From contig NZ_FO538765.1 in assembly GCF_000968135.1 (NCBI RefSeq), positions 1,131,819 to 1,195,818 on the forward strand: 64,000 bases of DNA, read 5' to 3'. How positions within the stretch are numbered: the first letter of the stretch is position 1; each line of letters opens with the position of its first letter. Of the stretch, positions 1-64,000 are shown in pieces. The DNA comes from Magnetospira sp. QH-2 (GTDB lineage Bacteria; Pseudomonadota; Alphaproteobacteria; Rhodospirillales; Magnetospiraceae). The position numbers were made by a program, and so were the translations under genes. The notes below the pieces were generated by a model. That model ran no database searches and was not told the origin of the DNA. It saw only the letters and a list, made by a program, of their open reading frames with translations.

Positions 1-173
1 ATCTCCTCTTCCACCCGCCGAATACGGAGGCAAGTTTCAAAAAGGGATCGTGTCAGATCTGCGCTGTTTTCGAAGTCGCTGTGCATGCGCAAGTTTTCCA
101 CGACAAAGGTCAAGGAACGGTTACCGCCGCCCAAAGGGCCATGCTACCGTGTGGGCGGGAGGAAAGGATCGGT
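1..173. other. Upstream flank without a convincing gene
   Basis: No reading frame here looks like a real gene. Frames that run through it into the next gene are shadows. The last part carries a purine-rich ribosome binding site (about 156-167, GGGAGGAAAGG) for the epimerase at 174. The promoter of the first operon may lie here or beyond the window start. Confidence 0.4.
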
Positions 174-1133
174 ATGCAAACGGCCCTGATCTGTGGCGCA
201 ACAGGTTTTATCGGACGCAATGTCACCCAAACCCTGGCCCGACGGGGCGAGGTACAGGTGCGTGCCGTCTATCACCGCAAGCCGCCCTTTTCCTGCCCCG
301 GCGTGGAATGGGTCAAAGCCGACCTGCGCGACCCGGATGCGGTGGCGCGGGTCGTGGAGGGAGCGGACGTGATGATTCAGGCGGCGGCAACCACCTCCGG
401 CGCCGGCGATATCCTCACCCAACCTCATATCCATGTGACCGACAACGCCGTGATGAATTCCCTGTTGTTTCGGGCCGCCCATGACCAGGGAGTTGGCCAT
501 ACCATATTCTTCAGTTGCACGCTGATGTATGCCTCCAGCCCCGATCCGGTTCGGGAATCAGACTTCGATGCCAACCGGGATTTTCACCCGGCCTATTTCG
601 GGGCGGGCTGGACCAAGGTCTATTTGGAGAAAATGGCAGCATTTTATGCGGGTCTGGGACGGACACGCCATACGGTCATTCGCCATTCCAACGTCTATGG
701 ACCTCACGACAAGTTCGACCTGGCCCATTCCCACGTCTTTGGCGCGACCCTGACCAAGGCCATGACCGCGAAGGATGGACGATTGGTGGTCTGGGGAAGT
801 GGGGAAGAGGCCCGAGATCTGGTTTATGTGGATGATCTGGTGGCTTTCATCGATGCGGCAAGGGGAGGCCAGAAAACCGCCTTCGAAATTTATAACTGCG
901 GGAGCGGTGAAGCGGTCAGCGTCAATGATCTGGTGGCACGGATAATCGCCGCGTCGGGTCGCGAGTTGCGCATTGAACACGACCTGACCAAGCCCACCAT
1001 CAAGACTTCTTTGGCCCTTGATTGCTCCAAGGCCCGCGAACAACTGGGGTGGCAGCCGCAGGTTGGCCTTGACGAAGGCATTCGCTCCACGCTTGGCTGG
1101 TGGCGGGAAAATGTCGGGAACAACGGTTCATGA
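174..1133 (+). CDS. NAD-dependent sugar epimerase/dehydratase (extended SDR)
   Basis: A 319-residue extended short-chain dehydrogenase, expected to act in the cytoplasm on a nucleotide-activated sugar. Residues 7-13 form the Rossmann motif GATGFIG. A conserved segment RHSNVYGPHDKFDL lies near the middle, and a C-terminal part typical of nucleotide-sugar epimerases follows (YVDDLV, then NCGSGE). The start at 174 was chosen for its strong ribosome binding site and because the Rossmann strand begins three residues later; an upstream in-frame start adds 31 residues without family character. Oddity: where YxxxK is expected the sequence reads AGWTK, so the usual catalytic tyrosine is not visible. 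The stop overlaps the next start (ATGA at 1130). The substrate cannot be named. Confidence 0.8.
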   Translation: MQTALICGATGFIGRNVTQTLARRGEVQVRAVYHRKPPFSCPGVEWVKADLRDPDAVARVVEGADVMIQAAATTSGAGDILTQPHIHVTDNAVMNSLLFRAAHDQGVGHTIFFSCTLMYASSPDPVRESDFDANRDFHPAYFGAGWTKVYLEKMAAFYAGLGRTRHTVIRHSNVYGPHDKFDLAHSHVFGATLTKAMTAKDGRLVVWGSGEEARDLVYVDDLVAFIDAARGGQKTAFEIYNCGSGEAVSVNDLVARIIAASGRELRIEHDLTKPTIKTSLALDCSKAREQLGWQPQVGLDEGIRSTLGWWRENVGNNGS

Positions 1134-1825
1134 ATGATTTTCGCGTGTGTCTGGAAAAAGGGGCCGTGTTGCATGGCCAGGGTAAACTGCGCGAGGCTGA
1201 AACCCTTTATCGGCGGGCGCTGGAGATTCAGGCCACGAGTCCCGATGCCTTGCATCTGCTCGGTGTTTTGTGCCGTCAGACAGGCCGGGCCGACGAAGCC
1301 CTGAGCTTGATTGGCAAGGCGCTGGTGCTGCGCCCCGGCTTTGCGGCTGCGATGGTCAGCCTTGCCCAAACTCTCCGGGTGCAAGGACGTCTGGAAGCGG
1401 CATTGGGGATGCTGGACCGCGCGATGCAGGCAAACCCGAATCTCGCCCATGCGTACCAGACCCGGGCCTTGATTTTGATCGATCTGGAGCGGATCGACGA
1501 GGCGGAACAGGCCTATCAATCCGCCTTGGCACAGGATCCGGATGATGTGCAGAGCTTGAACGGCATGGGGCAGTTGCTGGAAACCCAGGCGCGATTCGAC
1601 GAAGCCGCCGCTGTCTATCGGCACGCCGCCACGAATAACCCCGACTATGCCCCGAGCCTGATTGCCGCAGCGGACCTGGCATTTCGGCGGGGCACGATTG
1701 AAGAAAGCAAATCTTGGCTGGAACAGGCTATTGCCGCATCGCCCGGGCCGCCGGAGCCGACGGACCCCAAGCTGCTGGATTTGGTCAATCGCATGGTGGC
1801 CGCCGAAAAGAGAGGCCAGGTGTGA
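1130..1825 (+). CDS. TPR-repeat protein
   Basis: A 231-residue soluble protein made almost wholly of tetratricopeptide repeats. About five 34-residue units can be seen, with typical pieces such as LRVQGRLEAALGMLDRA and LIDLERIDEAEQAYQSAL. No signal peptide or membrane segment is present. ATG 1130 overlaps the epimerase stop (ATGA), which indicates translational coupling; its own stop overlaps the GTG start of the aldo/keto reductase. Proteins of this type in glycan and flagellin-modification loci often serve as scaffolds or join glycosyltransferases, but no catalytic domain is visible here, so the role is inferred from context only. Confidence 0.8.
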   Translation: MNDFRVCLEKGAVLHGQGKLREAETLYRRALEIQATSPDALHLLGVLCRQTGRADEALSLIGKALVLRPGFAAAMVSLAQTLRVQGRLEAALGMLDRAMQANPNLAHAYQTRALILIDLERIDEAEQAYQSALAQDPDDVQSLNGMGQLLETQARFDEAAAVYRHAATNNPDYAPSLIAAADLAFRRGTIEESKSWLEQAIAASPGPPEPTDPKLLDLVNRMVAAEKRGQV

Positions 1826-2778
1826 ATAGGCGGCTTTTGGGGCAGACCGGGATCGCCGTGTCGGAAATCGGCTTCGGTGCCTGGGGGATCGGGGGCAAGA
1901 CCGAGGGAGCAACCTCCTATGGCGCCACCGATGATCCGACGTCGCTGGCCGCCTTGGATCGGGCCATGGACCTGGGGATCAATTTTTTCGATACCGCAAG
2001 CCTCTATGGCGACGGGCATAGCGAGGCGTTGATCGGGCAGGCCACCCAAGGGAGACGGGACCATCTGGTCATCGCCTCCAAGGCTGGATGGGACCGCTTC
2101 GGCGGCGCCCCGGATCTGTCGCCCAAAGCCTTGCGCCGATCCTTGTCCGATAGCCTGGGCCGATTGCGGACGGACTACCTGGACCTGTTGATGCTGCACA
2201 ATCCGCCGGTGGATGATGTCGCACGGATGGCGATGGCGGTGAAGGCATTGAAAGCCCTGCAAGGTGACGGTGTGATCCGCAGTTGGGGGCTGTCGACCAA
2301 AACGCCCGCAGAGGCCTTGCGGGCGATCACGGAACTTCAGGTGCCGGTGGTACAGGTCAACTTGAACCTGTTGGATCTGCGTGCGGTGGATGGCGGTCTT
2401 TTAGCGGCCGCCAAACGACAGGGTGTAGGCGTGATCGCGCGGACACCGTTGAACTTCGGATTTCTAAGTGGGGCGGTGGGCGCCGATACGGTCTTTGAGG
2501 ATGGGGATCACCGGCGAGCATGGACCCGGTCTCGTCTGTCTGCCTGGGAGCAATCCTCCAAGGCGTTGTTCGAAGCTTTCGATCTGCGCGACGTTGCCGA
2601 TCGTGTGGCTTTCTCCCTCCGGTTCTGTCTCAGTTTTGATGCGGTGGCCGCGGCCATTCCGGGAATCCTGACGCCGGCGGAAGCGGAAATGAATGCCCTG
2701 GCCCAAGGGGCTTTGCCCGCGCCGGTACTCGAACGAGCGCTGGAAATTGCTCGGGCCAATGACCCCTTCGCCCGGTGA
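1822..2778 (+). CDS. Aldo/keto reductase
   Basis: A 318-residue aldo/keto reductase, expected to be an NADP(H)-dependent TIM-barrel oxidoreductase reducing a carbonyl. The family tetrad is complete: Asp and Tyr in FFDTASLYGDG, Lys in VIASKAGW, His in LLMLHNPP. The N-terminus (LLGQTGIAVSEIGFGAWGIGG) is typical. The GTG start at 1822 overlaps the TPR gene stop (GTGA), so this is the third gene of a coupled operon. In glycan loci such enzymes reduce keto-sugar intermediates; the substrate here is unknown. The gene converges on the SGNH gene with a one-base gap. Confidence 0.88.
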   Translation: MNRRLLGQTGIAVSEIGFGAWGIGGKTEGATSYGATDDPTSLAALDRAMDLGINFFDTASLYGDGHSEALIGQATQGRRDHLVIASKAGWDRFGGAPDLSPKALRRSLSDSLGRLRTDYLDLLMLHNPPVDDVARMAMAVKALKALQGDGVIRSWGLSTKTPAEALRAITELQVPVVQVNLNLLDLRAVDGGLLAAAKRQGVGVIARTPLNFGFLSGAVGADTVFEDGDHRRAWTRSRLSAWEQSSKALFEAFDLRDVADRVAFSLRFCLSFDAVAAAIPGILTPAEAEMNALAQGALPAPVLERALEIARANDPFAR

Positions 2779-2779
2779 T

Positions 2780-3754
2780 TTAAAAATGGGCGGCGATTTC
2801 CTGGGCGATTAATTCGCATCCGGTGGCGTTGGGGTGATTGTTGTCCGGCCAGTGAATGGTTGCGAGGGAGTCCTCGACAGTGGTGCCCCGCCCACGAAAG
2901 AAGGTCGTGATCCGGTGGCGCATGCCTGAATCATCAATGAAGCGGACCTCCGGATGCAGATCAGCGACCTTGGACAGAATCATGTTGTCGATCAATTGCA
3001 CCGAGCGGCCTTCCCGCAGCTCCCGTTCATATTCATAAAGGTGAAAGACGGTGACCCGGAAGCCTCGGCTTTTGGCCAAGCTCGCCAATCGCCCGACCAA
3101 ATAGGCTAGGGCCGTCGCGCGGTCCGGGGCCGCCGCCGCGTTCAACCATGTCGCCTCTGCGTCCGTGTCGGCGCGCAGCCGCTGGGCGAGGCCCCGGAGT
3201 TTCGCCATCAAAGTCCGCTTCCAGCCTGGCCCTTCGCCGGTCTTTTCCAAGCTTCGGTAGATCTCGATCAGCCACCGGGGCGGGTTTGATGGCGGCACCA
3301 CGGAAAGGTTACCCGCCACCGTGGCCAGAATCGGGCGATAAATGATGGTGTCCTTGCGGTCCAACAGGCTTCGGTTGAGCAGCCAGCTTCCGTACAGCAC
3401 AATGACGTCCTTGGCCGCAATCCGGTCTGCCAGATGCTCCAATCGCATCACCGATTGCAACAAGGAATAACTGCCGACCCCGAGATTGGCGACGGGCCTG
3501 TCCAACAGTTTTTCCAACTGCCCTACGATGGACTCTTCGTAATCGCAACCCACGCCTTCGGTCCATGAACAGCCGATGGCCGCCACTTGGGCGGTGGCGC
3601 GTTCCTGGCCTGGCGCGGTTGTGCGCAGTCCCAAGGAATCCGTGTGGACGGACTCACGGGAGACTTCCCGTTGAATGCGCGCCGAGGCATTGGCGGCAAT
3701 GGTGAAGCCCAGATGGGGGTCGGGGATATAAAGAGTGTCTCCGGTAACGGGCAC
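2780..3754 (-). CDS. SGNH/GDSL-type hydrolase, probably 5'-frameshifted
   Basis: A 324-residue reading frame with an SGNH fold. Block I is GCSWTEGVG (Ser replacing the usual GDS context), followed by NLGVGSYS (Gly block) and VLYGSW. A C-terminal HWPDNNHPNATG supplies the Asp/His block. Such proteins de-acylate or acylate surface sugars. The only start in frame is GTG 3754, with no good ribosome binding site. Immediately upstream, in another frame, 3887-3786 encodes a convincing basic N-terminus that would join at a short AT run (see finding). The real gene therefore probably starts at ATG 3887 and is broken or mis-read near 3790-3806. Confidence 0.72.
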   Translation of the reverse strand: MPVTGDTLYIPDPHLGFTIAANASARIQREVSRESVHTDSLGLRTTAPGQERATAQVAAIGCSWTEGVGCDYEESIVGQLEKLLDRPVANLGVGSYSLLQSVMRLEHLADRIAAKDVIVLYGSWLLNRSLLDRKDTIIYRPILATVAGNLSVVPPSNPPRWLIEIYRSLEKTGEGPGWKRTLMAKLRGLAQRLRADTDAEATWLNAAAAPDRATALAYLVGRLASLAKSRGFRVTVFHLYEYERELREGRSVQLIDNMILSKVADLHPEVRFIDDSGMRHRITTFFRGRGTTVEDSLATIHWPDNNHPNATGCELIAQEIAAHF

Positions 3755-4059
3755 GATGAGGCCTGTGTGTTGATTGAGGATGTTTTCAGTACAACGGATA
3801 TATATCGTCGCTGGGATCGACGGGTCTTTTGTTCTTGCGGTCTTTGCCGAAGAGCCGCCGAAGAAACGAAATCAATCTTTTCAACATTGTCCTACCGTTT
3901 CCCTCTCACGGGGTCTCATTCCTGCCGGGTCCTTTCGACTAAAGTCCGCTGTCTCTTCAATGTCAACGATTGCCGAAAGGAGTCGTTGCCGATTCCGGTG
4001 AAACCCTTCAAGATCGGCAGGCCGAAGCGGCACCCTGTGGCGGGCAACCCGGAAGTATC
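3755..4059. promoter_or_regulatory. Divergent intergenic region
   Basis: About 300 bases separate the SGNH gene (-) from the glycosyltransferase (+). It holds the possible SGNH leader (3786-3887) and presumably divergent promoters, but no clear -35/-10 pair could be assigned. Bases 4049-4056 (CCGGAAG) form a ribosome binding site for the gene at 4060. Confidence 0.35.
3786..3887 (-). pseudogene. Possible detached N-terminus of the SGNH hydrolase
   Basis: ATG 3887 opens a 33-codon frame starting MLKRLISFLRRLFGKDRKNK, a basic amphipathic leader, and ending in TGA at 3788-3786. A TAGGA-type ribosome binding site precedes it. The SGNH frame is open across the same bases and reads sensibly from about 3799 on (IRCTENILNQHTGLIVPVTG). 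The two frames meet at a TATATATAT run; a one-base gain or a loss of two bases there would separate or join them. It could also be a free small ORF. Confidence 0.4.
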
Positions 4060-4794
4060 ATGATCAGGATTTTCATTGGCTACGACCCCAACGAAACCGT
4101 TGCCTACCACGTGCTTTCCCACAGCATCATTTCCCGTGCCAGCGAGCCGCTGAGCATTACGCCGCTGTCCCTGGCGCACCTGAAAGGCGTCATGACGCGC
4201 GAGCAGAATTCGTTGCAGTCCACCGAGTTCTCGTTTTCCCGTTTTCTGGTGCCTTACCTATGCGGTTTCGAGGGCTTCGCGATTTTCATGGATTGCGACA
4301 TGTTGCTGTTCGACGATATCGCCAAACTTTGGAGTCTGCGCGATCCGCAATACGCGGTCCAGGTGGTCAAGCACGATCATGTGCCGGTGGAAGAAACCAA
4401 ATTTCTCGGTCGCACCCAATCCAAATACGGCAAGAAAAACTGGTCCAGCGTCATGCTGTTCAACAACGAGAAATGCCGGGCTTTGACGCCGGAGTACGTG
4501 GATAATGCCAGCGGGCTGGAACTGCATCAGTTCAAATGGCTCGGCAACGATGACGCCATCGGTGGACTGGATGATCGTTGGAACTATCTGGTGGATGTGC
4601 AGCCCCCCCGTGACAGAGCCGGTCTGAGCAATATCCACTTCACCATCGGCGGCCCGTATTTCAAGGACTATGCCCATTGCGGCTATGCCGAGGATTGGTG
4701 GCAGGCCTACCGGGATATGAGTTCCTGCGGCAATCCAGTGGATGGTCTGCACACGCCCCCGAAACACCGGTCGAAAGAGAAGGGGGGCGGATGA
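4060..4794 (+). CDS. GT-A glycosyltransferase (GT8-like)
   Basis: A 244-residue cytoplasmic glycosyltransferase. The N-terminus IRIFIGYDPNETVAYHVL matches proteins of the glycosyltransferase-8-like group. The DxD metal/nucleotide-sugar motif is seen as FMDCDMLLFDD, and the C-terminal half carries IHFTIGGPYFKDY, usual before the acceptor-binding end. The start at ATG 4060 has a GGAAG ribosome binding site; upstream in-frame codons are not family-like. The stop overlaps the next start (ATGA at 4791), so the two are co-translated. The donor and acceptor sugars cannot be read from sequence. Confidence 0.78.
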   Translation: MIRIFIGYDPNETVAYHVLSHSIISRASEPLSITPLSLAHLKGVMTREQNSLQSTEFSFSRFLVPYLCGFEGFAIFMDCDMLLFDDIAKLWSLRDPQYAVQVVKHDHVPVEETKFLGRTQSKYGKKNWSSVMLFNNEKCRALTPEYVDNASGLELHQFKWLGNDDAIGGLDDRWNYLVDVQPPRDRAGLSNIHFTIGGPYFKDYAHCGYAEDWWQAYRDMSSCGNPVDGLHTPPKHRSKEKGGG

Positions 4795-6122
4795 GGGTCG
4801 CATTCTACATCGATCCCATCGTTGATGATGGTTTGCCTTATCGGCGGATCTGGTGGCTCTACAACAGCATCACCATGATGTTGCTGCTGGAATCGGATGC
4901 CAGCCAATGGACCGAACGCTTTCGCATCATCACCAACCGGCATCTGGCCGACAAAGCCCTGGAGGGCGTGGCGCTCCCCGCTGGTCCGGCCAAGGGGCTC
5001 ACGGCCCGGGTGCCGCCGGACTGCCTGAAGATCATTTCCTTCCGCGAGACCCTGGATATTTTCGGCCAGGACAGCCTGACCACCAATGGTCGGTGGCTGT
5101 CGGGGCGGTATGAGCCGGACGAGGCGCTGCGCTATGGAACGCTGATCAAGGACCGCTTGGATTGGGAGCCAGAGATCATCGTCTCCTTTTCCGCCAGTCC
5201 GTTCCTGCGCGCCGCTTTTCCGGCGTGTTTGGTGCTCAACTGGGAAGCCGGGATCTTTTCCACCGCGCCTTTTCCCAATACCGGCTTCCTGGATCCTATG
5301 GGTACTTTTCGCTCTTCGTTTCTGGTGTCCCATGCCGATGAGGTAAAAAGCCATAGATCCACACCCGAGGAGCAGAGGATGCTGGCGACCATCCGCAGCA
5401 AGTACCTTAGCGGAGTCTATGCGCGAACCAATCCGTTCACGGCGGCCATGGGCAATGTGCGCGAACGCTTCAAGTCAACCTGGGTCTGGCCCACGGTTTG
5501 GGCGCGTAGTTTCGGCTGGGATTGGGATGCGCCCATCGACCATACCTTCGACTACCTCTGCTGGGTCCTTGACGAAGTGGGGCCGGACGTGGGGGTGACT
5601 GTCTCGGAGCATCCGAAGCGCCGCCATTACTGGGACGACGAGAAAAAGGAATACCTGCGACGCTACTTCCCCAATTTCATGATTATTCCCAACGAGTATC
5701 AGATTCGGGGGGCCTCGCAGTATCTGTTGCAACTGGTCGATGGCTGCATCGGCATGGGCAGCATGACCGGGGAACACGCGCCCCTGTTTGGCAAAAAGCT
5801 GGTGACTCCCTGCAAGAACCATCTGACTCCCTATTCCGATGCCACATCGCTCGAAAACCTGAGCGACCTGGCCCATGAGCCGCCGCCTGCCTGGCGGGAT
5901 CCCGCTTTGATCTGGAAGCTGACCCGCTACTATGTGCCCTATGATCTTCAATTTTCACCGGGATGGTTCCAGGCAGCCTTCGAGCGCTGGCTGGGTCTCT
6001 TCCGTGCCGGGGAGATTGATATGGGCTACTACGAGCCCGCTGCGCCGAGCGCGGACATTCTGAAGATCTACGCCTTCCAGGAAGTCGGCGAGATGCCGGA
6101 GCGCTGGCCCGATATCCAATAA
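4791..6122 (+). CDS. Putative surface-glycan protein, GT-B-like
   Basis: A 443-residue protein without a signal peptide or membrane helices. I do not recognise a named family. The alternating hydrophobic strands, the segment VTVSEHPKRRHYW and a late glycine-rich loop (QLVDGCIGMGSMTGEHAPLFGKK) resemble the two-domain GT-B arrangement of capsule and CDP-glycerol-type transferases, where a small residue-rich loop binds the nucleotide and an acidic/His residue follows. It starts at ATG 4791, overlapping the stop of the GT8-like gene. A glycosyltransferase or polymer-processing role in the same glycan is inferred from coupling. Confidence 0.55.
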   Translation: MRVAFYIDPIVDDGLPYRRIWWLYNSITMMLLLESDASQWTERFRIITNRHLADKALEGVALPAGPAKGLTARVPPDCLKIISFRETLDIFGQDSLTTNGRWLSGRYEPDEALRYGTLIKDRLDWEPEIIVSFSASPFLRAAFPACLVLNWEAGIFSTAPFPNTGFLDPMGTFRSSFLVSHADEVKSHRSTPEEQRMLATIRSKYLSGVYARTNPFTAAMGNVRERFKSTWVWPTVWARSFGWDWDAPIDHTFDYLCWVLDEVGPDVGVTVSEHPKRRHYWDDEKKEYLRRYFPNFMIIPNEYQIRGASQYLLQLVDGCIGMGSMTGEHAPLFGKKLVTPCKNHLTPYSDATSLENLSDLAHEPPPAWRDPALIWKLTRYYVPYDLQFSPGWFQAAFERWLGLFRAGEIDMGYYEPAAPSADILKIYAFQEVGEMPERWPDIQ

Positions 6123-6143
6123 CTAAATAATGATGTCTCTGTT

Positions 6144-7319
6144 TTATCGGCTGATATTGAGCAATGATTTTAAGGACATTAATCTTTTCTCGATTTCAGG
6201 GCTCTTGGTTGGGTGATCTATATAGATATCGACCAAGATTTTGATGTAATGAAAATTTTGTATTTTTGGTAGCGTGGCCAAAATGCTGTTAATTGCCTTA
6301 GTAAAGCATTCCTCATATCCTGAGTAGGTCATGGGGTTTTTCTTTTTTAAGGGCGCTACTGTTTCATTGAAATTGGATATGAACTCCTTGACCTCATTGC
6401 TGGCGTAGGTGTTCAGGAAGCGGTTGGTTACATAGGCGCTGGTGGACGGAGAGACGTGGTAGTTATCCGCGATATCCCGATCGAATTGCTCCTTGTGGCG
6501 GAGTTCTTCCATGACGATTTCGAACGAAGGAAAATAGAGGATCCTCGGGTCCTGTAATTGATTGAGGCTATCTTCAACCGCGACCCGCAATTTGCTTTTA
6601 TCAAGAGAATTCGCAACCAAACCGTCACGGTTGTGAGATCCGACTCCGTATTCCGAAGGGTCCAATTCAAAGTAATCGCCGAAACTTGACCACCGATAAC
6701 GTTGAGGGGAAACGGTGACAACACCGGTCCAGGGATTGGGGTTGATCTGACGCAGTGTGCGGAACGTGTTCGAGAGGTCGGAAGCGATCTCTTCAACACT
6801 TTGGTCGATAATCTCGTAATCGTTCTTCGATAGACCGAGGCCGCTATTAATGGGAGACCCGGTGGTTGTTGAACGCAGATACTTCGACGTGCCCAAGGTA
6901 ACGACGATGATATCCGCGACGCGCATGAAGTCCAAAACTCTTGAATCGATCTGGCGAGAGGCCTTTTTTAGTGCCGCATTACCAACCTGGGCGACCGTGT
7001 CGACACGATCGTGCCGCATGGAAATTGACATGGACCCGTCCTCGGTGGTGGCAATTTCATCATCATTCACCCCCAATCGCCCTTGGCTCAACCGATTTAC
7101 ATAGTCAGCCGTATCGCGGGCCGAAAACCGAACACAGCCGTTCCGATCGTAGAGAGTTTGAAATCCGCTTTCACCCATTTCGTCGGCGATGAACCCGGCA
7201 AAGCAACTGCCTAGAGAGAGCAGCTTACATCTAAAGTCATTGATGAGTGGTTGTGGGGTGATGGCTACCCGTACTGGATCCAGATTTCTAATATACGACT
7301 CGACAAGCTTGTATTGCAT
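6144..7319 (-). CDS. GSCFA-domain protein
   Basis: A 391-residue protein with the name-giving GSCFA signature at LLSLGSCFAGFIADEMGESGF (about residues 33-53). The GSCFA family is related to SGNH esterases, and members are often found in polysaccharide loci. Other pieces fitting the family are VTVSPQRYRWSS and IVVTLGTSKYLR. The gene and its upstream 340 bases are visibly AT-richer than everything around them and use codons such as AAT, ATT and TTA more often, which suggests recent acquisition. It converges on the 4791-6122 gene and is divergent from the oxygenase operon. Its substrate is unknown. Confidence 0.75.
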   Translation of the reverse strand: MQYKLVESYIRNLDPVRVAITPQPLINDFRCKLLSLGSCFAGFIADEMGESGFQTLYDRNGCVRFSARDTADYVNRLSQGRLGVNDDEIATTEDGSMSISMRHDRVDTVAQVGNAALKKASRQIDSRVLDFMRVADIIVVTLGTSKYLRSTTTGSPINSGLGLSKNDYEIIDQSVEEIASDLSNTFRTLRQINPNPWTGVVTVSPQRYRWSSFGDYFELDPSEYGVGSHNRDGLVANSLDKSKLRVAVEDSLNQLQDPRILYFPSFEIVMEELRHKEQFDRDIADNYHVSPSTSAYVTNRFLNTYASNEVKEFISNFNETVAPLKKKNPMTYSGYEECFTKAINSILATLPKIQNFHYIKILVDIYIDHPTKSPEIEKRLMSLKSLLNISR

Positions 7320-7660
7320 CTAGTGGTTTTCCTTATTCCATGGGAAATATAGCCATGGCGCGTGTGGATATTCAACTAACGTAAACTATATGGTCGGCAT
7401 ACTCTTGGAATTTTGACATTATAGGTATAGGTGAGCGCCGATACGGGGAGGTGCTTGATCATCGTATTTTGATGATAGCTAGAGCCATGCATCTTCCAGT
7501 GGATCATGATGGAACCGTGGTTTCATTGCGGTGAATGCGTAGTAGTATGGGGCACTAAGAGAAATTGGGGTGCCGATATTAGGACAAAGGGCATTGACGA
7601 ACCTGCTGGAATACGCCTCATACAGTACAATGCTGGCCGACAGGGAGAATATCCGGGCGG
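7320..7660. promoter_or_regulatory. AT-rich divergent intergenic region
   Basis: This stretch of 341 bases separates the GSCFA gene (-) from the large operon (+) and must hold promoters for both. A TTGACA (about 7413-7418) is visible but lacks a well-spaced -10. An ATCATC/GATGAT inverted repeat lies near 7459-7477. A short frame starting at ATG 7630 (26 codons) runs into the oxygenase in another frame and may be its displaced 5' end. Confidence 0.35.
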
Positions 7661-8353
7661 TTGTGGAGCGGGGTCGGCTACGCGGTGCTGCGAGGGCCTT
7701 TGAGCACTGAAAAGGTCGGTCACGTCCGGCGGATTCTCCGCAAGGGATTCAGCGCCCAAAACGACGAACGCGGCGCCCGGCCTTTCCGCTGCAATGAAAC
7801 CCCCAACTATCAACGGTTGGATGTGGGGGATTACGGTACCGAGGTTTTCCGTCTGGTCCGGGTCTATTTCTATTTCTTTTGGAACGAGGACCCCTTGGGG
7901 TTGCGGGAGGACTGGCTGAATTTGGCCCGCCTGCGCAATGTGCTGACCGGCATGGCCCCCGATTTCGGGTTGCATGCCGAGGGCGATACGGCTGGACCTT
8001 TTTATGGTCTGCAAATCAATCACTACCCCAAGGGCGGGGGATTCCTGGCCGGTCATCAGGACAACTTGCATGCGGGAATCGCGGCTGCCATGCCCGAGCT
8101 CACACGGAACTTCATCGTTGCTTTCGTCATGTCGCGGGTTGGCGAGGATTTTACCGATGGCGGCGGCTGGTTACGGGTTGGTGAGGAGAAAGTTGCCTGG
8201 GAAAATCATGTGGAACTGGGCGATATCGTAATTTACGACCAGGATCTTCTGCACGGCGTGGATGCGGTGGATTGTCGGGAAACCCTGGATCTGTCCCGTT
8301 TCGATGGGCGCCTGTTCGGGCTGGTGGCCCCATTCAGCGGCGCCGTGGCTTGA
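7661..8353 (+). CDS. Fe(II)/2-oxoglutarate-dependent oxygenase-like protein
   Basis: A 230-residue protein resembling small Fe(II)/2-oxoglutarate oxygenases. The metal triad is visible as HxD (His132, Asp134 in GHQDNLH) and a distal His198 (DLLHGVDAV), followed by an arginine near SRFDGR that would bind 2-oxoglutarate. It would hydroxylate or otherwise oxidise a small substrate or sugar. The only start in frame is TTG 7661, without a clear ribosome binding site. A second frame beginning at ATG 7630 gives MLADRENIRAVVERG and then could continue as GYAVLRG by one shift, so the start is doubtful. It is the first gene of the 15-kb operon. Confidence 0.68.
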   Translation: MWSGVGYAVLRGPLSTEKVGHVRRILRKGFSAQNDERGARPFRCNETPNYQRLDVGDYGTEVFRLVRVYFYFFWNEDPLGLREDWLNLARLRNVLTGMAPDFGLHAEGDTAGPFYGLQINHYPKGGGFLAGHQDNLHAGIAAAMPELTRNFIVAFVMSRVGEDFTDGGGWLRVGEEKVAWENHVELGDIVIYDQDLLHGVDAVDCRETLDLSRFDGRLFGLVAPFSGAVA

Positions 8354-8456
8354 TCGGAGCGCTGCTCTGGAAGCCCAAGGAAAACAGAGCTATCATTAGC
8401 CCATCCTGTCGCAAACGGTCTCGATCGATCACCCATTGCACGATGAAAGAGGAATT

Positions 8457-9206
8457 ATGACCGACCAGAATTTCGACTATCTCGAAGGCGAGACCAACAA
8501 GGAAAAACGCAAGGACTACAGCGACTACCAAAAGCGCTACGAGGACAATCCCCGCGAAAGCGACAAGGCCATGGCGGCGCTGGTGGTCGAAGCCTGCGCC
8601 GGAATCGCAACCCCCCGGATTCTCGACGTGGGCTGTTCCACCGGGAATTTCCTGCGCGTGCTGAAGAAAGCTCTGCCGGAGGCTTTGCTGTTCGGGGCCG
8701 ACCTGGTGCAGGACCAAGTGGACGAAAACCGCCAGAACGATGACCTGTCCGGCATCGAATTCGAGCGCATCAATCTGCTGGAGATGGACAAGGAGGCCGC
8801 CTATGACGTGGTGGTCACCAACGCGGTCTGCTGGTGTTTCGATGCAGGGCAGTTCGAAACGGTGATCGGCAATCTGGCCCGAGGCCTGAAGCCGGGCGGA
8901 TCCTATATTTCGTTCGAGATGTACCATCCCTATCCTCAGGAGGTGACGGTCACGGAAACCTGGCTGGCGCACCCCAACGGCCTAACGCACTATATCCGCC
9001 CGATGAAATCAGTCCGAGATATATTTTTATCCAAAGGTTTTAAAACTACTGACTTCCATCCCTTCGACATTCCCATCGAGCTGCCAAAGGACGAAGACCG
9101 GGAATTCATCATGTCGCATACCGAGCAGAAAGCCGATGGCGGACGACTCATCTTCCACGGCATCGTCCATCAGCCCTGGTGCCATACGGTTGCCCGGCGC
9201 GGATGA
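8457..9206 (+). CDS. Class I SAM-dependent methyltransferase
   Basis: A 249-residue Rossmann-fold methyltransferase. SAM motif I is ILDVGCSTGNFLRVLKKA (about residues 50-67), followed by LFGADLVQDQVDENR (motif II) and YDVVVTNAVCWCFD and LKPGGSYISFE (motifs IV-V/post). ATG 8457 has a strong AAAGAGG site five bases upstream. It overlaps the next gene by ATGA. Its place ahead of another methyltransferase and NeuB suggests O- or N-methylation of a glycan precursor; the acceptor is not known. Confidence 0.82.
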   Translation: MTDQNFDYLEGETNKEKRKDYSDYQKRYEDNPRESDKAMAALVVEACAGIATPRILDVGCSTGNFLRVLKKALPEALLFGADLVQDQVDENRQNDDLSGIEFERINLLEMDKEAAYDVVVTNAVCWCFDAGQFETVIGNLARGLKPGGSYISFEMYHPYPQEVTVTETWLAHPNGLTHYIRPMKSVRDIFLSKGFKTTDFHPFDIPIELPKDEDREFIMSHTEQKADGGRLIFHGIVHQPWCHTVARRG

Positions 9207-10282
9207 GCAATCGGACCCCACCGCTGCGTCGGTACGGTAAGGCCAGCGCCGAATACCTGGGGCAGAGCGCTGCCTTGTCGGATCCCGAACAGGATCGGGT
9301 CATGCGGCACAGCAAGCAGCGCTTGCTGGACATCTATCGGCAACAGCCCTTGCGCACCTCCTGCAAGGTCTGCGGCGGCCCGTTGCCCAATGGTGCCCGG
9401 GAGAATATCCCCTACTACCTTTTTTGCCCCGCCTGCGGCCATGCCAACGGTCGGTTCGAGGATACGCAAGCCTATCACGATGCCTATTACGGCACCGGGC
9501 AGGGGGAGGACGACGTGGCCCAGGCCTATGGCGCGGAAACCGCCGAGGCCTTCGGACAACGGGTGGCGGATATCTATCTACCCAAGGCCATGTTCCTGCG
9601 AGACGTCATCGTCGCCGATGGCCATGATCCGGCGGGAATGTCCTGTGTGGATTTTGGCGCCGGATCGGGATACTTCGTCGAGGCCCTGCACCGGGCAGGG
9701 TTCGCCGCCAAGGGATACGAGGTGTCGGCCAAACAGGTCGACCTGGGCAACCGCATGATGGATCGCGCCGCCCTGGAGCAAACGGATTTTGCCCATACCC
9801 TCGACATCGTTCGGACCCTGGAGGCGGATATTCTGTCGATGATCTTCGTGCTGGAACACGTGCGGGATCATCATCGGCTGCTGGAAGCGGTGCGGGACAA
9901 TCGGCGGATAAAATACTTCTTCTTTTCCGTCCCCTTGCACGGGGTGACTGCCTTCTGGGAAGCCGTCTTCCCCAATGTCTACGCCCGCTGTACGTCGGGC
10001 CACAACCACCTCTACACGCCGCAATCCCTGACATGGATGGCCGAGAAGTACGGGTTTCGCGAGGCGGGATCCTGGTGGTTCGGGGCCGATGTGACCGACC
10101 TCATGCGGTCCGTCGCCCTCGGTCTGCACCAGCGCTATGGAGAGTCGGATCTGACCCGGAGATGGACAGAGGCCATGCTGCCGATGATCGACTCCCTGCA
10201 ACGGGTCATGGATGAGCGCAAGCTTTCCTCCGAGGTGCATATGCTTCTCGCAACGGATGAGAAGATGGGAGATAAAGCGTGA
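9203..10282 (+). CDS. Methyltransferase with N-terminal zinc-ribbon-like module
   Basis: A 359-residue protein with two parts. Near residues 60-90 two CxxC pairs (CKVCGGPLP and FCPACGHAN) form a zinc-ribbon-like module. A class I methyltransferase domain follows, with motif I as CVDFGAGSGYFVEALHRAGF and a later IFVLEHVRDHHRLLE. This layout is common to sugar C- or O-methyltransferases of deoxysugar pathways. The start at 9203 overlaps the preceding stop (ATGA), and the stop overlaps the GTG of neuB. The domain after the methyltransferase core (HNHLYTPQSL) fits the same group. Confidence 0.78.
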   Translation: MSNRTPPLRRYGKASAEYLGQSAALSDPEQDRVMRHSKQRLLDIYRQQPLRTSCKVCGGPLPNGARENIPYYLFCPACGHANGRFEDTQAYHDAYYGTGQGEDDVAQAYGAETAEAFGQRVADIYLPKAMFLRDVIVADGHDPAGMSCVDFGAGSGYFVEALHRAGFAAKGYEVSAKQVDLGNRMMDRAALEQTDFAHTLDIVRTLEADILSMIFVLEHVRDHHRLLEAVRDNRRIKYFFFSVPLHGVTAFWEAVFPNVYARCTSGHNHLYTPQSLTWMAEKYGFREAGSWWFGADVTDLMRSVALGLHQRYGESDLTRRWTEAMLPMIDSLQRVMDERKLSSEVHMLLATDEKMGDKA

Positions 10283-11298
10283 AGCTGTTCGGCAAGAACC
10301 TGGATCACCAAGGCGTGCTCATCGCCGAAATCGGCGTCAACCACGAAGGTAGCCCGAAAAAAGCCCGGGATCTCCTGCGTTTGGCGGCGGAGGCAGGGGC
10401 CGACGCGGTCAAGTTCCAGAGCTATACGCCCGCTCGTTTTATTTCCACGCGCGACCCGGAGCGGTTTCAACAGGTCTCGGCTCGGGCCCTGGATGAACGA
10501 ACCCATTACCTGTTGGCGGAAGAGGCGGCAAAGAGGGGCGTTGCCTTCCTGTCCACACCGGTTACCGAGGACTGGATTCCATTGGTGGCACGACTGAGCC
10601 CGGTCATTAAGATCGCCAGCGGTGACTTGACCTTTGAGCCGATAATCCGGGCCGCCGCCGCGACGGGCAAGCCGGTCATCTTGTCCACGGGGCTGGGAAC
10701 GGAGACCGAGATCGAACAGGCCATCGGCTGGGTGAGAGAGGAGATTGGAGACCGCCGACTCAAAGACTCATTGGCTTTGATGCACTGCGTATCGGCCTAT
10801 CCGACGCCCATCGAGGAAGCGAACTTGCGTAGCATCCCATTTTTGACCGATCGGTTTGCCTTGACGGTCGGCTATTCCAACCATGTGATCGGTCCCGAGG
10901 CCTGCTGGGCTGCCATCGCCCTGGGGGCGCCCATCATCGAGGTGCACTTTACCGATGAAAAAGAAGGGCGGACCTTTCGAGATCATCAATTATCGTTTAA
11001 CCCTAATGACTTGGCTGGCCTGGTCGAGGCGATGCCGCGCCTTCGGGCGGCTTTGGGGCGTTACGACAAACAGCCTCAACCCAGTGAATTGCCCGGGCTT
11101 GGGGCCATGCGAAAGGGCGTGGTGGCCGCGGCGGACCTGAAAGCGGGGACGGTACTGGGCGAGGACCATATCATGTTTGCCCGACCGGCCACGGGCATCG
11201 AGTCCGGTCGGGTCGCCGAAGTCCTGGGTGCCGTCCTGACTCGGGACCTTGTTCAGGGCGAGAGTCTGGCCGACGCCGATCTTAACAAGGCTGATTGA
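10279..11298 (+). CDS. neuB: N-acetylneuraminate synthase-family protein (nonulosonate synthase)
   Basis: A 339-residue NeuB-type enzyme that condenses phosphoenolpyruvate with a 6-carbon amino sugar to a 9-carbon nonulosonic acid (sialic, legionaminic or pseudaminic type). The TIM-barrel part starts with IAEIGVNHEGS and contains AVKFQSYTP, FLSTPV, VIKIASGDLT and ILSTGLG. The last 60 residues form the SAF (antifreeze-like) domain seen in GLGAMRKGVVAAADLKAGTVL. The length and both domains are complete. GTG 10279 overlaps the previous stop (GTGA). A cytidylyltransferase at 27050-27748 could activate the product. Which nonulosonate is made cannot be read from this gene alone. Confidence 0.86.
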   Translation: MKLFGKNLDHQGVLIAEIGVNHEGSPKKARDLLRLAAEAGADAVKFQSYTPARFISTRDPERFQQVSARALDERTHYLLAEEAAKRGVAFLSTPVTEDWIPLVARLSPVIKIASGDLTFEPIIRAAAATGKPVILSTGLGTETEIEQAIGWVREEIGDRRLKDSLALMHCVSAYPTPIEEANLRSIPFLTDRFALTVGYSNHVIGPEACWAAIALGAPIIEVHFTDEKEGRTFRDHQLSFNPNDLAGLVEAMPRLRAALGRYDKQPQPSELPGLGAMRKGVVAAADLKAGTVLGEDHIMFARPATGIESGRVAEVLGAVLTRDLVQGESLADADLNKAD

Positions 11299-11304
11299 CA
11301 GGCC

Positions 11305-13134
11305 ATGTGCGGACTTGCCGGAATCATTTCGGACGAACCGGTTTCTCCAGGCGTTCTGTCCATGACCTTGGCGGCGCTGCAACACCGAGGCCCTGATGGC
11401 AACGGAGCAATCCAATCGGCGTTCAGTCAGCGGCATTTGGCCTTGCTGCATACCCGCCTTGCCATCATCGATCCGGATGATCGGGCGGCCCAGCCGTTCC
11501 GGCGTGCGGGCCTGAACCTGGTCTACAATGGTGAAATCTATAACTACATCGAGTTGCGGCGGGAATTGGAGGCCCTGGGTCATCGCTTCACCACCCGCTC
11601 GGATACCGAGGTAATCCTCGAGGCCTATCGGGCTTGGGGAGCAGACTGCGTCAAACGCTTCGACGGCATGTGGGCCTTGGCCTTGCATGACGAAGAACGA
11701 GGCATACTCTGGCTCAGTCGTGACCGGTTCGGCGAGAAACCGCTGTATTGGATGCGGCAAGGGCGGACCTTGGTGTTTGGTTCGGAGGTTCGGGCCCTGT
11801 TCACGCTGTCGGGACATCGGCCGGAACCGGATCGGGATCGCCTGCGGGCCTATTTGGTCAACGGATACAAATCCCTGTTTAAGCGGTCCGACAGCTGGTT
11901 CGAAGGCGTTTATGCCTTACCACCGGGGCATTCGGCGGTTGTGGATGCTTCTGCTCGGGTCGAACCCACGCGCTATTGGACGCTGACCCATGCGCCTCGG
12001 ACCCTCTCCTTGGGCGATCTGGTCGAGGGGACCCGGGAAAAACTGATCGACGGGGTGACGCGACGGCTTCGCGCCGATGTACCCCTGGCCTTCTGCCTCA
12101 GTGGTGGAATCGATTCAGGAACCATTGCCGCCCTCGCCGCCAAATACGGAAATACTCCCATCCACGCCTTTTCCATCGTTGACCGGGACCCGCGCTACGA
12201 CGAGCGCGATACGATGATGGAAACGGTGAAATCCATCGGGTGCCGTCATACGGTCATCGCGCCGGGGACCAGTGGATTTATTGAACGTCTGGCCGCGCAG
12301 ATTGAAAGCCGGGACGCCCCGGTGTCCACCATCTCCTATTATGTCCATGGCTTCTTGTCCGAGGCCATCGCCGGGGCCGGGTACAAGGTCGCCCTCTCGG
12401 GAACCGGGGCCGATGAACTTTTCACCGGCTATTATGATCACTACAACTTTTGGCTCGCGGGCATGAAGGATCGGGACGACTTCCCGGCATTGCTGGCCGA
12501 CTGGCGGTCAGGCTATGGGCGCATGGTCCGCAATCCAATTCTCAAGGACCCGCATGTGATCATTGGAGATCCCGGCTGTCGGCGGCATATCTATCTGGAC
12601 AATCATGTTTACAACCGCTTCATGCGAGACCCGATTGCCGAGACCTTTACCGAAACCGCTTTTTGCACCGATGGGCTGCGCAACCGGATGATGAATGAAT
12701 TGTTCGAGGAGGTGGTGCCGGTGATCTTGGAAGAAGACGATCGGAATTCCATGGGGGTTTCCATTGAGAACCGCTCGCCTTTCCTGGATCATCGCCTAGC
12801 CGAGTTTGCCTATTCGATCCCCGGAGAATACCTGGTGCAGGATGGTTTTTTGAAATGGGTCTTGCGCGCCGCAGGGGAAGGAGTGCTGCCCGATGCCGTG
12901 CGCCTGGATCGTCGAAAACGCGGCTTCAATGCGGCGATCGATACGATGCTTGATCGGTCTGATCCAACCGTCCGAGAGCGATTGCTATCCGATGGGCCCA
13001 TATTTGACCTTGTGAACCGGGCGCTTTTTACAAACTTTTTGGACCAGGACATGAGCGATGCCGACCGCTCCAAATTCCTATTCCGCTTTCTTTCAACGAG
13101 ATTGTTTCTGGATCATCTCGAGGGAGCCGCCTGA
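11305..13134 (+). CDS. asnB: Glutamine-hydrolysing asparagine synthase family protein
   Basis: A 609-residue class II glutamine amidotransferase fused to an ATP-pyrophosphatase domain. Met1 is followed by the nucleophile Cys2 (MCGLAGII), and glutaminase signatures QHRGPDG and YNGEIYN follow. The synthetase PP-loop is LSGGIDS at about residues 265-271, with SGTGADELFTGY later. In polysaccharide loci such AsnB/WbpS-type proteins make carboxamides of sugar acids rather than free asparagine. It sits between neuB and the HisF-like gene. No HisH glutaminase is present here, so its glutaminase domain is the only obvious local ammonia source for the HisF/WbpG pair; that link is inference. Confidence 0.85.
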   Translation: MCGLAGIISDEPVSPGVLSMTLAALQHRGPDGNGAIQSAFSQRHLALLHTRLAIIDPDDRAAQPFRRAGLNLVYNGEIYNYIELRRELEALGHRFTTRSDTEVILEAYRAWGADCVKRFDGMWALALHDEERGILWLSRDRFGEKPLYWMRQGRTLVFGSEVRALFTLSGHRPEPDRDRLRAYLVNGYKSLFKRSDSWFEGVYALPPGHSAVVDASARVEPTRYWTLTHAPRTLSLGDLVEGTREKLIDGVTRRLRADVPLAFCLSGGIDSGTIAALAAKYGNTPIHAFSIVDRDPRYDERDTMMETVKSIGCRHTVIAPGTSGFIERLAAQIESRDAPVSTISYYVHGFLSEAIAGAGYKVALSGTGADELFTGYYDHYNFWLAGMKDRDDFPALLADWRSGYGRMVRNPILKDPHVIIGDPGCRRHIYLDNHVYNRFMRDPIAETFTETAFCTDGLRNRMMNELFEEVVPVILEEDDRNSMGVSIENRSPFLDHRLAEFAYSIPGEYLVQDGFLKWVLRAAGEGVLPDAVRLDRRKRGFNAAIDTMLDRSDPTVRERLLSDGPIFDLVNRALFTNFLDQDMSDADRSKFLFRFLSTRLFLDHLEGAA

Positions 13135-13137
13135 ACC

Positions 13138-13896
13138 ATGTTGTGCAAGCGGATCATAACGGTCCTCACCTTTAATAACGGCGTTCTGTTCCGCACCAAG
13201 CTGTTCGAGCCCGATTACCGCTATACTCTCAATTTCGTCGATGCTTGGTCAGTGGACGAAATCGTCGTTTTGGATGTCACCCGGTCGGGGCAGGGGGACA
13301 AGGATAGTTTTTTCAAGGTGGTGCGGGATTTTGCCGACCGCTGTTTCGTGCCCCTGACCGTGGGTGGCGGAATCCGAAGCCTCGAAGACGTGCGCCGGTT
13401 AATGGGGCTCGGCGCGGACAAGGTGGTGATCAACAGCGGTGCCTTCGAGGATCCACGCCTGATCGGAGCCATCGCGGGGCGCTATGGAAGCCAATGCGTG
13501 GTCTTGAGCATCGATGCGAAGCAATCCGATGATGGTGGACATGAGGTGCGTTCCCATGCCGCCACTCGGGCAACGGGCCGCGATCCCGTCGGTTGGGCCC
13601 GCGAGGGACAAAGCCTGGGGGCGGGAGAGATTCTGCTCACGTCGGTGGAGCGGGATGGCTGGCTGCAAGGCTATGATTTGGATCTCTGCCGCTCGGTGGC
13701 CGACGCGGTCTCCGTGCCGGTATTAATCCTTGGCGGTTGCGGTAACTGGAAACATATGGAACAAGGATTTCTGCAAGGACATGCCTCGGCGGTCTGCACT
13801 CAGAACATCTATCACTTCACCGAAAAGAGCATCCAAGCCGCCAAGAGATACCTGAATTCAAAAGGGATTCCCGTGCGCATGGAGGAGAGGGCATGA
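13138..13896 (+). CDS. HisF-like cyclase subunit of sugar amidotransfer
   Basis: A 252-residue TIM-barrel protein of the HisF family. The N-terminus KRIITVLTFNNG replaces the CLDV of true HisF, so the first catalytic aspartate (Asp11) is missing, as in HisF homologues of lipopolysaccharide loci. The second one is kept in LSIDAK, and the phosphate-binding VGGGIRS and LILGGCGN are retained. It should therefore channel ammonia to the partner amidotransferase rather than serve histidine synthesis. Its stop overlaps the start of the WbpG-like gene (ATGA at 13893), fitting a complex. The usual HisH partner is absent from the window. Confidence 0.82.
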   Translation: MLCKRIITVLTFNNGVLFRTKLFEPDYRYTLNFVDAWSVDEIVVLDVTRSGQGDKDSFFKVVRDFADRCFVPLTVGGGIRSLEDVRRLMGLGADKVVINSGAFEDPRLIGAIAGRYGSQCVVLSIDAKQSDDGGHEVRSHAATRATGRDPVGWAREGQSLGAGEILLTSVERDGWLQGYDLDLCRSVADAVSVPVLILGGCGNWKHMEQGFLQGHASAVCTQNIYHFTEKSIQAAKRYLNSKGIPVRMEERA

Positions 13897-15014
13897 CGGC
13901 ATCCATCCAATTCTGTTCCCGCTGTCTGATGCCCAATACGCGGCCTCGGGTGGTGTTCGACGATCAGGGGGTCTGCAACGCCTGTCTCAATGCCGATACC
14001 AAGGCGGCCATCGCTTGGGATGCCCGACGGCAGGAGTTCCACGATTATGTTGAGCGCCTGCGTCCCAAGGAGGGCCCTTACGACTGCGTGGTGCCGTGGA
14101 GCGGCGGCAAGGATTCAACCTATATCGCCCATCGGCTGAAGGTCGAATTCGGCCTGAACCCGCTGTTGGTGACCTTTTCGCCGTTGCTACCCAATGATGT
14201 GGGCATGAACAACCGGGAAGAGCTGCTGAAGTTGGGATTTGATCATTTGATGGTGCGGCCCAATCAGGCCGTGTCCCGCCATTTGGCGCGGCGATTCTTC
14301 ATAGAGCGGGGGAATCCGAAAATCCATTGGGATGCCGGGATCAATGCCCTGCCGTTGCAGGTGGCGGTGCGCTACGGCATTCCCTTGGTGTTTTATGCGG
14401 AGCATGGCGAAAGCGAATACGGCGGGCGGGTGCTGTCCGAGGAGTCCCTGAAAATCCGCGACTTTACCGAGGTGCTTGAGCATCAGGTGGGCGACGACCC
14501 AATGAATTGGATGGATGAGGTGGTTCAAGAACAAGACTTGGCACCCTATGTATATCCCGAGCCCGAAGCGCTTGAGGCGGTGGGGGTGAAGGCCTTGTAC
14601 TTCTCCTATTTCTTCCGCTGGAGCATGCTGGAGAACTATCGCTACGTGAAAAAGAACCTGCCGACGTTTCAGACAGAACCCCAGGGCCGTACAGACGGCA
14701 CCTTCACCGATTTCGACAGTCTCGACGACAAGATCGACAATATTTACTACTACCTGCAATTCGTGAAATTCGGCTTCGGCCGGGCCACCCGGGATGCCTG
14801 TCGAATGATCCAGAACGGCCAGATGAACCGGGAGGAGGGACTGGACCTGGTGCGCAAATACGACTCAGAAGTCCCCAAGACGCATTTTCAGGATAGTCTG
14901 GACTACCTGGGATTGGCCGAAAACGAATTTACCGAAATCGTCGATGCGCACCGCAACGGGGAAATCTGGGCGTTCCGGGGCAATCAATGGCATTTGCGGG
15001 CCGAGCCGACATGA
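13893..15014 (+). CDS. N-acetyl sugar amidotransferase (WbpG/PseA type)
   Basis: A 373-residue ATP-dependent amidotransferase expected to turn the N-acetyl group of a nucleotide or nonulosonate sugar into an acetamidino group. Two CxxC pairs (FCSRCLMP at 7-14, VCNACLN at 27-33) open the protein. The PP-loop is WSGGKDST at about 69-76, and the family signature EHGESEYGG follows in the middle. Homologues work with HisF-like and HisH-like subunits that supply ammonia; the HisF gene overlaps it directly upstream. It is followed by radical SAM genes. The length agrees with the family. Confidence 0.87.
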   Translation: MTASIQFCSRCLMPNTRPRVVFDDQGVCNACLNADTKAAIAWDARRQEFHDYVERLRPKEGPYDCVVPWSGGKDSTYIAHRLKVEFGLNPLLVTFSPLLPNDVGMNNREELLKLGFDHLMVRPNQAVSRHLARRFFIERGNPKIHWDAGINALPLQVAVRYGIPLVFYAEHGESEYGGRVLSEESLKIRDFTEVLEHQVGDDPMNWMDEVVQEQDLAPYVYPEPEALEAVGVKALYFSYFFRWSMLENYRYVKKNLPTFQTEPQGRTDGTFTDFDSLDDKIDNIYYYLQFVKFGFGRATRDACRMIQNGQMNREEGLDLVRKYDSEVPKTHFQDSLDYLGLAENEFTEIVDAHRNGEIWAFRGNQWHLRAEPT

Positions 15015-15021
15015 TCCGCCC

Positions 15022-16080
15022 ATGAAGATCAATTTCGGTGTCAAACGAGTCACCTCCCTGAGCAAGGAACTGCGTTACGTCGCCCGGCAGCGGCACCCCT
15101 TGCGCTACCTGATCAATCGCTTCCGTTGGCACTATTATCCGCAGTTGTTCCATGTCTCGCGGTTTCCCGATCATCTGGATATCGAGACCTCGTCGGCCTG
15201 CCAGATCCACTGCCCCATGTGTTTCCTGACCGTTCGCAAGGATGTGCCGAAAAACATCATGTCCATGGCGCTGTTCGAACGAATCATGGCCGAAGTGGCG
15301 CGCCGTGACCCTTATTCCATCCGCCTGTCCTGGCGCGGGGAATGCCTGGTCAATCCACGATTCAAGGATATGCTTATTCATGCCCGATCAGTCTATAATG
15401 GCAGTATCTCCTTTCTGACCAATGGTTTGCGGCTGACCGAAGATCTCATCGATACCATCATCGAACAAGATGTTTGCTACATCGTCATTTCGGCGGATGG
15501 CTTGGGGGCGATCTATGAAGAAGTCCGCAAACCCGGCAAGTTCGACGATTTGATTGCCAAGTTGGCCTACCTCAAACACCGCAAGGAAGAATTGGGCAGA
15601 TATCGACCGCAAGTACGCATCAATGCCGTGGGGACTTGGTTCAGGGGCGATGAATTGGCCCGCTTCATCGAAACCTTCGACCCCTATGCGGATCGCATCT
15701 TGGTCGGAGAGCTTCTCAGCAACTTCGATAGCGTGCCAGTGGAACACGACCCCAGCCTTATTTGTGCGCAGCCCTGGCAACGCATGATGATTGCCTGGGA
15801 TGGCAAGATTTACCCCTGCTGCGATGACTACACGGGCCTCTATCCGGTGGGGGATGTCAACGAGCAGAGCCTCAAGGAGATCTGGCACGGGGATCGGCTC
15901 AATCAACTGCGGGATTGGAATCGCAAGCGCGAACGGCTGAAATGCGACCTCTGCCGAACCCGGGATTGCGGGATCGACAGAAACCCGCATACTCATTCCG
16001 ACGCCATGAAGACAGCCTTGCGCAATCAGGTTCTAGACCAATATGGAAAAGACACCCCATTGCTCAAGTATCTCGAATAG
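15022..16080 (+). CDS. Radical SAM/SPASM protein 1
   Basis: A 352-residue radical SAM enzyme. The 4Fe-4S cluster motif CX3CX2C is CQIHCPMC (about residues 67-74). A C-terminal SPASM-like cysteine set is seen in ICAQPWQR, YPCCDDY and CDLCRTRDC, which could bind auxiliary clusters. It starts at ATG 15022, eight bases after the WbpG stop; an ATG at 15011 stops at once. SPASM proteins usually modify peptides or carry out dehydrogenations; in this setting a glycan, carrier or aminoacyl substrate is just as possible. The function is unknown. Confidence 0.8.
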   Translation: MKINFGVKRVTSLSKELRYVARQRHPLRYLINRFRWHYYPQLFHVSRFPDHLDIETSSACQIHCPMCFLTVRKDVPKNIMSMALFERIMAEVARRDPYSIRLSWRGECLVNPRFKDMLIHARSVYNGSISFLTNGLRLTEDLIDTIIEQDVCYIVISADGLGAIYEEVRKPGKFDDLIAKLAYLKHRKEELGRYRPQVRINAVGTWFRGDELARFIETFDPYADRILVGELLSNFDSVPVEHDPSLICAQPWQRMMIAWDGKIYPCCDDYTGLYPVGDVNEQSLKEIWHGDRLNQLRDWNRKRERLKCDLCRTRDCGIDRNPHTHSDAMKTALRNQVLDQYGKDTPLLKYLE

Positions 16081-16105
16081 AGGCATATTGAACGGAAATT
16101 AAAAA

Positions 16106-17158
16106 ATGACCAAGCAGGACATTGTCTTCAAGCAGCAGCAAGATAACAAGCAGGTTAAGCTGCTGAGCTACAAGGACATGGACGCCATTCTGAGCGAAAA
16201 GGTCGGCGAACGGTATGACCGCTATCGTGCAGATTGGCGGGCCGGCATGCAGTTCGAACGGGTTCCGGAATTTCCTCTCTCCATCGAGATCGAGAACCTG
16301 AATCACTGCAATTTCAGTTGCCATATGTGTCTGTTCTCCCTGCCCAAAAGCCATCCAGACGCGCCGCACAAGAAAGAGAACAAGCGATTTCTGGACTTCG
16401 AGGTCTACAAAAAGGCCATCGACGAGGCCTCGGCCCATCAAATGCCCGCTTTGACCCACGGGGTGCTCTGCGAAACCCTGCTGCATCCGAGAATGATGGA
16501 CATGATCGCCTATGCCCAGGACCGGGGGGTGGTGGACCAACGGTTGGGGTCCAACGGGGCCTTGTTGACCAAGGAGGTCAGCGAACGGCTGGTGGATCTG
16601 GGGCTCGCCCGGTTGGAGATCTCCCTGGATGGATTCAACGAGGAAACGTTTAACATGGTGCGGTTCGGCAAGGGAGCCGACTACCACCAAATCGTTGCCA
16701 ATATCCGGGATTTTCTGGAAATTCGGGAGCGCAAGAACAGCCGATTCCCGTTGCTGCGCCTGAGCTTCTTGAAGCTGAACGTCAATGCCGACCAGGTGGA
16801 GGCGTTTCTGGATTATTGGCGTGACTATGCCGACTATTTTTCCATCCAAGAGCCGGTCAACTACAAGCTGGACCTGAAAAAAACCTCGCTTGTGTTCGAT
16901 ACACCGCACGAAAAACCCAATTTCCGCTGTGACAAGCAGCATAACCGCATATTTATGCGCCACGACGGTACCTTGCTGCCTTGCTTTCATGTGCATGGAT
17001 GGCAGGAATTCGCCCTAGGCAACGTCAAGGACAGCACCATCAAGGAAGCCTGGGATTCCCCGAAGATGCAGTATCTCAGAGCCCTGCACAAAAAGGGCGA
17101 GTATCATAAAAACAAGATCTGCCACAACTGCGTCATGTGCACCGGCCAGGAAGCCTGA
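16106..17158 (+). CDS. Radical SAM/SPASM protein 2
   Basis: A 350-residue radical SAM protein paralogous in layout to the preceding one. The cluster motif is CNFSCHMC (about residues 68-75). The second half contains the SPASM-type cysteines in FRCDKQHN, LLPCFHVHG and CHNCVMC. It begins with a charged 60-residue leader (MTKQDIVFKQQQDNKQVK) absent from protein 1. A gap of 25 bases separates the two genes, and the ribosome binding site is weak. Two adjacent SPASM proteins in one operon suggest sequential or partner reactions on one substrate. The function is not known. Confidence 0.8.
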   Translation: MTKQDIVFKQQQDNKQVKLLSYKDMDAILSEKVGERYDRYRADWRAGMQFERVPEFPLSIEIENLNHCNFSCHMCLFSLPKSHPDAPHKKENKRFLDFEVYKKAIDEASAHQMPALTHGVLCETLLHPRMMDMIAYAQDRGVVDQRLGSNGALLTKEVSERLVDLGLARLEISLDGFNEETFNMVRFGKGADYHQIVANIRDFLEIRERKNSRFPLLRLSFLKLNVNADQVEAFLDYWRDYADYFSIQEPVNYKLDLKKTSLVFDTPHEKPNFRCDKQHNRIFMRHDGTLLPCFHVHGWQEFALGNVKDSTIKEAWDSPKMQYLRALHKKGEYHKNKICHNCVMCTGQEA

Positions 17159-17202
17159 TATACAGGAATCCTCCTTGTTTCCATTGGGGATGGCGGCATT
17201 CC

Positions 17203-18507
17203 GTGTACATCAAGGGTCTATTGCGCGAGATCTATCTAGAGCCCAGGGTGGTCGTTTCTGCGGCCATTGAAAAGGCGCTGGAGACGCTGCGCGAGCGCAG
17301 CGGTCTACCGCTCGAAATCGAGCACACCCCGGGTGGCAGCGAATGCCTGACTTGGCTGATCCCGCCGCGCTGGCTGGTTGAAGAGGCCTATATCAGCGAC
17401 GGACAGCATAAAATCGTCGATCACGAACACCACCCCCTTTACGTGCCTCCCTACAGCGAGCCCTTTGAAGGATGGGTGTCGCGAGAAGAACTGGACCGCC
17501 ATCTGTTTTCCGAACCGGAACGCCCCGCTTTCATTCCTTTCATGGTGGATTGGGAACTGGAATTCCGCGAACGGGATTGGGGATTTAGCCTGCCAGACAC
17601 CCTCCGCGTGACCCTGGATCAGGACCGCTATTACGTCTGCATTCGAACACGGGTCGAGGAATACGGGGACCTGACAACAGGGGTCTGTCGATTGCCCGGG
17701 CGGTCGAAGCGGGAAATCCTTTTGGTGACCAATACCTGCCATCCGGGGCAGATCAACGATGCCATTTCCGGCGTCGGGGTCGCCTTGGAAGTCATGCGGC
17801 GACTGCGGGACCGGCCTGATCTGCGCTGGAGTTACCGACTGCTTTTGGTGCCCGAATACCTGGGGTCGGCGGCCCATTTGGATCGCCATATGGATCAGGT
17901 CGATCATTTCGAATGCGCCATGATGCTGAAAATCCTCGGTAACGATGCACCGTTCTCGCTTCAACACTCGTCACGAGGGACCCATCGTATCGACCGCATC
18001 TTTGCGCATGTCTTGCGCCACGGCTATGGGGCCTACCGGGAAGAGGGATTCAGGGAGATCACCGGCAATGACGAACTTTTCTTCGAAAGCCAGGGAATTG
18101 ACGTCCCTTGCGTTTCATTGAGTCGTTGCCGGAAAATCACGATGCAGGATCGCTTTTTCGGCCTATTCGAGGAGTACCATTCGTCGGGGGACGAACCGGA
18201 CAGGCTGCACGAGGAGAAACTGCAAGAAGCGGTGGATCTGGTCATGGCTGTCATTGAGGTATTTGAAGGCGACGTCGTGCCCATTGCCCGTTTCAAGGGT
18301 CCGATTAACCTGTACCGGCATGATCTCTGGCTGGATTTTGACAAGACGCAAGGAGCCGGGGAGCGGTTGAACCGGGTCATGGCCCTGATTGATGGCGGTA
18401 AAAGCGCTTTTGACCTGGCCGAAGAGACAGGCATGTACTTCAATGACTGCCTGCTGTTTTTAAAAGAGCTTTCTCGAATTGGATATGTGGAGTTCAAGGA
18501 ACCGTGA
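17203..18507 (+). CDS. DUF4910/M28-like aminopeptidase-fold protein
   Basis: A 434-residue protein of the DUF4910 (DUF2172-associated) type, with an M28 zinc-peptidase-like core. Zinc ligand candidates are His/Asp in NTCHPGQINDAISG, Glu in LVPEYLGS, and a distal His in EEYHSSGDEPDR. The C-terminal 70 residues look like a small winged-helix module. No signal peptide is present, so it is cytoplasmic. The GTG at 17203 follows a GGGGATGG-like site; an earlier start would overlap the radical SAM gene. Homologues recur in surface-glycan clusters, and hydrolysis of an amide or aminoacyl bond is a reasonable guess. It overlaps the next gene (GTGA). Confidence 0.75.
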   Translation: MYIKGLLREIYLEPRVVVSAAIEKALETLRERSGLPLEIEHTPGGSECLTWLIPPRWLVEEAYISDGQHKIVDHEHHPLYVPPYSEPFEGWVSREELDRHLFSEPERPAFIPFMVDWELEFRERDWGFSLPDTLRVTLDQDRYYVCIRTRVEEYGDLTTGVCRLPGRSKREILLVTNTCHPGQINDAISGVGVALEVMRRLRDRPDLRWSYRLLLVPEYLGSAAHLDRHMDQVDHFECAMMLKILGNDAPFSLQHSSRGTHRIDRIFAHVLRHGYGAYREEGFREITGNDELFFESQGIDVPCVSLSRCRKITMQDRFFGLFEEYHSSGDEPDRLHEEKLQEAVDLVMAVIEVFEGDVVPIARFKGPINLYRHDLWLDFDKTQGAGERLNRVMALIDGGKSAFDLAEETGMYFNDCLLFLKELSRIGYVEFKEP

Positions 18508-19421
18508 CCCGGGAAAACCAATGGGTCGAGCGATATTTTGATCAAGTCGCCGACTATTACGATGATTTGCAGGCGGACACGGCGGACCTGCCATTGCTGC
18601 CAGCGGACCGGTGCCTTGGCGGGTTGATGACCGACGGCCCCCGGAAAGTTATGGATCTGGGGTGCGGGACCGGACGCTTGACCCTGAAACTGGCCGACGC
18701 CGGGCACCGGATTTCGGCAATCGATGTGAGTGGCCGCATGATCGAGGCCTGTCGCGCTCGGCTGGCCAATGCGGGACGAGACGAGGAACTCGCCTGGAAA
18801 GCCGATGTATCAGACCCTAACGTGCTGGCCGCCGCCGCTTATGACGCGGTCTTTGCCATCGACCTGTTCGACTACCTGGGCCTGGGCATGGTCGAGTTTT
18901 TAGATATTTGTTTTCGAACCCTCAGGCCGGGGGGAAAGCTCATTGCCTCCTTTGGGAACGGGCTTCTGCCGCTGTTTTCTCTGGATCGTTCCACATCGGA
19001 TTTTTTCAGAGATCACATTTTTGAACGGGTGCCATTCGTGGATGAGGACACCCGTGTGGCAGTGACGCAGACGGCCAAGGGCTTGTTGCGTTGTGCCGAT
19101 GATCCGCCAAAGGACCATTCCGGCGCTCAAGGATATGAGGCCGATAAGCAAGCGGGGGTGGCGCGTCTGGTTCACAGTGATCTCCCAAGGCAATCAATCA
19201 ATCCACTGACACTTGCTGACGTTCTCGCCCGGGCCGGGTTCAAGGCATTGGATCAGCAGTTCTATGGCTATCTGGCCGTGCCGCCGGGATTGAGAAATGC
19301 CTTTCCGAGAGCCAACGACGAGGCGGCGCGGCAGATGGAATCCCATTGGGAAAAGGATTGGCGCGGTACCTTCATGGCCCAGCGTCTATTCCTGGTCATG
19401 GAAAAGATCGGCCATGGATAG
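18504..19421 (+). CDS. Class I SAM-dependent methyltransferase
   Basis: A 305-residue methyltransferase. Motif I is VMDLGCGTGRLTLKLADAG (about residues 49-67), then ISAIDVSGRMIEACR, then DAVFAIDLFDYLG and LRPGGKLIASFGNG. The C-terminal extension (TLADVLARAGFK) resembles cap regions of small-molecule methyltransferases. GTG 18504 overlaps the preceding stop and its own stop overlaps the acyltransferase start by eight bases, so it belongs to the acyl-carrier cassette downstream. Substrate unknown; a carrier-bound or sugar-bound group is possible. Confidence 0.78.
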   Translation: MTRENQWVERYFDQVADYYDDLQADTADLPLLPADRCLGGLMTDGPRKVMDLGCGTGRLTLKLADAGHRISAIDVSGRMIEACRARLANAGRDEELAWKADVSDPNVLAAAAYDAVFAIDLFDYLGLGMVEFLDICFRTLRPGGKLIASFGNGLLPLFSLDRSTSDFFRDHIFERVPFVDEDTRVAVTQTAKGLLRCADDPPKDHSGAQGYEADKQAGVARLVHSDLPRQSINPLTLADVLARAGFKALDQQFYGYLAVPPGLRNAFPRANDEAARQMESHWEKDWRGTFMAQRLFLVMEKIGHG

Positions 19422-20208
19422 CCTCTCGCCCGCGGAGATTGCCGATGCGCTCCAGTCGGTCGGGGCATCTCGCGATGACGTGATCTTCCTGCATACGGAT
19501 ATCTCTCGCATCGGGCCCATCACAGGTGCCAAGGATCGCGAGTCCACGATGAACGGGTACGTGGATGGTCTTTTCAAGGCCGTCGGTCCCGGTGGAACGG
19601 TGGCCGCCTTGACGGCAAGCGAGAGCTATGCCCGTCATGACACCCCCTATGTGCATGAGCAAACACCTTCCGAACAAGGCATTCTGACCGAGCATATTCG
19701 CGGCATGCCCGGCGCGGTGCGGTCTTTTCATCCGTTGTTCTCCATTGCCGCCGTGGGGCCTCGGGCGGCGTCTCTATGCGGTGATGTGAGCTATACGGGA
19801 TACGGGTATGATTCTCCGTTCGACCGGCTGCACCGGATGAATGCGCTCATTGTCTGCCTCGGGGTTGATCTTCTGGCCATGAGTTTTGTCCATCATATGG
19901 AGCAGCGCTTCGGGGTTCCATATGGCTACACCAAAGAATGGTCCGCCCCGGTTTTTAAGGACGGCCAACGCTCCAACCGACGTTTTTTTGCCTTTGTTCG
20001 CTATCTGGATGCAGGGATCGACTATGACTTCACCCGTTTCCAGACCGACTTGTTGGCCGCCGGATTGGCAAAGCAGGCAAGCCTCGGCTATGGTCGGGTG
20101 GTGGCGGTCCGGGCCGCCGATGCCTTTGAAGCGGGCATGGGCAAGCTTCGCGAGGATCCGTTCTATTTCCTCGCCTCACCCCCGAAAGAGGAGCCTTGGC
20201 GCCGGTGA
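19414..20208 (+). CDS. AAC(3)-family N-acyltransferase
   Basis: A 264-residue acyltransferase of the aminoglycoside 3-N-acetyltransferase family. Signatures are LHTDISRIG, PGGTVAALTAS, and the conserved His segment VRSFHPLFSIAAVG. The length agrees with the family. In glycan loci, members acylate amino sugars and need not give drug resistance. It overlaps the methyltransferase upstream and, by GTGA, the acyl carrier protein downstream, so an acyl-ACP donor is likely instead of acetyl-CoA. This is inferred from gene order. Confidence 0.8.
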   Translation: MDSLSPAEIADALQSVGASRDDVIFLHTDISRIGPITGAKDRESTMNGYVDGLFKAVGPGGTVAALTASESYARHDTPYVHEQTPSEQGILTEHIRGMPGAVRSFHPLFSIAAVGPRAASLCGDVSYTGYGYDSPFDRLHRMNALIVCLGVDLLAMSFVHHMEQRFGVPYGYTKEWSAPVFKDGQRSNRRFFAFVRYLDAGIDYDFTRFQTDLLAAGLAKQASLGYGRVVAVRAADAFEAGMGKLREDPFYFLASPPKEEPWRR

Positions 20209-20438
20209 GTCAGGAAACCATGGAGACGGAGGTTCGGCATTTGCTGGCGGCGATTATTGATACCGATGCCGCGGCTCTGACCCCCGAAGCCGCGATCAAC
20301 AGCTTTCCGGGGTGGGATTCGTTTGCCCATATGAACATCATGATGATGCTCAACGAAACCTTTCAAGTTCCCATCGATGAAACAACGATCATCCGCTGCA
20401 CCAGCCTTTCCGGCATTTTGGAAATGCTGAAGACCTAG
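20205..20438 (+). CDS. Acyl carrier protein
   Basis: A 77-residue stand-alone carrier protein. The phosphopantetheine serine is Ser39 in PGWDSFAHMN, the usual DS(L) context with Phe after Ser. Helices flanking it are acidic as expected (IDTDAAALTPEAA before, VPIDETTII after). GTG 20205 overlaps the acyltransferase stop; ATG 20220 is a possible alternative start. It lies between an acyltransferase and an adenylation enzyme, so it should carry the activated acyl or aminoacyl group between the two. Confidence 0.85.
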   Translation: MSQETMETEVRHLLAAIIDTDAAALTPEAAINSFPGWDSFAHMNIMMMLNETFQVPIDETTIIRCTSLSGILEMLKT

Positions 20439-20447
20439 GACCGGTCC

Positions 20448-22025
20448 ATGACGCCGCATCCCTCTCCAGGACCAAGCCTCGACAAGACCCTGCTGGGACA
20501 GATCCACGCGCGGGTTTTGAGCCAACCCGAGGCGATCGCGCTATGGGCCGATGGCGAAGGCTGGACCTATCACGAGCTGTGGCACCGCGCTCAGGTCATG
20601 GCGTCGGCCATCAACGAAAGGGGCGGGTCTTCCCCGGTCTGCGCCCTGTATGCCTTCCGCAATGGGCCAACCTACGCCGCCATCTTGGGGATATTGCTGG
20701 CTGGTCGGGCCTATCTGCCCATCAATCCCCACTGGCCTTCGGCGCGCTGTCTGGCCGTGCTGGTCCAAGCCGGAACGGATTGTGTGGTTTGTGCCTCCGC
20801 CGACAGATCGGAAGTTCAGGATCTGCTATCCCATGGGGCGCTTGAAGACCGACCTCAGATTCTGCCCATCCCGGAACAAGACACGGCCGTTCCCAAGCAG
20901 GCGGAGACCGCCAGTCTGTTGGCGGCGCGGGATCAGCCGTTGGCCTATCTGTTGTTCACTTCCGGCTCCACGGGGGCACCAAAAGGGGTCCCCATCGCCA
21001 AATCCTGTGTTGAAAGCTATGTCTCGACGGTTCGGGAGCGATATGGCTTTTGTTCCACGGATCGGCTTTCCCAGGTTTTTGATCTTACGTTCGACTTGTC
21101 GGTTCATGACCTGTTTGTCGCCTGGACGTCCGGGGCGGCGTTGTATTGCGTGCCGGATCGGGAACTGGTGGCGCCCGCAGCGTTTATAGAGACCCATCGG
21201 TTGACCTGCTGGTTTTCCACGCCTTCCATGGCAACCTTGTTGGACCGCTTTGGATTGCTCGACCCCGGGCGTTTTGACAGCCTGCGCCTCAGCCTGTTTT
21301 GCGGTGAGCCATTGACCCAGAGGATGGCGCGGGCCTGGGCCCGGGCCGCCCCCAATGGGCCCGTGGAGAACTTGTATGGCCCGACGGAAGCCACCATTGC
21401 GACGACGGCCCATGTCTTCGATCCGGATAGGGAGGCGCAAGGCGATCTGGTGCCGATCGGACAATCCTTTCCCGATCAAGTCATCCAGATCCTGACCGAT
21501 GATGGGACCGAGGCGGCTCAGGGGGAGCCGGGGGAACTGCTGATCAGCGGGCCGCAACTCTGCGCGGGTTATTGGCGGGACCCGAATCAAACCCAAGAGC
21601 GGTTTATCCGCCTGCCGGGGAGCGATGCTGTTTGGTATCGAACCGGGGATCTGGTTCACCGGGACTCCGAGGGGGACCTGCACTTCCGGGGCCGATTGGA
21701 TCATCAGATCAAGGTCCGGGGACATCGGGTGGAATTGGGAGAGATCGAGGCGGTATTGCGATCAATCGCCCAAACGGATCAGGTTGCCGCATTCGGCTGG
21801 CCCCGGTCAGAAGGAACCGCCCAGGCGGTTGCCGCCTTCGTGGCGGACAGCCCCATGGACAACAAAGCCATCCAAGCCGCCTGTCGGGACCGCCTGCCGT
21901 CTTACATGGTGCCCAGCGCAATCCGCCGGCTGGATCGTCTGCCCTTGAATACCAGCGGCAAGATCGATCGAGCCGCTTTGATGGAACAATTGGATTCAAA
22001 TCATCGGGAAGACGGGGATGCGTAG
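20448..22025 (+). CDS. Stand-alone amino-acid adenylation enzyme
   Basis: A 525-residue AMP-forming ligase of the NRPS adenylation/DltA type. Core motifs are TSGSTGAPKG (A3, 171-180), FDLSVHDLF (A4), NLYGPTEAT (A5), YRTGD (A7), GRLDHQIKVRGHRVELGEIE (A8) and a catalytic lysine in NTSGKIDR (A10). The aspartate in FDLS matches the residue that binds the alpha-amino group in NRPS A domains, so an amino acid substrate is favoured. There is no condensation or carrier domain in the same chain; the separate ACP nine bases upstream is the likely acceptor. The stop overlaps the formyltransferase start by eight bases. Confidence 0.86.
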   Translation: MTPHPSPGPSLDKTLLGQIHARVLSQPEAIALWADGEGWTYHELWHRAQVMASAINERGGSSPVCALYAFRNGPTYAAILGILLAGRAYLPINPHWPSARCLAVLVQAGTDCVVCASADRSEVQDLLSHGALEDRPQILPIPEQDTAVPKQAETASLLAARDQPLAYLLFTSGSTGAPKGVPIAKSCVESYVSTVRERYGFCSTDRLSQVFDLTFDLSVHDLFVAWTSGAALYCVPDRELVAPAAFIETHRLTCWFSTPSMATLLDRFGLLDPGRFDSLRLSLFCGEPLTQRMARAWARAAPNGPVENLYGPTEATIATTAHVFDPDREAQGDLVPIGQSFPDQVIQILTDDGTEAAQGEPGELLISGPQLCAGYWRDPNQTQERFIRLPGSDAVWYRTGDLVHRDSEGDLHFRGRLDHQIKVRGHRVELGEIEAVLRSIAQTDQVAAFGWPRSEGTAQAVAAFVADSPMDNKAIQAACRDRLPSYMVPSAIRRLDRLPLNTSGKIDRAALMEQLDSNHREDGDA

Positions 22026-22947
22026 ACTGTTTTTTGTCGGCGATCCCATTCCGTTGCGACGGGTCCTGAGCAATCTCGGCGATCAATCCCTGACCTTGAT
22101 GGGCATTGCCAGCGATAACCCGGCGGCCCGGGGCTTGGCGGATCAACTGAATCTGCCGCTCTGGCCCAATCGGGATATCAATGGCGAGGCCTTTCTTGGC
22201 CACCTGTCCGCGAACCCGCCGGACCTGATTTTCAATTATAACGCCACTACTCTCTTCGGAGCGGCGCTGTTGGCGGTGCCCAAGGACGGCTGTGTGAACA
22301 TTCACCCGGGCCCTCTGCCCCGATATGCCGGGCTCAACGTTCACCAATGGGGCATTATCAATGGAGAGAAAATTTTTGGGGTGACCGCCCATATGATGGA
22401 GCGTGGAATTGATACCGGCGATGGGGTCGGCGAGGTCGAAGTCCCGATCCTTGCGGAAGATACCGGGCTGACTTTGCATTTGAAGCTTCTCAAGGCGGGG
22501 GCGGAACTGGTGGAGAGCGTTCTTTGCCAGTACGGGCGCAGCGGGCTTCCGGCGCGCACCCCTCAAGACCTTTCGGCACGCCGCTACTATGGGCGGGATA
22601 CACCCCATGGAGGGCGGGTTTCACCCACTTGGCCCGTGCACCGGGTGATCAATTTCGTGCGCGCGCTCAGCTACCGTCCGATGCTGTCGCCAACGGGGCC
22701 CGCGCTGTTCGGTTTCGGCCCGCAAGCAGAAATCGAGATCGTCAAGGTGTCTCATTGTGACGGGAAAGGCGGCGCGCCGGGAAGGGTGCTGTCCTTGGAT
22801 CCGTTCATGGTTGAATTTACCGATGGCTGTGTCCGTGTGGAGAAAATCCACATTGATGGGGTTGTTGACCCTTCGGAAAAGATCTTGAGGCGCTGGGGTA
22901 TCGATGTGGGAAGCCACCTGATCAGTCCAGGTGGTCCCCCGATTTGA
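22018..22947 (+). CDS. Formyltransferase family protein 1
   Basis: A 309-residue N10-formyl-tetrahydrofolate-dependent formyltransferase, expected to formylate an amino sugar. The catalytic Asn-x-His is VNIHPGPLPRYAG and the catalytic Asp is in ERGIDTGDGV. A C-terminal beta domain like that of ArnA/Fmt follows (LFGFGPQAEIEIVKV). ATG 22018 overlaps the adenylation gene, so it is the last gene of the 15-kb operon. Its final 26 bases overlap the 3' end of another formyltransferase on the opposite strand. Confidence 0.82.
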   Translation: MRRLFFVGDPIPLRRVLSNLGDQSLTLMGIASDNPAARGLADQLNLPLWPNRDINGEAFLGHLSANPPDLIFNYNATTLFGAALLAVPKDGCVNIHPGPLPRYAGLNVHQWGIINGEKIFGVTAHMMERGIDTGDGVGEVEVPILAEDTGLTLHLKLLKAGAELVESVLCQYGRSGLPARTPQDLSARRYYGRDTPHGGRVSPTWPVHRVINFVRALSYRPMLSPTGPALFGFGPQAEIEIVKVSHCDGKGGAPGRVLSLDPFMVEFTDGCVRVEKIHIDGVVDPSEKILRRWGIDVGSHLISPGGPPI

Positions 22948-23809
22948 GCCGACGGTCCGGGTCTCCCTCATCGAGGTAGTCGAGGATCAGCAACGCCCGG
23001 TCAGCGCAAATCAGAAAGGGTCCTTGGCCCTGTATCTGGCAGAGGCGGCCGGGGACCCCCCGCAAGACGAAATCGGCGGGCCGCGCCGCGAACAAGCGAA
23101 CTTTTCGGCCACGGCGCAGACAAAAGGCCCCCGGATAGGGCCTGGTCAAGGCGCGGATCATGCGGTCGGCCTGATCGGCGGTCATGGTGCGGGGGGTGAT
23201 CCGCCCGTCCTCATCGTTCCGCTGATGCCAGTAGGCCGCGCGGGCATCATCCTGTGGCTTGGGAATCAATGACCCATCCATCATGCCTTGAAGGGCTTCA
23301 ACGGCCATGTCACCAAAGAGCGGGTTGGCCCGATGATGAAGGTCTGCAATGGTCATGCTTGGGGTCAAGGGTATGGACCTTTCCGCCACCAATGCCCCGT
23401 CGTCGATGCCTTCAGCCAAAACCAGAACACTGAGTCCGACGGAGGGTTCGCCATTGATCATCTGCCAATTGAGAGGCGATCCGCCGCGATACTCCGGCAC
23501 GCGGCCGCCATGCAGATTCAATATGCCGATCCTCGGAATGCCAATCAGGGGAGGCTTGAAAATGGTTGGAAACCCGGCAATCAGGAACAGATCCGCCTGC
23601 CACGAGGCTGCTTGTTCAATGAAGGCCGGGTCATTGACGTCCGGGGCTTCGACGATTTGAAACCGTCCATTCGCCGCCTTCTCGTTCAAGCTCGCGGAAA
23701 TAAACCCCGTGGGGACCACCACCTGGCCGCAGTCCATGCTCTCGCTCAGCAGGCGATCCAATACCGCCAGACCACGCGCGCCATTGAGGAAAAGGGCGAT
23801 CCCGGCCAT
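22922..23809 (-). CDS. Formyltransferase family protein 2
   Basis: A 295-residue formyltransferase-like protein. The Asn-x-His pair is in GILNLHGGRVPEYRGG, and the Asp is in LAEGIDDGALV. The C-terminal part resembles the substrate-binding domain of ArnA/FdtF-like enzymes (RALTRPYPGAFCLRRG). It ends the minus-strand operon 27748-22922 and is probably specific for the amino sugar made by the aminotransferase two genes upstream. It is clearly diverged from formyltransferase 1, so this is not a tandem duplication. Confidence 0.82.
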   Translation of the reverse strand: MAGIALFLNGARGLAVLDRLLSESMDCGQVVVPTGFISASLNEKAANGRFQIVEAPDVNDPAFIEQAASWQADLFLIAGFPTIFKPPLIGIPRIGILNLHGGRVPEYRGGSPLNWQMINGEPSVGLSVLVLAEGIDDGALVAERSIPLTPSMTIADLHHRANPLFGDMAVEALQGMMDGSLIPKPQDDARAAYWHQRNDEDGRITPRTMTADQADRMIRALTRPYPGAFCLRRGRKVRLFAARPADFVLRGVPGRLCQIQGQGPFLICADRALLILDYLDEGDPDRRLKSGDHLD

Positions 23810-23824
23810 GCGGCCACTCCCGGT

Positions 23825-24859
23825 TTAGCGCTGGAACTTGGAGCCATGCTCCTCGAAAAAAGCTTTGTACCATTCAATGTAGCGAGGGAATCCCTCGATC
23901 AGGGACCATTTGGGATCATATCCCATCAGCCGTCGGGCCTTGTCTACCGATAGGGTGCCCCGATCAGGCATCAAGGCATCCTTTTCCTTCAAGATAACGC
24001 CCACATCGGGGAAATAGTCACGCAGGATACTCACCATCTGGTTGATCGGTTGCGCCGCGCCATAGGTCAGATTAAAGATCTGGTTGCGGGCCGCCGGCGT
24101 TTGGATCGCACCAATCACACCTTCCACAAAGTCCTGAATATAGGTGAAGTCCAGAGCATCTGAGCCATCACCGTTGATGGTGATATCTTCGCCCATCAGA
24201 GCGTTTTCAATAAAGATCTGGCTGACTCGGCGGCTGATACAGCGCTCGCCGTAAAGGGCCGAAGGCCGGATGATGGTATAAGGCAGATCGAAAACCTGAT
24301 TGTAGGCCATGACGATCTTTTCACCGGAGAACTTTAGGGCGCCATAGATACCCTTGGGCTCGCAATAGGTCTCTTCGTCCACCACCCCGGTCTTGAAGTC
24401 CCCATAGACCATGCTGGAAGACAGATAGATGAAATGCTCCGCATGCTCCCGTGCGCCGTCCAGGGCATTCTCCAATGTGCGAAGGCTATGATCAAAGGTG
24501 TGATAGGGGGTCTTGTTGGAGCGGTTGGCGTGGGATACCGCGGCCAAATGGATGAGAGTCTGAGGTTTGACGTCATGGATCAGTCGCGACAACGCGTGAT
24601 ATTCGCGGGCGTCCTGGACGAACAAGGTGACTCCGGCATTGCGCAACAAACGCATGCGTTCATCAATAATGGCCAGGGACAGGTCCGGATGCGGGACGTT
24701 GTCCGTGTTGGCCATCAAGGAAATCAGGTTATTGACCTCCAGCCCATCAACGATGCAGACGTCGGCGCCCCGTGCCTTCAAATGAAGGGCAAGGTTGTGG
24801 CCAATAAAACCGGCGCCACCAACCAACATAATCCGTCTGTTCTGAAGGGGAATGCTCAT
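23825..24859 (-). CDS. NAD-dependent epimerase/dehydratase
   Basis: A 344-residue extended SDR. The Rossmann motif is VGGAGFIGHNLA, the active site is YLSSSMVYG and YGALKFSGEK (Tyr-x3-Lys), and IRPSALYGERC follows. Start ATG 24859 (MSIPLQNRRIM) was preferred over an upstream TTG that would run into the previous gene. It lies one base after the aminotransferase stop and 15 bases before formyltransferase 2. It probably provides or epimerises the keto-sugar for transamination. Confidence 0.83.
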   Translation of the reverse strand: MSIPLQNRRIMLVGGAGFIGHNLALHLKARGADVCIVDGLEVNNLISLMANTDNVPHPDLSLAIIDERMRLLRNAGVTLFVQDAREYHALSRLIHDVKPQTLIHLAAVSHANRSNKTPYHTFDHSLRTLENALDGAREHAEHFIYLSSSMVYGDFKTGVVDEETYCEPKGIYGALKFSGEKIVMAYNQVFDLPYTIIRPSALYGERCISRRVSQIFIENALMGEDITINGDGSDALDFTYIQDFVEGVIGAIQTPAARNQIFNLTYGAAQPINQMVSILRDYFPDVGVILKEKDALMPDRGTLSVDKARRLMGYDPKWSLIEGFPRYIEWYKAFFEEHGSKFQR

Positions 24860-24860
24860 T

Positions 24861-26015
24861 TTACCAACCCACCAGCGTCTCTTTGATCGCCGTGGCAATT
24901 CGTTTCATATGGTCTGGCGTGAGGTGTGGTCCGACGGGCAGGGCGATGGACGTATCGCTGATCCGTGCCGCACTCGGAAAGTCACTGTCCCGGTAGCCAT
25001 ATTGATTTTGATAGTAGTCGAGCCGGGGGACCGGATGAGGATAGTAGACACTGCTGCCAACGCCTCTTTCTTTCAGGCCCTTGATCAGGGCGCTCCGCTT
25101 CGCTTCCCAGCCTTGGGGCAACAGGGTGGACAGGCAGTAGTGACCATGGACGACCCGGTCATTCCCTGATGCAAGAGGGGTCAATTCTTCAATGTCGGCC
25201 AGGGCGTCGGCCAAGGTATTTCGGTTTTCGGCCCGCTTGGTCAGAAATCCAGGTAGTTTCTTCACCTGTTCGATGCCGATGGCCGCATTGATTTCATTCA
25301 TCCGATAGTTAAACCCCAATTCAGGCACATTGTAAACGCCCGGGGTTGCCCGCTCCCCGTGCGTTCTGTTGACGCCGAATGCCCGGATGAGACGCAGTCT
25401 TTCGGCCAGATCCTGGTTCCGGGTAATGACCATGCCGCCTTCGGCCGTGGTCATGTGTTTGACCGGGTAAAAAGAGAAAACACCCGCATCGCCCCACAGG
25501 CCGGTATGGCTTCCATCGAGCGATGCACCCACGGACAGAGCGCAATCTTCCAGCAACAAGAGCCCATGGCGCTTGGCGAGCATTGCAAGGGACGTCATGT
25601 CGGCAGGCAGGCCGAGAAAGTGCACCACGACAATTCCCTTGGTTCTTTCGGTGATTGCCGACTCAACCCGTGAAACATCCATGTTCCCCGTCACCGGATC
25701 GGCATCGACGAAGATGGGGCGTGCTCCGGTCAATGCCACGGCGTGGGCCGTGGCCACATGGGTTTGCGCCGGAACGACGACCTCGTCTCCCTTGCCCAGG
25801 CCGTGTTCGTGCCAGAACAAATGCATGCCGGCCGTGCAGCTGGACACCGCGACGGCGTGAGGCGCGTCGGTGAACTGCCGAAACGCTTCCTCGAAGGCGA
25901 GGGTTTTGGGCCCGTGAACGAGAATACTGCCGGCCAGGACCGCCGCGACGGCTTGTTGTTCCTCGTCGCCGATCATCGGTCTGCCGAAGGGGATCTGCTC
26001 CATGGATCTGGTCAC
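24861..26015 (-). CDS. DegT/DnrJ/EryC1 aminotransferase
   Basis: A 384-residue PLP-dependent sugar aminotransferase. The Schiff-base lysine is Lys186 in SFYPVKHMTTAEGG; LLLLEDCALSVG holds the PLP-ring aspartate, and GFNYRMNEINAAIG is the family signature. It should move an amino group from glutamate to a keto-sugar nucleotide. GTG 26015 overlaps the upstream dehydrogenase stop (GTGA); ATG 26003 is an alternative. In contrast to the PLP protein at 36104 it keeps the catalytic lysine, so it is a true aminotransferase. Confidence 0.87.
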   Translation of the reverse strand: MTRSMEQIPFGRPMIGDEEQQAVAAVLAGSILVHGPKTLAFEEAFRQFTDAPHAVAVSSCTAGMHLFWHEHGLGKGDEVVVPAQTHVATAHAVALTGARPIFVDADPVTGNMDVSRVESAITERTKGIVVVHFLGLPADMTSLAMLAKRHGLLLLEDCALSVGASLDGSHTGLWGDAGVFSFYPVKHMTTAEGGMVITRNQDLAERLRLIRAFGVNRTHGERATPGVYNVPELGFNYRMNEINAAIGIEQVKKLPGFLTKRAENRNTLADALADIEELTPLASGNDRVVHGHYCLSTLLPQGWEAKRSALIKGLKERGVGSSVYYPHPVPRLDYYQNQYGYRDSDFPSAARISDTSIALPVGPHLTPDHMKRIATAIKETLVGW

Positions 26016-27049
26016 TCTTCTGAATTGCTGCGGTGTAGATCGTAATAGTCGATCCGATGGGGCTTGCCCAGGCTGACGGAGTGTTCGATGGCAATGGATA
26101 CGGACATGGCATCCAGTACCTCTTGGGCTGAAACGTCTGGCTCCCCCCCATCCACAATCGAGGTGACAAAGGAGGCGATCATGCTGTCCTTGGCAACGGA
26201 GCGGTAGGGCGTCTCGATCAGAGTGGACAGGACTGATTGGTCCCCTTTCTCATAGCGCGCCGCTCCGGTTGGCGATTGGATGAAGCTTTCCGCCGTGCCG
26301 TAAACCGCAAGGGAGTGATAGTGGGGGGTGACACTGCTGTAATTGGACGAAACTTTGGCGATTCGGTCTGCGGAATCTCGCAACAGCCCGACGACACAAT
26401 CGTTGAACCGAAACGCGGTCCCGCGCGAGGCGATGGCCGTGCCCATGGCGGTGGCTTCGATGGGGCGAAATGCCGCCATCCACATCAGCAGATCGATCAG
26501 ATGAATGGCGCCGCCATGGACCACCGAGTAAAAGGGAATCCGGCCGCGCCATCCTTCGGTGATCTTGTGCATGCGGCCGTATTGATAGTCCCCTTCCAGA
26601 TAATAGAGGTCACCCATGACACCTTGGCGGATGCGTTGGCGGAGGTCGATGAAGCGGGGCACCTTGCGTAGGACCAGGTTCGATGAAAACCGCTGTGTCG
26701 GGCGTGCCTTGAGCTCTTGATAAAGGCTGTTGAGGTCTTCCTCATGCAGGCAGATGGGTTTTTCCGCGAAAACATGCTTTCCATGGGCAAGGGCCTGCAT
26801 GATCTGCGGGAAGTGGGCATCGTCGTAGGAAGCGATGGAGACCGCATGGATGGATGGATCCCTCAGGATATCATTGGGGTCGCCGGTGGTTGCCGCGCCC
26901 GGGAACTCGCTCGCCACCGCCCCCAGTTTCTCCGGGTCGATATCGCACAGGGCCACCAATTCGCATCGCGGGTCGGCGGCATAGCCCTTTGCATGTTGAT
27001 GACCAACGCCAAGCCCGATCACCGCTGTTTTTAATCGATCATTCAACAT
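26012..27049 (-). CDS. Gfo/Idh/MocA-family sugar dehydrogenase
   Basis: A 345-residue NAD(P)-dependent oxidoreductase. The nucleotide-binding N-terminus is AVIGLGVGHQHAKGY, and the catalytic-lysine motif is HVFAEKPICL. The C-terminal domain has the family layout with VHGGAIHLIDLLMW. It should oxidise or reduce a sugar hydroxyl, for example before transamination. It is in tight order with the cytidylyltransferase upstream (no gap) and the aminotransferase downstream (4-base overlap). Confidence 0.85.
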   Translation of the reverse strand: MLNDRLKTAVIGLGVGHQHAKGYAADPRCELVALCDIDPEKLGAVASEFPGAATTGDPNDILRDPSIHAVSIASYDDAHFPQIMQALAHGKHVFAEKPICLHEEDLNSLYQELKARPTQRFSSNLVLRKVPRFIDLRQRIRQGVMGDLYYLEGDYQYGRMHKITEGWRGRIPFYSVVHGGAIHLIDLLMWMAAFRPIEATAMGTAIASRGTAFRFNDCVVGLLRDSADRIAKVSSNYSSVTPHYHSLAVYGTAESFIQSPTGAARYEKGDQSVLSTLIETPYRSVAKDSMIASFVTSIVDGGEPDVSAQEVLDAMSVSIAIEHSVSLGKPHRIDYYDLHRSNSEE

Positions 27050-27748
27050 TTATGATCGGTCCTCGTATACCTGCATGACCTCCACCAGGGAGGCGGTGAT
27101 CAGCCGGGGCCCGAGAGCCCGGGCAATTTTTTGGACCCGATGATAATCCTCCACGGTATCCACGGAGAGCTGAACCGAATCCATGGCTATCTTGCTTTCG
27201 AAACTGGCAAAGGTGACCTCTTCGGGATGAGCGTAGAAATAGGCTGTCACATGTTCGCGTTCCCTTGCCGACATGACAGGGTGGGCTTCGCGCAATCGCT
27301 CGGCCCGAAAGACTTCCACCGACATGCCTTTCGGAAAGCTGCGTTTGAGGATGTTGGTCGCCAGGTCGCATCGCGAGGTCTCGAACAAGGCCACTGCCTG
27401 GTCAATGAGGGCAGGATCAAGGAATGGGCTGTCACCGGATATCCGGACCAGGGTCTGGGCCTTCGCTTCGATGGCGGCCTGGACAAAGCGTCCCGCCACG
27501 TCATCCAAATCCCCCCTGTAACAGGCAATTCCCATGTTTTCGCACAGCGCGGCGATGGGGTCATCGTCGGAACCGGAAGAAGTGGCAACGGCCAATCCGC
27601 TGATACTTTCACAACGCTTCATTCGCTCGATCATGATTTCCAGCATGGGCTTGCCTGCAAGCGGGCGCAGGACCTTCCCCGGCAGACGCTTTGAGGAAAG
27701 CCTTGCTTGAATAAGAAGAAGCGGTTTGGGCGGGGCTCGATCGGGCAA
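27050..27748 (-). CDS. Cytidylyltransferase (SpsF/CMP-sugar activation type)
   Basis: A 232-residue CTP_transf_3 family protein. The N-terminal IQARLSSKRLPGKVLRPLAGKPML is the CTP-binding signature, and RISGDSPFLDP holds the metal-binding aspartate. It is expected to make a CMP-activated sugar acid. The only reachable start is TTG 27748, directly before the first beta strand, since a TGA lies a few codons upstream. It heads the five-gene minus operon. The NeuB product made in the neighbouring plus operon is a possible substrate, but SpsF-like members also use other sugars. Confidence 0.8.
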   Translation of the reverse strand: MPDRAPPKPLLLIQARLSSKRLPGKVLRPLAGKPMLEIMIERMKRCESISGLAVATSSGSDDDPIAALCENMGIACYRGDLDDVAGRFVQAAIEAKAQTLVRISGDSPFLDPALIDQAVALFETSRCDLATNILKRSFPKGMSVEVFRAERLREAHPVMSAREREHVTAYFYAHPEEVTFASFESKIAMDSVQLSVDTVEDYHRVQKIARALGPRLITASLVEVMQVYEDRS

Positions 27749-27830
27749 GCTTTGGATCCGGATGTTTCAGGGGCGAGGGACCAATGGCCACTCTATCAGG
27801 CCGCGCCATTGTCTGTCATGCTGGTCCCGG

Positions 27831-27853
27831 CGGTAAATGAGGCAAGTTTACCG
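27831..27853. promoter_or_regulatory. Inverted repeat in a divergent promoter region
   Basis: CGGTAAA (27831-27837) and TTTACCG (27847-27853) form a perfect 7-bp inverted repeat around nine bases. It lies between two operons that start away from each other (27748 minus and 27927 plus). It fits an operator for a dimeric regulator, but could be a chance hairpin. The bases after it are AT-rich as expected for a promoter. Confidence 0.4.
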
Positions 27854-27926
27854 AATAACAATAAATCAGCCGAATACTGAAAATAGGCTATTAAATTCAT
27901 AAATAACAATCACCTGTGTGGCTTCC

Positions 27927-29246
27927 ATGAACAATGTCCTCTATCTCCCCATCGAAGAAGATCGCCGGGAACTGGTGTCTCGGATGCTGGTTGCTCTGGA
28001 AGCGGTCAACCGGGGTTGCGCCGTGGTGGTGGGGCAGAAATGGGCGATCGAGAACAATCTGGCGGTCCTGCCCAAGGGTGTCATCGTTTACAAGACGGTT
28101 GACGAGCCGCAATGTGAAAGCGCCCGGCTGGCCCGGCAACATGGTCATATCGCCGTTGCCGTGAACGAGGAGGGTATTGCGCCGACGGATGGGGGAGTCA
28201 TCTTCCGCCATTTTGGATTGAGCTTCGGCGATGCATTTGATTGTTTCTACAGCATTCATGAAGGACAGGAAGCCGCGCTGCGGGCGGAATATGAGCAGCT
28301 GCCGGAGATGATCTGCATCGGCAATCCGCGTGTCGACCTGCTGAAACCGAAATTCCACCCCTACTACGCGGACCGGGTGGCCGAACTGCGCGCCCGGCAC
28401 GGGCGGTTCTTGTTGTTCAACAGCAACTCCTCCGCCAACTGGAAGTTTGGCGGTCTCGACGATCTAAAGGATCTATATTTTCGAGGCGGGTATATTGTCG
28501 ATGGCGTCCGAGATGAATCCCTGTTTCATGAAATGGTCTGGTACGACGAGGTGCGCAAAGACATCACTATCAATTTCTTCAACGCTCTTGATGAAGTCGC
28601 GCCGGACGTGCCGGTGATCATCCGACCGCACCCCGGCGAGGCACCCGAGTACTGGGAGAAGTTTATCGAAGGCCGGAAGAACTGTTCCGTCGAGCGGGCG
28701 GGGATTGCCAACCATTGGATCGCCGCCGCACAGGCAACCATCGTCACCGGCTGTACCACGGGTGTCGAAGGGTATCTGATGGGGGCCAACGTCATTAATC
28801 TCGACCAGGAAGAAGATGCCGGTTATCGCGAAGACAATATCGCCTATCACTACCTGCCAACCTATACGGATATGAAGCAGGCCGCGCTGGCGATGAAAGG
28901 CGTGATGGATGGCGTGCCCGGTGCTATTGCCGAAGAGCCGGAGTCTCGGCGTCGGTTGGCTGAGTACCTGAATGCCCATGACGGTTTCGCCTATGAGCGC
29001 TTGGTCAATTCCCTGCTGGAGCGCTATCCGGATTTGATCAACGGCCACAAGGCTCTTCGGACTCTCGGTATTTTAAACCTCATTGAAATGCCGGAACTGC
29101 ACCCTGGACAGCAAGACAAGATTCAAGACATGACCTTGGCTCATGTGGGTAGCATCATCCAAAATCTTGGTCGGATCCTGTCGCTGAACGATGATCTGTC
29201 AGTATTCGAGCCACAGAAAAGCATGTTTGTACTGGCCCGGGTCTAA
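27927..29246 (+). CDS. Surface carbohydrate biosynthesis protein, GT-B-like
   Basis: A 439-residue protein of the surface carbohydrate biosynthesis group. The N-terminus NNVLYLPIEEDRRELVSRML is typical. The later IIRPHPGEAPEYW and VTGCTTGVEGYLMGANVINL resemble the phosphate/nucleotide-binding half of capsule and CDP-glycerol-like transferases. It has no signal peptide. ATG 27927 was chosen over a GTG three codons upstream because the family starts there. It begins a three-gene plus-strand block with a radical SAM gene and a glycosyltransferase. Confidence 0.72.
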   Translation: MNNVLYLPIEEDRRELVSRMLVALEAVNRGCAVVVGQKWAIENNLAVLPKGVIVYKTVDEPQCESARLARQHGHIAVAVNEEGIAPTDGGVIFRHFGLSFGDAFDCFYSIHEGQEAALRAEYEQLPEMICIGNPRVDLLKPKFHPYYADRVAELRARHGRFLLFNSNSSANWKFGGLDDLKDLYFRGGYIVDGVRDESLFHEMVWYDEVRKDITINFFNALDEVAPDVPVIIRPHPGEAPEYWEKFIEGRKNCSVERAGIANHWIAAAQATIVTGCTTGVEGYLMGANVINLDQEEDAGYREDNIAYHYLPTYTDMKQAALAMKGVMDGVPGAIAEEPESRRRLAEYLNAHDGFAYERLVNSLLERYPDLINGHKALRTLGILNLIEMPELHPGQQDKIQDMTLAHVGSIIQNLGRILSLNDDLSVFEPQKSMFVLARV

Positions 29247-29375
29247 TGGCTCCGCGCAGGATGCAAAGGTGGCCTGAGCAACTGGCAGGCTCCGAAAACG
29301 AAGTTTCATGTTAATATATCGCTGCTTTGATGGTTCTCTAGAACCGGAAAAAATCTGAAAGAAAAGGCAATAGCC

Positions 29376-30335
29376 ATGCCGGGCAAACGAACACTGACAG
29401 ACAAGGTCGATGCCATCACCGGGATTTCCGAGGATCGGCGCATTGCTGCTCCGCCCTGTCCCCGGGCGGTGAAGATCGAACTGACCGCTCGCTGCAATTT
29501 CAATTGCTCCTACTGCGCCACCGGCTACAAGCTGCGCGACAAGCGCGACATGGATTGGGATTTCTACCTCAATCTGCTCCAGGAATTGAAGCGGGCAGGG
29601 GTCGAGGAAGTCGGGATGTTTTATCTGGGCGAAAGCTTCGTTTTGCCCTGGCTTCCCGATGCCATCAAGGCCGCCAAGGATGAAGGCTTCGGCTATGTGT
29701 TCCTGACGACCAACGGATCCCTGGCCACGCCGGACAAGGTCCAGGCCTGCATGGCCGCCGGATTGGACAGTCTGAAGTTCTCCTTGAACTATTCCGACGA
29801 ACAACAGTTCACGGAAATTGCCGGGGTCAAAGGGTCTCTTTTCAATCAAGTGGTTCAAAACAGCATTGATGCGGTTCGGGTGAGGGAGGAAGGCGGCTAT
29901 GATTGCGGCGTCTTTGCCTCCTATATCTCCTACGACGGTGAACAAGGCGAGCGTATGAGCAAGCTGGTGGATGAACTGACGCCGATCCTCGACGAGGTCT
30001 ATGCCTTGCCGCTCTACTCCCAGGCCGATCTGACCAGCAGCGCGGAAAAGAGTGCCGGCTGGTCCATCAAGGGCGGCAACCCCGGGCGCTTGGAAAATAT
30101 GCGTGAGCCGGTGCCTTGCTGGGCCCTGTTTACCGAAGCAAGGGTGACTTTCGACGGCCATCTTTCCGCTTGCTGTTTCGATCACGATGGGCGCTTCCAT
30201 ATGGGAGATCTACATGATTTGTCCTTTATGGAGGCTTGGCATTCGGAGGAATTCGTCGAACTCCGTCGGGCCCATCTGTCCGGTGACGCGCGACAAACGG
30301 TTTGCGCCGAATGCGTTTCCTATTCCTACGAGTGA
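29376..30335 (+). CDS. Radical SAM/SPASM protein 3
   Basis: A 319-residue radical SAM enzyme. The cluster motif is CNFNCSYC (about residues 39-46) after the usual KIELTARC strand. The C-terminal SPASM-like cysteines are VPCWALF, SACCFDHDG and CAECVSY. The start at 29376 is preceded by an AAAGAAAAGG purine run. It is compact, with only a short leader, unlike radical SAM protein 2. It sits between two glycan enzymes, so a sugar-linked substrate is plausible. Function unknown. Confidence 0.82.
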   Translation: MPGKRTLTDKVDAITGISEDRRIAAPPCPRAVKIELTARCNFNCSYCATGYKLRDKRDMDWDFYLNLLQELKRAGVEEVGMFYLGESFVLPWLPDAIKAAKDEGFGYVFLTTNGSLATPDKVQACMAAGLDSLKFSLNYSDEQQFTEIAGVKGSLFNQVVQNSIDAVRVREEGGYDCGVFASYISYDGEQGERMSKLVDELTPILDEVYALPLYSQADLTSSAEKSAGWSIKGGNPGRLENMREPVPCWALFTEARVTFDGHLSACCFDHDGRFHMGDLHDLSFMEAWHSEEFVELRRAHLSGDARQTVCAECVSYSYE

Positions 30336-30362
30336 CGGTTTGGCGATGAATCGGAAACCCGT

Positions 30363-31313
30363 GTGACTCCTTCCCCAGAGCCCTATCTGAGTGTTGTTGT
30401 CACGTCGCGTAATGACGACCATGGCGGCGACCCCATGGCGCGCATGCGGGCTTCGTTCGCCTGTACGCTGCATCAACTGGAAAAGCACAAGATCGATTCT
30501 GAGTTCATTTTGGTTGATTGGAATCCACCGGGCGATCGCCCAACCTTGCGCGAAGCCATTGATTGGCCGGATGGGCTCAAGCATGTGACCATCCGGGTCT
30601 TCGAGGTGTCTTCCACCCTGCATGAACGGTTCTCCGCCGCACGAAGACCGTTGTTCGAGAGTGCCGCGCGCAATGTCGGATTTCGACGGTCTCGGGGATC
30701 TTTCGCCCTAAGTTCGATGATCGATTTGCTTTATCCTGACACGGTGATGAGCTTCATCGCTGACCGGCAGCTGGAAGCAGACAAGATCTATCGCACCGAG
30801 CGGGTGGATGTGGATCCAGCCGTCCTGACGAGGACGGGTCCCGAGGCTCAGCTCGCGGCTTGTCCGGAACGGGTGGTCCAACGCAACGAACGTGGTCTTT
30901 ATCCCCTCTTTCCCGGCTTGCCGCCTTTGTTCACCAATGCCAGTGGCGATTTCATTTTGATGAGCCGAGAGTCCTGGCACGCCTTGCGGGGGCAACGGGA
31001 GGATGACCCCTCGCTGCTTCATATCGATTCAATTCTCATGTATGCGGCCTTGGGCTTGGGGATCACCGAACGGATCATACCCGGCGCGGCGACGTACCAT
31101 GTGAAACATGGGGGCGGCTGGGACAGTATCACCGAGCGCAAGGAGATCCTCGATACCGGTAAGACGGTGGATGAGTTGTGGCCGCGCTATCGGGCGCTCT
31201 GCATCATGCTAGGGCTGGGTCTGAGAGATCCTCGGTTCAACGGGCCGGATTGGGGGTTGGGGGACGAAGACCTGCCCGAATTCGTCATTAACCGGGGCCA
31301 ATGGGAATCATAG
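30363..31313 (+). CDS. GT-A glycosyltransferase-like protein
   Basis: A 316-residue protein with a GT2-like opening (YLSVVVTSRNDDHGGD, then EFILVDWNPPGDR), where the first strand and the acidic turn bind the nucleotide sugar. A clear DxD is not obvious after that; DLLYPDT or HIDSILMY may take part. The start is GTG 30363, since no ATG lies near the first strand. Its last bases overlap the 3' end of the minus-strand kinase by six bases. It probably adds a sugar to the glycan of this locus. Confidence 0.65.
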   Translation: MTPSPEPYLSVVVTSRNDDHGGDPMARMRASFACTLHQLEKHKIDSEFILVDWNPPGDRPTLREAIDWPDGLKHVTIRVFEVSSTLHERFSAARRPLFESAARNVGFRRSRGSFALSSMIDLLYPDTVMSFIADRQLEADKIYRTERVDVDPAVLTRTGPEAQLAACPERVVQRNERGLYPLFPGLPPLFTNASGDFILMSRESWHALRGQREDDPSLLHIDSILMYAALGLGITERIIPGAATYHVKHGGGWDSITERKEILDTGKTVDELWPRYRALCIMLGLGLRDPRFNGPDWGLGDEDLPEFVINRGQWES

Positions 31314-32303
31314 TTCCGTCTGAATTTGCGTGCAGCCGTGGGTTTCGAATCGGAAGGGTACCGGGAAAAACGGTTCCATGGCACGGCTGACCTCTCGCTG
31401 ACGTTCCGGCGGCACGTACAGCAAGATGAAGCCGCCCGCCCCGGCGCCCAGAAGCTTTCCTCCCAGCGCCCCAGCGCCCCGGGCCAGAGAATAGGCATTG
31501 TCGATGCGATCATTGGAAACCGGGGCGGCGAGTCCTCGTTTGAGCTTCCAGGTTTCCGCCAGCATCCGCCCGAAGTCGTCCAGATCGCCGCTGCCTTCGA
31601 GAAGATTCCTGGCATCGTCCACCATTTCCCGCATGCGACGCAGATTTTGGCTACGTTGGGGGAGGTTGGTGATGACCTCGCGGGCCACCGTCGAAGACAG
31701 TCGGCTGGTGCCGGTATAGAACAGCATCAAACGGTCATTGAGTTGATCCCGGCGCTCCCGTGAGATTTTTACGGGATCAACAACGATGCGGCCGTCCGAT
31801 TCAAAGCGAATCATGTTGAGACCACCATGGGCCGCCGCCACTTGGTCCTGAGACCCCACGGAATCTTTCAGCCAGTTTTGTTCCAGCTCGATGGCTTGCC
31901 GGGACAGTTCCGGCGCATCTCTATCCACGCCGTTGAGCAAGTGCAGGGCCTTGATCAGTCCGACCGCGAAGGATGAACTGGACCCCATGCCGGTGCGGGC
32001 GGGAAGGTCCCCCTGGTGGTGCATCTCGATACCCCGTTTGTCCGCGAAATCCAGCATATTCAGGCTCTCGCGCACAGCCGGATGAAGGATCTCGCCGATC
32101 GCGTTGACCGTCTCGATATGGGACCAGACAATCCGATACTTGTGTTCGAAAAAGGGCAGCAGCCAGCGGCAGGAGATGAAGCAGTATTTGTCGATGGTGG
32201 TCGAAAGGACCGCGCCGCCATGCTCACGATACCAGGCCGGATAGTCTGTCCCGCCGCCAAAGAACGAAATACGCAGCGGGGTTCGGGTCAGGACAAAACT
32301 CAT
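31308..32303 (-). CDS. hddA: GHMP kinase, heptose 7-phosphate kinase type
   Basis: A 331-residue GHMP-family kinase. The opening RTPLRISFFGGGTDYPAW and the ATP loop LPARTGMGSSSSFAVGL are hallmarks of D-glycero-D-manno-heptose-7-phosphate kinase (HddA) and its relatives. GGKLLGAGAGGFILLY is the third GHMP motif. ATG 32303 overlaps the stop of the upstream dehydratase (ATGA). With a guanylyltransferase-like gene and a GDP-sugar dehydratase in the same operon, a GDP-heptose pathway is the best reading; other GHMP sugar kinases (e.g. for fucose) are an alternative. Confidence 0.78.
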   Translation of the reverse strand: MSFVLTRTPLRISFFGGGTDYPAWYREHGGAVLSTTIDKYCFISCRWLLPFFEHKYRIVWSHIETVNAIGEILHPAVRESLNMLDFADKRGIEMHHQGDLPARTGMGSSSSFAVGLIKALHLLNGVDRDAPELSRQAIELEQNWLKDSVGSQDQVAAAHGGLNMIRFESDGRIVVDPVKISRERRDQLNDRLMLFYTGTSRLSSTVAREVITNLPQRSQNLRRMREMVDDARNLLEGSGDLDDFGRMLAETWKLKRGLAAPVSNDRIDNAYSLARGAGALGGKLLGAGAGGFILLYVPPERQREVSRAMEPFFPVPFRFETHGCTQIQTEL

Positions 32304-33274
32304 GAAGAGACAGACTTTCCAATAAGGCCCCGGTGGTAATCCAGCAGATCGCGCATGGTCTGCTCCACGGAGATTGCCGCTTCCCAACCGGTCGCGGCCT
32401 TGAACTTGGATACGTCGGGAATTTGAAGGGTCACATCGGAGGGGCGCAGCAAAGACGGGTCGATTCTGTGATCGATGGGGCAAGTGGCCAGAGATTTCTG
32501 AAGCTCGAGCATCGCGCCGATGGTCATGGTCTGGCTGCCCCCGATATTGTAGACCTCGCCCGGTGGGCAGCGCTCCAAGAGCAGCCAATAGGCCCGTACC
32601 GCGTCGCGCACATCGGAGAAAGTGCGCACGCTTTCCAGATTACCCACCTTCACGGGTTCCTTGCTGATCCCGGCTTCGATCCGGGCGATCTGGCGGGCAA
32701 AGGAGCTTTCGGCAAATACCGGGCCGCGACGGGGGCCGGTATGGGTGAACATGCGGGTGCGGATGGTCTTCAGGCCGTAGGACATGAAATATTGCTGGGC
32801 GATCATATCCTCGCCGACCTTGGAGACCGCATAAGGCGACGCGGGACGGAAGGTGTTTTTTTCGCTGATCGGCAGTTCATCTTCGCGCACCTGTCCATAC
32901 ACTTCGGACGATGAACAAATATGAATCATCGGGTCGATTCCAGTGTGCCGGATCGCATCAAGTAGATTGGTGGTGCCGATAACGTTGCAGTGGAGCGTGT
33001 CGGCAGGAGCGGTGAAGCTGTCCTTGACGTACGACTGGGCGGCAAGATGAAAGATCCGCTCCGGTCGAACAGACCGCATGATTTCTATGAGCGAGTTCAG
33101 GTCCCGCAAGTCGCCATGATGCAGGGTCACCCGATCCAGGATGGAAGCGATGTTGTCCAGCGGACTGCGCCAGCGAATCAGGCCGTGGACCCGGGCGTCG
33201 GGATGGTTTTCCAGGATATAATCGGCTAGGTGGCTGCCCACCATGCCCGTGATCCCTGTGATCAAAATATTCAT
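32300..33274 (-). CDS. GDP-sugar 4,6-dehydratase (GMD family)
   Basis: A 324-residue extended SDR of the GDP-mannose 4,6-dehydratase family. The Rossmann motif is ITGITGMVGSHLADY, the active-site serine lies in CSSSEVYG, and YAVSKVGEDM gives Tyr-x3-Lys. RTRMFTHTGPRRGPVFAESSFARQ is typical of the GMD branch. It is shorter than GMD of enteric bacteria and nearer in size to the dehydratases that act on GDP-heptose. Between HddA and HddC in one operon, a GDP-6-deoxy-4-keto-heptose product is plausible; GDP-mannose is the alternative. Confidence 0.8.
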   Translation of the reverse strand: MNILITGITGMVGSHLADYILENHPDARVHGLIRWRSPLDNIASILDRVTLHHGDLRDLNSLIEIMRSVRPERIFHLAAQSYVKDSFTAPADTLHCNVIGTTNLLDAIRHTGIDPMIHICSSSEVYGQVREDELPISEKNTFRPASPYAVSKVGEDMIAQQYFMSYGLKTIRTRMFTHTGPRRGPVFAESSFARQIARIEAGISKEPVKVGNLESVRTFSDVRDAVRAYWLLLERCPPGEVYNIGGSQTMTIGAMLELQKSLATCPIDHRIDPSLLRPSDVTLQIPDVSKFKAATGWEAAISVEQTMRDLLDYHRGLIGKSVSS

Positions 33275-33320
33275 CGGCGTCGGCAGTCCTTTGCTCGGGG
33301 CCCGATCAGATAGGAAAGCT

Positions 33321-34049
33321 TTAGCATTGGGCCTTGCGCAGGTGAAGGGTGGATTGGGCTGGAAGCGACGTCTGGGCGCGGGCGTAGTCCTCGGGGATAC
33401 CAATATCCAGGAAGAAACCGTCCAACAGTCGCCCGCTTAGGAACCGGTCTCGGGCCAGAACCGGAAACAGGTCTTGTTCCAGCGAGCAGGGGAGTCCGAA
33501 ATCGCCGCGAATAGGCTGTAGCAGTTCTTTGCGCAGCAAATAGAGGCCGCCGTTGATCAATCCCGGTTCGCCCGGCAATCCTCTGTGCCGAAAGCCTGTG
33601 ATCCGCTCGCCTTGCAGATCAACCACGCCCGAGCGTCCGGTGTCTTCCAATCGACGGAGGGCGAGGCGCCCAAGCAGATTATTGTTCAGCGGGGGCGCCA
33701 CGAAGGCCGCCAGATCCACATGAAACAAAGAGTCTCCGTTCGCCAAAACAAAATGTTCTGTCAGCAGATCTTCCGCCGCCAACAGAGCGCCTCCGGTACC
33801 AGCCGGTTGGTTCTCGATAGCGACACGGATCGTGGCGTCGCCCATCCGAGCCCCATCGTAGCGGGCCGACAGTTGATCTCCCATGTGCCCCGCCAGCAGG
33901 AGAATGTCGGTCATTCCCGCGGTGGCCGCCCAGGACATCAGGATTTCGATGAAGGGGGTCTCGCCCACTGGCAACAGGGGTTTGGGGGTCCGCGCGGTCA
34001 AGTCGCCAAGCCGTGTGCCCAGGCCGCCGACCAGAAAGGCGATTTGCAT
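33321..34049 (-). CDS. hddC: Sugar-1-phosphate nucleotidyltransferase (HddC type)
   Basis: A 242-residue nucleotidyltransferase. The nucleotide-binding signature is FLVGGLGTRLGDLTARTPKPLLPV, and ANGDSLFHVD carries the metal-binding Asp. The length and NQPAGTGGALL fit the D-glycero-D-manno-heptose-1-phosphate guanylyltransferase (HddC) group, though glucose/mannose-1-phosphate transferases are close. It heads the minus-strand operon and is divergent from the B12 radical SAM gene with only 38 bases between starts. No GmhA or GmhB gene was seen in the window, so earlier heptose steps must come from elsewhere. Confidence 0.75.
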   Translation of the reverse strand: MQIAFLVGGLGTRLGDLTARTPKPLLPVGETPFIEILMSWAATAGMTDILLLAGHMGDQLSARYDGARMGDATIRVAIENQPAGTGGALLAAEDLLTEHFVLANGDSLFHVDLAAFVAPPLNNNLLGRLALRRLEDTGRSGVVDLQGERITGFRHRGLPGEPGLINGGLYLLRKELLQPIRGDFGLPCSLEQDLFPVLARDRFLSGRLLDGFFLDIGIPEDYARAQTSLPAQSTLHLRKAQC

Positions 34050-34087
34050 GCTCCCATTCTCCGTTTTGTTTTTGTGGGCGGACCTCT

Positions 34088-36067
34088 ATGTATAGTAACG
34101 GACTTTGGTTAACAGGGATGGAACAAGCGTTGAAGGTCGCTCTTTCGCAGATCAATAACAGCTTTTCCGATCAGTTCTACCTGCCCTATGCGGCGGGGGC
34201 GTTGGAGGCCTATGTTCGGCAGCGCGCCATTGCTCCCGAGCGTTTCACGTTCTTGCCGCCGGTCTATAAGCGTCAACCCGTCGAACAGATTGTCGCACAG
34301 ATGGCCGAAGCCGATGTGCGTGGCTTCAGCGTCTATGTCTGGAACATCAATATCTCGTTGGAGGCCGCAAGGCGGCTCAAACAACAAGACCCGGACAAAC
34401 TGATTGTATTCGGCGGGCCCCATGTGCCGGACAATCCAGAGACTTTTCTTCGCGACCACCCCTTTGTCGATCTGGTGGTCCATGGCGAGGGCGAGCAGAC
34501 CTTTCTGGAGATCCTGGAAGCAGCCACCGACGAATCGGCCTGGCGGGGCATTGAGGGAATTGGATTCATGGGATCGGATGGCGCGCTGGTGCAAACACCG
34601 CGCCGCCCACGCATGCGGGATCTGGCCTCAATGCCGTCCCCTTTCCTGGAAGGGGTATTCGACCCCATCATGGCGGCGGAGAAAGATGCCGGATGGATCG
34701 GATTGTGGGAGACCAATCGGGGCTGCCCCTTTCAGTGCACCTATTGTGACTGGGGCTCCGCCGTGGCGGCCAAGGTCACCAAGTTCTCCATGGAGCGTCT
34801 GAAGGCCGAGGCCGAATGGTTCTCCCGCAACCGGATCGAGTTCATTTTCTGTTGTGACGCCAACTTCGGTATTTTGCCTCGGGATGCCGATCTGGCGCGG
34901 ATCGTCGCTGCTCTCAAAGCAGACTCCGGCTATCCCGGAGCCCTGTCGGTCCAAAACACCAAGAATGCCACCGAGCGGGCCTACGAGACCCAGAAAATCC
35001 TTTCAGACTCCGGCCTGAGCAAGGGGGTCGCCCTGTCCATGCAGAGCATCAATCAGGGGGCGCTGGAAAATATCAAGCGGGACAACATCTCTTTGGATAG
35101 CTACTTCGACCTACAGCACCGCTTCACCGAAGACGGTGTCGAGACCTTTTCCGACCTTATTCTGGGGCTGCCGGGAGAGACCTATGACAGCTATGTGCAA
35201 GGCATCGACCATCTGATTTCCAATGGTCAGCACAACCGGATCCAGTTCAACAATCTAACCATCCTGCCCAATGCCGAAATGGCCGACCCGACCTATCGCG
35301 CCCGGCATGGGCTCAAGACTGTTTGGAATGAGATCATCAATATCCACGGGTCCAGGGAAACCTTCCCCGACGATGTGCCGGAGTCCCAGGAGACCGTCAT
35401 TGCCACCGCCAGCCTGCCCGAGGCGGATTGGCGGCGGGCCCGCGCCCTGTCCTGGATGAGTGCCTTTCTCTATTTTGACAAGCTGTTGCAGTTTCCCTTG
35501 ATGGTGGCCCATGTGCGCCACGGACAGGCTTATGGCGCTTTGTTCGAGGCTTTCATGTCGGCCGATGGGGCCCGGTTTCCCCTGCTTCGAGAGATTGCCG
35601 ACTTTTTCCTCGACGAGGCATCGGTCATTCAGGCAGGCGGAGCCGAGTTCCACTATTCTGCCAAATGGTTGGGCATTCACTGGCCCGCCGATGAATTTAT
35701 CTATTTGCGCCTGACCGCCGAAGACCAGATGGACGCGTTCTACGAAGAGGCCGCCGGAATGCTGTCTTGGCTGTGTGATGACCCCGCAGAGGGCGCCCTG
35801 GCCGATGCTCTGGCCTATAACCGGGCGCTGATCAGTCATCCCTTTCTTGAACACGACCTGACCTTGGACTTGACCTTCGATCTGCCGGCTTTCATCGGGG
35901 CGTACCGACAGGGGCGCGTCGAACCCATCAACAAGAAGCCGGTGCGTGTAACGGTGCGCCGGACGGACCGATCATGGCCCGATTTCGACAGTTGGGCGCG
36001 GGAAGTGGTTTGGTGGGGCAATAAAAAAGGCGATTACCTCTACCGGGATCAAGGGCAAGTTGGGTAG
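34088..36067 (+). CDS. B12-binding-domain radical SAM protein
   Basis: A 659-residue protein. The N-terminal ~150 residues have a cobalamin-binding-like fold (GFSVYVWNINISLEAARRLK, VFGGPHVPDNPETFL) without the DxHxxG histidine. The radical SAM core follows with CPFQCTYC after TNRG, then DLILGLPGETYDSYV. About 250 further residues of unknown fold end the chain. ATG 34088 has a GGGCGGA site; ATG 34118 (MEQALKVALSQ) is an alternative. It leads the operon with the ColD-like, SDR and GDP-fucose-synthase-like genes, so methylation or another radical step on that sugar or its lipid-linked product is plausible. Confidence 0.8.
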   Translation: MYSNGLWLTGMEQALKVALSQINNSFSDQFYLPYAAGALEAYVRQRAIAPERFTFLPPVYKRQPVEQIVAQMAEADVRGFSVYVWNINISLEAARRLKQQDPDKLIVFGGPHVPDNPETFLRDHPFVDLVVHGEGEQTFLEILEAATDESAWRGIEGIGFMGSDGALVQTPRRPRMRDLASMPSPFLEGVFDPIMAAEKDAGWIGLWETNRGCPFQCTYCDWGSAVAAKVTKFSMERLKAEAEWFSRNRIEFIFCCDANFGILPRDADLARIVAALKADSGYPGALSVQNTKNATERAYETQKILSDSGLSKGVALSMQSINQGALENIKRDNISLDSYFDLQHRFTEDGVETFSDLILGLPGETYDSYVQGIDHLISNGQHNRIQFNNLTILPNAEMADPTYRARHGLKTVWNEIINIHGSRETFPDDVPESQETVIATASLPEADWRRARALSWMSAFLYFDKLLQFPLMVAHVRHGQAYGALFEAFMSADGARFPLLREIADFFLDEASVIQAGGAEFHYSAKWLGIHWPADEFIYLRLTAEDQMDAFYEEAAGMLSWLCDDPAEGALADALAYNRALISHPFLEHDLTLDLTFDLPAFIGAYRQGRVEPINKKPVRVTVRRTDRSWPDFDSWAREVVWWGNKKGDYLYRDQGQVG

Positions 36068-36103
36068 AGTCCTGCCCCATGGAAATGATGGTTGAGGAAT
36101 GAG

Positions 36104-37393
36104 ATGACCACGGACGATCCACTTTGGGAAGATGTGCAACGGGCTATCGAGGCCTATTGCAAGGCGTCGCAGCGTCCGGTCTTCCATCCGGACAATCCCA
36201 TGGTCCGACTGCACGAACCCACTTTTGGCGCCGAAGAGGTTGGCGCGGTGGCTCGCTGCATGGCTTCCACTCAGGTCACCATGGGGCCGCGTGTGCGGGC
36301 GTTTGAGCAGGCCTGTGGCGCCGCATTCGGATCCAACCAAGCCGTTTCGGTCAATTCGGGCTCATCGGCCAACCTTTTGGCCCTTGCCGCCCTGTGCAAC
36401 GGGGAGACCGAAGGGGGGCTGAGGCCCGGAGATGAAGTGATCGTTTCGGCGCTTTCCTGGTCGACCACGGTCTGGCCCTTGGTCCAGCACGGTCTGGTGC
36501 CGGTGATCGTCGATATCGATCTTCATAGCTTGAACATTGATCCCGAAGCGGTGGAACAGGCCATCGGCCCCAAGACCCGTGCCGTGATGCCGGTTCATGT
36601 CTATGGCAATCCCTGCGACATGGCGACATTGCTGCGTATTTGCGATGCCCATGATCTTATCTTGATTGAGGATTGCTGCGAAGCCATGGGGGCCCGCTAT
36701 GATGGGCGTCCGGTGGGGCAGTTCGGGAGGGTTGGGACCTATAGTTTCTATTTCTCCCACCATATCACCACCATGGAAGGCGGGCTTTGTATCAGTAGCG
36801 ACCAAGACCTGGGCGAGCGCATGCGGATTCTGCGCGCCCATGGCTGGTTGCGCGATGTGGAAGATCCGTCCCGCTATGCGGCGGATTTCCCCGACGTGGA
36901 CCCGCGGTTTCTATTCGTCAACGCCGGCTACAATCTGCGCCTGACAGAGCCACAAGGCGCCATGGGGCTGATTCAACTGGGAAAACTGGAAGGATTTGTC
37001 ACCGCGCGGCGGCAGGTGGCAAGCTGGCTGCGGACCGCCCTGGCTCCCCTGGAAGATCGTCTGCGTTTCCAGCGGGAAACCATCGGCGGGATCCATTCCT
37101 GGTTTGGCTTTCCCATCATCTTGCGCGACGGGGCGGGCCCGACTGTTGATGATGTTCGGGCATATCTGCAATCCCGGGGTGTGGAAAGTCGGCCTATGTT
37201 GTGCGGCAACATTGCGCGACAACCTGGCATGAAGCTTTTCCCGCACAGGGTATCCGGCCCCTTGGACCATGCCGACCGCGTGATGGCGCGCGGCTTCTCC
37301 ATTGCCTGTCATCAGGATGTGTCCGAGGCAGCGGTGGAATACATGGCGGCATGCCTTGAGCAAAGCCTGAACGGATCCGAATCTTGTACCTGA
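36104..37393 (+). CDS. PLP-fold 3-dehydratase, ColD-like
   Basis: A 429-residue member of the DegT aminotransferase fold in which the Schiff-base lysine is replaced by histidine (His219 in SFYFSHHITTMEGG). This is the hallmark of sugar 3-dehydratases such as ColD and RfbH/E1, which bind PMP and remove the C3 hydroxyl. LILIEDCCEAMGARYDG and HSWFGFPIIL fit this branch. It lacks the cysteine cluster for the 2Fe-2S centre found in RfbH/E1, so it should work like ColD without an iron-sulfur reductase. ATG 36104 follows a GAGGA site. The substrate is expected to be a GDP-4-keto-6-deoxy sugar from the dehydratase at 32300. Confidence 0.84.
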   Translation: MTTDDPLWEDVQRAIEAYCKASQRPVFHPDNPMVRLHEPTFGAEEVGAVARCMASTQVTMGPRVRAFEQACGAAFGSNQAVSVNSGSSANLLALAALCNGETEGGLRPGDEVIVSALSWSTTVWPLVQHGLVPVIVDIDLHSLNIDPEAVEQAIGPKTRAVMPVHVYGNPCDMATLLRICDAHDLILIEDCCEAMGARYDGRPVGQFGRVGTYSFYFSHHITTMEGGLCISSDQDLGERMRILRAHGWLRDVEDPSRYAADFPDVDPRFLFVNAGYNLRLTEPQGAMGLIQLGKLEGFVTARRQVASWLRTALAPLEDRLRFQRETIGGIHSWFGFPIILRDGAGPTVDDVRAYLQSRGVESRPMLCGNIARQPGMKLFPHRVSGPLDHADRVMARGFSIACHQDVSEAAVEYMAACLEQSLNGSESCT

Positions 37394-38169
37394 TCAGCGG
37401 CACATCGAGTGGATTGGGGAGGCACCTTCTGGGGGCCTTGGGGGGGCGTGCCTTCCATCGCCACCAGCCCGCCGCGGAACAAGCCTTGGACGATGGACGC
37501 CCCTATCAAGCCATCATCCATTGCGCCAGCAATGCCGCCCATGATCTGACGGAATCGGATCTGCCCGGGTTTTTCGAGGACCATGTGGGGCTGACCAGAG
37601 CGCTGCTGGGGCTGCCGCACGAGCGCTTTGTTTTCCTGTCCACCATTGATCTATATCCCCGGGATGACCAGCGACACCATGCCGAGGAGGCCATTGCCAT
37701 TGACGAACTCAAAGGTCCTTATGCCGTGGCCAAGGCGTTGTCGGAACAACATGTGCGGGAGAATGGAAACGCGCCGTTGATCTTGCGGCCGGCATCTCTC
37801 ATAGGGCCTTATGCCCGTAGGAGTACCTTGATCCGCATGGCGCTGGATCCGCATCCTCAAGTGTCATTGACCGCAGACAGTACTTTCGGTGTCGTTGCCC
37901 ATGAAACCGTCGAGACCTTCATGAAAACCTGTTTGGACCAAGGCATCGCCGGGACCTTCAATCTTGCGGCGCGGGGCACTTTGCGCTTGTCAGAGCTGGC
38001 GATTGCCCTAAACAAAGATATCGCCTTTGGGAACATTTCCTATCGGGTTCCGCGGTTGGATACCCAACCAGCCCAAGACCTCTGTCCGAGCCTCGGCGCA
38101 AGCGCGATGGACGTGGTGATGGCGTTTGTTCAACAAATGGCGGGGAATCGCGGGGAGGCGGTTGGATGA
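37384..38169 (+). CDS. Short NAD(P)-dependent SDR (sugar reductase-like)
   Basis: A 261-residue SDR with SGTSSGLGRHLLGAL as nucleotide-binding motif and LSTIDLYP plus YAVAKALSEQH as active site (Ser/Thr, Tyr-x3-Lys). It is short for an extended SDR, and the C-terminal substrate part is reduced. The TTG start at 37384 overlaps the ColD-like stop by ten bases, and its stop overlaps the next start (ATGA). It may be the C4 reductase of the 3,6-dideoxy sugar, with the next gene acting as epimerase-reductase, or the other way round. Confidence 0.72.
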   Translation: MYLISGTSSGLGRHLLGALGGRAFHRHQPAAEQALDDGRPYQAIIHCASNAAHDLTESDLPGFFEDHVGLTRALLGLPHERFVFLSTIDLYPRDDQRHHAEEAIAIDELKGPYAVAKALSEQHVRENGNAPLILRPASLIGPYARRSTLIRMALDPHPQVSLTADSTFGVVAHETVETFMKTCLDQGIAGTFNLAARGTLRLSELAIALNKDIAFGNISYRVPRLDTQPAQDLCPSLGASAMDVVMAFVQQMAGNRGEAVG

Positions 38170-39119
38170 CCGGACAGCCGTTGTTTGATCTGACCGGTCA
38201 GCGGGTTTTCGTCGCTGGTCATGGGGGGATGGTGGGGCGCGCGCTGGTCCGCCGATTGGCCAAGGAGCCCTGCGAGGTATTGACGGTTCCGCGATCCCAG
38301 CTGGATTTGACCCGGCAATCGGATGTGGAATCCTGGTTCGCCCAAAACAATCCGGATGTGGTGATCGTGGCGGCGGCCAAAGTGGGCGGGATCAAGGCCA
38401 ATGATAGCCAGCCGGTTTCCTTCCTCTCCGAGAACCTGAGTATCGCCAGCAATGTGATTCAGGCGGCCTGGCAACATCAGGTCCGCAAGCTGCTATACCT
38501 GGGCGCGGCATGTCTCTATCCCCGGGAGGCCGCCCAACCCATTGCCGAAAGCGCCCTTTTAGGCGGCTCATTGGAGCCGACCAATCAATGGTATGCGGTG
38601 GCCAAGATTGCTGGATTGAAACTCTGCCAAGCCTATCGCCGACAGCATGGCGCGGATTTCATTTCAGCCATTCCAGCCAATCTTTATGGACCGGGGGACA
38701 GCTTTGATCCGGAAAACAGCCATGTGATCCCGAGCCTGATAGCAAAAATGCACCGGGCACGCCAGGAGGGTCATTCCCATGTGACCCTTTGGGGAACAGG
38801 GACGCCGGTCCGTGATTTTCTGTATGTGGATGACCTGGCGGATGCTCTGGTATATCTGCTCGGCCACTACGCCCAAGAGGAGCCGATCAATATTGGTTGC
38901 GGAGCCGGGCTGACGATCAAAGAGCTGGCACGGTCGGTTGCCGCGGTCGTGGGCTATCAGGGAGACCTCAGATTTGATCCGAGCAAGCCTGATGGCATGC
39001 CGCGCAAGGTACTCGATTCCACGCGCATGTCAGCCCTGGGCTGGCAGCCGGGAATAGGGTTGCTCACGGGCCTGGAGCAGACTTACGCCTGGTATCAGGC
39101 ACGGCAAGAAGATCTTTGA
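38166..39119 (+). CDS. GDP-L-fucose synthase/ColC-like enzyme
   Basis: A 317-residue SDR very close to GDP-fucose synthase and ColC. GHGGMVGRALVRRL, VAAAKVGGIKAN, LEPTNQWYAVAKIAG (Tyr-x3-Lys), and FDPENSHVIPSLI (catalytic His) are present. Oddity: the usual SSCIYP reads AACLYP, so the serine of the SDR triad is alanine while the epimerase cysteine is kept. This suggests altered catalysis, perhaps stronger epimerisation or substrate shift. It completes the plus-strand block after the ColD-like and short SDR genes and would give a GDP-L-colitose-like or dideoxyheptose product. Confidence 0.83.
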   Translation: MTGQPLFDLTGQRVFVAGHGGMVGRALVRRLAKEPCEVLTVPRSQLDLTRQSDVESWFAQNNPDVVIVAAAKVGGIKANDSQPVSFLSENLSIASNVIQAAWQHQVRKLLYLGAACLYPREAAQPIAESALLGGSLEPTNQWYAVAKIAGLKLCQAYRRQHGADFISAIPANLYGPGDSFDPENSHVIPSLIAKMHRARQEGHSHVTLWGTGTPVRDFLYVDDLADALVYLLGHYAQEEPINIGCGAGLTIKELARSVAAVVGYQGDLRFDPSKPDGMPRKVLDSTRMSALGWQPGIGLLTGLEQTYAWYQARQEDL

Positions 39120-39153
39120 TGATCCTCTTGCCGTTGCTGCCGCAGTGGTTGGT

Positions 39154-41994
39154 TTATTCTTCGATGGATTTCAGCAGGGCTTCGGCGTCGGCACGCTCCG
39201 CGAATGGCTCCTTGCTGGAGAGTGCCCTTTGCAAGTGTTCCTTGGCTTCTTCTCCGTCGCCCTTCTTGATCAAAGCCTGAGCGAGATGCAGGCGATACGA
39301 GGCCTTGGCTGGTTCCAACTGAACCGCTTGACGCAAGGCTTTCAAGGCGTTGGGCAGATCGTTGTTGGCCAAGTAAATAACACCGGCAGTGTCGGCGACG
39401 GTTGGTTGGTTCAGTGCATGGCGCTGTGCCATATCAACTTCGGTTCGGGCGGCGGAAAGCTCTCCAGTCTCATAGAGAAGCCATGCCAGATTGTTTCGCA
39501 CCACCCAGTTGGTTGGTTGCTTCTCGATGATAGCCCGGTACTCTTTTATGGCCGTCGGTTTATTGCCCATGTCCATGGCGCGGGTGGCATAGATGATCCG
39601 GGTGTCACTATCGTTTTCATTGGCTTGCAACCAATCGGACAAGGTTTTTTGAGCCTCCTGTTTCCTATCGGATTGCCAAAGTGCCGACGACAGGAGGCGC
39701 GTCAAATTGAGGGTGGGCTGCTTGATCTGCGGAAGGTTGGTTTGCAACAGTGAAATAGTATCGGTGGCCTTGCCTTGGGCCAGTGTGGACATGGCCTCCA
39801 ATTCAAGAAGTTCCGGATCAACCCCCTCTTTCGGCTTCATGGGGTCGTATAGAGCCCGCGCGTCGGCAAAGAGCGCGTCTTCGATGTGCAGGCGGGCAAG
39901 CAGCAGTCGGGAATTCCTGTGCATCGGCGTCAATTCGACGACCTTCTTCAAGGAGGTGATCAAACGGGAACGGTCCTTCGAGTTCAGATAGGCCGTGGCG
40001 AGCAGGTAGTGATTGTGGGCATTGTTGGGGTCAACTTTGACCAGCCGCCGGAGCGTATCCGCCGCATTGTCAAACTCTCTTGCCAACAGTTGCGCTTGGG
40101 CGACAACCTTCAATAGCCCCGCATGTTCCGGGTGTTGGCGCAAGATGGGGTGTGCGATACCAATTGCCTTAACCGGGTTGTTGTCCTGCAATTGGATGCG
40201 GGCAAGGGAGAGCTTCGGTTCGATGGCGCTGGGATTGGCTTCGGCGGCCTGACGGATCCATTTACGGGAGGCGTCGGTATTTTCGGCTTGTGCCTCCAAC
40301 TTGGCCAACATCATCATAAGTTCGGAATTCTTCGGATTGTGTTCGACCCCTTGCTGCAAATGGTCGCGGGCCGCATCAAGGTTATTGGCGGCCAGTTCCA
40401 GGTTCGCCAAATTCTTGGCCGCATCGACCGCACCGGGGTCTATTTCGAGCGACTTGGCGAATGTATCGCGTGCATCAGGCACTTTTCCCTCGGCGATATG
40501 GACAATGCCCTGCATCGAAAAGCCAACGGCATCCTTGGGTTTTTCATTTTGAATCCGCTGAGCCAGCGCATGGGCGTCTTCGAACTTCCGTTCCTTGAGT
40601 AGCGTCGCAAAGAGGGTGAAAACGGCGGTATCCAGGCTGGGATCCAGTTCGACGGCCCGTTGCAGGTTTTCGATCCCTTCTTCCGACCGTCCGAGGTTGA
40701 TCTTGATGGATCCCAGTTGGGCTTGGGTCGAAGCGTCGTCTGGTCGAATGGCCGCGACCTTCTCCATATAGATACGCCCGACTTCCATGTTCTGTGCCTG
40801 TAGAGCGGCAGCGCCGATCAAGGCCAGGATCTTCGCATCGTCCTGCGCATTTTCAGCCAAGGGTTCCAAAACAGTTACCGCTTGCCCCCCTTTGCCCAGT
40901 TGGTAAAGAGTGGCGCCGTAAAGCCGCCTGGCGCGTTCCTCGTGGGGGTTATCGGCAAGGTAGCCACCGATGAATTTCGCCGCCTGCTCGTATTCCTCAA
41001 GAGCGTATTTTGCCGCGCCGGCAACCAGCAGCGCGCTATCGTTGTTGGGGTCATTGGAGAGCAGCTTCGAAGTCAGTTTGTCCGCGGTGTCATAGTCCTG
41101 CTTCATATAGGCCACCAACGCCCGAAGGTGAGATACCAGTGGCAGGTCCGGCAGCAAATTATGTAACTTCTTGGTCAGTTCCTCCGCCTCTTCAATCTTG
41201 CTGCCCAGGATCAAGGCCCGAACCAATGAGATTTCGGGGACAGGGTTGCCGGGCATCAGCTTGGTGAGCTGTCGATAGGCGGTTTCTGCTTCGGTTGCTT
41301 GTCCTTGCGCCATGGCGATGTCGCCGGACAATGACACGACGTCCGCGGTGTCAGGGGCCAGTGCCACGGCTTTAGCCAGTAGCGCCTTGGCTCCATCCAA
41401 GTCGTTGGTGCCGACGGCAAGGCGGCATAATCCGATATAGGCACCGGGCAGATCGGACGAAAGCTTAAGGGCTTCATCGAAGGCACTGCGGGCATCGGCA
41501 CGGCGATTGAGAGCGTTGTGAGCCCGGCCCTGCTGTACGAGAAGAAGAGCCTTTTGGTGGTCGGTGGCATTGGCGGGCAAAGTCAGTTCGTTCAGGACCA
41601 TTTCCCCTTTGCCGAGAGAAATCCAGGTCCGGCTCAGGGGGGTCAACCATGCCTCAATGGGGGCATTGAGGTCGCGCGCGCGGAGAAATTCCCTTTCGGC
41701 GTTCCAGGCGTCCCCGGCATCCAGATAGGTATTGCCGATGAACAGACGGACATCAACATTGTCGGGATCGATCTTTAGCGCATTTTTTGCCTGGATCAGG
41801 GCGCTGCGAACATCGCCTTTGGCAATCTCTTTGCGCGCTTCACTCAAATAGCCCGCCGCGGATCGACTTTCCTGGACGACGTTGCCCTCTTTCTGGCCGC
41901 CATCATCACATCCTGTGACGACAAGAGCAGCGAGCAGGCCGGTAAAAATGGAAGTGGCCAATCGTCGGCGAAGGGGAGACGGGCTATGTTGCAT
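39154..41994 (-). CDS. prsT: PEP-CTERM/exosortase-type TPR-repeat lipoprotein (PrsT-like)
   Basis: A 946-residue lipoprotein. A basic N-terminus, hydrophobic stretch and lipobox VVTG-Cys29 give a signal peptidase II site. The rest is a long array of TPR units starting with YLSEARKEIAKGDVRSALIQAKNALKIDP, the pattern of the PrsT family tied to exosortase (PEP-CTERM) exopolysaccharide systems. The length is near the family's usual 900 or so. It should sit in the envelope as a periplasmic scaffold for polysaccharide assembly or export. No exosortase or PEP-CTERM substrate was found in the window. Confidence 0.82.
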   Translation of the reverse strand: MQHSPSPLRRRLATSIFTGLLAALVVTGCDDGGQKEGNVVQESRSAAGYLSEARKEIAKGDVRSALIQAKNALKIDPDNVDVRLFIGNTYLDAGDAWNAEREFLRARDLNAPIEAWLTPLSRTWISLGKGEMVLNELTLPANATDHQKALLLVQQGRAHNALNRRADARSAFDEALKLSSDLPGAYIGLCRLAVGTNDLDGAKALLAKAVALAPDTADVVSLSGDIAMAQGQATEAETAYRQLTKLMPGNPVPEISLVRALILGSKIEEAEELTKKLHNLLPDLPLVSHLRALVAYMKQDYDTADKLTSKLLSNDPNNDSALLVAGAAKYALEEYEQAAKFIGGYLADNPHEERARRLYGATLYQLGKGGQAVTVLEPLAENAQDDAKILALIGAAALQAQNMEVGRIYMEKVAAIRPDDASTQAQLGSIKINLGRSEEGIENLQRAVELDPSLDTAVFTLFATLLKERKFEDAHALAQRIQNEKPKDAVGFSMQGIVHIAEGKVPDARDTFAKSLEIDPGAVDAAKNLANLELAANNLDAARDHLQQGVEHNPKNSELMMMLAKLEAQAENTDASRKWIRQAAEANPSAIEPKLSLARIQLQDNNPVKAIGIAHPILRQHPEHAGLLKVVAQAQLLAREFDNAADTLRRLVKVDPNNAHNHYLLATAYLNSKDRSRLITSLKKVVELTPMHRNSRLLLARLHIEDALFADARALYDPMKPKEGVDPELLELEAMSTLAQGKATDTISLLQTNLPQIKQPTLNLTRLLSSALWQSDRKQEAQKTLSDWLQANENDSDTRIIYATRAMDMGNKPTAIKEYRAIIEKQPTNWVVRNNLAWLLYETGELSAARTEVDMAQRHALNQPTVADTAGVIYLANNDLPNALKALRQAVQLEPAKASYRLHLAQALIKKGDGEEAKEHLQRALSSKEPFAERADAEALLKSIEE

Positions 41995-42264
41995 GGTGAC
42001 TTATCCAGTCCGCTATGAATCAAATTGAAATGTGGTGTCAGCCTGAGACCCATGGGGGCAAAGCTCTTCGGGGCCATGCTGAAAGCCTTGATTCCAGAGA
42101 GAGTAGCGATATCGGCATCCGACCACAAGAGGCGAGACCTGGCCGCTAGGAGGTTGTTTCAATGAACCATTGATTCCGTGCCGGGGAGCGATCAAAATCG
42201 GCCTGCCCATCGCCCAAACACTCTGAAAATCCGCGCTCTCTTCACGGCGCCATGCCTAACGGAA
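41995..42264. promoter_or_regulatory. Divergent intergenic region
   Basis: These 270 bases lie between prsT (-) and the UDP-GlcNAc 2-epimerase gene (+). They must hold promoters for both, but no clear promoter, operator or RNA could be assigned. Reading frames here are short and not convincing. Confidence 0.3.
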
Positions 42265-43362
42265 ATGTCCTGTATGAGCCTGATCCACCTTATCGCCGGC
42301 GCGCGTCCTAATTTCATGAAAATCGCGCCTCTGTATCACCGTCTGGTCCGAGAGGATTGGTGTGAGCCGGTGTTGATCCATACGGGACAGCATTATGACC
42401 CCAGCATGTCCGATGCTTTTTTCCAGGATTTGGGCCTGCCGCAACCGGACATGCACCTGGGTATCGGCAGTGGGTCACACGCCGAACAGACCGGCAAGGT
42501 CATGACCGCTTACGAGAAGATCCTGATGGATCACCCCCCTGCCTGGACCGTCGTGGTGGGAGATGTGAACTCCACCATGGCCTGCACCCTGGCGGCGAAA
42601 AAGCTCTGTTTGCCGGTGGCCCATCTGGAAGCCGGATTGCGTAGCCGCGACCGCACCATGCCCGAAGAGATCAATCGTCTGGTTACCGATGTGATCGCCG
42701 ATCTGCTTTGGACACCCTCCCCGGACGCCGACGAAAACCTGCTGGCCGAAGGTGTGGCGCCGGAACGCATTGTCCGGGTTGGCAATATCATGCTGGATTC
42801 CTTCGAGATGGTCCGTGATCAGGTGGAGGCCGAGCGGGTCCCCGAGAGTCTCGGTCTGAGTAAAAAAGGCTATGGTCTGGTCACTCTGCATCGACCCAGC
42901 AACGTGGATGACGCCGAAACTCTAGCGGCCCTGGTTGAATCACTGGTTGTTGTATCAACCGATATCCCGCTGGTCTTTCCGATCCACCCGCGAACCCGCA
43001 AGAGCCTACAGGCACACGGATTGGAAAGCCGTTTGATAGAGGCCCCCAACATTCATCTCAGCGAGCCCATGGGGTATATCCGCTTCATGAGCCTGGTGCT
43101 CGGGTCCCGTCTGGTCCTGACCGATTCCGGTGGTATCCAAGAGGAGACCACCTATCTGGGCATTCCCTGTCTGACTCGCCGCGACACCACCGAACGCCCG
43201 ATCACCGTCACCGAGGGCACCAACCGGTTGGTCATGCCCAATGAGGTTGAGTCCTCTGTGCGTCAAGTGCTGAATGGTGACTGGCCCACCGGATCGCGAC
43301 CGGAATTTTGGGACGGTCATACGGCGGACCGGATCGCGGCTGATTTGGCGGGACGGGTCTAA
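42265..43362 (+). CDS. wecB: UDP-N-acetylglucosamine 2-epimerase (non-hydrolysing)
   Basis: A 365-residue GT-B-fold epimerase, expected to convert UDP-GlcNAc to UDP-ManNAc. IHLIAGARPNFMKIAPL, IHTGQHYD, VVGDVNSTMA, HLEAGLRS, MPEEINR and LTDSGGIQEETTYLG are all family hallmarks. ATG 42265 has a weak AACGGA site; ATG 42274 is equally possible. It provides a ManNAc-type precursor, potentially for the NeuB-dependent acid or for the repeating unit. It is followed by the IS/MITE. Confidence 0.86.
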   Translation: MSCMSLIHLIAGARPNFMKIAPLYHRLVREDWCEPVLIHTGQHYDPSMSDAFFQDLGLPQPDMHLGIGSGSHAEQTGKVMTAYEKILMDHPPAWTVVVGDVNSTMACTLAAKKLCLPVAHLEAGLRSRDRTMPEEINRLVTDVIADLLWTPSPDADENLLAEGVAPERIVRVGNIMLDSFEMVRDQVEAERVPESLGLSKKGYGLVTLHRPSNVDDAETLAALVESLVVVSTDIPLVFPIHPRTRKSLQAHGLESRLIEAPNIHLSEPMGYIRFMSLVLGSRLVLTDSGGIQEETTYLGIPCLTRRDTTERPITVTEGTNRLVMPNEVESSVRQVLNGDWPTGSRPEFWDGHTADRIAADLAGRV

Positions 43363-43380
43363 AGCCTTTCGCAGGCTGCT

Positions 43381-44769
43381 TCTGTAATCGAGTCATTTGA
43401 GTCAAGCTGATTTCCAAGCCGTCGGTTTGAACCTGGGTTATGTGGCGCCCTTTGCTTCTGTCCGCGGTCGACGTCGTCGCCGCATGATGGGGATCAAGGG
43501 GGATCGGGTGCAGCAATCTGAAAAGCGTGGTCTTACGCCACTGCAGCCTGCGCGCTGTCATCCGAGCCCCGCGCGTCGCCACGCGTCCTGGCCGCCCTTC
43601 AGGCGATCTCGGTTTTCGTTGTGTTTAGATGGCGGTCTCCTCCTTGCGGTACTGGAAGTCCGTGCCGTCGATCCACATGCGATGCATGATTACGGCGAGA
43701 CGCCGGGCAACGGCGACCTTGGCGCGTTTCATCCCGCGCCTTTTGGCGACCGCGAGCCCCCAGTGTTTGAGCCAGGACCAACGGCGGGTTCGAGTGAGAA
43801 GTGCATTGGCGGCCTCGAACAAAAGCCAACGAACCATGGCATCTCCGCACTTGCTGATGGGGCCGCTTCGGTCCTGCTCTCCCGAGGCGTATCTGCGTGG
43901 GACAAGCCCGAAGTGGGCGCCGACCATGACCGACTTTTGAAACCGTTCCGGCACGTCGAGTCCTGTCCTGAAAGCGAGGGCGGTAACTGGGCCGACGCCG
44001 GGAACGGTCATCAGGCGCCGGCAAACGCTATCATCGCGCGCAGCGGCATGAACCTGCCGGTCGAGCTTGTCGAGTTGTTCGAGCAAGGCTTGGCGCGCAA
44101 GCAAGAGCGGCTCGGCGGCTGCGCTGAGGTGCGGGTTATCAGCCGTCAATTCCCGAACCCGCGCCGCGAAAAGGCGTCCGCGCGCCATACCGACCTTGAG
44201 GCCGAAAGCTTTCAATGTTCCTCGTACCGTATTGGACAACTGACGGACCTGATGAACCAGGGTCTCCCGATGGGTCAGCACCATCCGGAGCTCCTGACTG
44301 CGCGCGGTCTTGACGTGGGTCGCGCGGTACAAACCGGTCCGCATCGCCTGGCTGATCAAGCGGGCGTCGCGACGGTCCGTCTTGACTGGGCTGGCGCTGG
44401 CAAAGGCCTTCATTTGCCGGGTCTCGATACAAATCACAGGGAGGCCCCGACTGGACAGTCCTGCGTACAGCCAAGGCGCCAGAGGGCCAGCTTCCAACCC
44501 AATTCGCGCAAAGCCACGCCCGCTTTCCTCGAGCCAAGTGGCGACCGCCTCGGGTGTGCTTGACACCTTGCCTTCGCGAATGACGGTTCCCTTTGCATCA
44601 ATCTCACAGATCGAAATGCTTGCCATCGATACGTCCATTCCAACAAAATACTCCATAGCTGGTCTCCTCTGTTCCATGTCCAGGAATTGACCCGGATACT
44701 TGATCAAGACCGAGTGTGGAGACCAGCTGACTGTCTAGGCAATCCCTGACTGCTCGATTACCGCCATCT
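43381..44769 (-). mobile_element. IS110-family (IS1111-like) insertion sequence
   Basis: About 1389 bp, defined from the point where the surrounding MITE is interrupted. It carries one transposase on the minus strand. GTAATCGAG (43384-43392) and its reverse complement CTCGATTAC (44753-44761) are subterminal inverted repeats, as in the IS1111 subgroup. The exact ends are uncertain by two or three bases because CT occurs at both junctions. The rest of the element outside the transposase has no further gene. Confidence 0.7.
43625..44656 (-). CDS. IS110-family transposase
   Basis: A 343-residue DEDD transposase. The N-terminal RuvC-like domain opens with FVGMDVSMASIS (first Asp), has IGLEAGPLAPWLY (Glu) and TDRRDARLISQAM (Asp pair). 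The C-terminal Transposase_20 part contains MTVPGVGPVTALAF and the GPISKCGDAMVRWLLFEAAN segment. The reading frame is intact and of normal length, so the element may be active. ATG 44656 was chosen because the family begins there; an upstream in-frame start adds 17 unrelated residues. Confidence 0.88.
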   Translation of the reverse strand: MEYFVGMDVSMASISICEIDAKGTVIREGKVSSTPEAVATWLEESGRGFARIGLEAGPLAPWLYAGLSSRGLPVICIETRQMKAFASASPVKTDRRDARLISQAMRTGLYRATHVKTARSQELRMVLTHRETLVHQVRQLSNTVRGTLKAFGLKVGMARGRLFAARVRELTADNPHLSAAAEPLLLARQALLEQLDKLDRQVHAAARDDSVCRRLMTVPGVGPVTALAFRTGLDVPERFQKSVMVGAHFGLVPRRYASGEQDRSGPISKCGDAMVRWLLFEAANALLTRTRRWSWLKHWGLAVAKRRGMKRAKVAVARRLAVIMHRMWIDGTDFQYRKEETAI

Positions 44770-44798
44770 GAAAAAGTGTTATCCGACGGCCCGCCTCG

Positions 44799-44872
44799 CC
44801 CTTCGACAAGCTCAGGGTGAGGCTAACAAGTTGAAAGTTCAAAGGCCCTCATGCTGAGCTTGTCGAAGCATG
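44799..44872. repeat. REP-like inverted repeat
   Basis: CCCTTCGACAAGCTCAGGG (44799-44817) and the reverse complement of CTTCGACAAGCTCAGCATG (44850-44870) can pair into a long hairpin with about 30 bases between arms. The CTTCGACAAGCTCAG core is a widespread intergenic repeat in proteobacteria. It lies inside the MITE. A REP-associated tyrosine transposase is encoded at 54615-55304, although its own target motif may differ. Confidence 0.6.
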
Positions 44873-44912
44873 TGTCGCCACGCGCTCGAAATCGGACTTT
44901 TTCAGCAGCCTG

Positions 44913-46100
44913 CTAAACACTTTTCGCGCTCTCCATGAGGTCGCCAAAAATCCGCAACTGTCCCTCGGTCGTATCATCCCAACTGAATCGCTCCGCATAG
45001 GCGCGGGTCATGGCCCGGTCGGGATAGGTTCCGAACAGATCCTTGGCGGCGTCGGCCAAGGCCTTGGGCGTGCGGTCGGCCATCAAGCGGCCGGCCTCGG
45101 GGGCGGTGACCACTTCCGGCGTGCCCCAGATGTTTGACGCCACCACCGGCGTTCCACAGGCCATGGCCTCCAACAGCACGTTGGCCCAGCCTTCTCGGGA
45201 TGAGGCCAGCACCAGGGCGTCGGAAGCGCTATAGATCCAGCTTAGTTCCTCGTGCGGACGGCGACCGAGGAAATCCACCCGGTCCTCGACGCCCAGCTCG
45301 ACAGCCAGCGCCTTCAGCGCGGCATCTTCCGGGCCATCGCCGACAATTACCAGATGGGCGTCGGGCAGGTGCGGCATGGCCCCGATGACGATCTCGTGGC
45401 CCTTGCGTTCGATCAGATGGCCTACCGACGACAGCAGGCGCCGGTCATCGTGAATACCCAGGCGGTGACGGGAATCTTCCCGATTGCGGGGCACGAAGTT
45501 TTCCAGGTTGACTCCATTGCGCAGCACGGTGACGCGGTCGTCGGCCACGCCCAGTTCCAGCAGGCTGTCTTTGAGTGCCTGACAGACGGTCATCATGTGA
45601 TCGGCCCGCTCGGCGCACCATTGGATCATCCGCCGCGGCTTCGGATACTGGGGGATCAAGTTGAGGTCGGTACCCCGGGCGGTGATGGTCAGCGGTTTGT
45701 TGAACTCATTGGCCAACATGGCGGCGGCGACGCCGTCGGGGTAGAAGTAGTGGGCGTCGATGACATCGAAATCATAGCCCTCGTCAAGGATGCGGCGGAT
45801 GGTTCCGCGCGTGCCCTGATACATGAACTTCGGTGTCAGGGTCATACCCACCTTGGGGATAAGGGCGTAGCGGGGATGTTCGATGATCACCCCATGGCGT
45901 TCTTCACGGGCCGGAATCCGGGCGAAGTCGCCATAAGAACCGAACATTTTTGATGTGAAGGGAAACCAGGGCACCGGGGCCACGACGCGGGCTTCCACCT
46001 GTCCCGAGGCGCGCAAATAGCGTTGCCGGTTTTCGACGAACACCCCGTGATGGGGCTGGACCGCATTGGGGAACAAAGTGGTGAAGGTCAGGATCTTCAT
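44913..46100 (-). CDS. GT4 glycosyltransferase
   Basis: A 395-residue GT-B glycosyltransferase of the GT4 family. The N-terminal half has FTTLFPNAVQPHHGVFVENR and DVIDAHYFYPDG. The donor-binding half has SVGHLIERKGHEIVI and SREGWANVLLEAMACGTPVVAS (the E-x7-E region). The start overlaps the upstream gene stop (ATGA at 46097), so both glycosyltransferases are co-translated. The stop codon is directly at the MITE edge. It belongs to exopolysaccharide assembly with the exosortase-type transferase upstream. Confidence 0.86.
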   Translation of the reverse strand: MKILTFTTLFPNAVQPHHGVFVENRQRYLRASGQVEARVVAPVPWFPFTSKMFGSYGDFARIPAREERHGVIIEHPRYALIPKVGMTLTPKFMYQGTRGTIRRILDEGYDFDVIDAHYFYPDGVAAAMLANEFNKPLTITARGTDLNLIPQYPKPRRMIQWCAERADHMMTVCQALKDSLLELGVADDRVTVLRNGVNLENFVPRNREDSRHRLGIHDDRRLLSSVGHLIERKGHEIVIGAMPHLPDAHLVIVGDGPEDAALKALAVELGVEDRVDFLGRRPHEELSWIYSASDALVLASSREGWANVLLEAMACGTPVVASNIWGTPEVVTAPEAGRLMADRTPKALADAAKDLFGTYPDRAMTRAYAERFSWDDTTEGQLRIFGDLMESAKSV

Positions 46101-47254
46101 GGGTGTTGCCTGCCGAGAAGTTGATCGTATTGGCCCAGATAGCCGTTGACCATCGATGTAACGCTGAACGACTGTTCGATCCTTTGGCGGCCCGCGGCGC
46201 CGTGCTTTTGCATCAGCTCCGGTTGATCCATATAGGTCGCCAGGGCTTCGGCCAGGGCGACCGGGTCGCGGGAAGGCATGAGCAGACCTGTCTCGCCTTC
46301 AAGAACCAGTTCCGGGTTGCCGCCGACCCGGGTCGCGGCCACGGGCAGGCCGCAGGACATGGCCTCCAGGATGGAGATGGAGATACCCTCCGAAATGGAC
46401 GGCAGTACATAGACATTCAGGCCGCGCAATAGCTCGGCCACATCGTTGCGGGCACCGGGCAGCCATGTTTTGTCGGTGAGGCCCGCCGCGGCAATCACCG
46501 ACTCGCATTCGGCTTTCAGGTCGCCATCGCCGATCATGGCCAGACGGGCCCTCTCCATCAGGTCCGGACGCAATCGTGACAGCTCCACGAACGCCTTGGC
46601 CAGGTTGACCTGATCCTTGACCGTCTGCATGCGGCCGACGGTGCCGAACACCACCCGGTTTGCAAGATCGAAGCCTGGGGCGGGCAGGGGAATCAGATTC
46701 CCTTCGGCGGGATGAAAAAAGTCCGTATCCACACCGTTATATATATGCAGAACCTTGGAGGCAGGTAGGCCGACCCCGGTTCTCAACCAGGTCTCAATAT
46801 CCTTGGACACCGGCACGTAGCGGTCCACCAGAGGCGACAAGACTTTGCGCATCATATTGTATTTGCGGCTGCTGCCCCGTTCTTCGGAGATATCCCAGCC
46901 ATGCTCGCTATGAACCAACCGCCGCACGCCCGCCAGCTTCGCCGGGACACACATGTCGATGGTCGGCAGGTTGTGGGAATGGACAATGGCCGGGCGCAGC
47001 TTGCGCAGCACAGACCACATCCTGCGAAATACCGAGAAATCCTTACCCGGGCGGCGGCCCAAGGTATGAATTGAGACACCGGGAACGGTGATGCGGTTTT
47101 TGAAGTCGGTGGCCCCACGCAGGCAGATGATGGCATGGCGATAGCGATCAGTGGGGGTGTTGTTGATCAGGTTGACCAGCACCACTTCCAGTCCACCGAT
47201 TCCCAGTTGATCGATCACATGGACAACCAGCGGCACGGAGGACGGGGCGGACAT
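46097..47254 (-). CDS. Exosortase-associated GT4 sugar transferase
   Basis: A 385-residue GT4 glycosyltransferase. The opening PLVVHVIDQLGIGGLEVVL and the pieces HSEHGWDISEERG, VPVSKDIETWL and HIYNGVDTDFFHP match the sugar transferase group linked to PEP-CTERM/EpsH1 systems. EGISISILEAMSCGLPVAATRVGGNPE is the donor site. ATG 47254 has a good AGGGAA site. With the PrsT-like lipoprotein it points to an exosortase-type exopolysaccharide locus. The exosortase itself is not in this window. Confidence 0.84.
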   Translation of the reverse strand: MSAPSSVPLVVHVIDQLGIGGLEVVLVNLINNTPTDRYRHAIICLRGATDFKNRITVPGVSIHTLGRRPGKDFSVFRRMWSVLRKLRPAIVHSHNLPTIDMCVPAKLAGVRRLVHSEHGWDISEERGSSRKYNMMRKVLSPLVDRYVPVSKDIETWLRTGVGLPASKVLHIYNGVDTDFFHPAEGNLIPLPAPGFDLANRVVFGTVGRMQTVKDQVNLAKAFVELSRLRPDLMERARLAMIGDGDLKAECESVIAAAGLTDKTWLPGARNDVAELLRGLNVYVLPSISEGISISILEAMSCGLPVAATRVGGNPELVLEGETGLLMPSRDPVALAEALATYMDQPELMQKHGAAGRQRIEQSFSVTSMVNGYLGQYDQLLGRQHP

Positions 47255-47425
47255 GCAAAATTCCCTGCGGTGGAGATGCAATGGCTTGGTTCCCTCAGTC
47301 CTAGCCGTTCCCTCTGACCCCCGCAAGCTGGAATATGGCTGTGGGATCATTCACTTGTTGCGGTCTTGGCCAATCCGGGTTTAATGAGGCCCCATGGGTA
47401 ACGGGAATTCGCGAAGGATATTTTG

Positions 47426-48409
47426 ATGAGCAACAAATCGGTATTGGTAAGCGGCGGCGCCGGGTACATCGGCACGCATACCTGCATTTCTCTGCTGGAG
47501 GCCGGATGGGATGTGGTGGTCATCGATAACCTGGACACCGGCGTCAAGGAGCAACTCCCCGAGGCGGTGACCTTCTATGAAGCAGACGTGGGTGACTACG
47601 ATCACACCCTCAATGTCCTCATGCGCCATGGCTGCCGCTCGATTATCCATTTCGCCGGGTTCACGGTGGTACCGGAATCGGTCACCGATCCTCTTAAGTA
47701 TTATCGCAACAATACCTGCGTCAGCCGTTCGCTGATCGAGGCCAGCATCGCGGCGGGGATCGAATCCTTTATCTTTTCCTCCACCGCCGCAGTCTATGGC
47801 GACCCGGAAACCCTGCCGGTGACGGAGGACGAACCGGTCAAGCCCTTGACCCCCTATGGCACGTCGAAGCTGATGACCGAATACATGCTGCGCGACGTGG
47901 CGGCGGCCACCGATTTGAAATACGTCGCCCTGCGTTATTTCAACGTGGCCGGGGCGGATCCGCAAGGACGGACCGGGCAGAGCACCCCCAATGCCACCCA
48001 CCTGATCAAGGTCGCCTGCGAAGTGGCGGCGGGGCAGCGTCCTTCCATGCAGATTTTCGGCGACGACTACGACACCATCGACGGCACCTGTGTGCGCGAC
48101 TTCATCCATGTCACGGATCTGGCCGACGCCCATGTGGCGGCGCTGGACTATCTGCGCGATGGTGGCGAGAGCCAGATTATGAACTGTGGGTACGGTCGCG
48201 GGTTCTCGGTCCGGCAAGTGGTGGATATTGTCGGTGAGATTTCCGGGGCACCGATCAACGCCGTGGTCGGCCCGCGACGGGAAGGCGATATCGTCGATAT
48301 CTGTGCGGCGACGGACCGCCTGCGCTCGGTGCTCGGTTGGGTGCCGAAGCATGACGATCTGCACGAGATTATCTCGTCGGCCTACGCCTGGGAAAACCGC
48401 GAACGATAG
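47426..48409 (+). CDS. galE: UDP-glucose 4-epimerase
   Basis: A 327-residue GalE. VSGGAGYIGTHTCISLLEAGWDVVVIDNLDTG opens the Rossmann fold, FSSTAAVYGDPE and YGTSKLMTEYML hold Ser/Thr and Tyr-x3-Lys, and RYFNVAGADP and DGTCVRDFIHVTDLADAHV are GalE hallmarks. It interconverts UDP-glucose and UDP-galactose for the glycan. An AAGGA site precedes ATG 47426. It stands alone on the plus strand between two minus-strand groups, divergent from the glycosyltransferases. Confidence 0.9.
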   Translation: MSNKSVLVSGGAGYIGTHTCISLLEAGWDVVVIDNLDTGVKEQLPEAVTFYEADVGDYDHTLNVLMRHGCRSIIHFAGFTVVPESVTDPLKYYRNNTCVSRSLIEASIAAGIESFIFSSTAAVYGDPETLPVTEDEPVKPLTPYGTSKLMTEYMLRDVAAATDLKYVALRYFNVAGADPQGRTGQSTPNATHLIKVACEVAAGQRPSMQIFGDDYDTIDGTCVRDFIHVTDLADAHVAALDYLRDGGESQIMNCGYGRGFSVRQVVDIVGEISGAPINAVVGPRREGDIVDICAATDRLRSVLGWVPKHDDLHEIISSAYAWENRER

Positions 48410-48437
48410 AGGCTGAATTCCGCCGCCCGCGGCCTGA

Positions 48438-49469
48438 TCATTGGCTGCGGAAGGCAACTCTTTGGATCGTAAACAGGAAGCCGACGAACACAAAGAGTCC
48501 CGCATAAAACATCCAGTTCGTGAACAGGGATTTGATCATCCCCGTCATCCCGGGTCCCTGAACGCGGCCATTGCGCGCGTTGCCCGATACCGAGCGGATG
48601 GCGTCCTGGTTGAGCGCATCAAAGGGGTCAACCTGTTTATTGGGAAACAAGTCTTCGTTGGCCGCCGTGCCGGGCTCGGCGACAGCACCCACATTGCTTG
48701 TATCGTTACTCTTGTCGATCGTCACACGACCCAGCCCCAGGATGGAAATGCTGACCGATCCATCCCCCGACTCTGTTGGGTCCAAGATATTTGTCGCGAT
48801 ATCTTTGATGGTTTCCTTGATCAGCGGTGAGGCCGCTATGCTTCCGTCCTGGCCACCGGACGATCGCTGTCCACCAGAAGATCCTCCCTGAGCGCTCAAT
48901 GCGGATTTCACGGCTTTCAGGGCTTCGGTTGCCGCGGCCGTTGCCGGATCTTGAGCGGTCGGCGGGGACTGCATGCTATTGACCTGTCCCCCAGCGGCGG
49001 TATTCCCGGGTTGGCCGGACCCCGATCCCGCCATGGGTTCTGGCGTGGCCCCATACATATCAAGGACTTTGCCCAAATTGACGTTGTTGCCCTGGCGGGG
49101 TTGCTGGTATGGGTTCATGGGCTGATCCGCGCCCATTGTCCCAACGTCCTGGAACGCGGAATCCGGGGTGACCATGGGGAGGGTCGGTGATGCACCGGGC
49201 ACCATGGGGTCTCTTGTGCGGGACGTACCGCCCGGAATCAAAAAGGAATTGCCGTTGTTCAGGCCCCCGTTGCCGAAGCCGCCATCACCAAACGTATCAA
49301 CCCCGAGGTCTTTTATTTGAAGACCTCCTTTGGAGCCGAGGCCGACACTGGTCGCGGGATCGGCGATTGCCGTCGAGGCACCGATCCAAGCGAAACAGGC
49401 GGCTATGGCAATGCCGCGATGCAATTGATTGAAAAGCGGAACCCGTTGATCGGCGGATGAATATGGCAA
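48438..49469 (-). CDS. Secreted low-complexity protein with C-terminal anchor
   Basis: A 343-residue protein of no known family. A probable signal peptide (hydrophobic IAIAACFAWIGASTAIA, cleavage after AIA) opens it. The middle is rich in Gly, Ser, Asn, Pro and Gln (DTFGDGGFGNGGLNNGN, SAQGGSSGGQRSSGGQDG), probably disordered. A single hydrophobic helix (WMFYAGLFVFVGFLFTI) and a basic end (QRVAFRSQ) finish it, like an envelope anchor. There is no PEP motif before that helix, so it is not a classical exosortase substrate. The start at TTG 49469 is uncertain. Its role may be linked to the flippase and exopolysaccharide genes nearby. Confidence 0.6.
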   Translation of the reverse strand: MPYSSADQRVPLFNQLHRGIAIAACFAWIGASTAIADPATSVGLGSKGGLQIKDLGVDTFGDGGFGNGGLNNGNSFLIPGGTSRTRDPMVPGASPTLPMVTPDSAFQDVGTMGADQPMNPYQQPRQGNNVNLGKVLDMYGATPEPMAGSGSGQPGNTAAGGQVNSMQSPPTAQDPATAAATEALKAVKSALSAQGGSSGGQRSSGGQDGSIAASPLIKETIKDIATNILDPTESGDGSVSISILGLGRVTIDKSNDTSNVGAVAEPGTAANEDLFPNKQVDPFDALNQDAIRSVSGNARNGRVQGPGMTGMIKSLFTNWMFYAGLFVFVGFLFTIQRVAFRSQ

Positions 49470-49616
49470 CTTACTGATCCACTTCGTTTAATCGCAGATC
49501 GGAGCGATCTGACTGGATACGGGAGTCATCCATAAGGGTACGATAAGTTCCAACGAGTGTCCAGCAGCTACCCCCGAAAGGAGATTTTAAATGGGCAATC
49601 ATCCATTGATTGCTTT

Positions 49617-51065
49617 CTATTGCTTGGACCGTCGGAAGACTTTTGATGCCGCGGCTTGAAGGTCGATACGGACCGGATGACGAAATACGAAAATTCCAAT
49701 GAGCCACCCTAAAGTGGCCCCAGAGGCCGCGTAAGCGAAGTGTATCAGGTAGGACTCCACGGCATATCCCAAGGTGAAGTGAACCGTGGCTGGAACGGCG
49801 ACACTCAACAACGCCACCCCCAGACTCCTCCAGCAACTGAGAATGAGAGCCAGGGGATTTAGACCCAGGTGCCGCCTCAGGAAATAGGAGAATGTGACGA
49901 AGGCGATCAGGTAAACCAGACCCATGCTGGCAGCAACCGCGGTGAGGGAATAGGTTGCGGCGATGACGATAGCGCCGACGCGAACACCTTGAAATATGAT
50001 GGCAGCCCGCAGATTCGATCCCACTTCGCCCAATGCCACGAGGACCTGATTGGCCATGCCGAAAAAGGGTTTTAGCAAGGTGGCGAAACAAAGGATCTGG
50101 ATCAAGGGAATGGCGGCATCCCATTGGTCTCCGAACATGATCCTCACCACCGGGAAGGTCGTGAATATGAGCACCCCGAAGAATGGCCATGCGAAGACCG
50201 TCAGGTATTCGACCGATCGGATATAGGCCTGTTTGAGATCGGATCCTTCGCGGTTCTTAGCGGAAAAAGCCGGCAGCATGACGGCTTCAACCGCTTCCAT
50301 AAATCGAATATCAAACAGATTGATCAGGCCCTGAGCGCGGCTAAACAGGCCGACGGAAGTGAAACCCAGGATCCGACCAATGATCAGGTCATTGGCGCTG
50401 TTCCCAAGGGTCTCGAGGATTTTTGAGATGCCAACACGACCGCCAAAGGATAGGACCCTGCGCCACTCCTTAAAGCCCGGCAGGACCATGGCCGCATCAG
50501 GTTTTGCCAGGGAGCTCATGATAACGACAACGACAATCTGAACCACCGACGACCAAGCCAGGCTGTAGTAACTGAATCCCAAATAGGCAAGGGCGATGGA
50601 TGTGCCCGCATGGGCGAAGGAGGAGGTCACGCGGATACGCATCAGAGCGCCGAAATTCATTTCCCGGCGCAAAAGAGCGAAAACCGGCGAACTGAAAGGC
50701 AGCAACAAGAAGTTGAGGCATAGAATTCGAATGACTTCGCCGACACCGACGTTGTCGTAGAACTGGGCGATGGTTCCACTTGCGGCGAAGAGGATGGCAG
50801 CCAAACTCCATGCGGCGGCTGTGGTGATGCCCAAGGCCGTCTTAATGTGATCCCGGGTCAGGTTGGGTTCTTGGATCAAGTAGGAAGTGACACCGAAATC
50901 CCGCAACGTATGGGCCACGGCGATCACGGCATATCCCACCGAGAAGACACCGATTTCCTCGGGAGTCAGCAGACGGGCGACGACGATCACGGCGATCGTA
51001 GCGATGGCCGTGGCGCTAAACTTGGTCAAGAATGACAGTGCGACCGCATGACGGATGGTGGCCAT
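49617..51065 (-). CDS. Wzx-like oligosaccharide flippase
   Basis: A 482-residue integral membrane protein with about 12-14 helices of the polysaccharide transporter (PST)/MATE-like group. FLTKFSATAIATIAVIVVARLLTPEEIGVFSVG is typical for the first helices, and RAQGLINLFDIRFMEAVEAVMLPAFS is the mid-region signature. It should flip a lipid-linked oligosaccharide across the inner membrane. ATG 51065 follows a GGGGAAAA site. Direction and place fit export of the glycan made upstream. A polymerase (Wzy) was not recognised in the window. Confidence 0.84.
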   Translation of the reverse strand: MATIRHAVALSFLTKFSATAIATIAVIVVARLLTPEEIGVFSVGYAVIAVAHTLRDFGVTSYLIQEPNLTRDHIKTALGITTAAAWSLAAILFAASGTIAQFYDNVGVGEVIRILCLNFLLLPFSSPVFALLRREMNFGALMRIRVTSSFAHAGTSIALAYLGFSYYSLAWSSVVQIVVVVIMSSLAKPDAAMVLPGFKEWRRVLSFGGRVGISKILETLGNSANDLIIGRILGFTSVGLFSRAQGLINLFDIRFMEAVEAVMLPAFSAKNREGSDLKQAYIRSVEYLTVFAWPFFGVLIFTTFPVVRIMFGDQWDAAIPLIQILCFATLLKPFFGMANQVLVALGEVGSNLRAAIIFQGVRVGAIVIAATYSLTAVAASMGLVYLIAFVTFSYFLRRHLGLNPLALILSCWRSLGVALLSVAVPATVHFTLGYAVESYLIHFAYAASGATLGWLIGIFVFRHPVRIDLQAAASKVFRRSKQ

Positions 51066-51185
51066 GTTTTCCCCTGTGGAAACCGGCGGTCCTGACATTC
51101 CGTAAAAAAGGACGATCCCGCCAATGCCGACACCTTATAGCATACCGCGTTGAAGGGAATAGGTTCTAAAGCCTTTCGTGCGACA

Positions 51186-52178
51186 TCACGCCGAAGTCTC
51201 GTTGATTTCGAACGCCAATTCAAACTTGGCCATCGCTTCGGTAAACCGTTTGATTTCGTCAGCCGACCGCGCATCGCTCTTGAGGCATTGAGCAAGCCCG
51301 TGAATTTCGTGGCAGAGGTCCATGTGGTCATGCCGATCGGTATCGGGAATACGGCGCCCCAGATCCTCGGCGATGAAGGCCAGATCTTTCAACCGTTGGG
51401 TCAACAGCTCCCCTCCCATATTGCCCTCTAGCATCGGGTGAAGGGTATTGCTGATTTCCATGGCCTTTTCCGCATGGCGTTGGATTTTCTCGTTATTGAC
51501 CCGGGCCCGCATGGCATCGATATCCAAGCGGATCTGGTTGATATCATATTTGCCCGTGGCTTTGGCCTGGAAGGAGTTTGGTACCTTGATGGGTTCGACC
51601 CTGGCCTGTCCGGCGCGAGGCTTCTTACGACGCTCCGGTCCGGTATAATCGCTGGTGACGATGAATTCCTTGCGATCCTCGATCATCAACATCAATCGCT
51701 TGAGAATTTGCGCCGGGGATACTGGCTGGATCAGCAGATCGTCCACGCCTGCCTGGACCCATGTCATCACGTCTTCGGGCTGCGGTGCGTCGATCAAAGC
51801 CATGATGATCATGAAAGGGTTGTCGCCCAGGCGATGATTGCGGATGTCCTTGATCTTCTGCACCACTGCATCGCCTTCGAGTTTGCAGTCGAGGATCAGA
51901 ATATCCGGCATGAGGGACTTCATGTGATCGATCAGCGCCTGTTCATCGCCCACACCATGGATGGACGAGACGCCTTCGCGGTTAAGAATGCCATAAACCG
52001 TGCGCCGCAGTTCCGTTGCCCCGATGCCCAAGGCGCTCTCGACCTTGTCCATCTGATAATTCTTGCCAGATACCGAATTGCTCCAGGTTACCCCGGTTCG
52101 AGCGCCGACGGATGGGGTGACATTTGCTGTGCCGGTCATGGGCGATTCCCGTTCTTTCTCGTTCATGGTGATCATCAT
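51186..52178 (-). CDS. Response-regulator receiver protein
   Basis: A 330-residue protein with a receiver-like domain at about residues 50-165. The phospho-acceptor Asp is in ILILDCKLEGD, and a Thr/Ala position lies in FMIIMALIDA. The linker carries DYTGPERRKKPR, a basic motif seen in alphaproteobacterial receiver proteins. The C-terminal half is helical with charged residues and no DNA-binding domain, suggesting protein-protein output. The start is uncertain: ATG 52178, 52166 or 52139 (with a GGGAA site). A CRP-like site lies just upstream (52201-52216). Confidence 0.7.
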   Translation of the reverse strand: MMITMNEKERESPMTGTANVTPSVGARTGVTWSNSVSGKNYQMDKVESALGIGATELRRTVYGILNREGVSSIHGVGDEQALIDHMKSLMPDILILDCKLEGDAVVQKIKDIRNHRLGDNPFMIIMALIDAPQPEDVMTWVQAGVDDLLIQPVSPAQILKRLMLMIEDRKEFIVTSDYTGPERRKKPRAGQARVEPIKVPNSFQAKATGKYDINQIRLDIDAMRARVNNEKIQRHAEKAMEISNTLHPMLEGNMGGELLTQRLKDLAFIAEDLGRRIPDTDRHDHMDLCHEIHGLAQCLKSDARSADEIKRFTEAMAKFELAFEINETSA

Positions 52179-52200
52179 AGCGTTGTTTGACCGGATGGGC

Positions 52201-52216
52201 TGTGATCTGGGTCACG
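52201..52216. promoter_or_regulatory. CRP/FNR-like binding site
   Basis: TGTGA-N6-TCACG (52201-52216) differs from the CRP consensus TGTGA-N6-TCACA at one base. It lies 23 bases upstream of the first start of the receiver gene on the minus strand, within an AT-rich stretch (52220-52330) that would fit a promoter. A CRP-family protein would be a sensible binder, but no other test is possible here. Confidence 0.45.
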
Positions 52217-52360
52217 GAGGTAGAATATCTCATAACAACAAAAATTATATGTATAAAAACAATTGATTGTTTTATCGTGCTATTTTCTGGTTCCGCCCAT
52301 CGCATTATAGAAAAAAATCCGCCTACGAAATGAAAATTCCAAGCATCTTTCGTGGCTGTC

Positions 52361-52382
52361 GCGCCCCGCTCGCGCCCCGCTC
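52361..52382. repeat. Short tandem repeat GCGCCCCGCTC x2
   Basis: Two perfect 11-bp copies lie next to each other, with a third partial one (GTGCC) after. It is in the 284-base gap between the RNA methyltransferase and the receiver gene. No function is visible. Confidence 0.5.
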
Positions 52383-52462
52383 GTGCCAAGATGACGACCC
52401 GATTCTCTGTCCAAGAATCCTGCCCAATCAAGGGGGGCTATTTCGCTTAAGTAGGGGGAGCT

Positions 52463-53578
52463 TCAAGGCAGCGCGTCGGTCCGATAGAGCTGTATCCGCA
52501 GTCCTCCGTGGGAAACCGCGGTCGTCTCCGTCGCAAAGGGCAGTCTTGTTGCCTGGGCCAGGGAGTCCGTATCGGTGATCAGCCCGACCCGCCAGCCGGA
52601 AAAACGCTCCAAGAGCGTCTGGCCCAGGCGGTTGTAAAGGGCGAACAAGGGCTTCTTCTTGCCGATCCGGCTGCCATAGGGCGGGTTGATGATCACAAGG
52701 CCACAGGGCCCGTCCGGTGGGGCCACGTCGCTGATGGGCTGGCGCTGAAACGTTGTAATCTCGCTGACTCCGGCCTGTTCCGCATTGGCGGTGCTCATGC
52801 GAATGGCGCCCGCATCGCGGTCGCTGCCATGGAACCGGGCGCTGGGCGGGGGCCTTTCCCGATCCGTGCACAGCGTCGACCAAGCATCTTGATCGAATGT
52901 CGCGAGTTTTTCGAAGGCGAAATGCCGCGACCGGCCCGGGTTGAGGCCCGCTGCGATTTCAGCCGCCTCGATGATAAAGGTTCCCGACCCGCACATGGGA
53001 TCCACAACAGGTTCCTTGCCGTTGTATCCGCATAAACGCAGGAACAGCGCCGCCATGTTTTCCCGCATGGGGGCCTTGGCGACCGCTTGTTTATGTCCTC
53101 GCTTGTGGAGCGCCTCGCCGGAGGTATCGATGCTGATGGTACAGAGGTCGTCGTCGATGCGCGCCTTGATCCGCACCCCGGCATCCGGCGAAAGAGGCGC
53201 GCCCCGTTCAGCCTGGATCGCTGTTGAAATCCGTTGGGCCGCCGCTTTCGCATGATAGATCCGAGAGCCCTTGCAGGTCGCCTCCACATGCACCGGTTCG
53301 TCCACCTTCAGGATTTCGTTCCAGGGCAGGCGCCGGGCCCGTTTGTCCAGTTGCGCCAAATGCATCGCTCGGAAGGCGCCAATGCGAACGAGAATGCGGC
53401 TGGCGCCCCGGAGTTGCAGATGGGCTCGCCAGACCTCGGCCCAGGTGCCTTTTATGGTCACGCCGCCCTTGATCACCTTGGGCGCGCGGAAGCCGTTTTC
53501 GATGGCCTCGGCGCGCAAGGGCGCTTCCAGGCCGGGAGCCGTCACCAGTAATATCTCAAACAGGGGAGCCGTATTCAT
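52463..53578 (-). CDS. THUMP-domain class I RNA methyltransferase (RlmL/TrmN-like)
   Basis: A 371-residue SAM-dependent RNA guanine-N2 methyltransferase. The N-terminal 160 residues form the ferredoxin-like/THUMP module (LLVTAPGLEAPLRAEA, RIKARIDDDLCTISID). The methyltransferase part has VDPMCGSGTFIIEAAEIA (motif I) and IINPPYGSRIG (motif IV, NPPY). It resembles the N-terminal half of RlmL, which methylates 23S rRNA, and the related tRNA enzymes; sequence alone does not settle which. It stands alone between the receiver gene and the sulfotransferase. Confidence 0.85.
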   Translation of the reverse strand: MNTAPLFEILLVTAPGLEAPLRAEAIENGFRAPKVIKGGVTIKGTWAEVWRAHLQLRGASRILVRIGAFRAMHLAQLDKRARRLPWNEILKVDEPVHVEATCKGSRIYHAKAAAQRISTAIQAERGAPLSPDAGVRIKARIDDDLCTISIDTSGEALHKRGHKQAVAKAPMRENMAALFLRLCGYNGKEPVVDPMCGSGTFIIEAAEIAAGLNPGRSRHFAFEKLATFDQDAWSTLCTDRERPPPSARFHGSDRDAGAIRMSTANAEQAGVSEITTFQRQPISDVAPPDGPCGLVIINPPYGSRIGKKKPLFALYNRLGQTLLERFSGWRVGLITDTDSLAQATRLPFATETTAVSHGGLRIQLYRTDALP

Positions 53579-53752
53579 ACCCCATGCTTATCCCGAACAG
53601 AGCGGGCCGTCGAGGACCCTGTTGAGATGCTTGACGAGGTGGACATCCCCGGAATGTGGGCTACTATGGGCGCCAGCTTCATGGACCCTTATTTTTAAGG
53701 CGCTCTCCGCCTGATTTTCTCGTGCGGACGGGGTGCCTCGGATTGAAACGAC

Positions 53753-54607
53753 ATGCCTCTTCCTACCTTTATTGTCATTGGCTCGGCCAAATGCGGCACC
53801 ACTTCCATCCACGCCTACATGCAACAGCATCCGAACGTATGCATGAGCCGTAACAAGGAAACCAATTTCTTTGCTTATGGGGATGACGTGGTCAAGACCC
53901 ATTGGTCGCATCTGCCCCATCCGGTCAAAACCATGGAAGAGTACCTGGATCAGTTCCATCCGGAAGAAGGCGAGACCGCTCTGGGCGAGGCGTCGCCGAT
54001 TTATTTCAATGCGCCGAGCGTCCCTCAACGCATCATGGACACCGTGCCTGACGTCAAGCTGATCCTCAGTCTGCGCAACCCGGTTGACCGCGCCATTTCC
54101 GGCTATTTCATGCATATTCGAGAAGGGGCGCAGGCCAACAATTTCGATGATTTCGATTTCCGGGCTCGCTATGTGGCCGGTAGCTATTATGCCGAGCTGT
54201 TGCAGCGCTATACATCCGTGTTCGGGTTGGAGCGGATCAAGATTGTCCTGTTCGAAGACTTGAAACGAGATGCCGGTGCTTTCATGAGCGATCTCTATGA
54301 CTATGTGGGTGTGGATGCGGGTTTCTCGCCGGATATGTCGCGGACCCACAATCCCGGCAAGGTACCGAAGAACGAGGCCCTCAATCGCTTCCTATTGAAC
54401 CCGACCTTACGCAACAAGATCGCACCGCTGTTTCCAGCTCCCTTGCGCAAACTGGGTAAGTCGGCGTTGGAAATGAACCGCACCAGGCTGCCGAAGTTCC
54501 CCGAGGATCTGCGGGCACAATTGGTCGATCACTGCCGGGATGATGTGGAAAAGTTGCGGGATTTGACCGGCCTGGACTTTGCGGCCTGGAAAGAATTCAG
54601 CGCCTGA
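53753..54607 (+). CDS. PAPS-dependent sulfotransferase
   Basis: A 284-residue cytoplasmic sulfotransferase. The 5'-phosphosulfate loop is IGSAKCGTTSIHAYMQQHP (about residues 9-27) and the 3'-phosphate site is LILSLRNPVDRAISGYF. These are the two PAPS-binding motifs of the family. It should sulfate a glycan or lipid hydroxyl. ATP sulfurylase, the first step to PAPS, is encoded 3.5 kb further on. ATG 53753 was chosen since the first strand follows at once. No partner gene is directly adjacent. Confidence 0.85.
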   Translation: MPLPTFIVIGSAKCGTTSIHAYMQQHPNVCMSRNKETNFFAYGDDVVKTHWSHLPHPVKTMEEYLDQFHPEEGETALGEASPIYFNAPSVPQRIMDTVPDVKLILSLRNPVDRAISGYFMHIREGAQANNFDDFDFRARYVAGSYYAELLQRYTSVFGLERIKIVLFEDLKRDAGAFMSDLYDYVGVDAGFSPDMSRTHNPGKVPKNEALNRFLLNPTLRNKIAPLFPAPLRKLGKSALEMNRTRLPKFPEDLRAQLVDHCRDDVEKLRDLTGLDFAAWKEFSA

Positions 54608-54614
54608 TCCAATG

Positions 54615-55304
54615 TCAATCCGACGAAGGATCGGAGACTTGGTCCTTTGCCGGTTTGGGGCCTCGCTTGGCGGGCTTCAGGGACCGGCCTGTCTGTTTCT
54701 CGATCGAATCATAAAAGGCGTCGTTGCCGATGGGGCGGCCAATGGATTCCGCCTTGCGAAGGGCATTGAACCGCGCATCTTCTTCTCCGGCGGCAATCAA
54801 GCCTTCGGCCTGCTCCAAATAGGGGGCGACGGCGGCGATATCCGTGATGCCGTCGCCGCGCGCCGGATTGCGATAGGCATGAATGGAAGACCAGGGCCAA
54901 TCCCCCACATGGCTCACCAGCCGCGCCCGAACGGGGTTAAGCGCTCCATAGGCTATACTGGCCACCAGATGGGCCTCATCCATGGCGACACAGCCAAAGC
55001 GGCCCTGCCAAAAGTGGCCCGAGCGGTTCTCCCGTGCGTGCACATGCCCGGCGAAGCGGCGGTGAACCTTCGAGAGCGCCCGCCGCAATCCGTCTTCATC
55101 ACTCGGTGTCAGAATTAGGTGCACATGGTTCGGCATCAGGCACCAGCCCAAAACGCCGACGGCGCTGTTTCGGCAATGTGTGGCCAGCAGGTCCCGGTAC
55201 AATTGGTAATCGGCCTCGCCAAAGAAGGTCTGCGCCCGCCCATTGCCGCGCTGGGTCACATGGTGAGGTATACCGGGAAGAACAACGCGGGCGAGTCTGG
55301 CCAT
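54615..55304 (-). CDS. REP-associated tyrosine transposase (RAYT, Y1/HUH)
   Basis: A 229-residue transposase-like protein. The N-terminus MARLARVVLPGIPHHVTQRGN and the HUH motif PNHVHLIL (about residues 58-65) are those of RAYTs. GHFWQGRFGCVAMDE and YGALNPVRARLV with WPWSSIHAY are further family pieces; a tyrosine in the last region is the probable nucleophile. RAYTs copy or maintain REP sequences and are usually single-copy. The start at 55304 is preceded by tandem repeats at 55351-55382 (see repeat). The reading frame is complete. Confidence 0.87.
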   Translation of the reverse strand: MARLARVVLPGIPHHVTQRGNGRAQTFFGEADYQLYRDLLATHCRNSAVGVLGWCLMPNHVHLILTPSDEDGLRRALSKVHRRFAGHVHARENRSGHFWQGRFGCVAMDEAHLVASIAYGALNPVRARLVSHVGDWPWSSIHAYRNPARGDGITDIAAVAPYLEQAEGLIAAGEEDARFNALRKAESIGRPIGNDAFYDSIEKQTGRSLKPAKRGPKPAKDQVSDPSSD

Positions 55305-55350
55305 GGGGGGGAGCTTAACAGAGAGGGAGCAGGAGCGTCAATTAGTGCAC

Positions 55351-55382
55351 TGTCACCTTTATTACCTGTCACCTTTATTACC
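55351..55382. repeat. Two tandem 16-bp repeats upstream of the RAYT
   Basis: TGTCACCTTTATTACC occurs twice without a gap (55351-55366 and 55367-55382), preceded by ATTAGTGCAC. They lie 47-78 bases before the RAYT start, on its 5' side. Read on the RAYT strand they give GGTAATAAAGGTGACA twice, then GTGCACTAAT. They may be regulatory or recognition sites for this RAYT. Confidence 0.6.
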
Positions 55383-55390
55383 TTTATATA

Positions 55391-55443
55391 AAAGCCGCTC
55401 AAAGCCGCTCGCCCCGCTCAATTCCAAAGCCGAGGGGGGGGGG
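55391..55443. repeat. 10-bp tandem repeat and G10 tract
   Basis: AAAGCCGCTC is repeated twice (55391-55410), and ten G residues follow at 55434-55443, directly before the stop codon of the MBL/cNMP gene on the other strand. Both are slippage-prone; the G tract is also a likely spot for sequencing error. It is outside any coding region. Confidence 0.5.
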
Positions 55444-55444
55444 C

Positions 55445-57631
55445 TCAGTTCGAAGAGCGATCGTAGGCTTCCAGCAGTTTCCACATGACAATGGGGATCT
55501 GGCGCAGAATATCCGCCGGGATCTCCAGGATGGTGGCCGTTTCCTTGACCTTGTAATTGGTCGGGCGCGGCGGCTGAGAGATGATTGATTCTCCGCCCAT
55601 GAAGTCACCGGTCTTGAGCACCGTGACCGCCAGGGTGCCGACCAAGCAATCCACCGTGCCGGACTTGATCATGAACAGCGATCCGGCATGAACATCAATG
55701 GAGGTGCCGGGTTTGGCGTCATGATGGATGATGGTTCGCTCGGCGATGACATTGTGGGTGGCGTAAGAGACTTCCTCGCCGAATAGCCAAGTGCCTTGCA
55801 AGAAGGTGCGGGTTTCGTGCAGCCGCTCGATGCGGTCGTGGAAATCATTCTGGTGCACGAAGTCTGCGTACATAGTGCCCGGGATGCGCATGGCCTGGAC
55901 GAAACTGGCGGTGCGGTAGGTGGCGTTGCAGGGAAGGCCGTGCAGGCCGGAGTACTCGCCGACCAACGTGCCAGCCGACAACGGATAGGCCGTGGGCGAG
56001 TCTGATTTGATCATCTCGACGATACCGGACAGGATCAGCAGGATCTCGGTATTATGCTCGCCCTCACGCATGATGATGGTGCCGGGGTTGAGGGTGAACA
56101 ACTGGTTGTTCATGATGTTGCGCGTGGTATGGCGCACGGCATCGGGGAAGTAGGCGCGCAGATACTCAAAGGCGGTGCGCCGGGCGATATCCGTATGATC
56201 CGGGATCAGGATATGGGTGGTGCCAAAGGGCGCGTCCGAGCCGATTTCCTTCTGCCTGGCGGTCAGGTCCAGCGAGGTGTGGGACAGGATAATCATGTCC
56301 GACGGATCGTTTTCGAAATCTTCAGCCATGCCGTGGATCAGTCCGCCGCCAATATCGATCTTCTTGATATTGGCCGGATGGAGATAATCCTTCTTGGTCT
56401 TCTCGAACATCTCCTGGGTGATGCCGATTTCCTGACCTTCCTTGCGGATCATGCCCTCGAGAATGTTGAACGAGGAAATATCGGCAAAATGGGCGTAGGA
56501 CCGGTGGCCGTCTTCGCCCAAGGTGCGGAACAAGAACAGATTGGTTTCCACCGGATGAGGTGAATGGACGGGCATGACCTCCATGCCTTCCACGTCGTTC
56601 CACTGGTCGAAGTTCAGATCCACCACTTCGAAGAAATCGCTGAATCGCTCTTCGCTGATTCCCAAGAGCGCCGTCAGCTTCTTGGTCACGGAATGGCGGA
56701 CCAAGGGCGTGGCGTAATACTTCATGCGGAATCCGGCCTGGATCAAGGCCGTGATGCCGGCAAAATGGTCATCATGGGAATGGGTGTGGAAGATGCCCTT
56801 GATCTCATTGGTGCCGATACCCAGCGCGGTGAGACTATGCAGCAGGTTCGGCCCGGCATCGATCAGGTAGATATAGCCCTGATACATGAGGATGCTGGCG
56901 GTACAGGGGCGATTGACATCCCAACCATCGCCATCGCCGGAATGGATGATGCCGAAATGCTCGCGCTTGATCTCGTGAAAGCCCATGCGGTAGGGCGGCG
57001 CATAACGCTGATCCTCGGTCAAATTCAAATCGACGCTGACTTTGTCGCCGTTGTGAGCGAACTCAAAGCAGTTGAACGAGGTTCGACGAACCGTCACCCC
57101 GTTGCGGATCTCCACCGGGTCCACTCCGACGCTGCGATTGTCGAGTAGGTCCTTGGACTCACGAATCTTGCCAAAGGCAAACTTGAGTTTCAGGCTCATC
57201 ATCTCGGTGGCTTCGTCGGGGGACATGCCCGCCTGTTCCAGTTCCTCTTGGGACACCAGACCATAGTTGCCGCGGAAGATATACTCCATCTGCGCCTTGA
57301 CCTGACGCTCTGACCCCAACAAGACCGGACGGTTGCCCTTGTTGTTGGGATGGTTGGGCAGAATCATGCCTTGGCGATAGAGCATCTGCAGAACCGGGAA
57401 TTCAGCCAGATTGGCGAAATGGCCGTTCTGGATCATGGCGTCGGAAAGCAAGATGGCGTTGGGGCCGGACTCGAATTTGACACCGTCCTTTTCCATCGGG
57501 ACGATCAGCCCGCGCAGCATCAAGTGTTTCACGCTGTCGGCAGGGGATCCACAGAGCACATACAGGTCCGCTTCAGGCACCTCAATCCAATGGATGCCTG
57601 TGGAAACTTGGATCTTGCGCAGGGATGCCAT
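55445..57631 (-). CDS. Metallo-beta-lactamase-fold protein with two cyclic-nucleotide-binding domains
   Basis: A 728-residue protein. After about 240 residues of unknown fold comes an MBL domain with HTHSHDDH at 282-289. Then come ASP/HIS pieces (YAHFADIS) and ILSHTSLDL. Two cNMP-binding-like domains follow, at about 500-600 (IIMREGEHNTEILLILSGIVEMI) and 620-720 (SLFMIKSGTVDCLV, LKTGDFMGGES). It may be a cyclic-nucleotide-controlled hydrolase or oxygen/redox sensor. It is divergent from sat with a 457-base gap. A class III cyclase lies at 63070-64000. The substrate is unknown. Confidence 0.78.
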   Translation of the reverse strand: MASLRKIQVSTGIHWIEVPEADLYVLCGSPADSVKHLMLRGLIVPMEKDGVKFESGPNAILLSDAMIQNGHFANLAEFPVLQMLYRQGMILPNHPNNKGNRPVLLGSERQVKAQMEYIFRGNYGLVSQEELEQAGMSPDEATEMMSLKLKFAFGKIRESKDLLDNRSVGVDPVEIRNGVTVRRTSFNCFEFAHNGDKVSVDLNLTEDQRYAPPYRMGFHEIKREHFGIIHSGDGDGWDVNRPCTASILMYQGYIYLIDAGPNLLHSLTALGIGTNEIKGIFHTHSHDDHFAGITALIQAGFRMKYYATPLVRHSVTKKLTALLGISEERFSDFFEVVDLNFDQWNDVEGMEVMPVHSPHPVETNLFLFRTLGEDGHRSYAHFADISSFNILEGMIRKEGQEIGITQEMFEKTKKDYLHPANIKKIDIGGGLIHGMAEDFENDPSDMIILSHTSLDLTARQKEIGSDAPFGTTHILIPDHTDIARRTAFEYLRAYFPDAVRHTTRNIMNNQLFTLNPGTIIMREGEHNTEILLILSGIVEMIKSDSPTAYPLSAGTLVGEYSGLHGLPCNATYRTASFVQAMRIPGTMYADFVHQNDFHDRIERLHETRTFLQGTWLFGEEVSYATHNVIAERTIIHHDAKPGTSIDVHAGSLFMIKSGTVDCLVGTLAVTVLKTGDFMGGESIISQPPRPTNYKVKETATILEIPADILRQIPIVMWKLLEAYDRSSN

Positions 57632-58088
57632 CAGTTCGTTTCTCTATATCCTGCGACCGGTCATGTTCGTGACCGCCAAGCACGTGAGGTCAATGGGACA
57701 CCGCAACGACTTGGAATTATAATAAGTTTCAGACCCATATCCACGTATTAAAGGGCCATCACCCCATCATGACAACCCTAAACAAACATGGAATTCCTTA
57801 ATATTTGGTGGTTTTCGCGACACAAACAAACCAAACATTCGTGAGCCTATGGCCAACGACCCGAAATAGCGGGGGTTTTTCATCACGTTTGTGTGTCCCA
57901 GGCGGAACCTGGCACCATTATTCCGATCCGGATCGGTGACGATTGCGCCCTTTCTTAATTAGAGGAACGTAATTTTCATGGTGCGTCGGTCGGTCCATCT
58001 GATATGGTGCCGGACCGTCTGGTGCCGCCGGGGATGGTGGCAGGCAGACGAGCAAGAGCCACGAATATGTAATGCAGGGGGAATAAAC
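57632..58088 (+). promoter_or_regulatory. Divergent region and structured leader of sat
   Basis: A 457-base gap. It contains CCCG/CGGG followed by GGTTTTT (57860-57880, attenuator-like), CCAGG/CCTGG (57898-57912), and a perfect 14-bp palindrome CCGATCC/GGATCGG (57923-57936). Just before sat come two hairpins: GGTCC/GGACC (57992-58016) and GCCGCC/GGTGGC (58024-58041). An AGGGGGAA site leads to ATG 58089. The layout fits a regulated 5' leader, but it matches no riboswitch that I can recognise. Confidence 0.5.
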
Positions 58089-59267
58089 ATGTCCAAATTG
58101 GTCCCGCCGCACGGCGGTGGAGAACTCATGCCGCTTCTGTTGCCGGAAGTGGAACGTGCCACGGAAGTCGCGCGTGCCAAGAACCTGAAACAGGTTCCCA
58201 TGAGCAGCAAGGAAACGTCCGACGTCTTGATGTTTGCCATGGGCGCCTACACGCCACTCGAAGGCTTTATGAACAAGGCCGACTGGAAGGGCGTCTGCGC
58301 CGATATGAAGATGGCGAGCGGTCTGTTCTGGCCGATCCCGATCACCCTTTCCGCCGACAAGGCCCTGGCCGATAGCATCGGCGAGGAAGAGGAAGTGGCG
58401 CTGGTCGAAGAAGAGACCGGTCTGATCATGGCGATTATGCAGGTCTCTGAGAAATACGAGATGACGGCCGAAGACAAGGCCTTTGAATGCCAGCACGTCT
58501 ATACCACCACCGATGGTGAACACCCGGGTGTGCAGAAAGTCATGGGTCAAAAGGACGTCAATCTGGCCGGTCGCGTGATGGTCATCGACGAGGGCGAGTT
58601 CCCGTCCCTCCATGGCGATCTTTACCTGCGCCCTGCTGAATCCCGTGCCGCCTTCGCCGAGAAGGGCTGGTCCAAGGTTGCGGCTTTCCAGACCCGTAAC
58701 CCGATGCACCGGTCGCACGAACATCTGGCCAAGATCGCCGTGGAAGTCACCGATGGTGTGTTCATCCATCAGGTGTTGGGCAAGCTGAAAGCGGGCGATA
58801 TTCCCGCCGAGACGCGCACCAAAGCCATCCAGGCGATGATCGACAACTACTTTGTGCCGGGCACCGTGATCCAAGCGGGCTATCCCATCGAGATGCGCTA
58901 TGCCGGTCCGCGCGAAGCGCTGATTCATGCGTTGATCCGTCAGAATTTTGGCTGTTCACACCTGATTGTCGGTCGCGACCATGCCGGTGTCGGCGACTAT
59001 TATGGTCCGTTCGATGCTCAGCATATCTTCGACAACCTGTGGGACGGCGCCCTGGTCACCGGGGCTCTGAAGATCGACATTACTTTCTACTGCAGCAAGT
59101 GCATGGGCATGGCCACGGCCAAGACCTGCCCCCATGACAAGGAACACCATGTGTCCATTTCCGGTACCAAGCAGCGTGAAATGCTGGCCGCCGGTCAGGA
59201 CATTCCGCCGGAATTCTCGCGGCCGGAAGTGGTCAAGATCCTGCAAGAGTATTACGCCAGCCTGTAA
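58089..59267 (+). CDS. sat: Sulfate adenylyltransferase (ATP sulfurylase, homo-oligomeric)
   Basis: A 392-residue Sat. The [10 protein letters not shown] motif (201-210) is the HxxH ATP-binding site, and [12 protein letters not shown] (about 294-305) is the second signature. The C-terminal [16 protein letters not shown] contains a Cys/His set typical of the Sat of sulfur-oxidising and sulfate-reducing organisms. It converts sulfate and ATP to adenosine phosphosulfate or the reverse. It is not the CysDN type. The AGGGGGAA site supports the start at 58089. A strong bidirectional terminator follows. It could feed PAPS for the sulfotransferase at 53753, or act in sulfur energy metabolism. Confidence 0.92.
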
Positions 59268-59292
59268 CCGGCCCGGCGTTTGATGCCACGGA

Positions 59293-59324
59293 GGGGGAGA
59301 AGCACTCGTTTCTCCCCCTTTTTA
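59293..59324. terminator. Intrinsic bidirectional terminator
   Basis: GGGGGAGAA (59293-59301), an 8-base loop, and TTCTCCCCC (59310-59318) form a perfect 9-bp stem followed by TTTTTA. It ends sat on the plus strand. The convergent GGDEF-EAL gene stops at 59328, so the hairpin may end both, though the A-run upstream on the other strand is weaker. Confidence 0.88.
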
Positions 59325-59327
59325 TTG

Positions 59328-62300
59328 TCAGCTGTTCTGACCAGCCCAATCTTCGACAAAAGCCTCGAAATCCGCAGGCGGAAGCGGCCGGCTAAAGAAA
59401 TAGCCCTGGATGTAATCGCAGTCCCGGGCTTTCAGGAAATCGACCGTTTCCTGGCGCTCGGCGCCCTCGGCGACGACAGTCAGATCCAGCCCGTGAGCCA
59501 TGGTGATGATGGCTTCCACCAGCGCCGCATCGGCGGCATCGCTGGCCACCTCGTCGATGAAGCTACGGTCGATTTTCACCACGTCAAACGGATAGCGTTT
59601 GAGGTAGCTCAGCGAAGAATAGCCGGTACCGAAGTCATCGATGGACAGGTGCAGTCCTTGATCATGCAGGTTGTTGAGCACGTTGGCACTGCCGCTTGAA
59701 TCCTCCAGGATGACCGTTTCCGTGATTTCCAGGGTGAGGAATTCCGGGGCCAGGCCGGTGCGGTCGAGGATTTGGTTGACCCGCTCTTCAAAGTTATCCT
59801 GTCGGCACTGCTTCGATGAGATATTGACCGAAACGCGGCCGATGGGCAAACCAGCCTCCTGCCAGGTCTTGACCTGTGTGCAAGCGGTCCAGAGCACCCA
59901 TTCGCCGATTTGCGTGATGAGTCCCGTTTCCTCGGCCAAAGGGATGAAATCGCCCGGGTTCATCGGGCCCTTTTCCGGATGCGCCCAGCGCAGCAGGGCT
60001 TCCGCCCCGGAGATGCGATCACTCGCCAGATCAATGATCGGCTGATAGACCACCGACAACTCTCCGGCCCCCAGGGCATGGCGCAGATCGTTTTCCATTT
60101 CTAGCCGGATACGGACTTTTTCGTCGATTTCACCGGTGAAGAAGCGGAAGGCATTGCGTCCGCCTTCCTTGGCCCGGTACATGGCTGAATCGGCATTCTT
60201 GAGGAGCGTTTCCACATCGTCGCCGTCGTCCGGGAAGACGGTGATGCCGATGCTGCCGGAGATGAATACGTCGGTATCGTCGATCAGGAACATACTGGCC
60301 AATCGATCAAGGATCTTGCTGGCCACCCTTTCCACATCACGGGTATGAGCAACCTGTGACAGGATCACGGTGAATTCGTCGCCGCCCAGTCGGGCCACCG
60401 TATCGGATTCCCGGATGCAGCCGGTCAGGCGCTCCGCGGCCTGTTGCAGCAACTGATCACCGGCCGCGTGGCCCAAGGTATCATTGACCCACTTGAACCG
60501 ATCCAGATCGATGAACATCAAGCCGATCCGTCGTTCGGCGCGCTTGGCCTGAACCAATCCGGAGCGTAACCGCTCCAGGAACAAGGTGCGGTTGGGCAGT
60601 TGGGTGAGGGCGTCGTAGTTAGCCTGTCGACGGATGACCTCTTCCGCCTCCTTGCGCTTGGTGATATCGCTGAACAGCGCCACATATTCGACCATGGTGC
60701 CTTGATCGTCGCGGATGGCGGCGATGGACAGCCAACCGGCAAACTCCTCGCCATCCTTGCGCTGATTCCAGATTTCTCCTTCCCAATGGCCGGATTTCGA
60801 CAGTTCTTCCAACATCTCGTTGAAAAAGGTGGACCCATGTCGCCCCGAATTGAGAATGGCAGGGTCCTTGCCTATGACCTCTTCAGCAGGCCAATGGGTG
60901 ATACGGGTAAAGGCCGGATTGACAGCTTTGATGTGATTGTTGGCGTCCGTGATCATGATCGCATCGGCGGAATTCTCGAACACCGCCGCAGACAAGCGCA
61001 GGATTTCCTCGGCCTGTATCCGGTCGGTGATATCGGTGACAAAGGCGAAGAAGGAAGTTGGCGTCTTGGGATCATCGACCAAGGATGTGGCGCTGATCCG
61101 GGTATATACCGTGCGGCCGTCCAAATGGCGCAAGGCGAGCTCGAAGCTGGCCTGCCGGTTCTGGATCAGGTAGTTCAGGTGGGATTCCAAGATGGCTTTA
61201 TTGTCGGGCTCGACAAAGTCGGCAATGGAACGGCCGACAATATCCTCCCGGTTGCGCCCCAACATGCCGCCCAGAGCCTTATTGATTTCTTCGGTCATGC
61301 CATCGGGCGTGAAGCGCCAATAGCCATCGACAGCCGTATCGATGACGGTTCTGTAAAGGCGCTCGCTGGCCTTGACCGCCTGTTCCGCCTGAACGCGCTC
61401 TTCCACGTCTTCGAAAATCAGAATGGCGCCTTGGGAGGGATCTTGTGGTGCCACGGCCCGGCTGGTGAACCGGCACCAAAACAGAGTGCCATCCTTGCGA
61501 CGTAGCTTTAGTTCCGCCCGGTAGGTCCTGTTTTCGGCATGGATTGGTGCCGCATCTCGGTTCATGGCCGCATAGTCGGACGGGGAGTAAAATAGATCGG
61601 CGATGGACAGGCCGCTGGGCGATGCCGCCCCCAATCCGAACAGAAAACCGAACCTGGCATTGGCCCATTCCACACGCTCACCGACCAATCGGGCGATGCC
61701 GACAGAGGCGTTTTGCAACACCGCCTCTTGTTCCGAGGCGATCCGGTTCAGGTGCTCCTGGGTATTCTTGGACTCGGTGATATCGGAATAGATGCCGACG
61801 GTACCGCCGTCGGGGGTGCGGTGCTCACTGATCTGCACCCAGCGCCCGTCGGGTAACTGTTGTTGGAACCGTTCATCGCAGGCCAGATGGCGGCGAATTC
61901 TTTTTTCAATCCATTCCGTCTTGGCCTGATCGCTTTCATAGCGCCGAACTTCAGCCTGGGCGCGGATCACATCGGAAAACGTGACATCCGAATCCAAGAC
62001 AGCCGCAGCGTTTGGAAAGAACAAACGGTAGTTCTCGTTGCACATGACCAGCTTGTCATCCGCATCCCACAACACCAAGGCCTCGGCAACGCTGTTGACC
62101 GCGCCGATGAGCCGGGATTCCGCCGCCGATGCCCGGGCTTCACTGTCCCGCATGGCCCGGTCGGCCCGTTGGCGTTCTATGGCATAACGCAACGACCGAG
62201 CGATCAGGCGGCCGTCGCCGTCTCCTTTGACCAGAAAATCCTGCGCGCCTTTCTGCATCGCGGCCATGGCAAAGGCATCATTGTTGGTACCCGTCAAGAC

Positions 62301-62558
62301 GACAATGGGCAGATCAGGCGCTTGGGACAGAACCTTTTCCAATGTGCCTTGGCCATGGGAATCGGGCAGCGACAGGTCGAGCAGTACCACATCGAAAGTG
62401 TCATCGGCCAAGGTTTTGAGGGCCGCTGCCAGACTATCAACATGGATGAATTGTATGCTGTCCCGTCTGGCCTCGGATTCCTGAACCAGGATCTCCACAA
62501 GGCGGGCGTCGCCGAGATTGTCCTCGACCAATAAGACCCGTATGGGCGGTGTGTTCAT
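59328..62558 (-). CDS. REC-PAS-GGDEF-EAL signalling protein
   Basis: A 1076-residue cyclic-di-GMP protein. The order is: receiver domain (1-130, phospho-acceptor Asp in VVLLDLSLPDSHG, Lys in FLVKGD), four PAS domains (about 150-640), GGDEF domain with intact RLGGDEF and an I-site RESD five residues before it, and EAL domain with GAEALLRW, DDFGTGYSSLSYLKR and VVAEGAE. Both catalytic sets look complete, so it may both make and break c-di-GMP depending on input. A histidine kinase partner was not seen. Regulation of exopolysaccharide or motility is a usual output of such proteins. Confidence 0.9.
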   Translation of the reverse strand: MNTPPIRVLLVEDNLGDARLVEILVQESEARRDSIQFIHVDSLAAALKTLADDTFDVVLLDLSLPDSHGQGTLEKVLSQAPDLPIVVLTGTNNDAFAMAAMQKGAQDFLVKGDGDGRLIARSLRYAIERQRADRAMRDSEARASAAESRLIGAVNSVAEALVLWDADDKLVMCNENYRLFFPNAAAVLDSDVTFSDVIRAQAEVRRYESDQAKTEWIEKRIRRHLACDERFQQQLPDGRWVQISEHRTPDGGTVGIYSDITESKNTQEHLNRIASEQEAVLQNASVGIARLVGERVEWANARFGFLFGLGAASPSGLSIADLFYSPSDYAAMNRDAAPIHAENRTYRAELKLRRKDGTLFWCRFTSRAVAPQDPSQGAILIFEDVEERVQAEQAVKASERLYRTVIDTAVDGYWRFTPDGMTEEINKALGGMLGRNREDIVGRSIADFVEPDNKAILESHLNYLIQNRQASFELALRHLDGRTVYTRISATSLVDDPKTPTSFFAFVTDITDRIQAEEILRLSAAVFENSADAIMITDANNHIKAVNPAFTRITHWPAEEVIGKDPAILNSGRHGSTFFNEMLEELSKSGHWEGEIWNQRKDGEEFAGWLSIAAIRDDQGTMVEYVALFSDITKRKEAEEVIRRQANYDALTQLPNRTLFLERLRSGLVQAKRAERRIGLMFIDLDRFKWVNDTLGHAAGDQLLQQAAERLTGCIRESDTVARLGGDEFTVILSQVAHTRDVERVASKILDRLASMFLIDDTDVFISGSIGITVFPDDGDDVETLLKNADSAMYRAKEGGRNAFRFFTGEIDEKVRIRLEMENDLRHALGAGELSVVYQPIIDLASDRISGAEALLRWAHPEKGPMNPGDFIPLAEETGLITQIGEWVLWTACTQVKTWQEAGLPIGRVSVNISSKQCRQDNFEERVNQILDRTGLAPEFLTLEITETVILEDSSGSANVLNNLHDQGLHLSIDDFGTGYSSLSYLKRYPFDVVKIDRSFIDEVASDAADAALVEAIITMAHGLDLTVVAEGAERQETVDFLKARDCDYIQGYFFSRPLPPADFEAFVEDWAGQNS

Positions 62559-62642
62559 GCTGTCCAGATCAGCCCCGGATCCCGCACTCGAGACCCTGTC
62601 TTTTGAATTCCCTTGTAACGTAAGCTATTTCCGGCAAATGCT

Positions 62643-63005
62643 CTAGTCGGAAAAATCGTTGTATTTGCGGGCATTGCCGCGCGCTTTATGGACCGGGTAC
62701 TTGGACTCGTTGAGTTCAATCTTGTCGCGCGCCACTGTTTCCAGGTCCAATCCGGCCCGTTCGCAAATCATCAGCAGGTACAGGAATACATCGGCGCATT
62801 CCTCGCCCAGGCGGTGTTGGAACGCCGTGTCGGTCAAGGCTTGCTCCAGATCCTCGTCGCTCTTCCATTGGCTCAGTTCGAGGAGTTCGGAGGCCTCTAA
62901 GGTCAAGGAAACCATCAAATTTTTCAAGCTATGATACGGTCCCCAGTCCCGTTCGTCGCGGAACCGGATCAGCCGTTGCGTCAGGTCATGATGGGTGCTG
63001 GTCAT
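62643..63005 (-). CDS. MazG-like nucleotide pyrophosphohydrolase
   Basis: A 120-residue all-alpha NTP pyrophosphohydrolase of the RS21-C6/MazG-like group. The metal-binding acidic residues are in LEASELLELSQW and EECADVFLYLL (E-x2-E and E-x2-D). KIELNESKYPVHKARGNARKYND is the typical C-terminal end. It should hydrolyse non-canonical or excess dNTPs to monophosphates. ATG 63005 was preferred over an upstream start since the family begins with a short polar leader. It stands between the GGDEF-EAL and cyclase genes. Confidence 0.87.
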   Translation of the reverse strand: MTSTHHDLTQRLIRFRDERDWGPYHSLKNLMVSLTLEASELLELSQWKSDEDLEQALTDTAFQHRLGEECADVFLYLLMICERAGLDLETVARDKIELNESKYPVHKARGNARKYNDFSD

Positions 63006-63069
63006 AGCCGGATTGGTGCCACGGGGCCTTTGGGGAAACAAGCCTTTTTTCGTTCCAGGAATCTGGCGG

Positions 63070-64000
63070 CTATTTCTCTGTCATGCGGGCGATTCCATCC
63101 CAATCTTCCGCTGGGGGGGTCTTGGCATACTGCTGGCAGCGGTCCAGGTACAATGCCGCCGGTCCGTCGTTGGGGTAGGCATCCAATATCGCACGGAAGC
63201 CGTCGGTGGCTCGGGTCCATTCTTGCCGATTGTAAAGCCCGTAAGCCTCATCCCAAAGAGACAGTAAATTATTCAAGTGCTGCGGTGCCCATAGGATGGG
63301 ATTGATGTCATTGGTTTCCCAAGGGACGCCGATCAGCTCGCAGATTTCCATGGGCTGATCCGCACCCTTGACCGCGACACGATCGATAGGCCGGGTCACA
63401 AATCGGTCGCCAATTCGATCTCTCACTTCGCCAGAGACCAAAATCGTCGTGCCATAGACCTTGTTTACGCCTTCCAGCCGCGAGGCCAGATTGATGACCG
63501 ACCCGATGGCCGTGTAGTTGAGGCGGTCTGAACTGCCCACGTTGCCGACCACCGCCTCGCCGCAATGCACGCCAAAGCGGGTATGCAACGCGGGCAGGCC
63601 GCGGGCATCGTTTTCCAAATTGTAGACCATGTTGCCGATGCGGCACTCCAAGGCCGCGAAACAGGCGTTCGCCACATGGTCCGCGTCATTGGTCGGGGCG
63701 TTCCACAGGGCCATGATGGCGTCGCCGATGAACTTGTCGATGATGCCCTGACGTCGGTCAATGGCCACCCCGAGCAGATCGAAATAGCGATAGGTCATGC
63801 TCATCAACTCTTCGGGCTCAAGGCCTTCCGAGATGGTGGTGTAATCCGCGATGTCGGAGAACATGGCGGTCAATTGCTGCCGCTCGCCACCGACAGCGGA
63901 AGATACTTCGGTATTGAGAATGTGATGGACGAGGCTCTTGGGCACATATAGACCGAAGGTCTTCAGTCCCTGGCGCATGATTTCGAAGGAATTGGAGAGT
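63070..64000 (-). CDS. Class III adenylate/guanylate cyclase (partial at window edge)
   Basis: The 5' end lies beyond the window; 302 residues are visible from an internal Met at 63978, with the frame open to 64000. The catalytic domain shows AMFSDIADYTTISE (metal Asp), IIDKFIGDAIMALW (Lys and second Asp) and LNYTAIGSVINLASRLEG (transition-state Asn and Arg). It should make cAMP, since Lys and the small residue before Gly fit adenine. The domain upstream may be a HAMP, CHASE or similar sensor (LSNSFEIMRQGLKTFGLYVP is a typical linker). A TPR-like end follows (LWDEAYGLYNRQEWTRATDGFRAIL). Confidence 0.87.
   Translation of the reverse strand, partial: LSNSFEIMRQGLKTFGLYVPKSLVHHILNTEVSSAVGGERQQLTAMFSDIADYTTISEGLEPEELMSMTYRYFDLLGVAIDRRQGIIDKFIGDAIMALWNAPTNDADHVANACFAALECRIGNMVYNLENDARGLPALHTRFGVHCGEAVVGNVGSSDRLNYTAIGSVINLASRLEGVNKVYGTTILVSGEVRDRIGDRFVTRPIDRVAVKGADQPMEICELIGVPWETNDINPILWAPQHLNNLLSLWDEAYGLYNRQEWTRATDGFRAILDAYPNDGPAALYLDRCQQYAKTPPAEDWDGIARMTEK

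Follow-up and report, generated by a model that had tools for sequence, protein, structure and literature searches.

A coupled six-gene unit in a polysaccharide cluster

The window, a 64,000-nucleotide stretch of the Magnetospira sp. QH-2 genome whose own numbering is used throughout, contains a unit of six translationally coupled genes on the plus strand. It opens with a DUF4910/DUF2172 peptidase-like (M28-like) protein carrying a C-terminal extension (17203–18507; PF16254, 174 bits; PF09940, 68 bits; PDB 3k9t, E = 3.4e-39), the single DUF4910 match in the genome; its GTG start at 17203 was chosen by alignment, with 17137 also open. This gene shares 4 nt (GTGA at 18504) with that of a SAM-dependent methyltransferase (18504–19421; Methyltransf_12, 58 bits; also Methyltransf_25/11), which overlaps by 8 nt (19414–19421) the gene for an AAC(3)-fold N-acyltransferase (19414–20208; PF02522, Antibiotic_NAT, 137 bits against a cut-off of 25; PDB 5ht0, E = 1.7e-17). 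A further GTGA overlap at 20205 leads into an acyl/peptidyl carrier protein (ACP) with a GTG start (20205–20438), and a 9-nt gap separates this from a stand-alone amino-acid adenylation (A) domain (20448–22025; AMP-binding, 210 bits). The last 8 nt of the A-domain gene (22018–22025) overlap a gene for an ArnA/GDP-perosamine-type formyltransferase (22018–22947; PF00551, 71 bits; ArnA formyltransferase domain, E = 5e-29).

The initial annotation had described a cassette of methyltransferase, AAC(3)-type enzyme, ACP and A domain at 18504–22025 with overlapping ends. Open reading frame positions and profile matches confirmed these four genes and all the overlaps but the one between ACP and A domain, where the gap lies; the interval itself proved too short for the full unit, to which the DUF4910 and formyltransferase genes are also coupled. 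The coupled formyltransferase downstream of the A domain had been absent from that annotation. It carries the N-H-D triad and matched the LgrA F domain weakly. Against solved structures in the PDB the methyltransferase gave weak matches only, from which no substrate could be derived; it may methylate the amino acid, although the sequence itself does not reveal the substrate.

Polysaccharide genes flank the operon on both sides, in a cluster that includes NeuB, WbuX/WbuZ, Wzx and glycosyltransferases. A NeuB-type nonulosonic acid synthase (10279–11298, plus strand; PF03102, 204 bits; TIGR03569, 264 bits, under the cut-off of 400) is a candidate source of the acceptor sugar; a free sugar amine could alternatively be supplied by a PseC-like DegT aminotransferase (24861–26015, minus strand; TIGR03588, 311 bits, under the cut-off of 423). 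A CMP-sugar synthase-like cytidylyltransferase lies beyond the aminotransferase (27050–27748, minus strand; PF02348, 97 bits). The NeuB, PseC-like and LegB-like matches all lie below equivalog cut-offs and therefore do not fix the sugar; we rejected assignment to a pseudaminic or legionaminic pathway by equivalog (PseI, PseC, LegB, LegC), every match being under its curated cut-off. WbuZ (HisF-like) and the WbuX N-acetyl sugar amidotransferase (13138–15014, plus strand; TIGR03572, 230 bits, under the cut-off of 300; TIGR03573, 338 bits, over the cut-off of 203) correspond to an acetamidino-type sugar modification.

The A domain and the carrier protein

The A domain scores above the cut-off for amino acid adenylation (TIGR01733, 349 bits against 317) and falls outside the DltA equivalog (TIGR01734, 262 bits against 560). 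Alignment placed its Asp216 at GrsA Asp235, bearing out the earlier observation that the Asp for the α-amino group is kept, and its Lys505, also kept, at GrsA Lys517; position 278 is Phe. That the domain activates an amino acid is strongly indicated by its sequence. Alignment to 1amu and DltA gave the ten-residue substrate code DLHFLCLIAK, of which six residues, including Cys301, are shared with Bacillus cereus DltA (D-Ala). We rejected a call of the exact amino acid from this code because the codes for Cys, Ser, Gly and stand-alone Pro presumably share about as many residues with it as DltA does.

The ACP exceeds its profile cut-off with a modest score (PF00550, PP-binding, 26.6 bits against 20.8) and has the DS motif, its phosphopantetheine site being Ser39 in GWDS; two phosphopantetheinyl transferases are encoded in the genome. 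A stand-alone A domain paired with a carrier protein recalls the DltA–DltC system, in which the recipient is teichoic acid, reached via DltB/DltD; no DltB or DltD gene was seen in the operon.

An AAC(3)-fold enzyme outside the resistance clade

The AAC(3)-fold protein has the fold and the His/Glu motif of the aminoglycoside resistance enzymes, with His160 and Glu163 invariant in the alignment. Unlike those enzymes, which are CoA-dependent, stand-alone and in a separate clade, it does not fall within the clade that contains 5ht0, an aminoglycoside enzyme, and fails the NCBIfam AAC_3 equivalog (107 bits against a cut-off of 270). We propose that it is an aminoacyl-ACP:amino sugar transferase. 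Scanning a collection of genome contigs with the single AAC(3) protein gave no match; a tighter AAC(3) alignment returned six loci.

The arrangement recurs in other genomes. Outside the canonical 5ht0 clade, AAC(3)-fold genes had a same-strand A domain, FkbH-like gene or ACP within 4.5 kb at 35 of 51 loci, in a sample that contains close relatives and two loci entered via their A domain, compared with 0 of 9 loci in the canonical clade (Fisher P = 1.4e-4). These counts show that the gene arrangement is not due to chance. The initial annotation had suggested a search for AAC(3)–ACP–A-domain triads, and such triads were present on two Solidesulfovibrio plasmids, as A–ACP–AAC(3) operons with an identical ten-residue code and 41–43% identity. 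A distant proteobacterium (L132) has the full five-part set, DUF4910–methyltransferase–ACP–AAC(3) with an abutting amino-acid-type A domain, beside NeuB and DegT. A domains of the window type also lie near AAC(3) at L082, L084 and L110, where they share its strand, and at L033 and L114, where they are encoded on the other one.

In the window, DUF4910, AAC(3) and ACP genes cluster with a NeuB-type gene, and counterparts of this set were found at L095, L129 and L132. On a Tritonibacter plasmid, DUF4910 overlaps AAC(3) inside a pseB–pseC–pseI–pseF cluster. The loader in other sampled cassettes is of FkbH-like, ketoacyl or acyl-CoA-ligase type, the ligase-like neighbours at L129 and L131 being without the amino-acid motif; cassettes of these three types probably carry non-amino acids to a sugar.

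Published counterparts of the cassette

The initial annotation had likened the cassette to butirosin biosynthesis, where BtrJ/BtrI/BtrH pass a carrier-borne amino acid to a sugar amine. The logic of moving an ACP-borne amino acid to an amine holds, but the transferase family differs: BtrH belongs to the BtrH_N family and is without the AAC(3) fold, and in butirosin, an antibiotic, the acyl group forms a modified side chain. DUF4910 loci of nonulosonic-acid clusters are a closer published counterpart than butirosin, the closest being CA_C2195–2199 of Clostridium acetobutylicum and cj1295–cj1297 of Campylobacter jejuni, with ACP and FkbH-like genes presumably further down the latter locus.

Such clusters have a DUF4910–N-acyltransferase–ACP–HAD neighbourhood (PMC4000134, PMC3068675, PMC3025981). 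In C. acetobutylicum, CA_C2187–2199 brings together the DUF4910 protein CA_C2195, an N-acetyltransferase, acpA, an N-acetyltransferase+HAD gene and a NeuB-like synthase (PMC4000134); there, unlike in the window, the loader is apparently of HAD type instead of an A domain. In C. jejuni, the peptidase-like Cj1295 adjoins an AAC(3)-family gene, cj1296/7, annotated as aminoglycoside N3'-acetyltransferase (PMC3068675, PMC3025981), and is needed to place a carboxylic acid on the amine of a nonulosonic acid, namely the di-O-methylglyceroyl group at C5 of pseudaminic acid (PMC3068675). The acyl group in that case is glyceric acid, whereas an A domain of amino-acid type and a formyltransferase are encoded in the window. 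One of the three papers (PMC4000134, PMC3068675, PMC3025981) points out that the classical site of metallopeptidases is not conserved. The earlier idea that the DUF4910 protein trims or edits the product agrees with the published work in spirit, but those papers suggest that it prepares or acylates the sugar amine rather than trims.

Aminoacyl sugars themselves are known, among them Leg5Ac7AcAla (PMC7371886), Leg5GluNMe7Ac (PMC13317340) and Pse5Am7Ac8GlnNAc (PMC3068675). Our literature search found no report tying these to an AAC(3)–ACP–A cassette, and no match for the triad itself. The window operon appears to be the amino-acid counterpart of an acyl cassette that is partly known from the sugars of flagella, for instance in Campylobacter.

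Proposed mechanism and alternatives

We favour, as reasonably probable, the reading that the product of the operon is an N-(aminoacyl) sugar destined for a surface polysaccharide, with aminoacyl-ACP as the donor. The components that the initial annotation had called for (an amino-acid-type A domain, a loadable ACP, an N-acyltransferase and a surface-glycan cluster) are supported by sequence and context. The A domain would activate an amino acid, as its sequence strongly indicates, in this scheme a small one, and would load it onto the ACP. From gene coupling and recurrence we infer that the AAC(3)-fold enzyme may then move the aminoacyl group from the ACP, rather than acetyl from CoA, to a sugar amine. 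By analogy, the acceptor is plausibly the NeuB product; a diamino nonulosonic acid, or a precursor of one, is the likeliest candidate, and DUF4910 would perhaps first remove an acetyl group or otherwise free the amine, as proposed for Cj1295. Either the amino acid or the sugar might afterwards be altered by the methyl- and formyltransferase, which could for instance cap the free amine that has been introduced.

The group that the cassette moves from ACP to sugar might instead be a non-amino acid, such as a hydroxy acid or a short fatty acid. FkbH-like or MaoC/SDR neighbours occur in most sampled AAC(3) cassettes, and the second AAC(3) gene of this genome sits beside an SDR gene, an ACP-like ORF and a ligase without the Asp. 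We consider this unlikely for the window, where the operon is without an FkbH, MaoC or SDR gene and the A domain passes the amino-acid cut-off, keeps Asp235 and Lys517 and has a code conserved across the triads.

A second alternative, in which the aminoacyl-ACP supplies the pathway to a small peptide-like natural product and the sugar cluster is simply adjacent, draws on a natural-product-like cluster of Azospirillum containing an A domain of near-identical code. It is quite improbable here: no condensation or thioesterase domain was found among the window proteins scanned, polysaccharide genes lie to either side, and AAC(3) with DUF4910 recurs alongside nonulosonic-acid genes. A CoA ester could also be the donor for the AAC(3)-fold enzyme, with the A–ACP pair serving another product. 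The solved members of the fold that the enzyme matched are mostly CoA-dependent aminoglycoside enzymes; but its place outside the 5ht0 clade, in which none of the sampled members has a carrier neighbour, and its score far below the AAC_3 cut-off make it very unlikely that it is an ordinary CoA-dependent acetyltransferase of a sugar or aminoglycoside whose overlap with the ACP gene is incidental.

Taking aminoacylation from the ACP as the preferred reading, we offer tentatively a broader and rather doubtful generalization: that members of the AAC(3) fold other than those of the resistance clade may form a broad class of carrier-protein-dependent sugar N-acyltransferases whose loader has been swapped in evolution among A domain, FkbH-like, ketoacyl and acyl ligase types. 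The window would then hold the amino-acid form, its formyltransferase capping the aminoacyl group to give an N-formyl-aminoacyl nonulosonic acid.

Implications

That bacterial surface sugars can carry amino acids is known from their chemistry, but our literature search turned up no dedicated enzyme set for these substituents. If the proposal is correct, an operon that encodes loader, carrier and transferase together would make aminoacylation of surface sugars directly testable. It would also mean that a large branch of a drug-resistance fold is carrier-dependent and works in glycan synthesis, that the function of DUF4910 is tied to this branch, and that many annotated aminoglycoside acetyltransferase genes would therefore be misnamed.

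Gene content of the cassette

Six coupled genes on the forward strand (window 17203-22947) encode, in order, a DUF4910/DUF2172 protein (PF16254, 174 bits), a methyltransferase (Methyltransf_12, 58 bits), an AAC(3)-fold N-acyltransferase (PF02522, 137 bits), an ACP (PF00550, 26.6 bits), a stand-alone A domain (AMP-binding, 210 bits; TIGR01733, 349 bits, above its cut-off) and a formyltransferase (PF00551, 71 bits). Each gene overlaps the next (by 4, 8, 4 and 8 nt in order) except the ACP gene, which is separated from the A-domain gene by the only gap, of 9 nt. The initial annotation had placed four genes at 18504-22025; all four were found, but the DUF4910 and formyltransferase members lay outside that interval. 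A second formyltransferase gene (22922-23809, reverse strand; Formyl_trans_N and Formyl_trans_C), in an opposite-strand sugar operon, is convergent with the cassette and overlaps its last gene by 26 nt.

Alignment of the A domain to the PDB sequences of GrsA (1amu) and DltA (3e7w, 3dhv) gave the code D-L-H-F-L-C-L-I-A-K, with Asp216 and Lys505 corresponding to GrsA Asp235 and Lys517. As aligned, these residues are the signature of alpha-amino-acid activation. Six of the ten code positions, including Cys301, are alike in Bacillus cereus DltA, a likeness that points to a small amino acid but to no particular one. An Azospirillum plasmid cluster (L118, 7016-14252) has a stand-alone A domain with nearly the same pocket (DLFFLCLIAK) in a natural-product setting, with ACP, methyltransferase, diiron oxygenase and NRPS/PKS genes; a Leisingera plasmid exopolysaccharide cluster (L119, 8914-11769) encodes an A domain-carrier protein fusion (DLHFLCWISK) with a further C-terminal part.

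AAC(3) relatives and their loaders

We traced the AAC(3) protein through whole genomes, one contig collection and plasmids. Two Solidesulfovibrio plasmids encode, all in the same direction, an A domain, an ACP, a 241-amino-acid protein and AAC(3), their A domains sharing 41-43% identity and an identical ten-residue code with that of the window. In another class of the same phylum (L132), DUF4910, methyltransferase, ACP and AAC(3) genes are consecutive on one strand, abutted by an opposite-strand A domain (DLFVVCLCAK) and adjoined by DegT and NeuB genes. Further A-domain neighbours lie on the same strand (L082, L084, L110) or the opposite one (L033, L114).

Many other loci have an FkbH-like loader. 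In five (L028, L037, L076, L078, L080), AAC(3) forms a fusion with an FkbH-like protein of HAD-GNAT type and has DUF4910 beside it, so that loader and transferase make up a single protein, possibly for glyceryl-ACP. Elsewhere the loader is MaoC/SDR (L025), FabH-like and accompanied by an ACP (L095), or of the acyl-CoA-ligase type and lacking the amino-acid motif (L129, L131). Magnetospira sp. QH-2 itself has, at L024 5457-10851 (own genome, 3.80 Mb), a second AAC(3)-fold gene together with an SDR, an ACP-like ORF and an acyl-ligase in which the amino-acid Asp is missing. This set is probably a further cassette for another acyl group.

A tree was built from 61 AAC(3) sequences. One of its clades, with good support, comprised ten rows, the aminoglycoside enzyme 5ht0 among them, and showed no neighbouring carrier or loader gene. 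A same-strand carrier or loader gene within 4.5 kb was present in 35 of 51 rows outside this clade versus 0 of 9 inside (Fisher p = 1.4e-4, as a guide only, because the rows depend on one another and it was the A domain that brought the two Solidesulfovibrio loci into the sample). The A-domain label by itself did not differ significantly (9/51 versus 0/9, p = 0.33); the starred branches require this label to have been gained or lost at least three times on the tree.

The surrounding polysaccharide cluster

The region is a surface-polysaccharide cluster, with genes for a NeuB-type synthase (window 10279), a CMP-sugar synthase-like protein (27050), DegT aminotransferases (24861 and 36092), a GDP-fucose-synthase-like protein (38166), a UDP-GlcNAc 2-epimerase family member (42178), two glycosyltransferases (44913 and 46097) and a Wzx-type protein (49617). 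Three SPASM radical SAM genes and one B12-radical SAM gene occupy 15019-17158, 29376-30335 and 34013-36067. The NeuB, PseC-like and LegB-like proteins all scored below their respective equivalog cut-offs, and we therefore give the cluster's sugar no name. WbuZ (13138) and WbuX (13893) indicate acetamidino-type modification. In this stretch (11305-15014) no WbuY/HisH-type glutaminase adjoins them; an AsnB-like protein (11305) lies directly upstream instead. That it supplies their ammonia is only a thought, because three HisH-like glutaminases are encoded elsewhere in the genome.

Proposed mechanism and published counterparts

The sequence shows, in one coupled cassette, an A domain of the amino-acid type, a carrier protein that keeps its serine and an AAC(3)-fold transferase; the genome encodes two phosphopantetheinyl transferases. 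The A domain would load the ACP, and the AAC(3) protein would hand the aminoacyl group on to the amine of a sugar; DUF4910 may set that amine free or help in some other way. The formyltransferase and methyltransferase could finish the aminoacyl group or the sugar. The closest counterparts of the formyltransferase are ArnA and GDP-perosamine enzymes, so it would be equally likely that the sugar itself is formylated or that the amino acid is capped. The initial comparison with butirosin holds for the logic but not for the protein families.

Among published systems, the DUF4910 acyl cassette of nonulosonic-acid clusters comes closest; the window cassette differs from it in its amino-acid-type loader. 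We take Cj1295, a Campylobacter jejuni peptidase-like protein, to be a DUF4910 protein. Its neighbour Cj1296/7 is annotated as an aminoglycoside N3′-acetyltransferase (PMC3025981). The structure paper on CA_C2195 (3k9t) reported that the classical peptidase site is not conserved. It placed DUF4910 alongside NeuB, an ACP, an aminosugar N-acetyltransferase and a protein in which N-acetyltransferase and HAD are fused, and suggested transacylation to an amino sugar (PMC4000134). Nonulosonic acids bearing amino acids are known: Leg5Ac7AcAla (PMC7371886), Leg5GluNMe7Ac (PMC13317340) and Pse5Am7Ac8GlnNAc (PMC3068675). The cassette is most likely the amino-acid-loader form of an already published DUF4910 acyl cassette, with its chemistry predicted.
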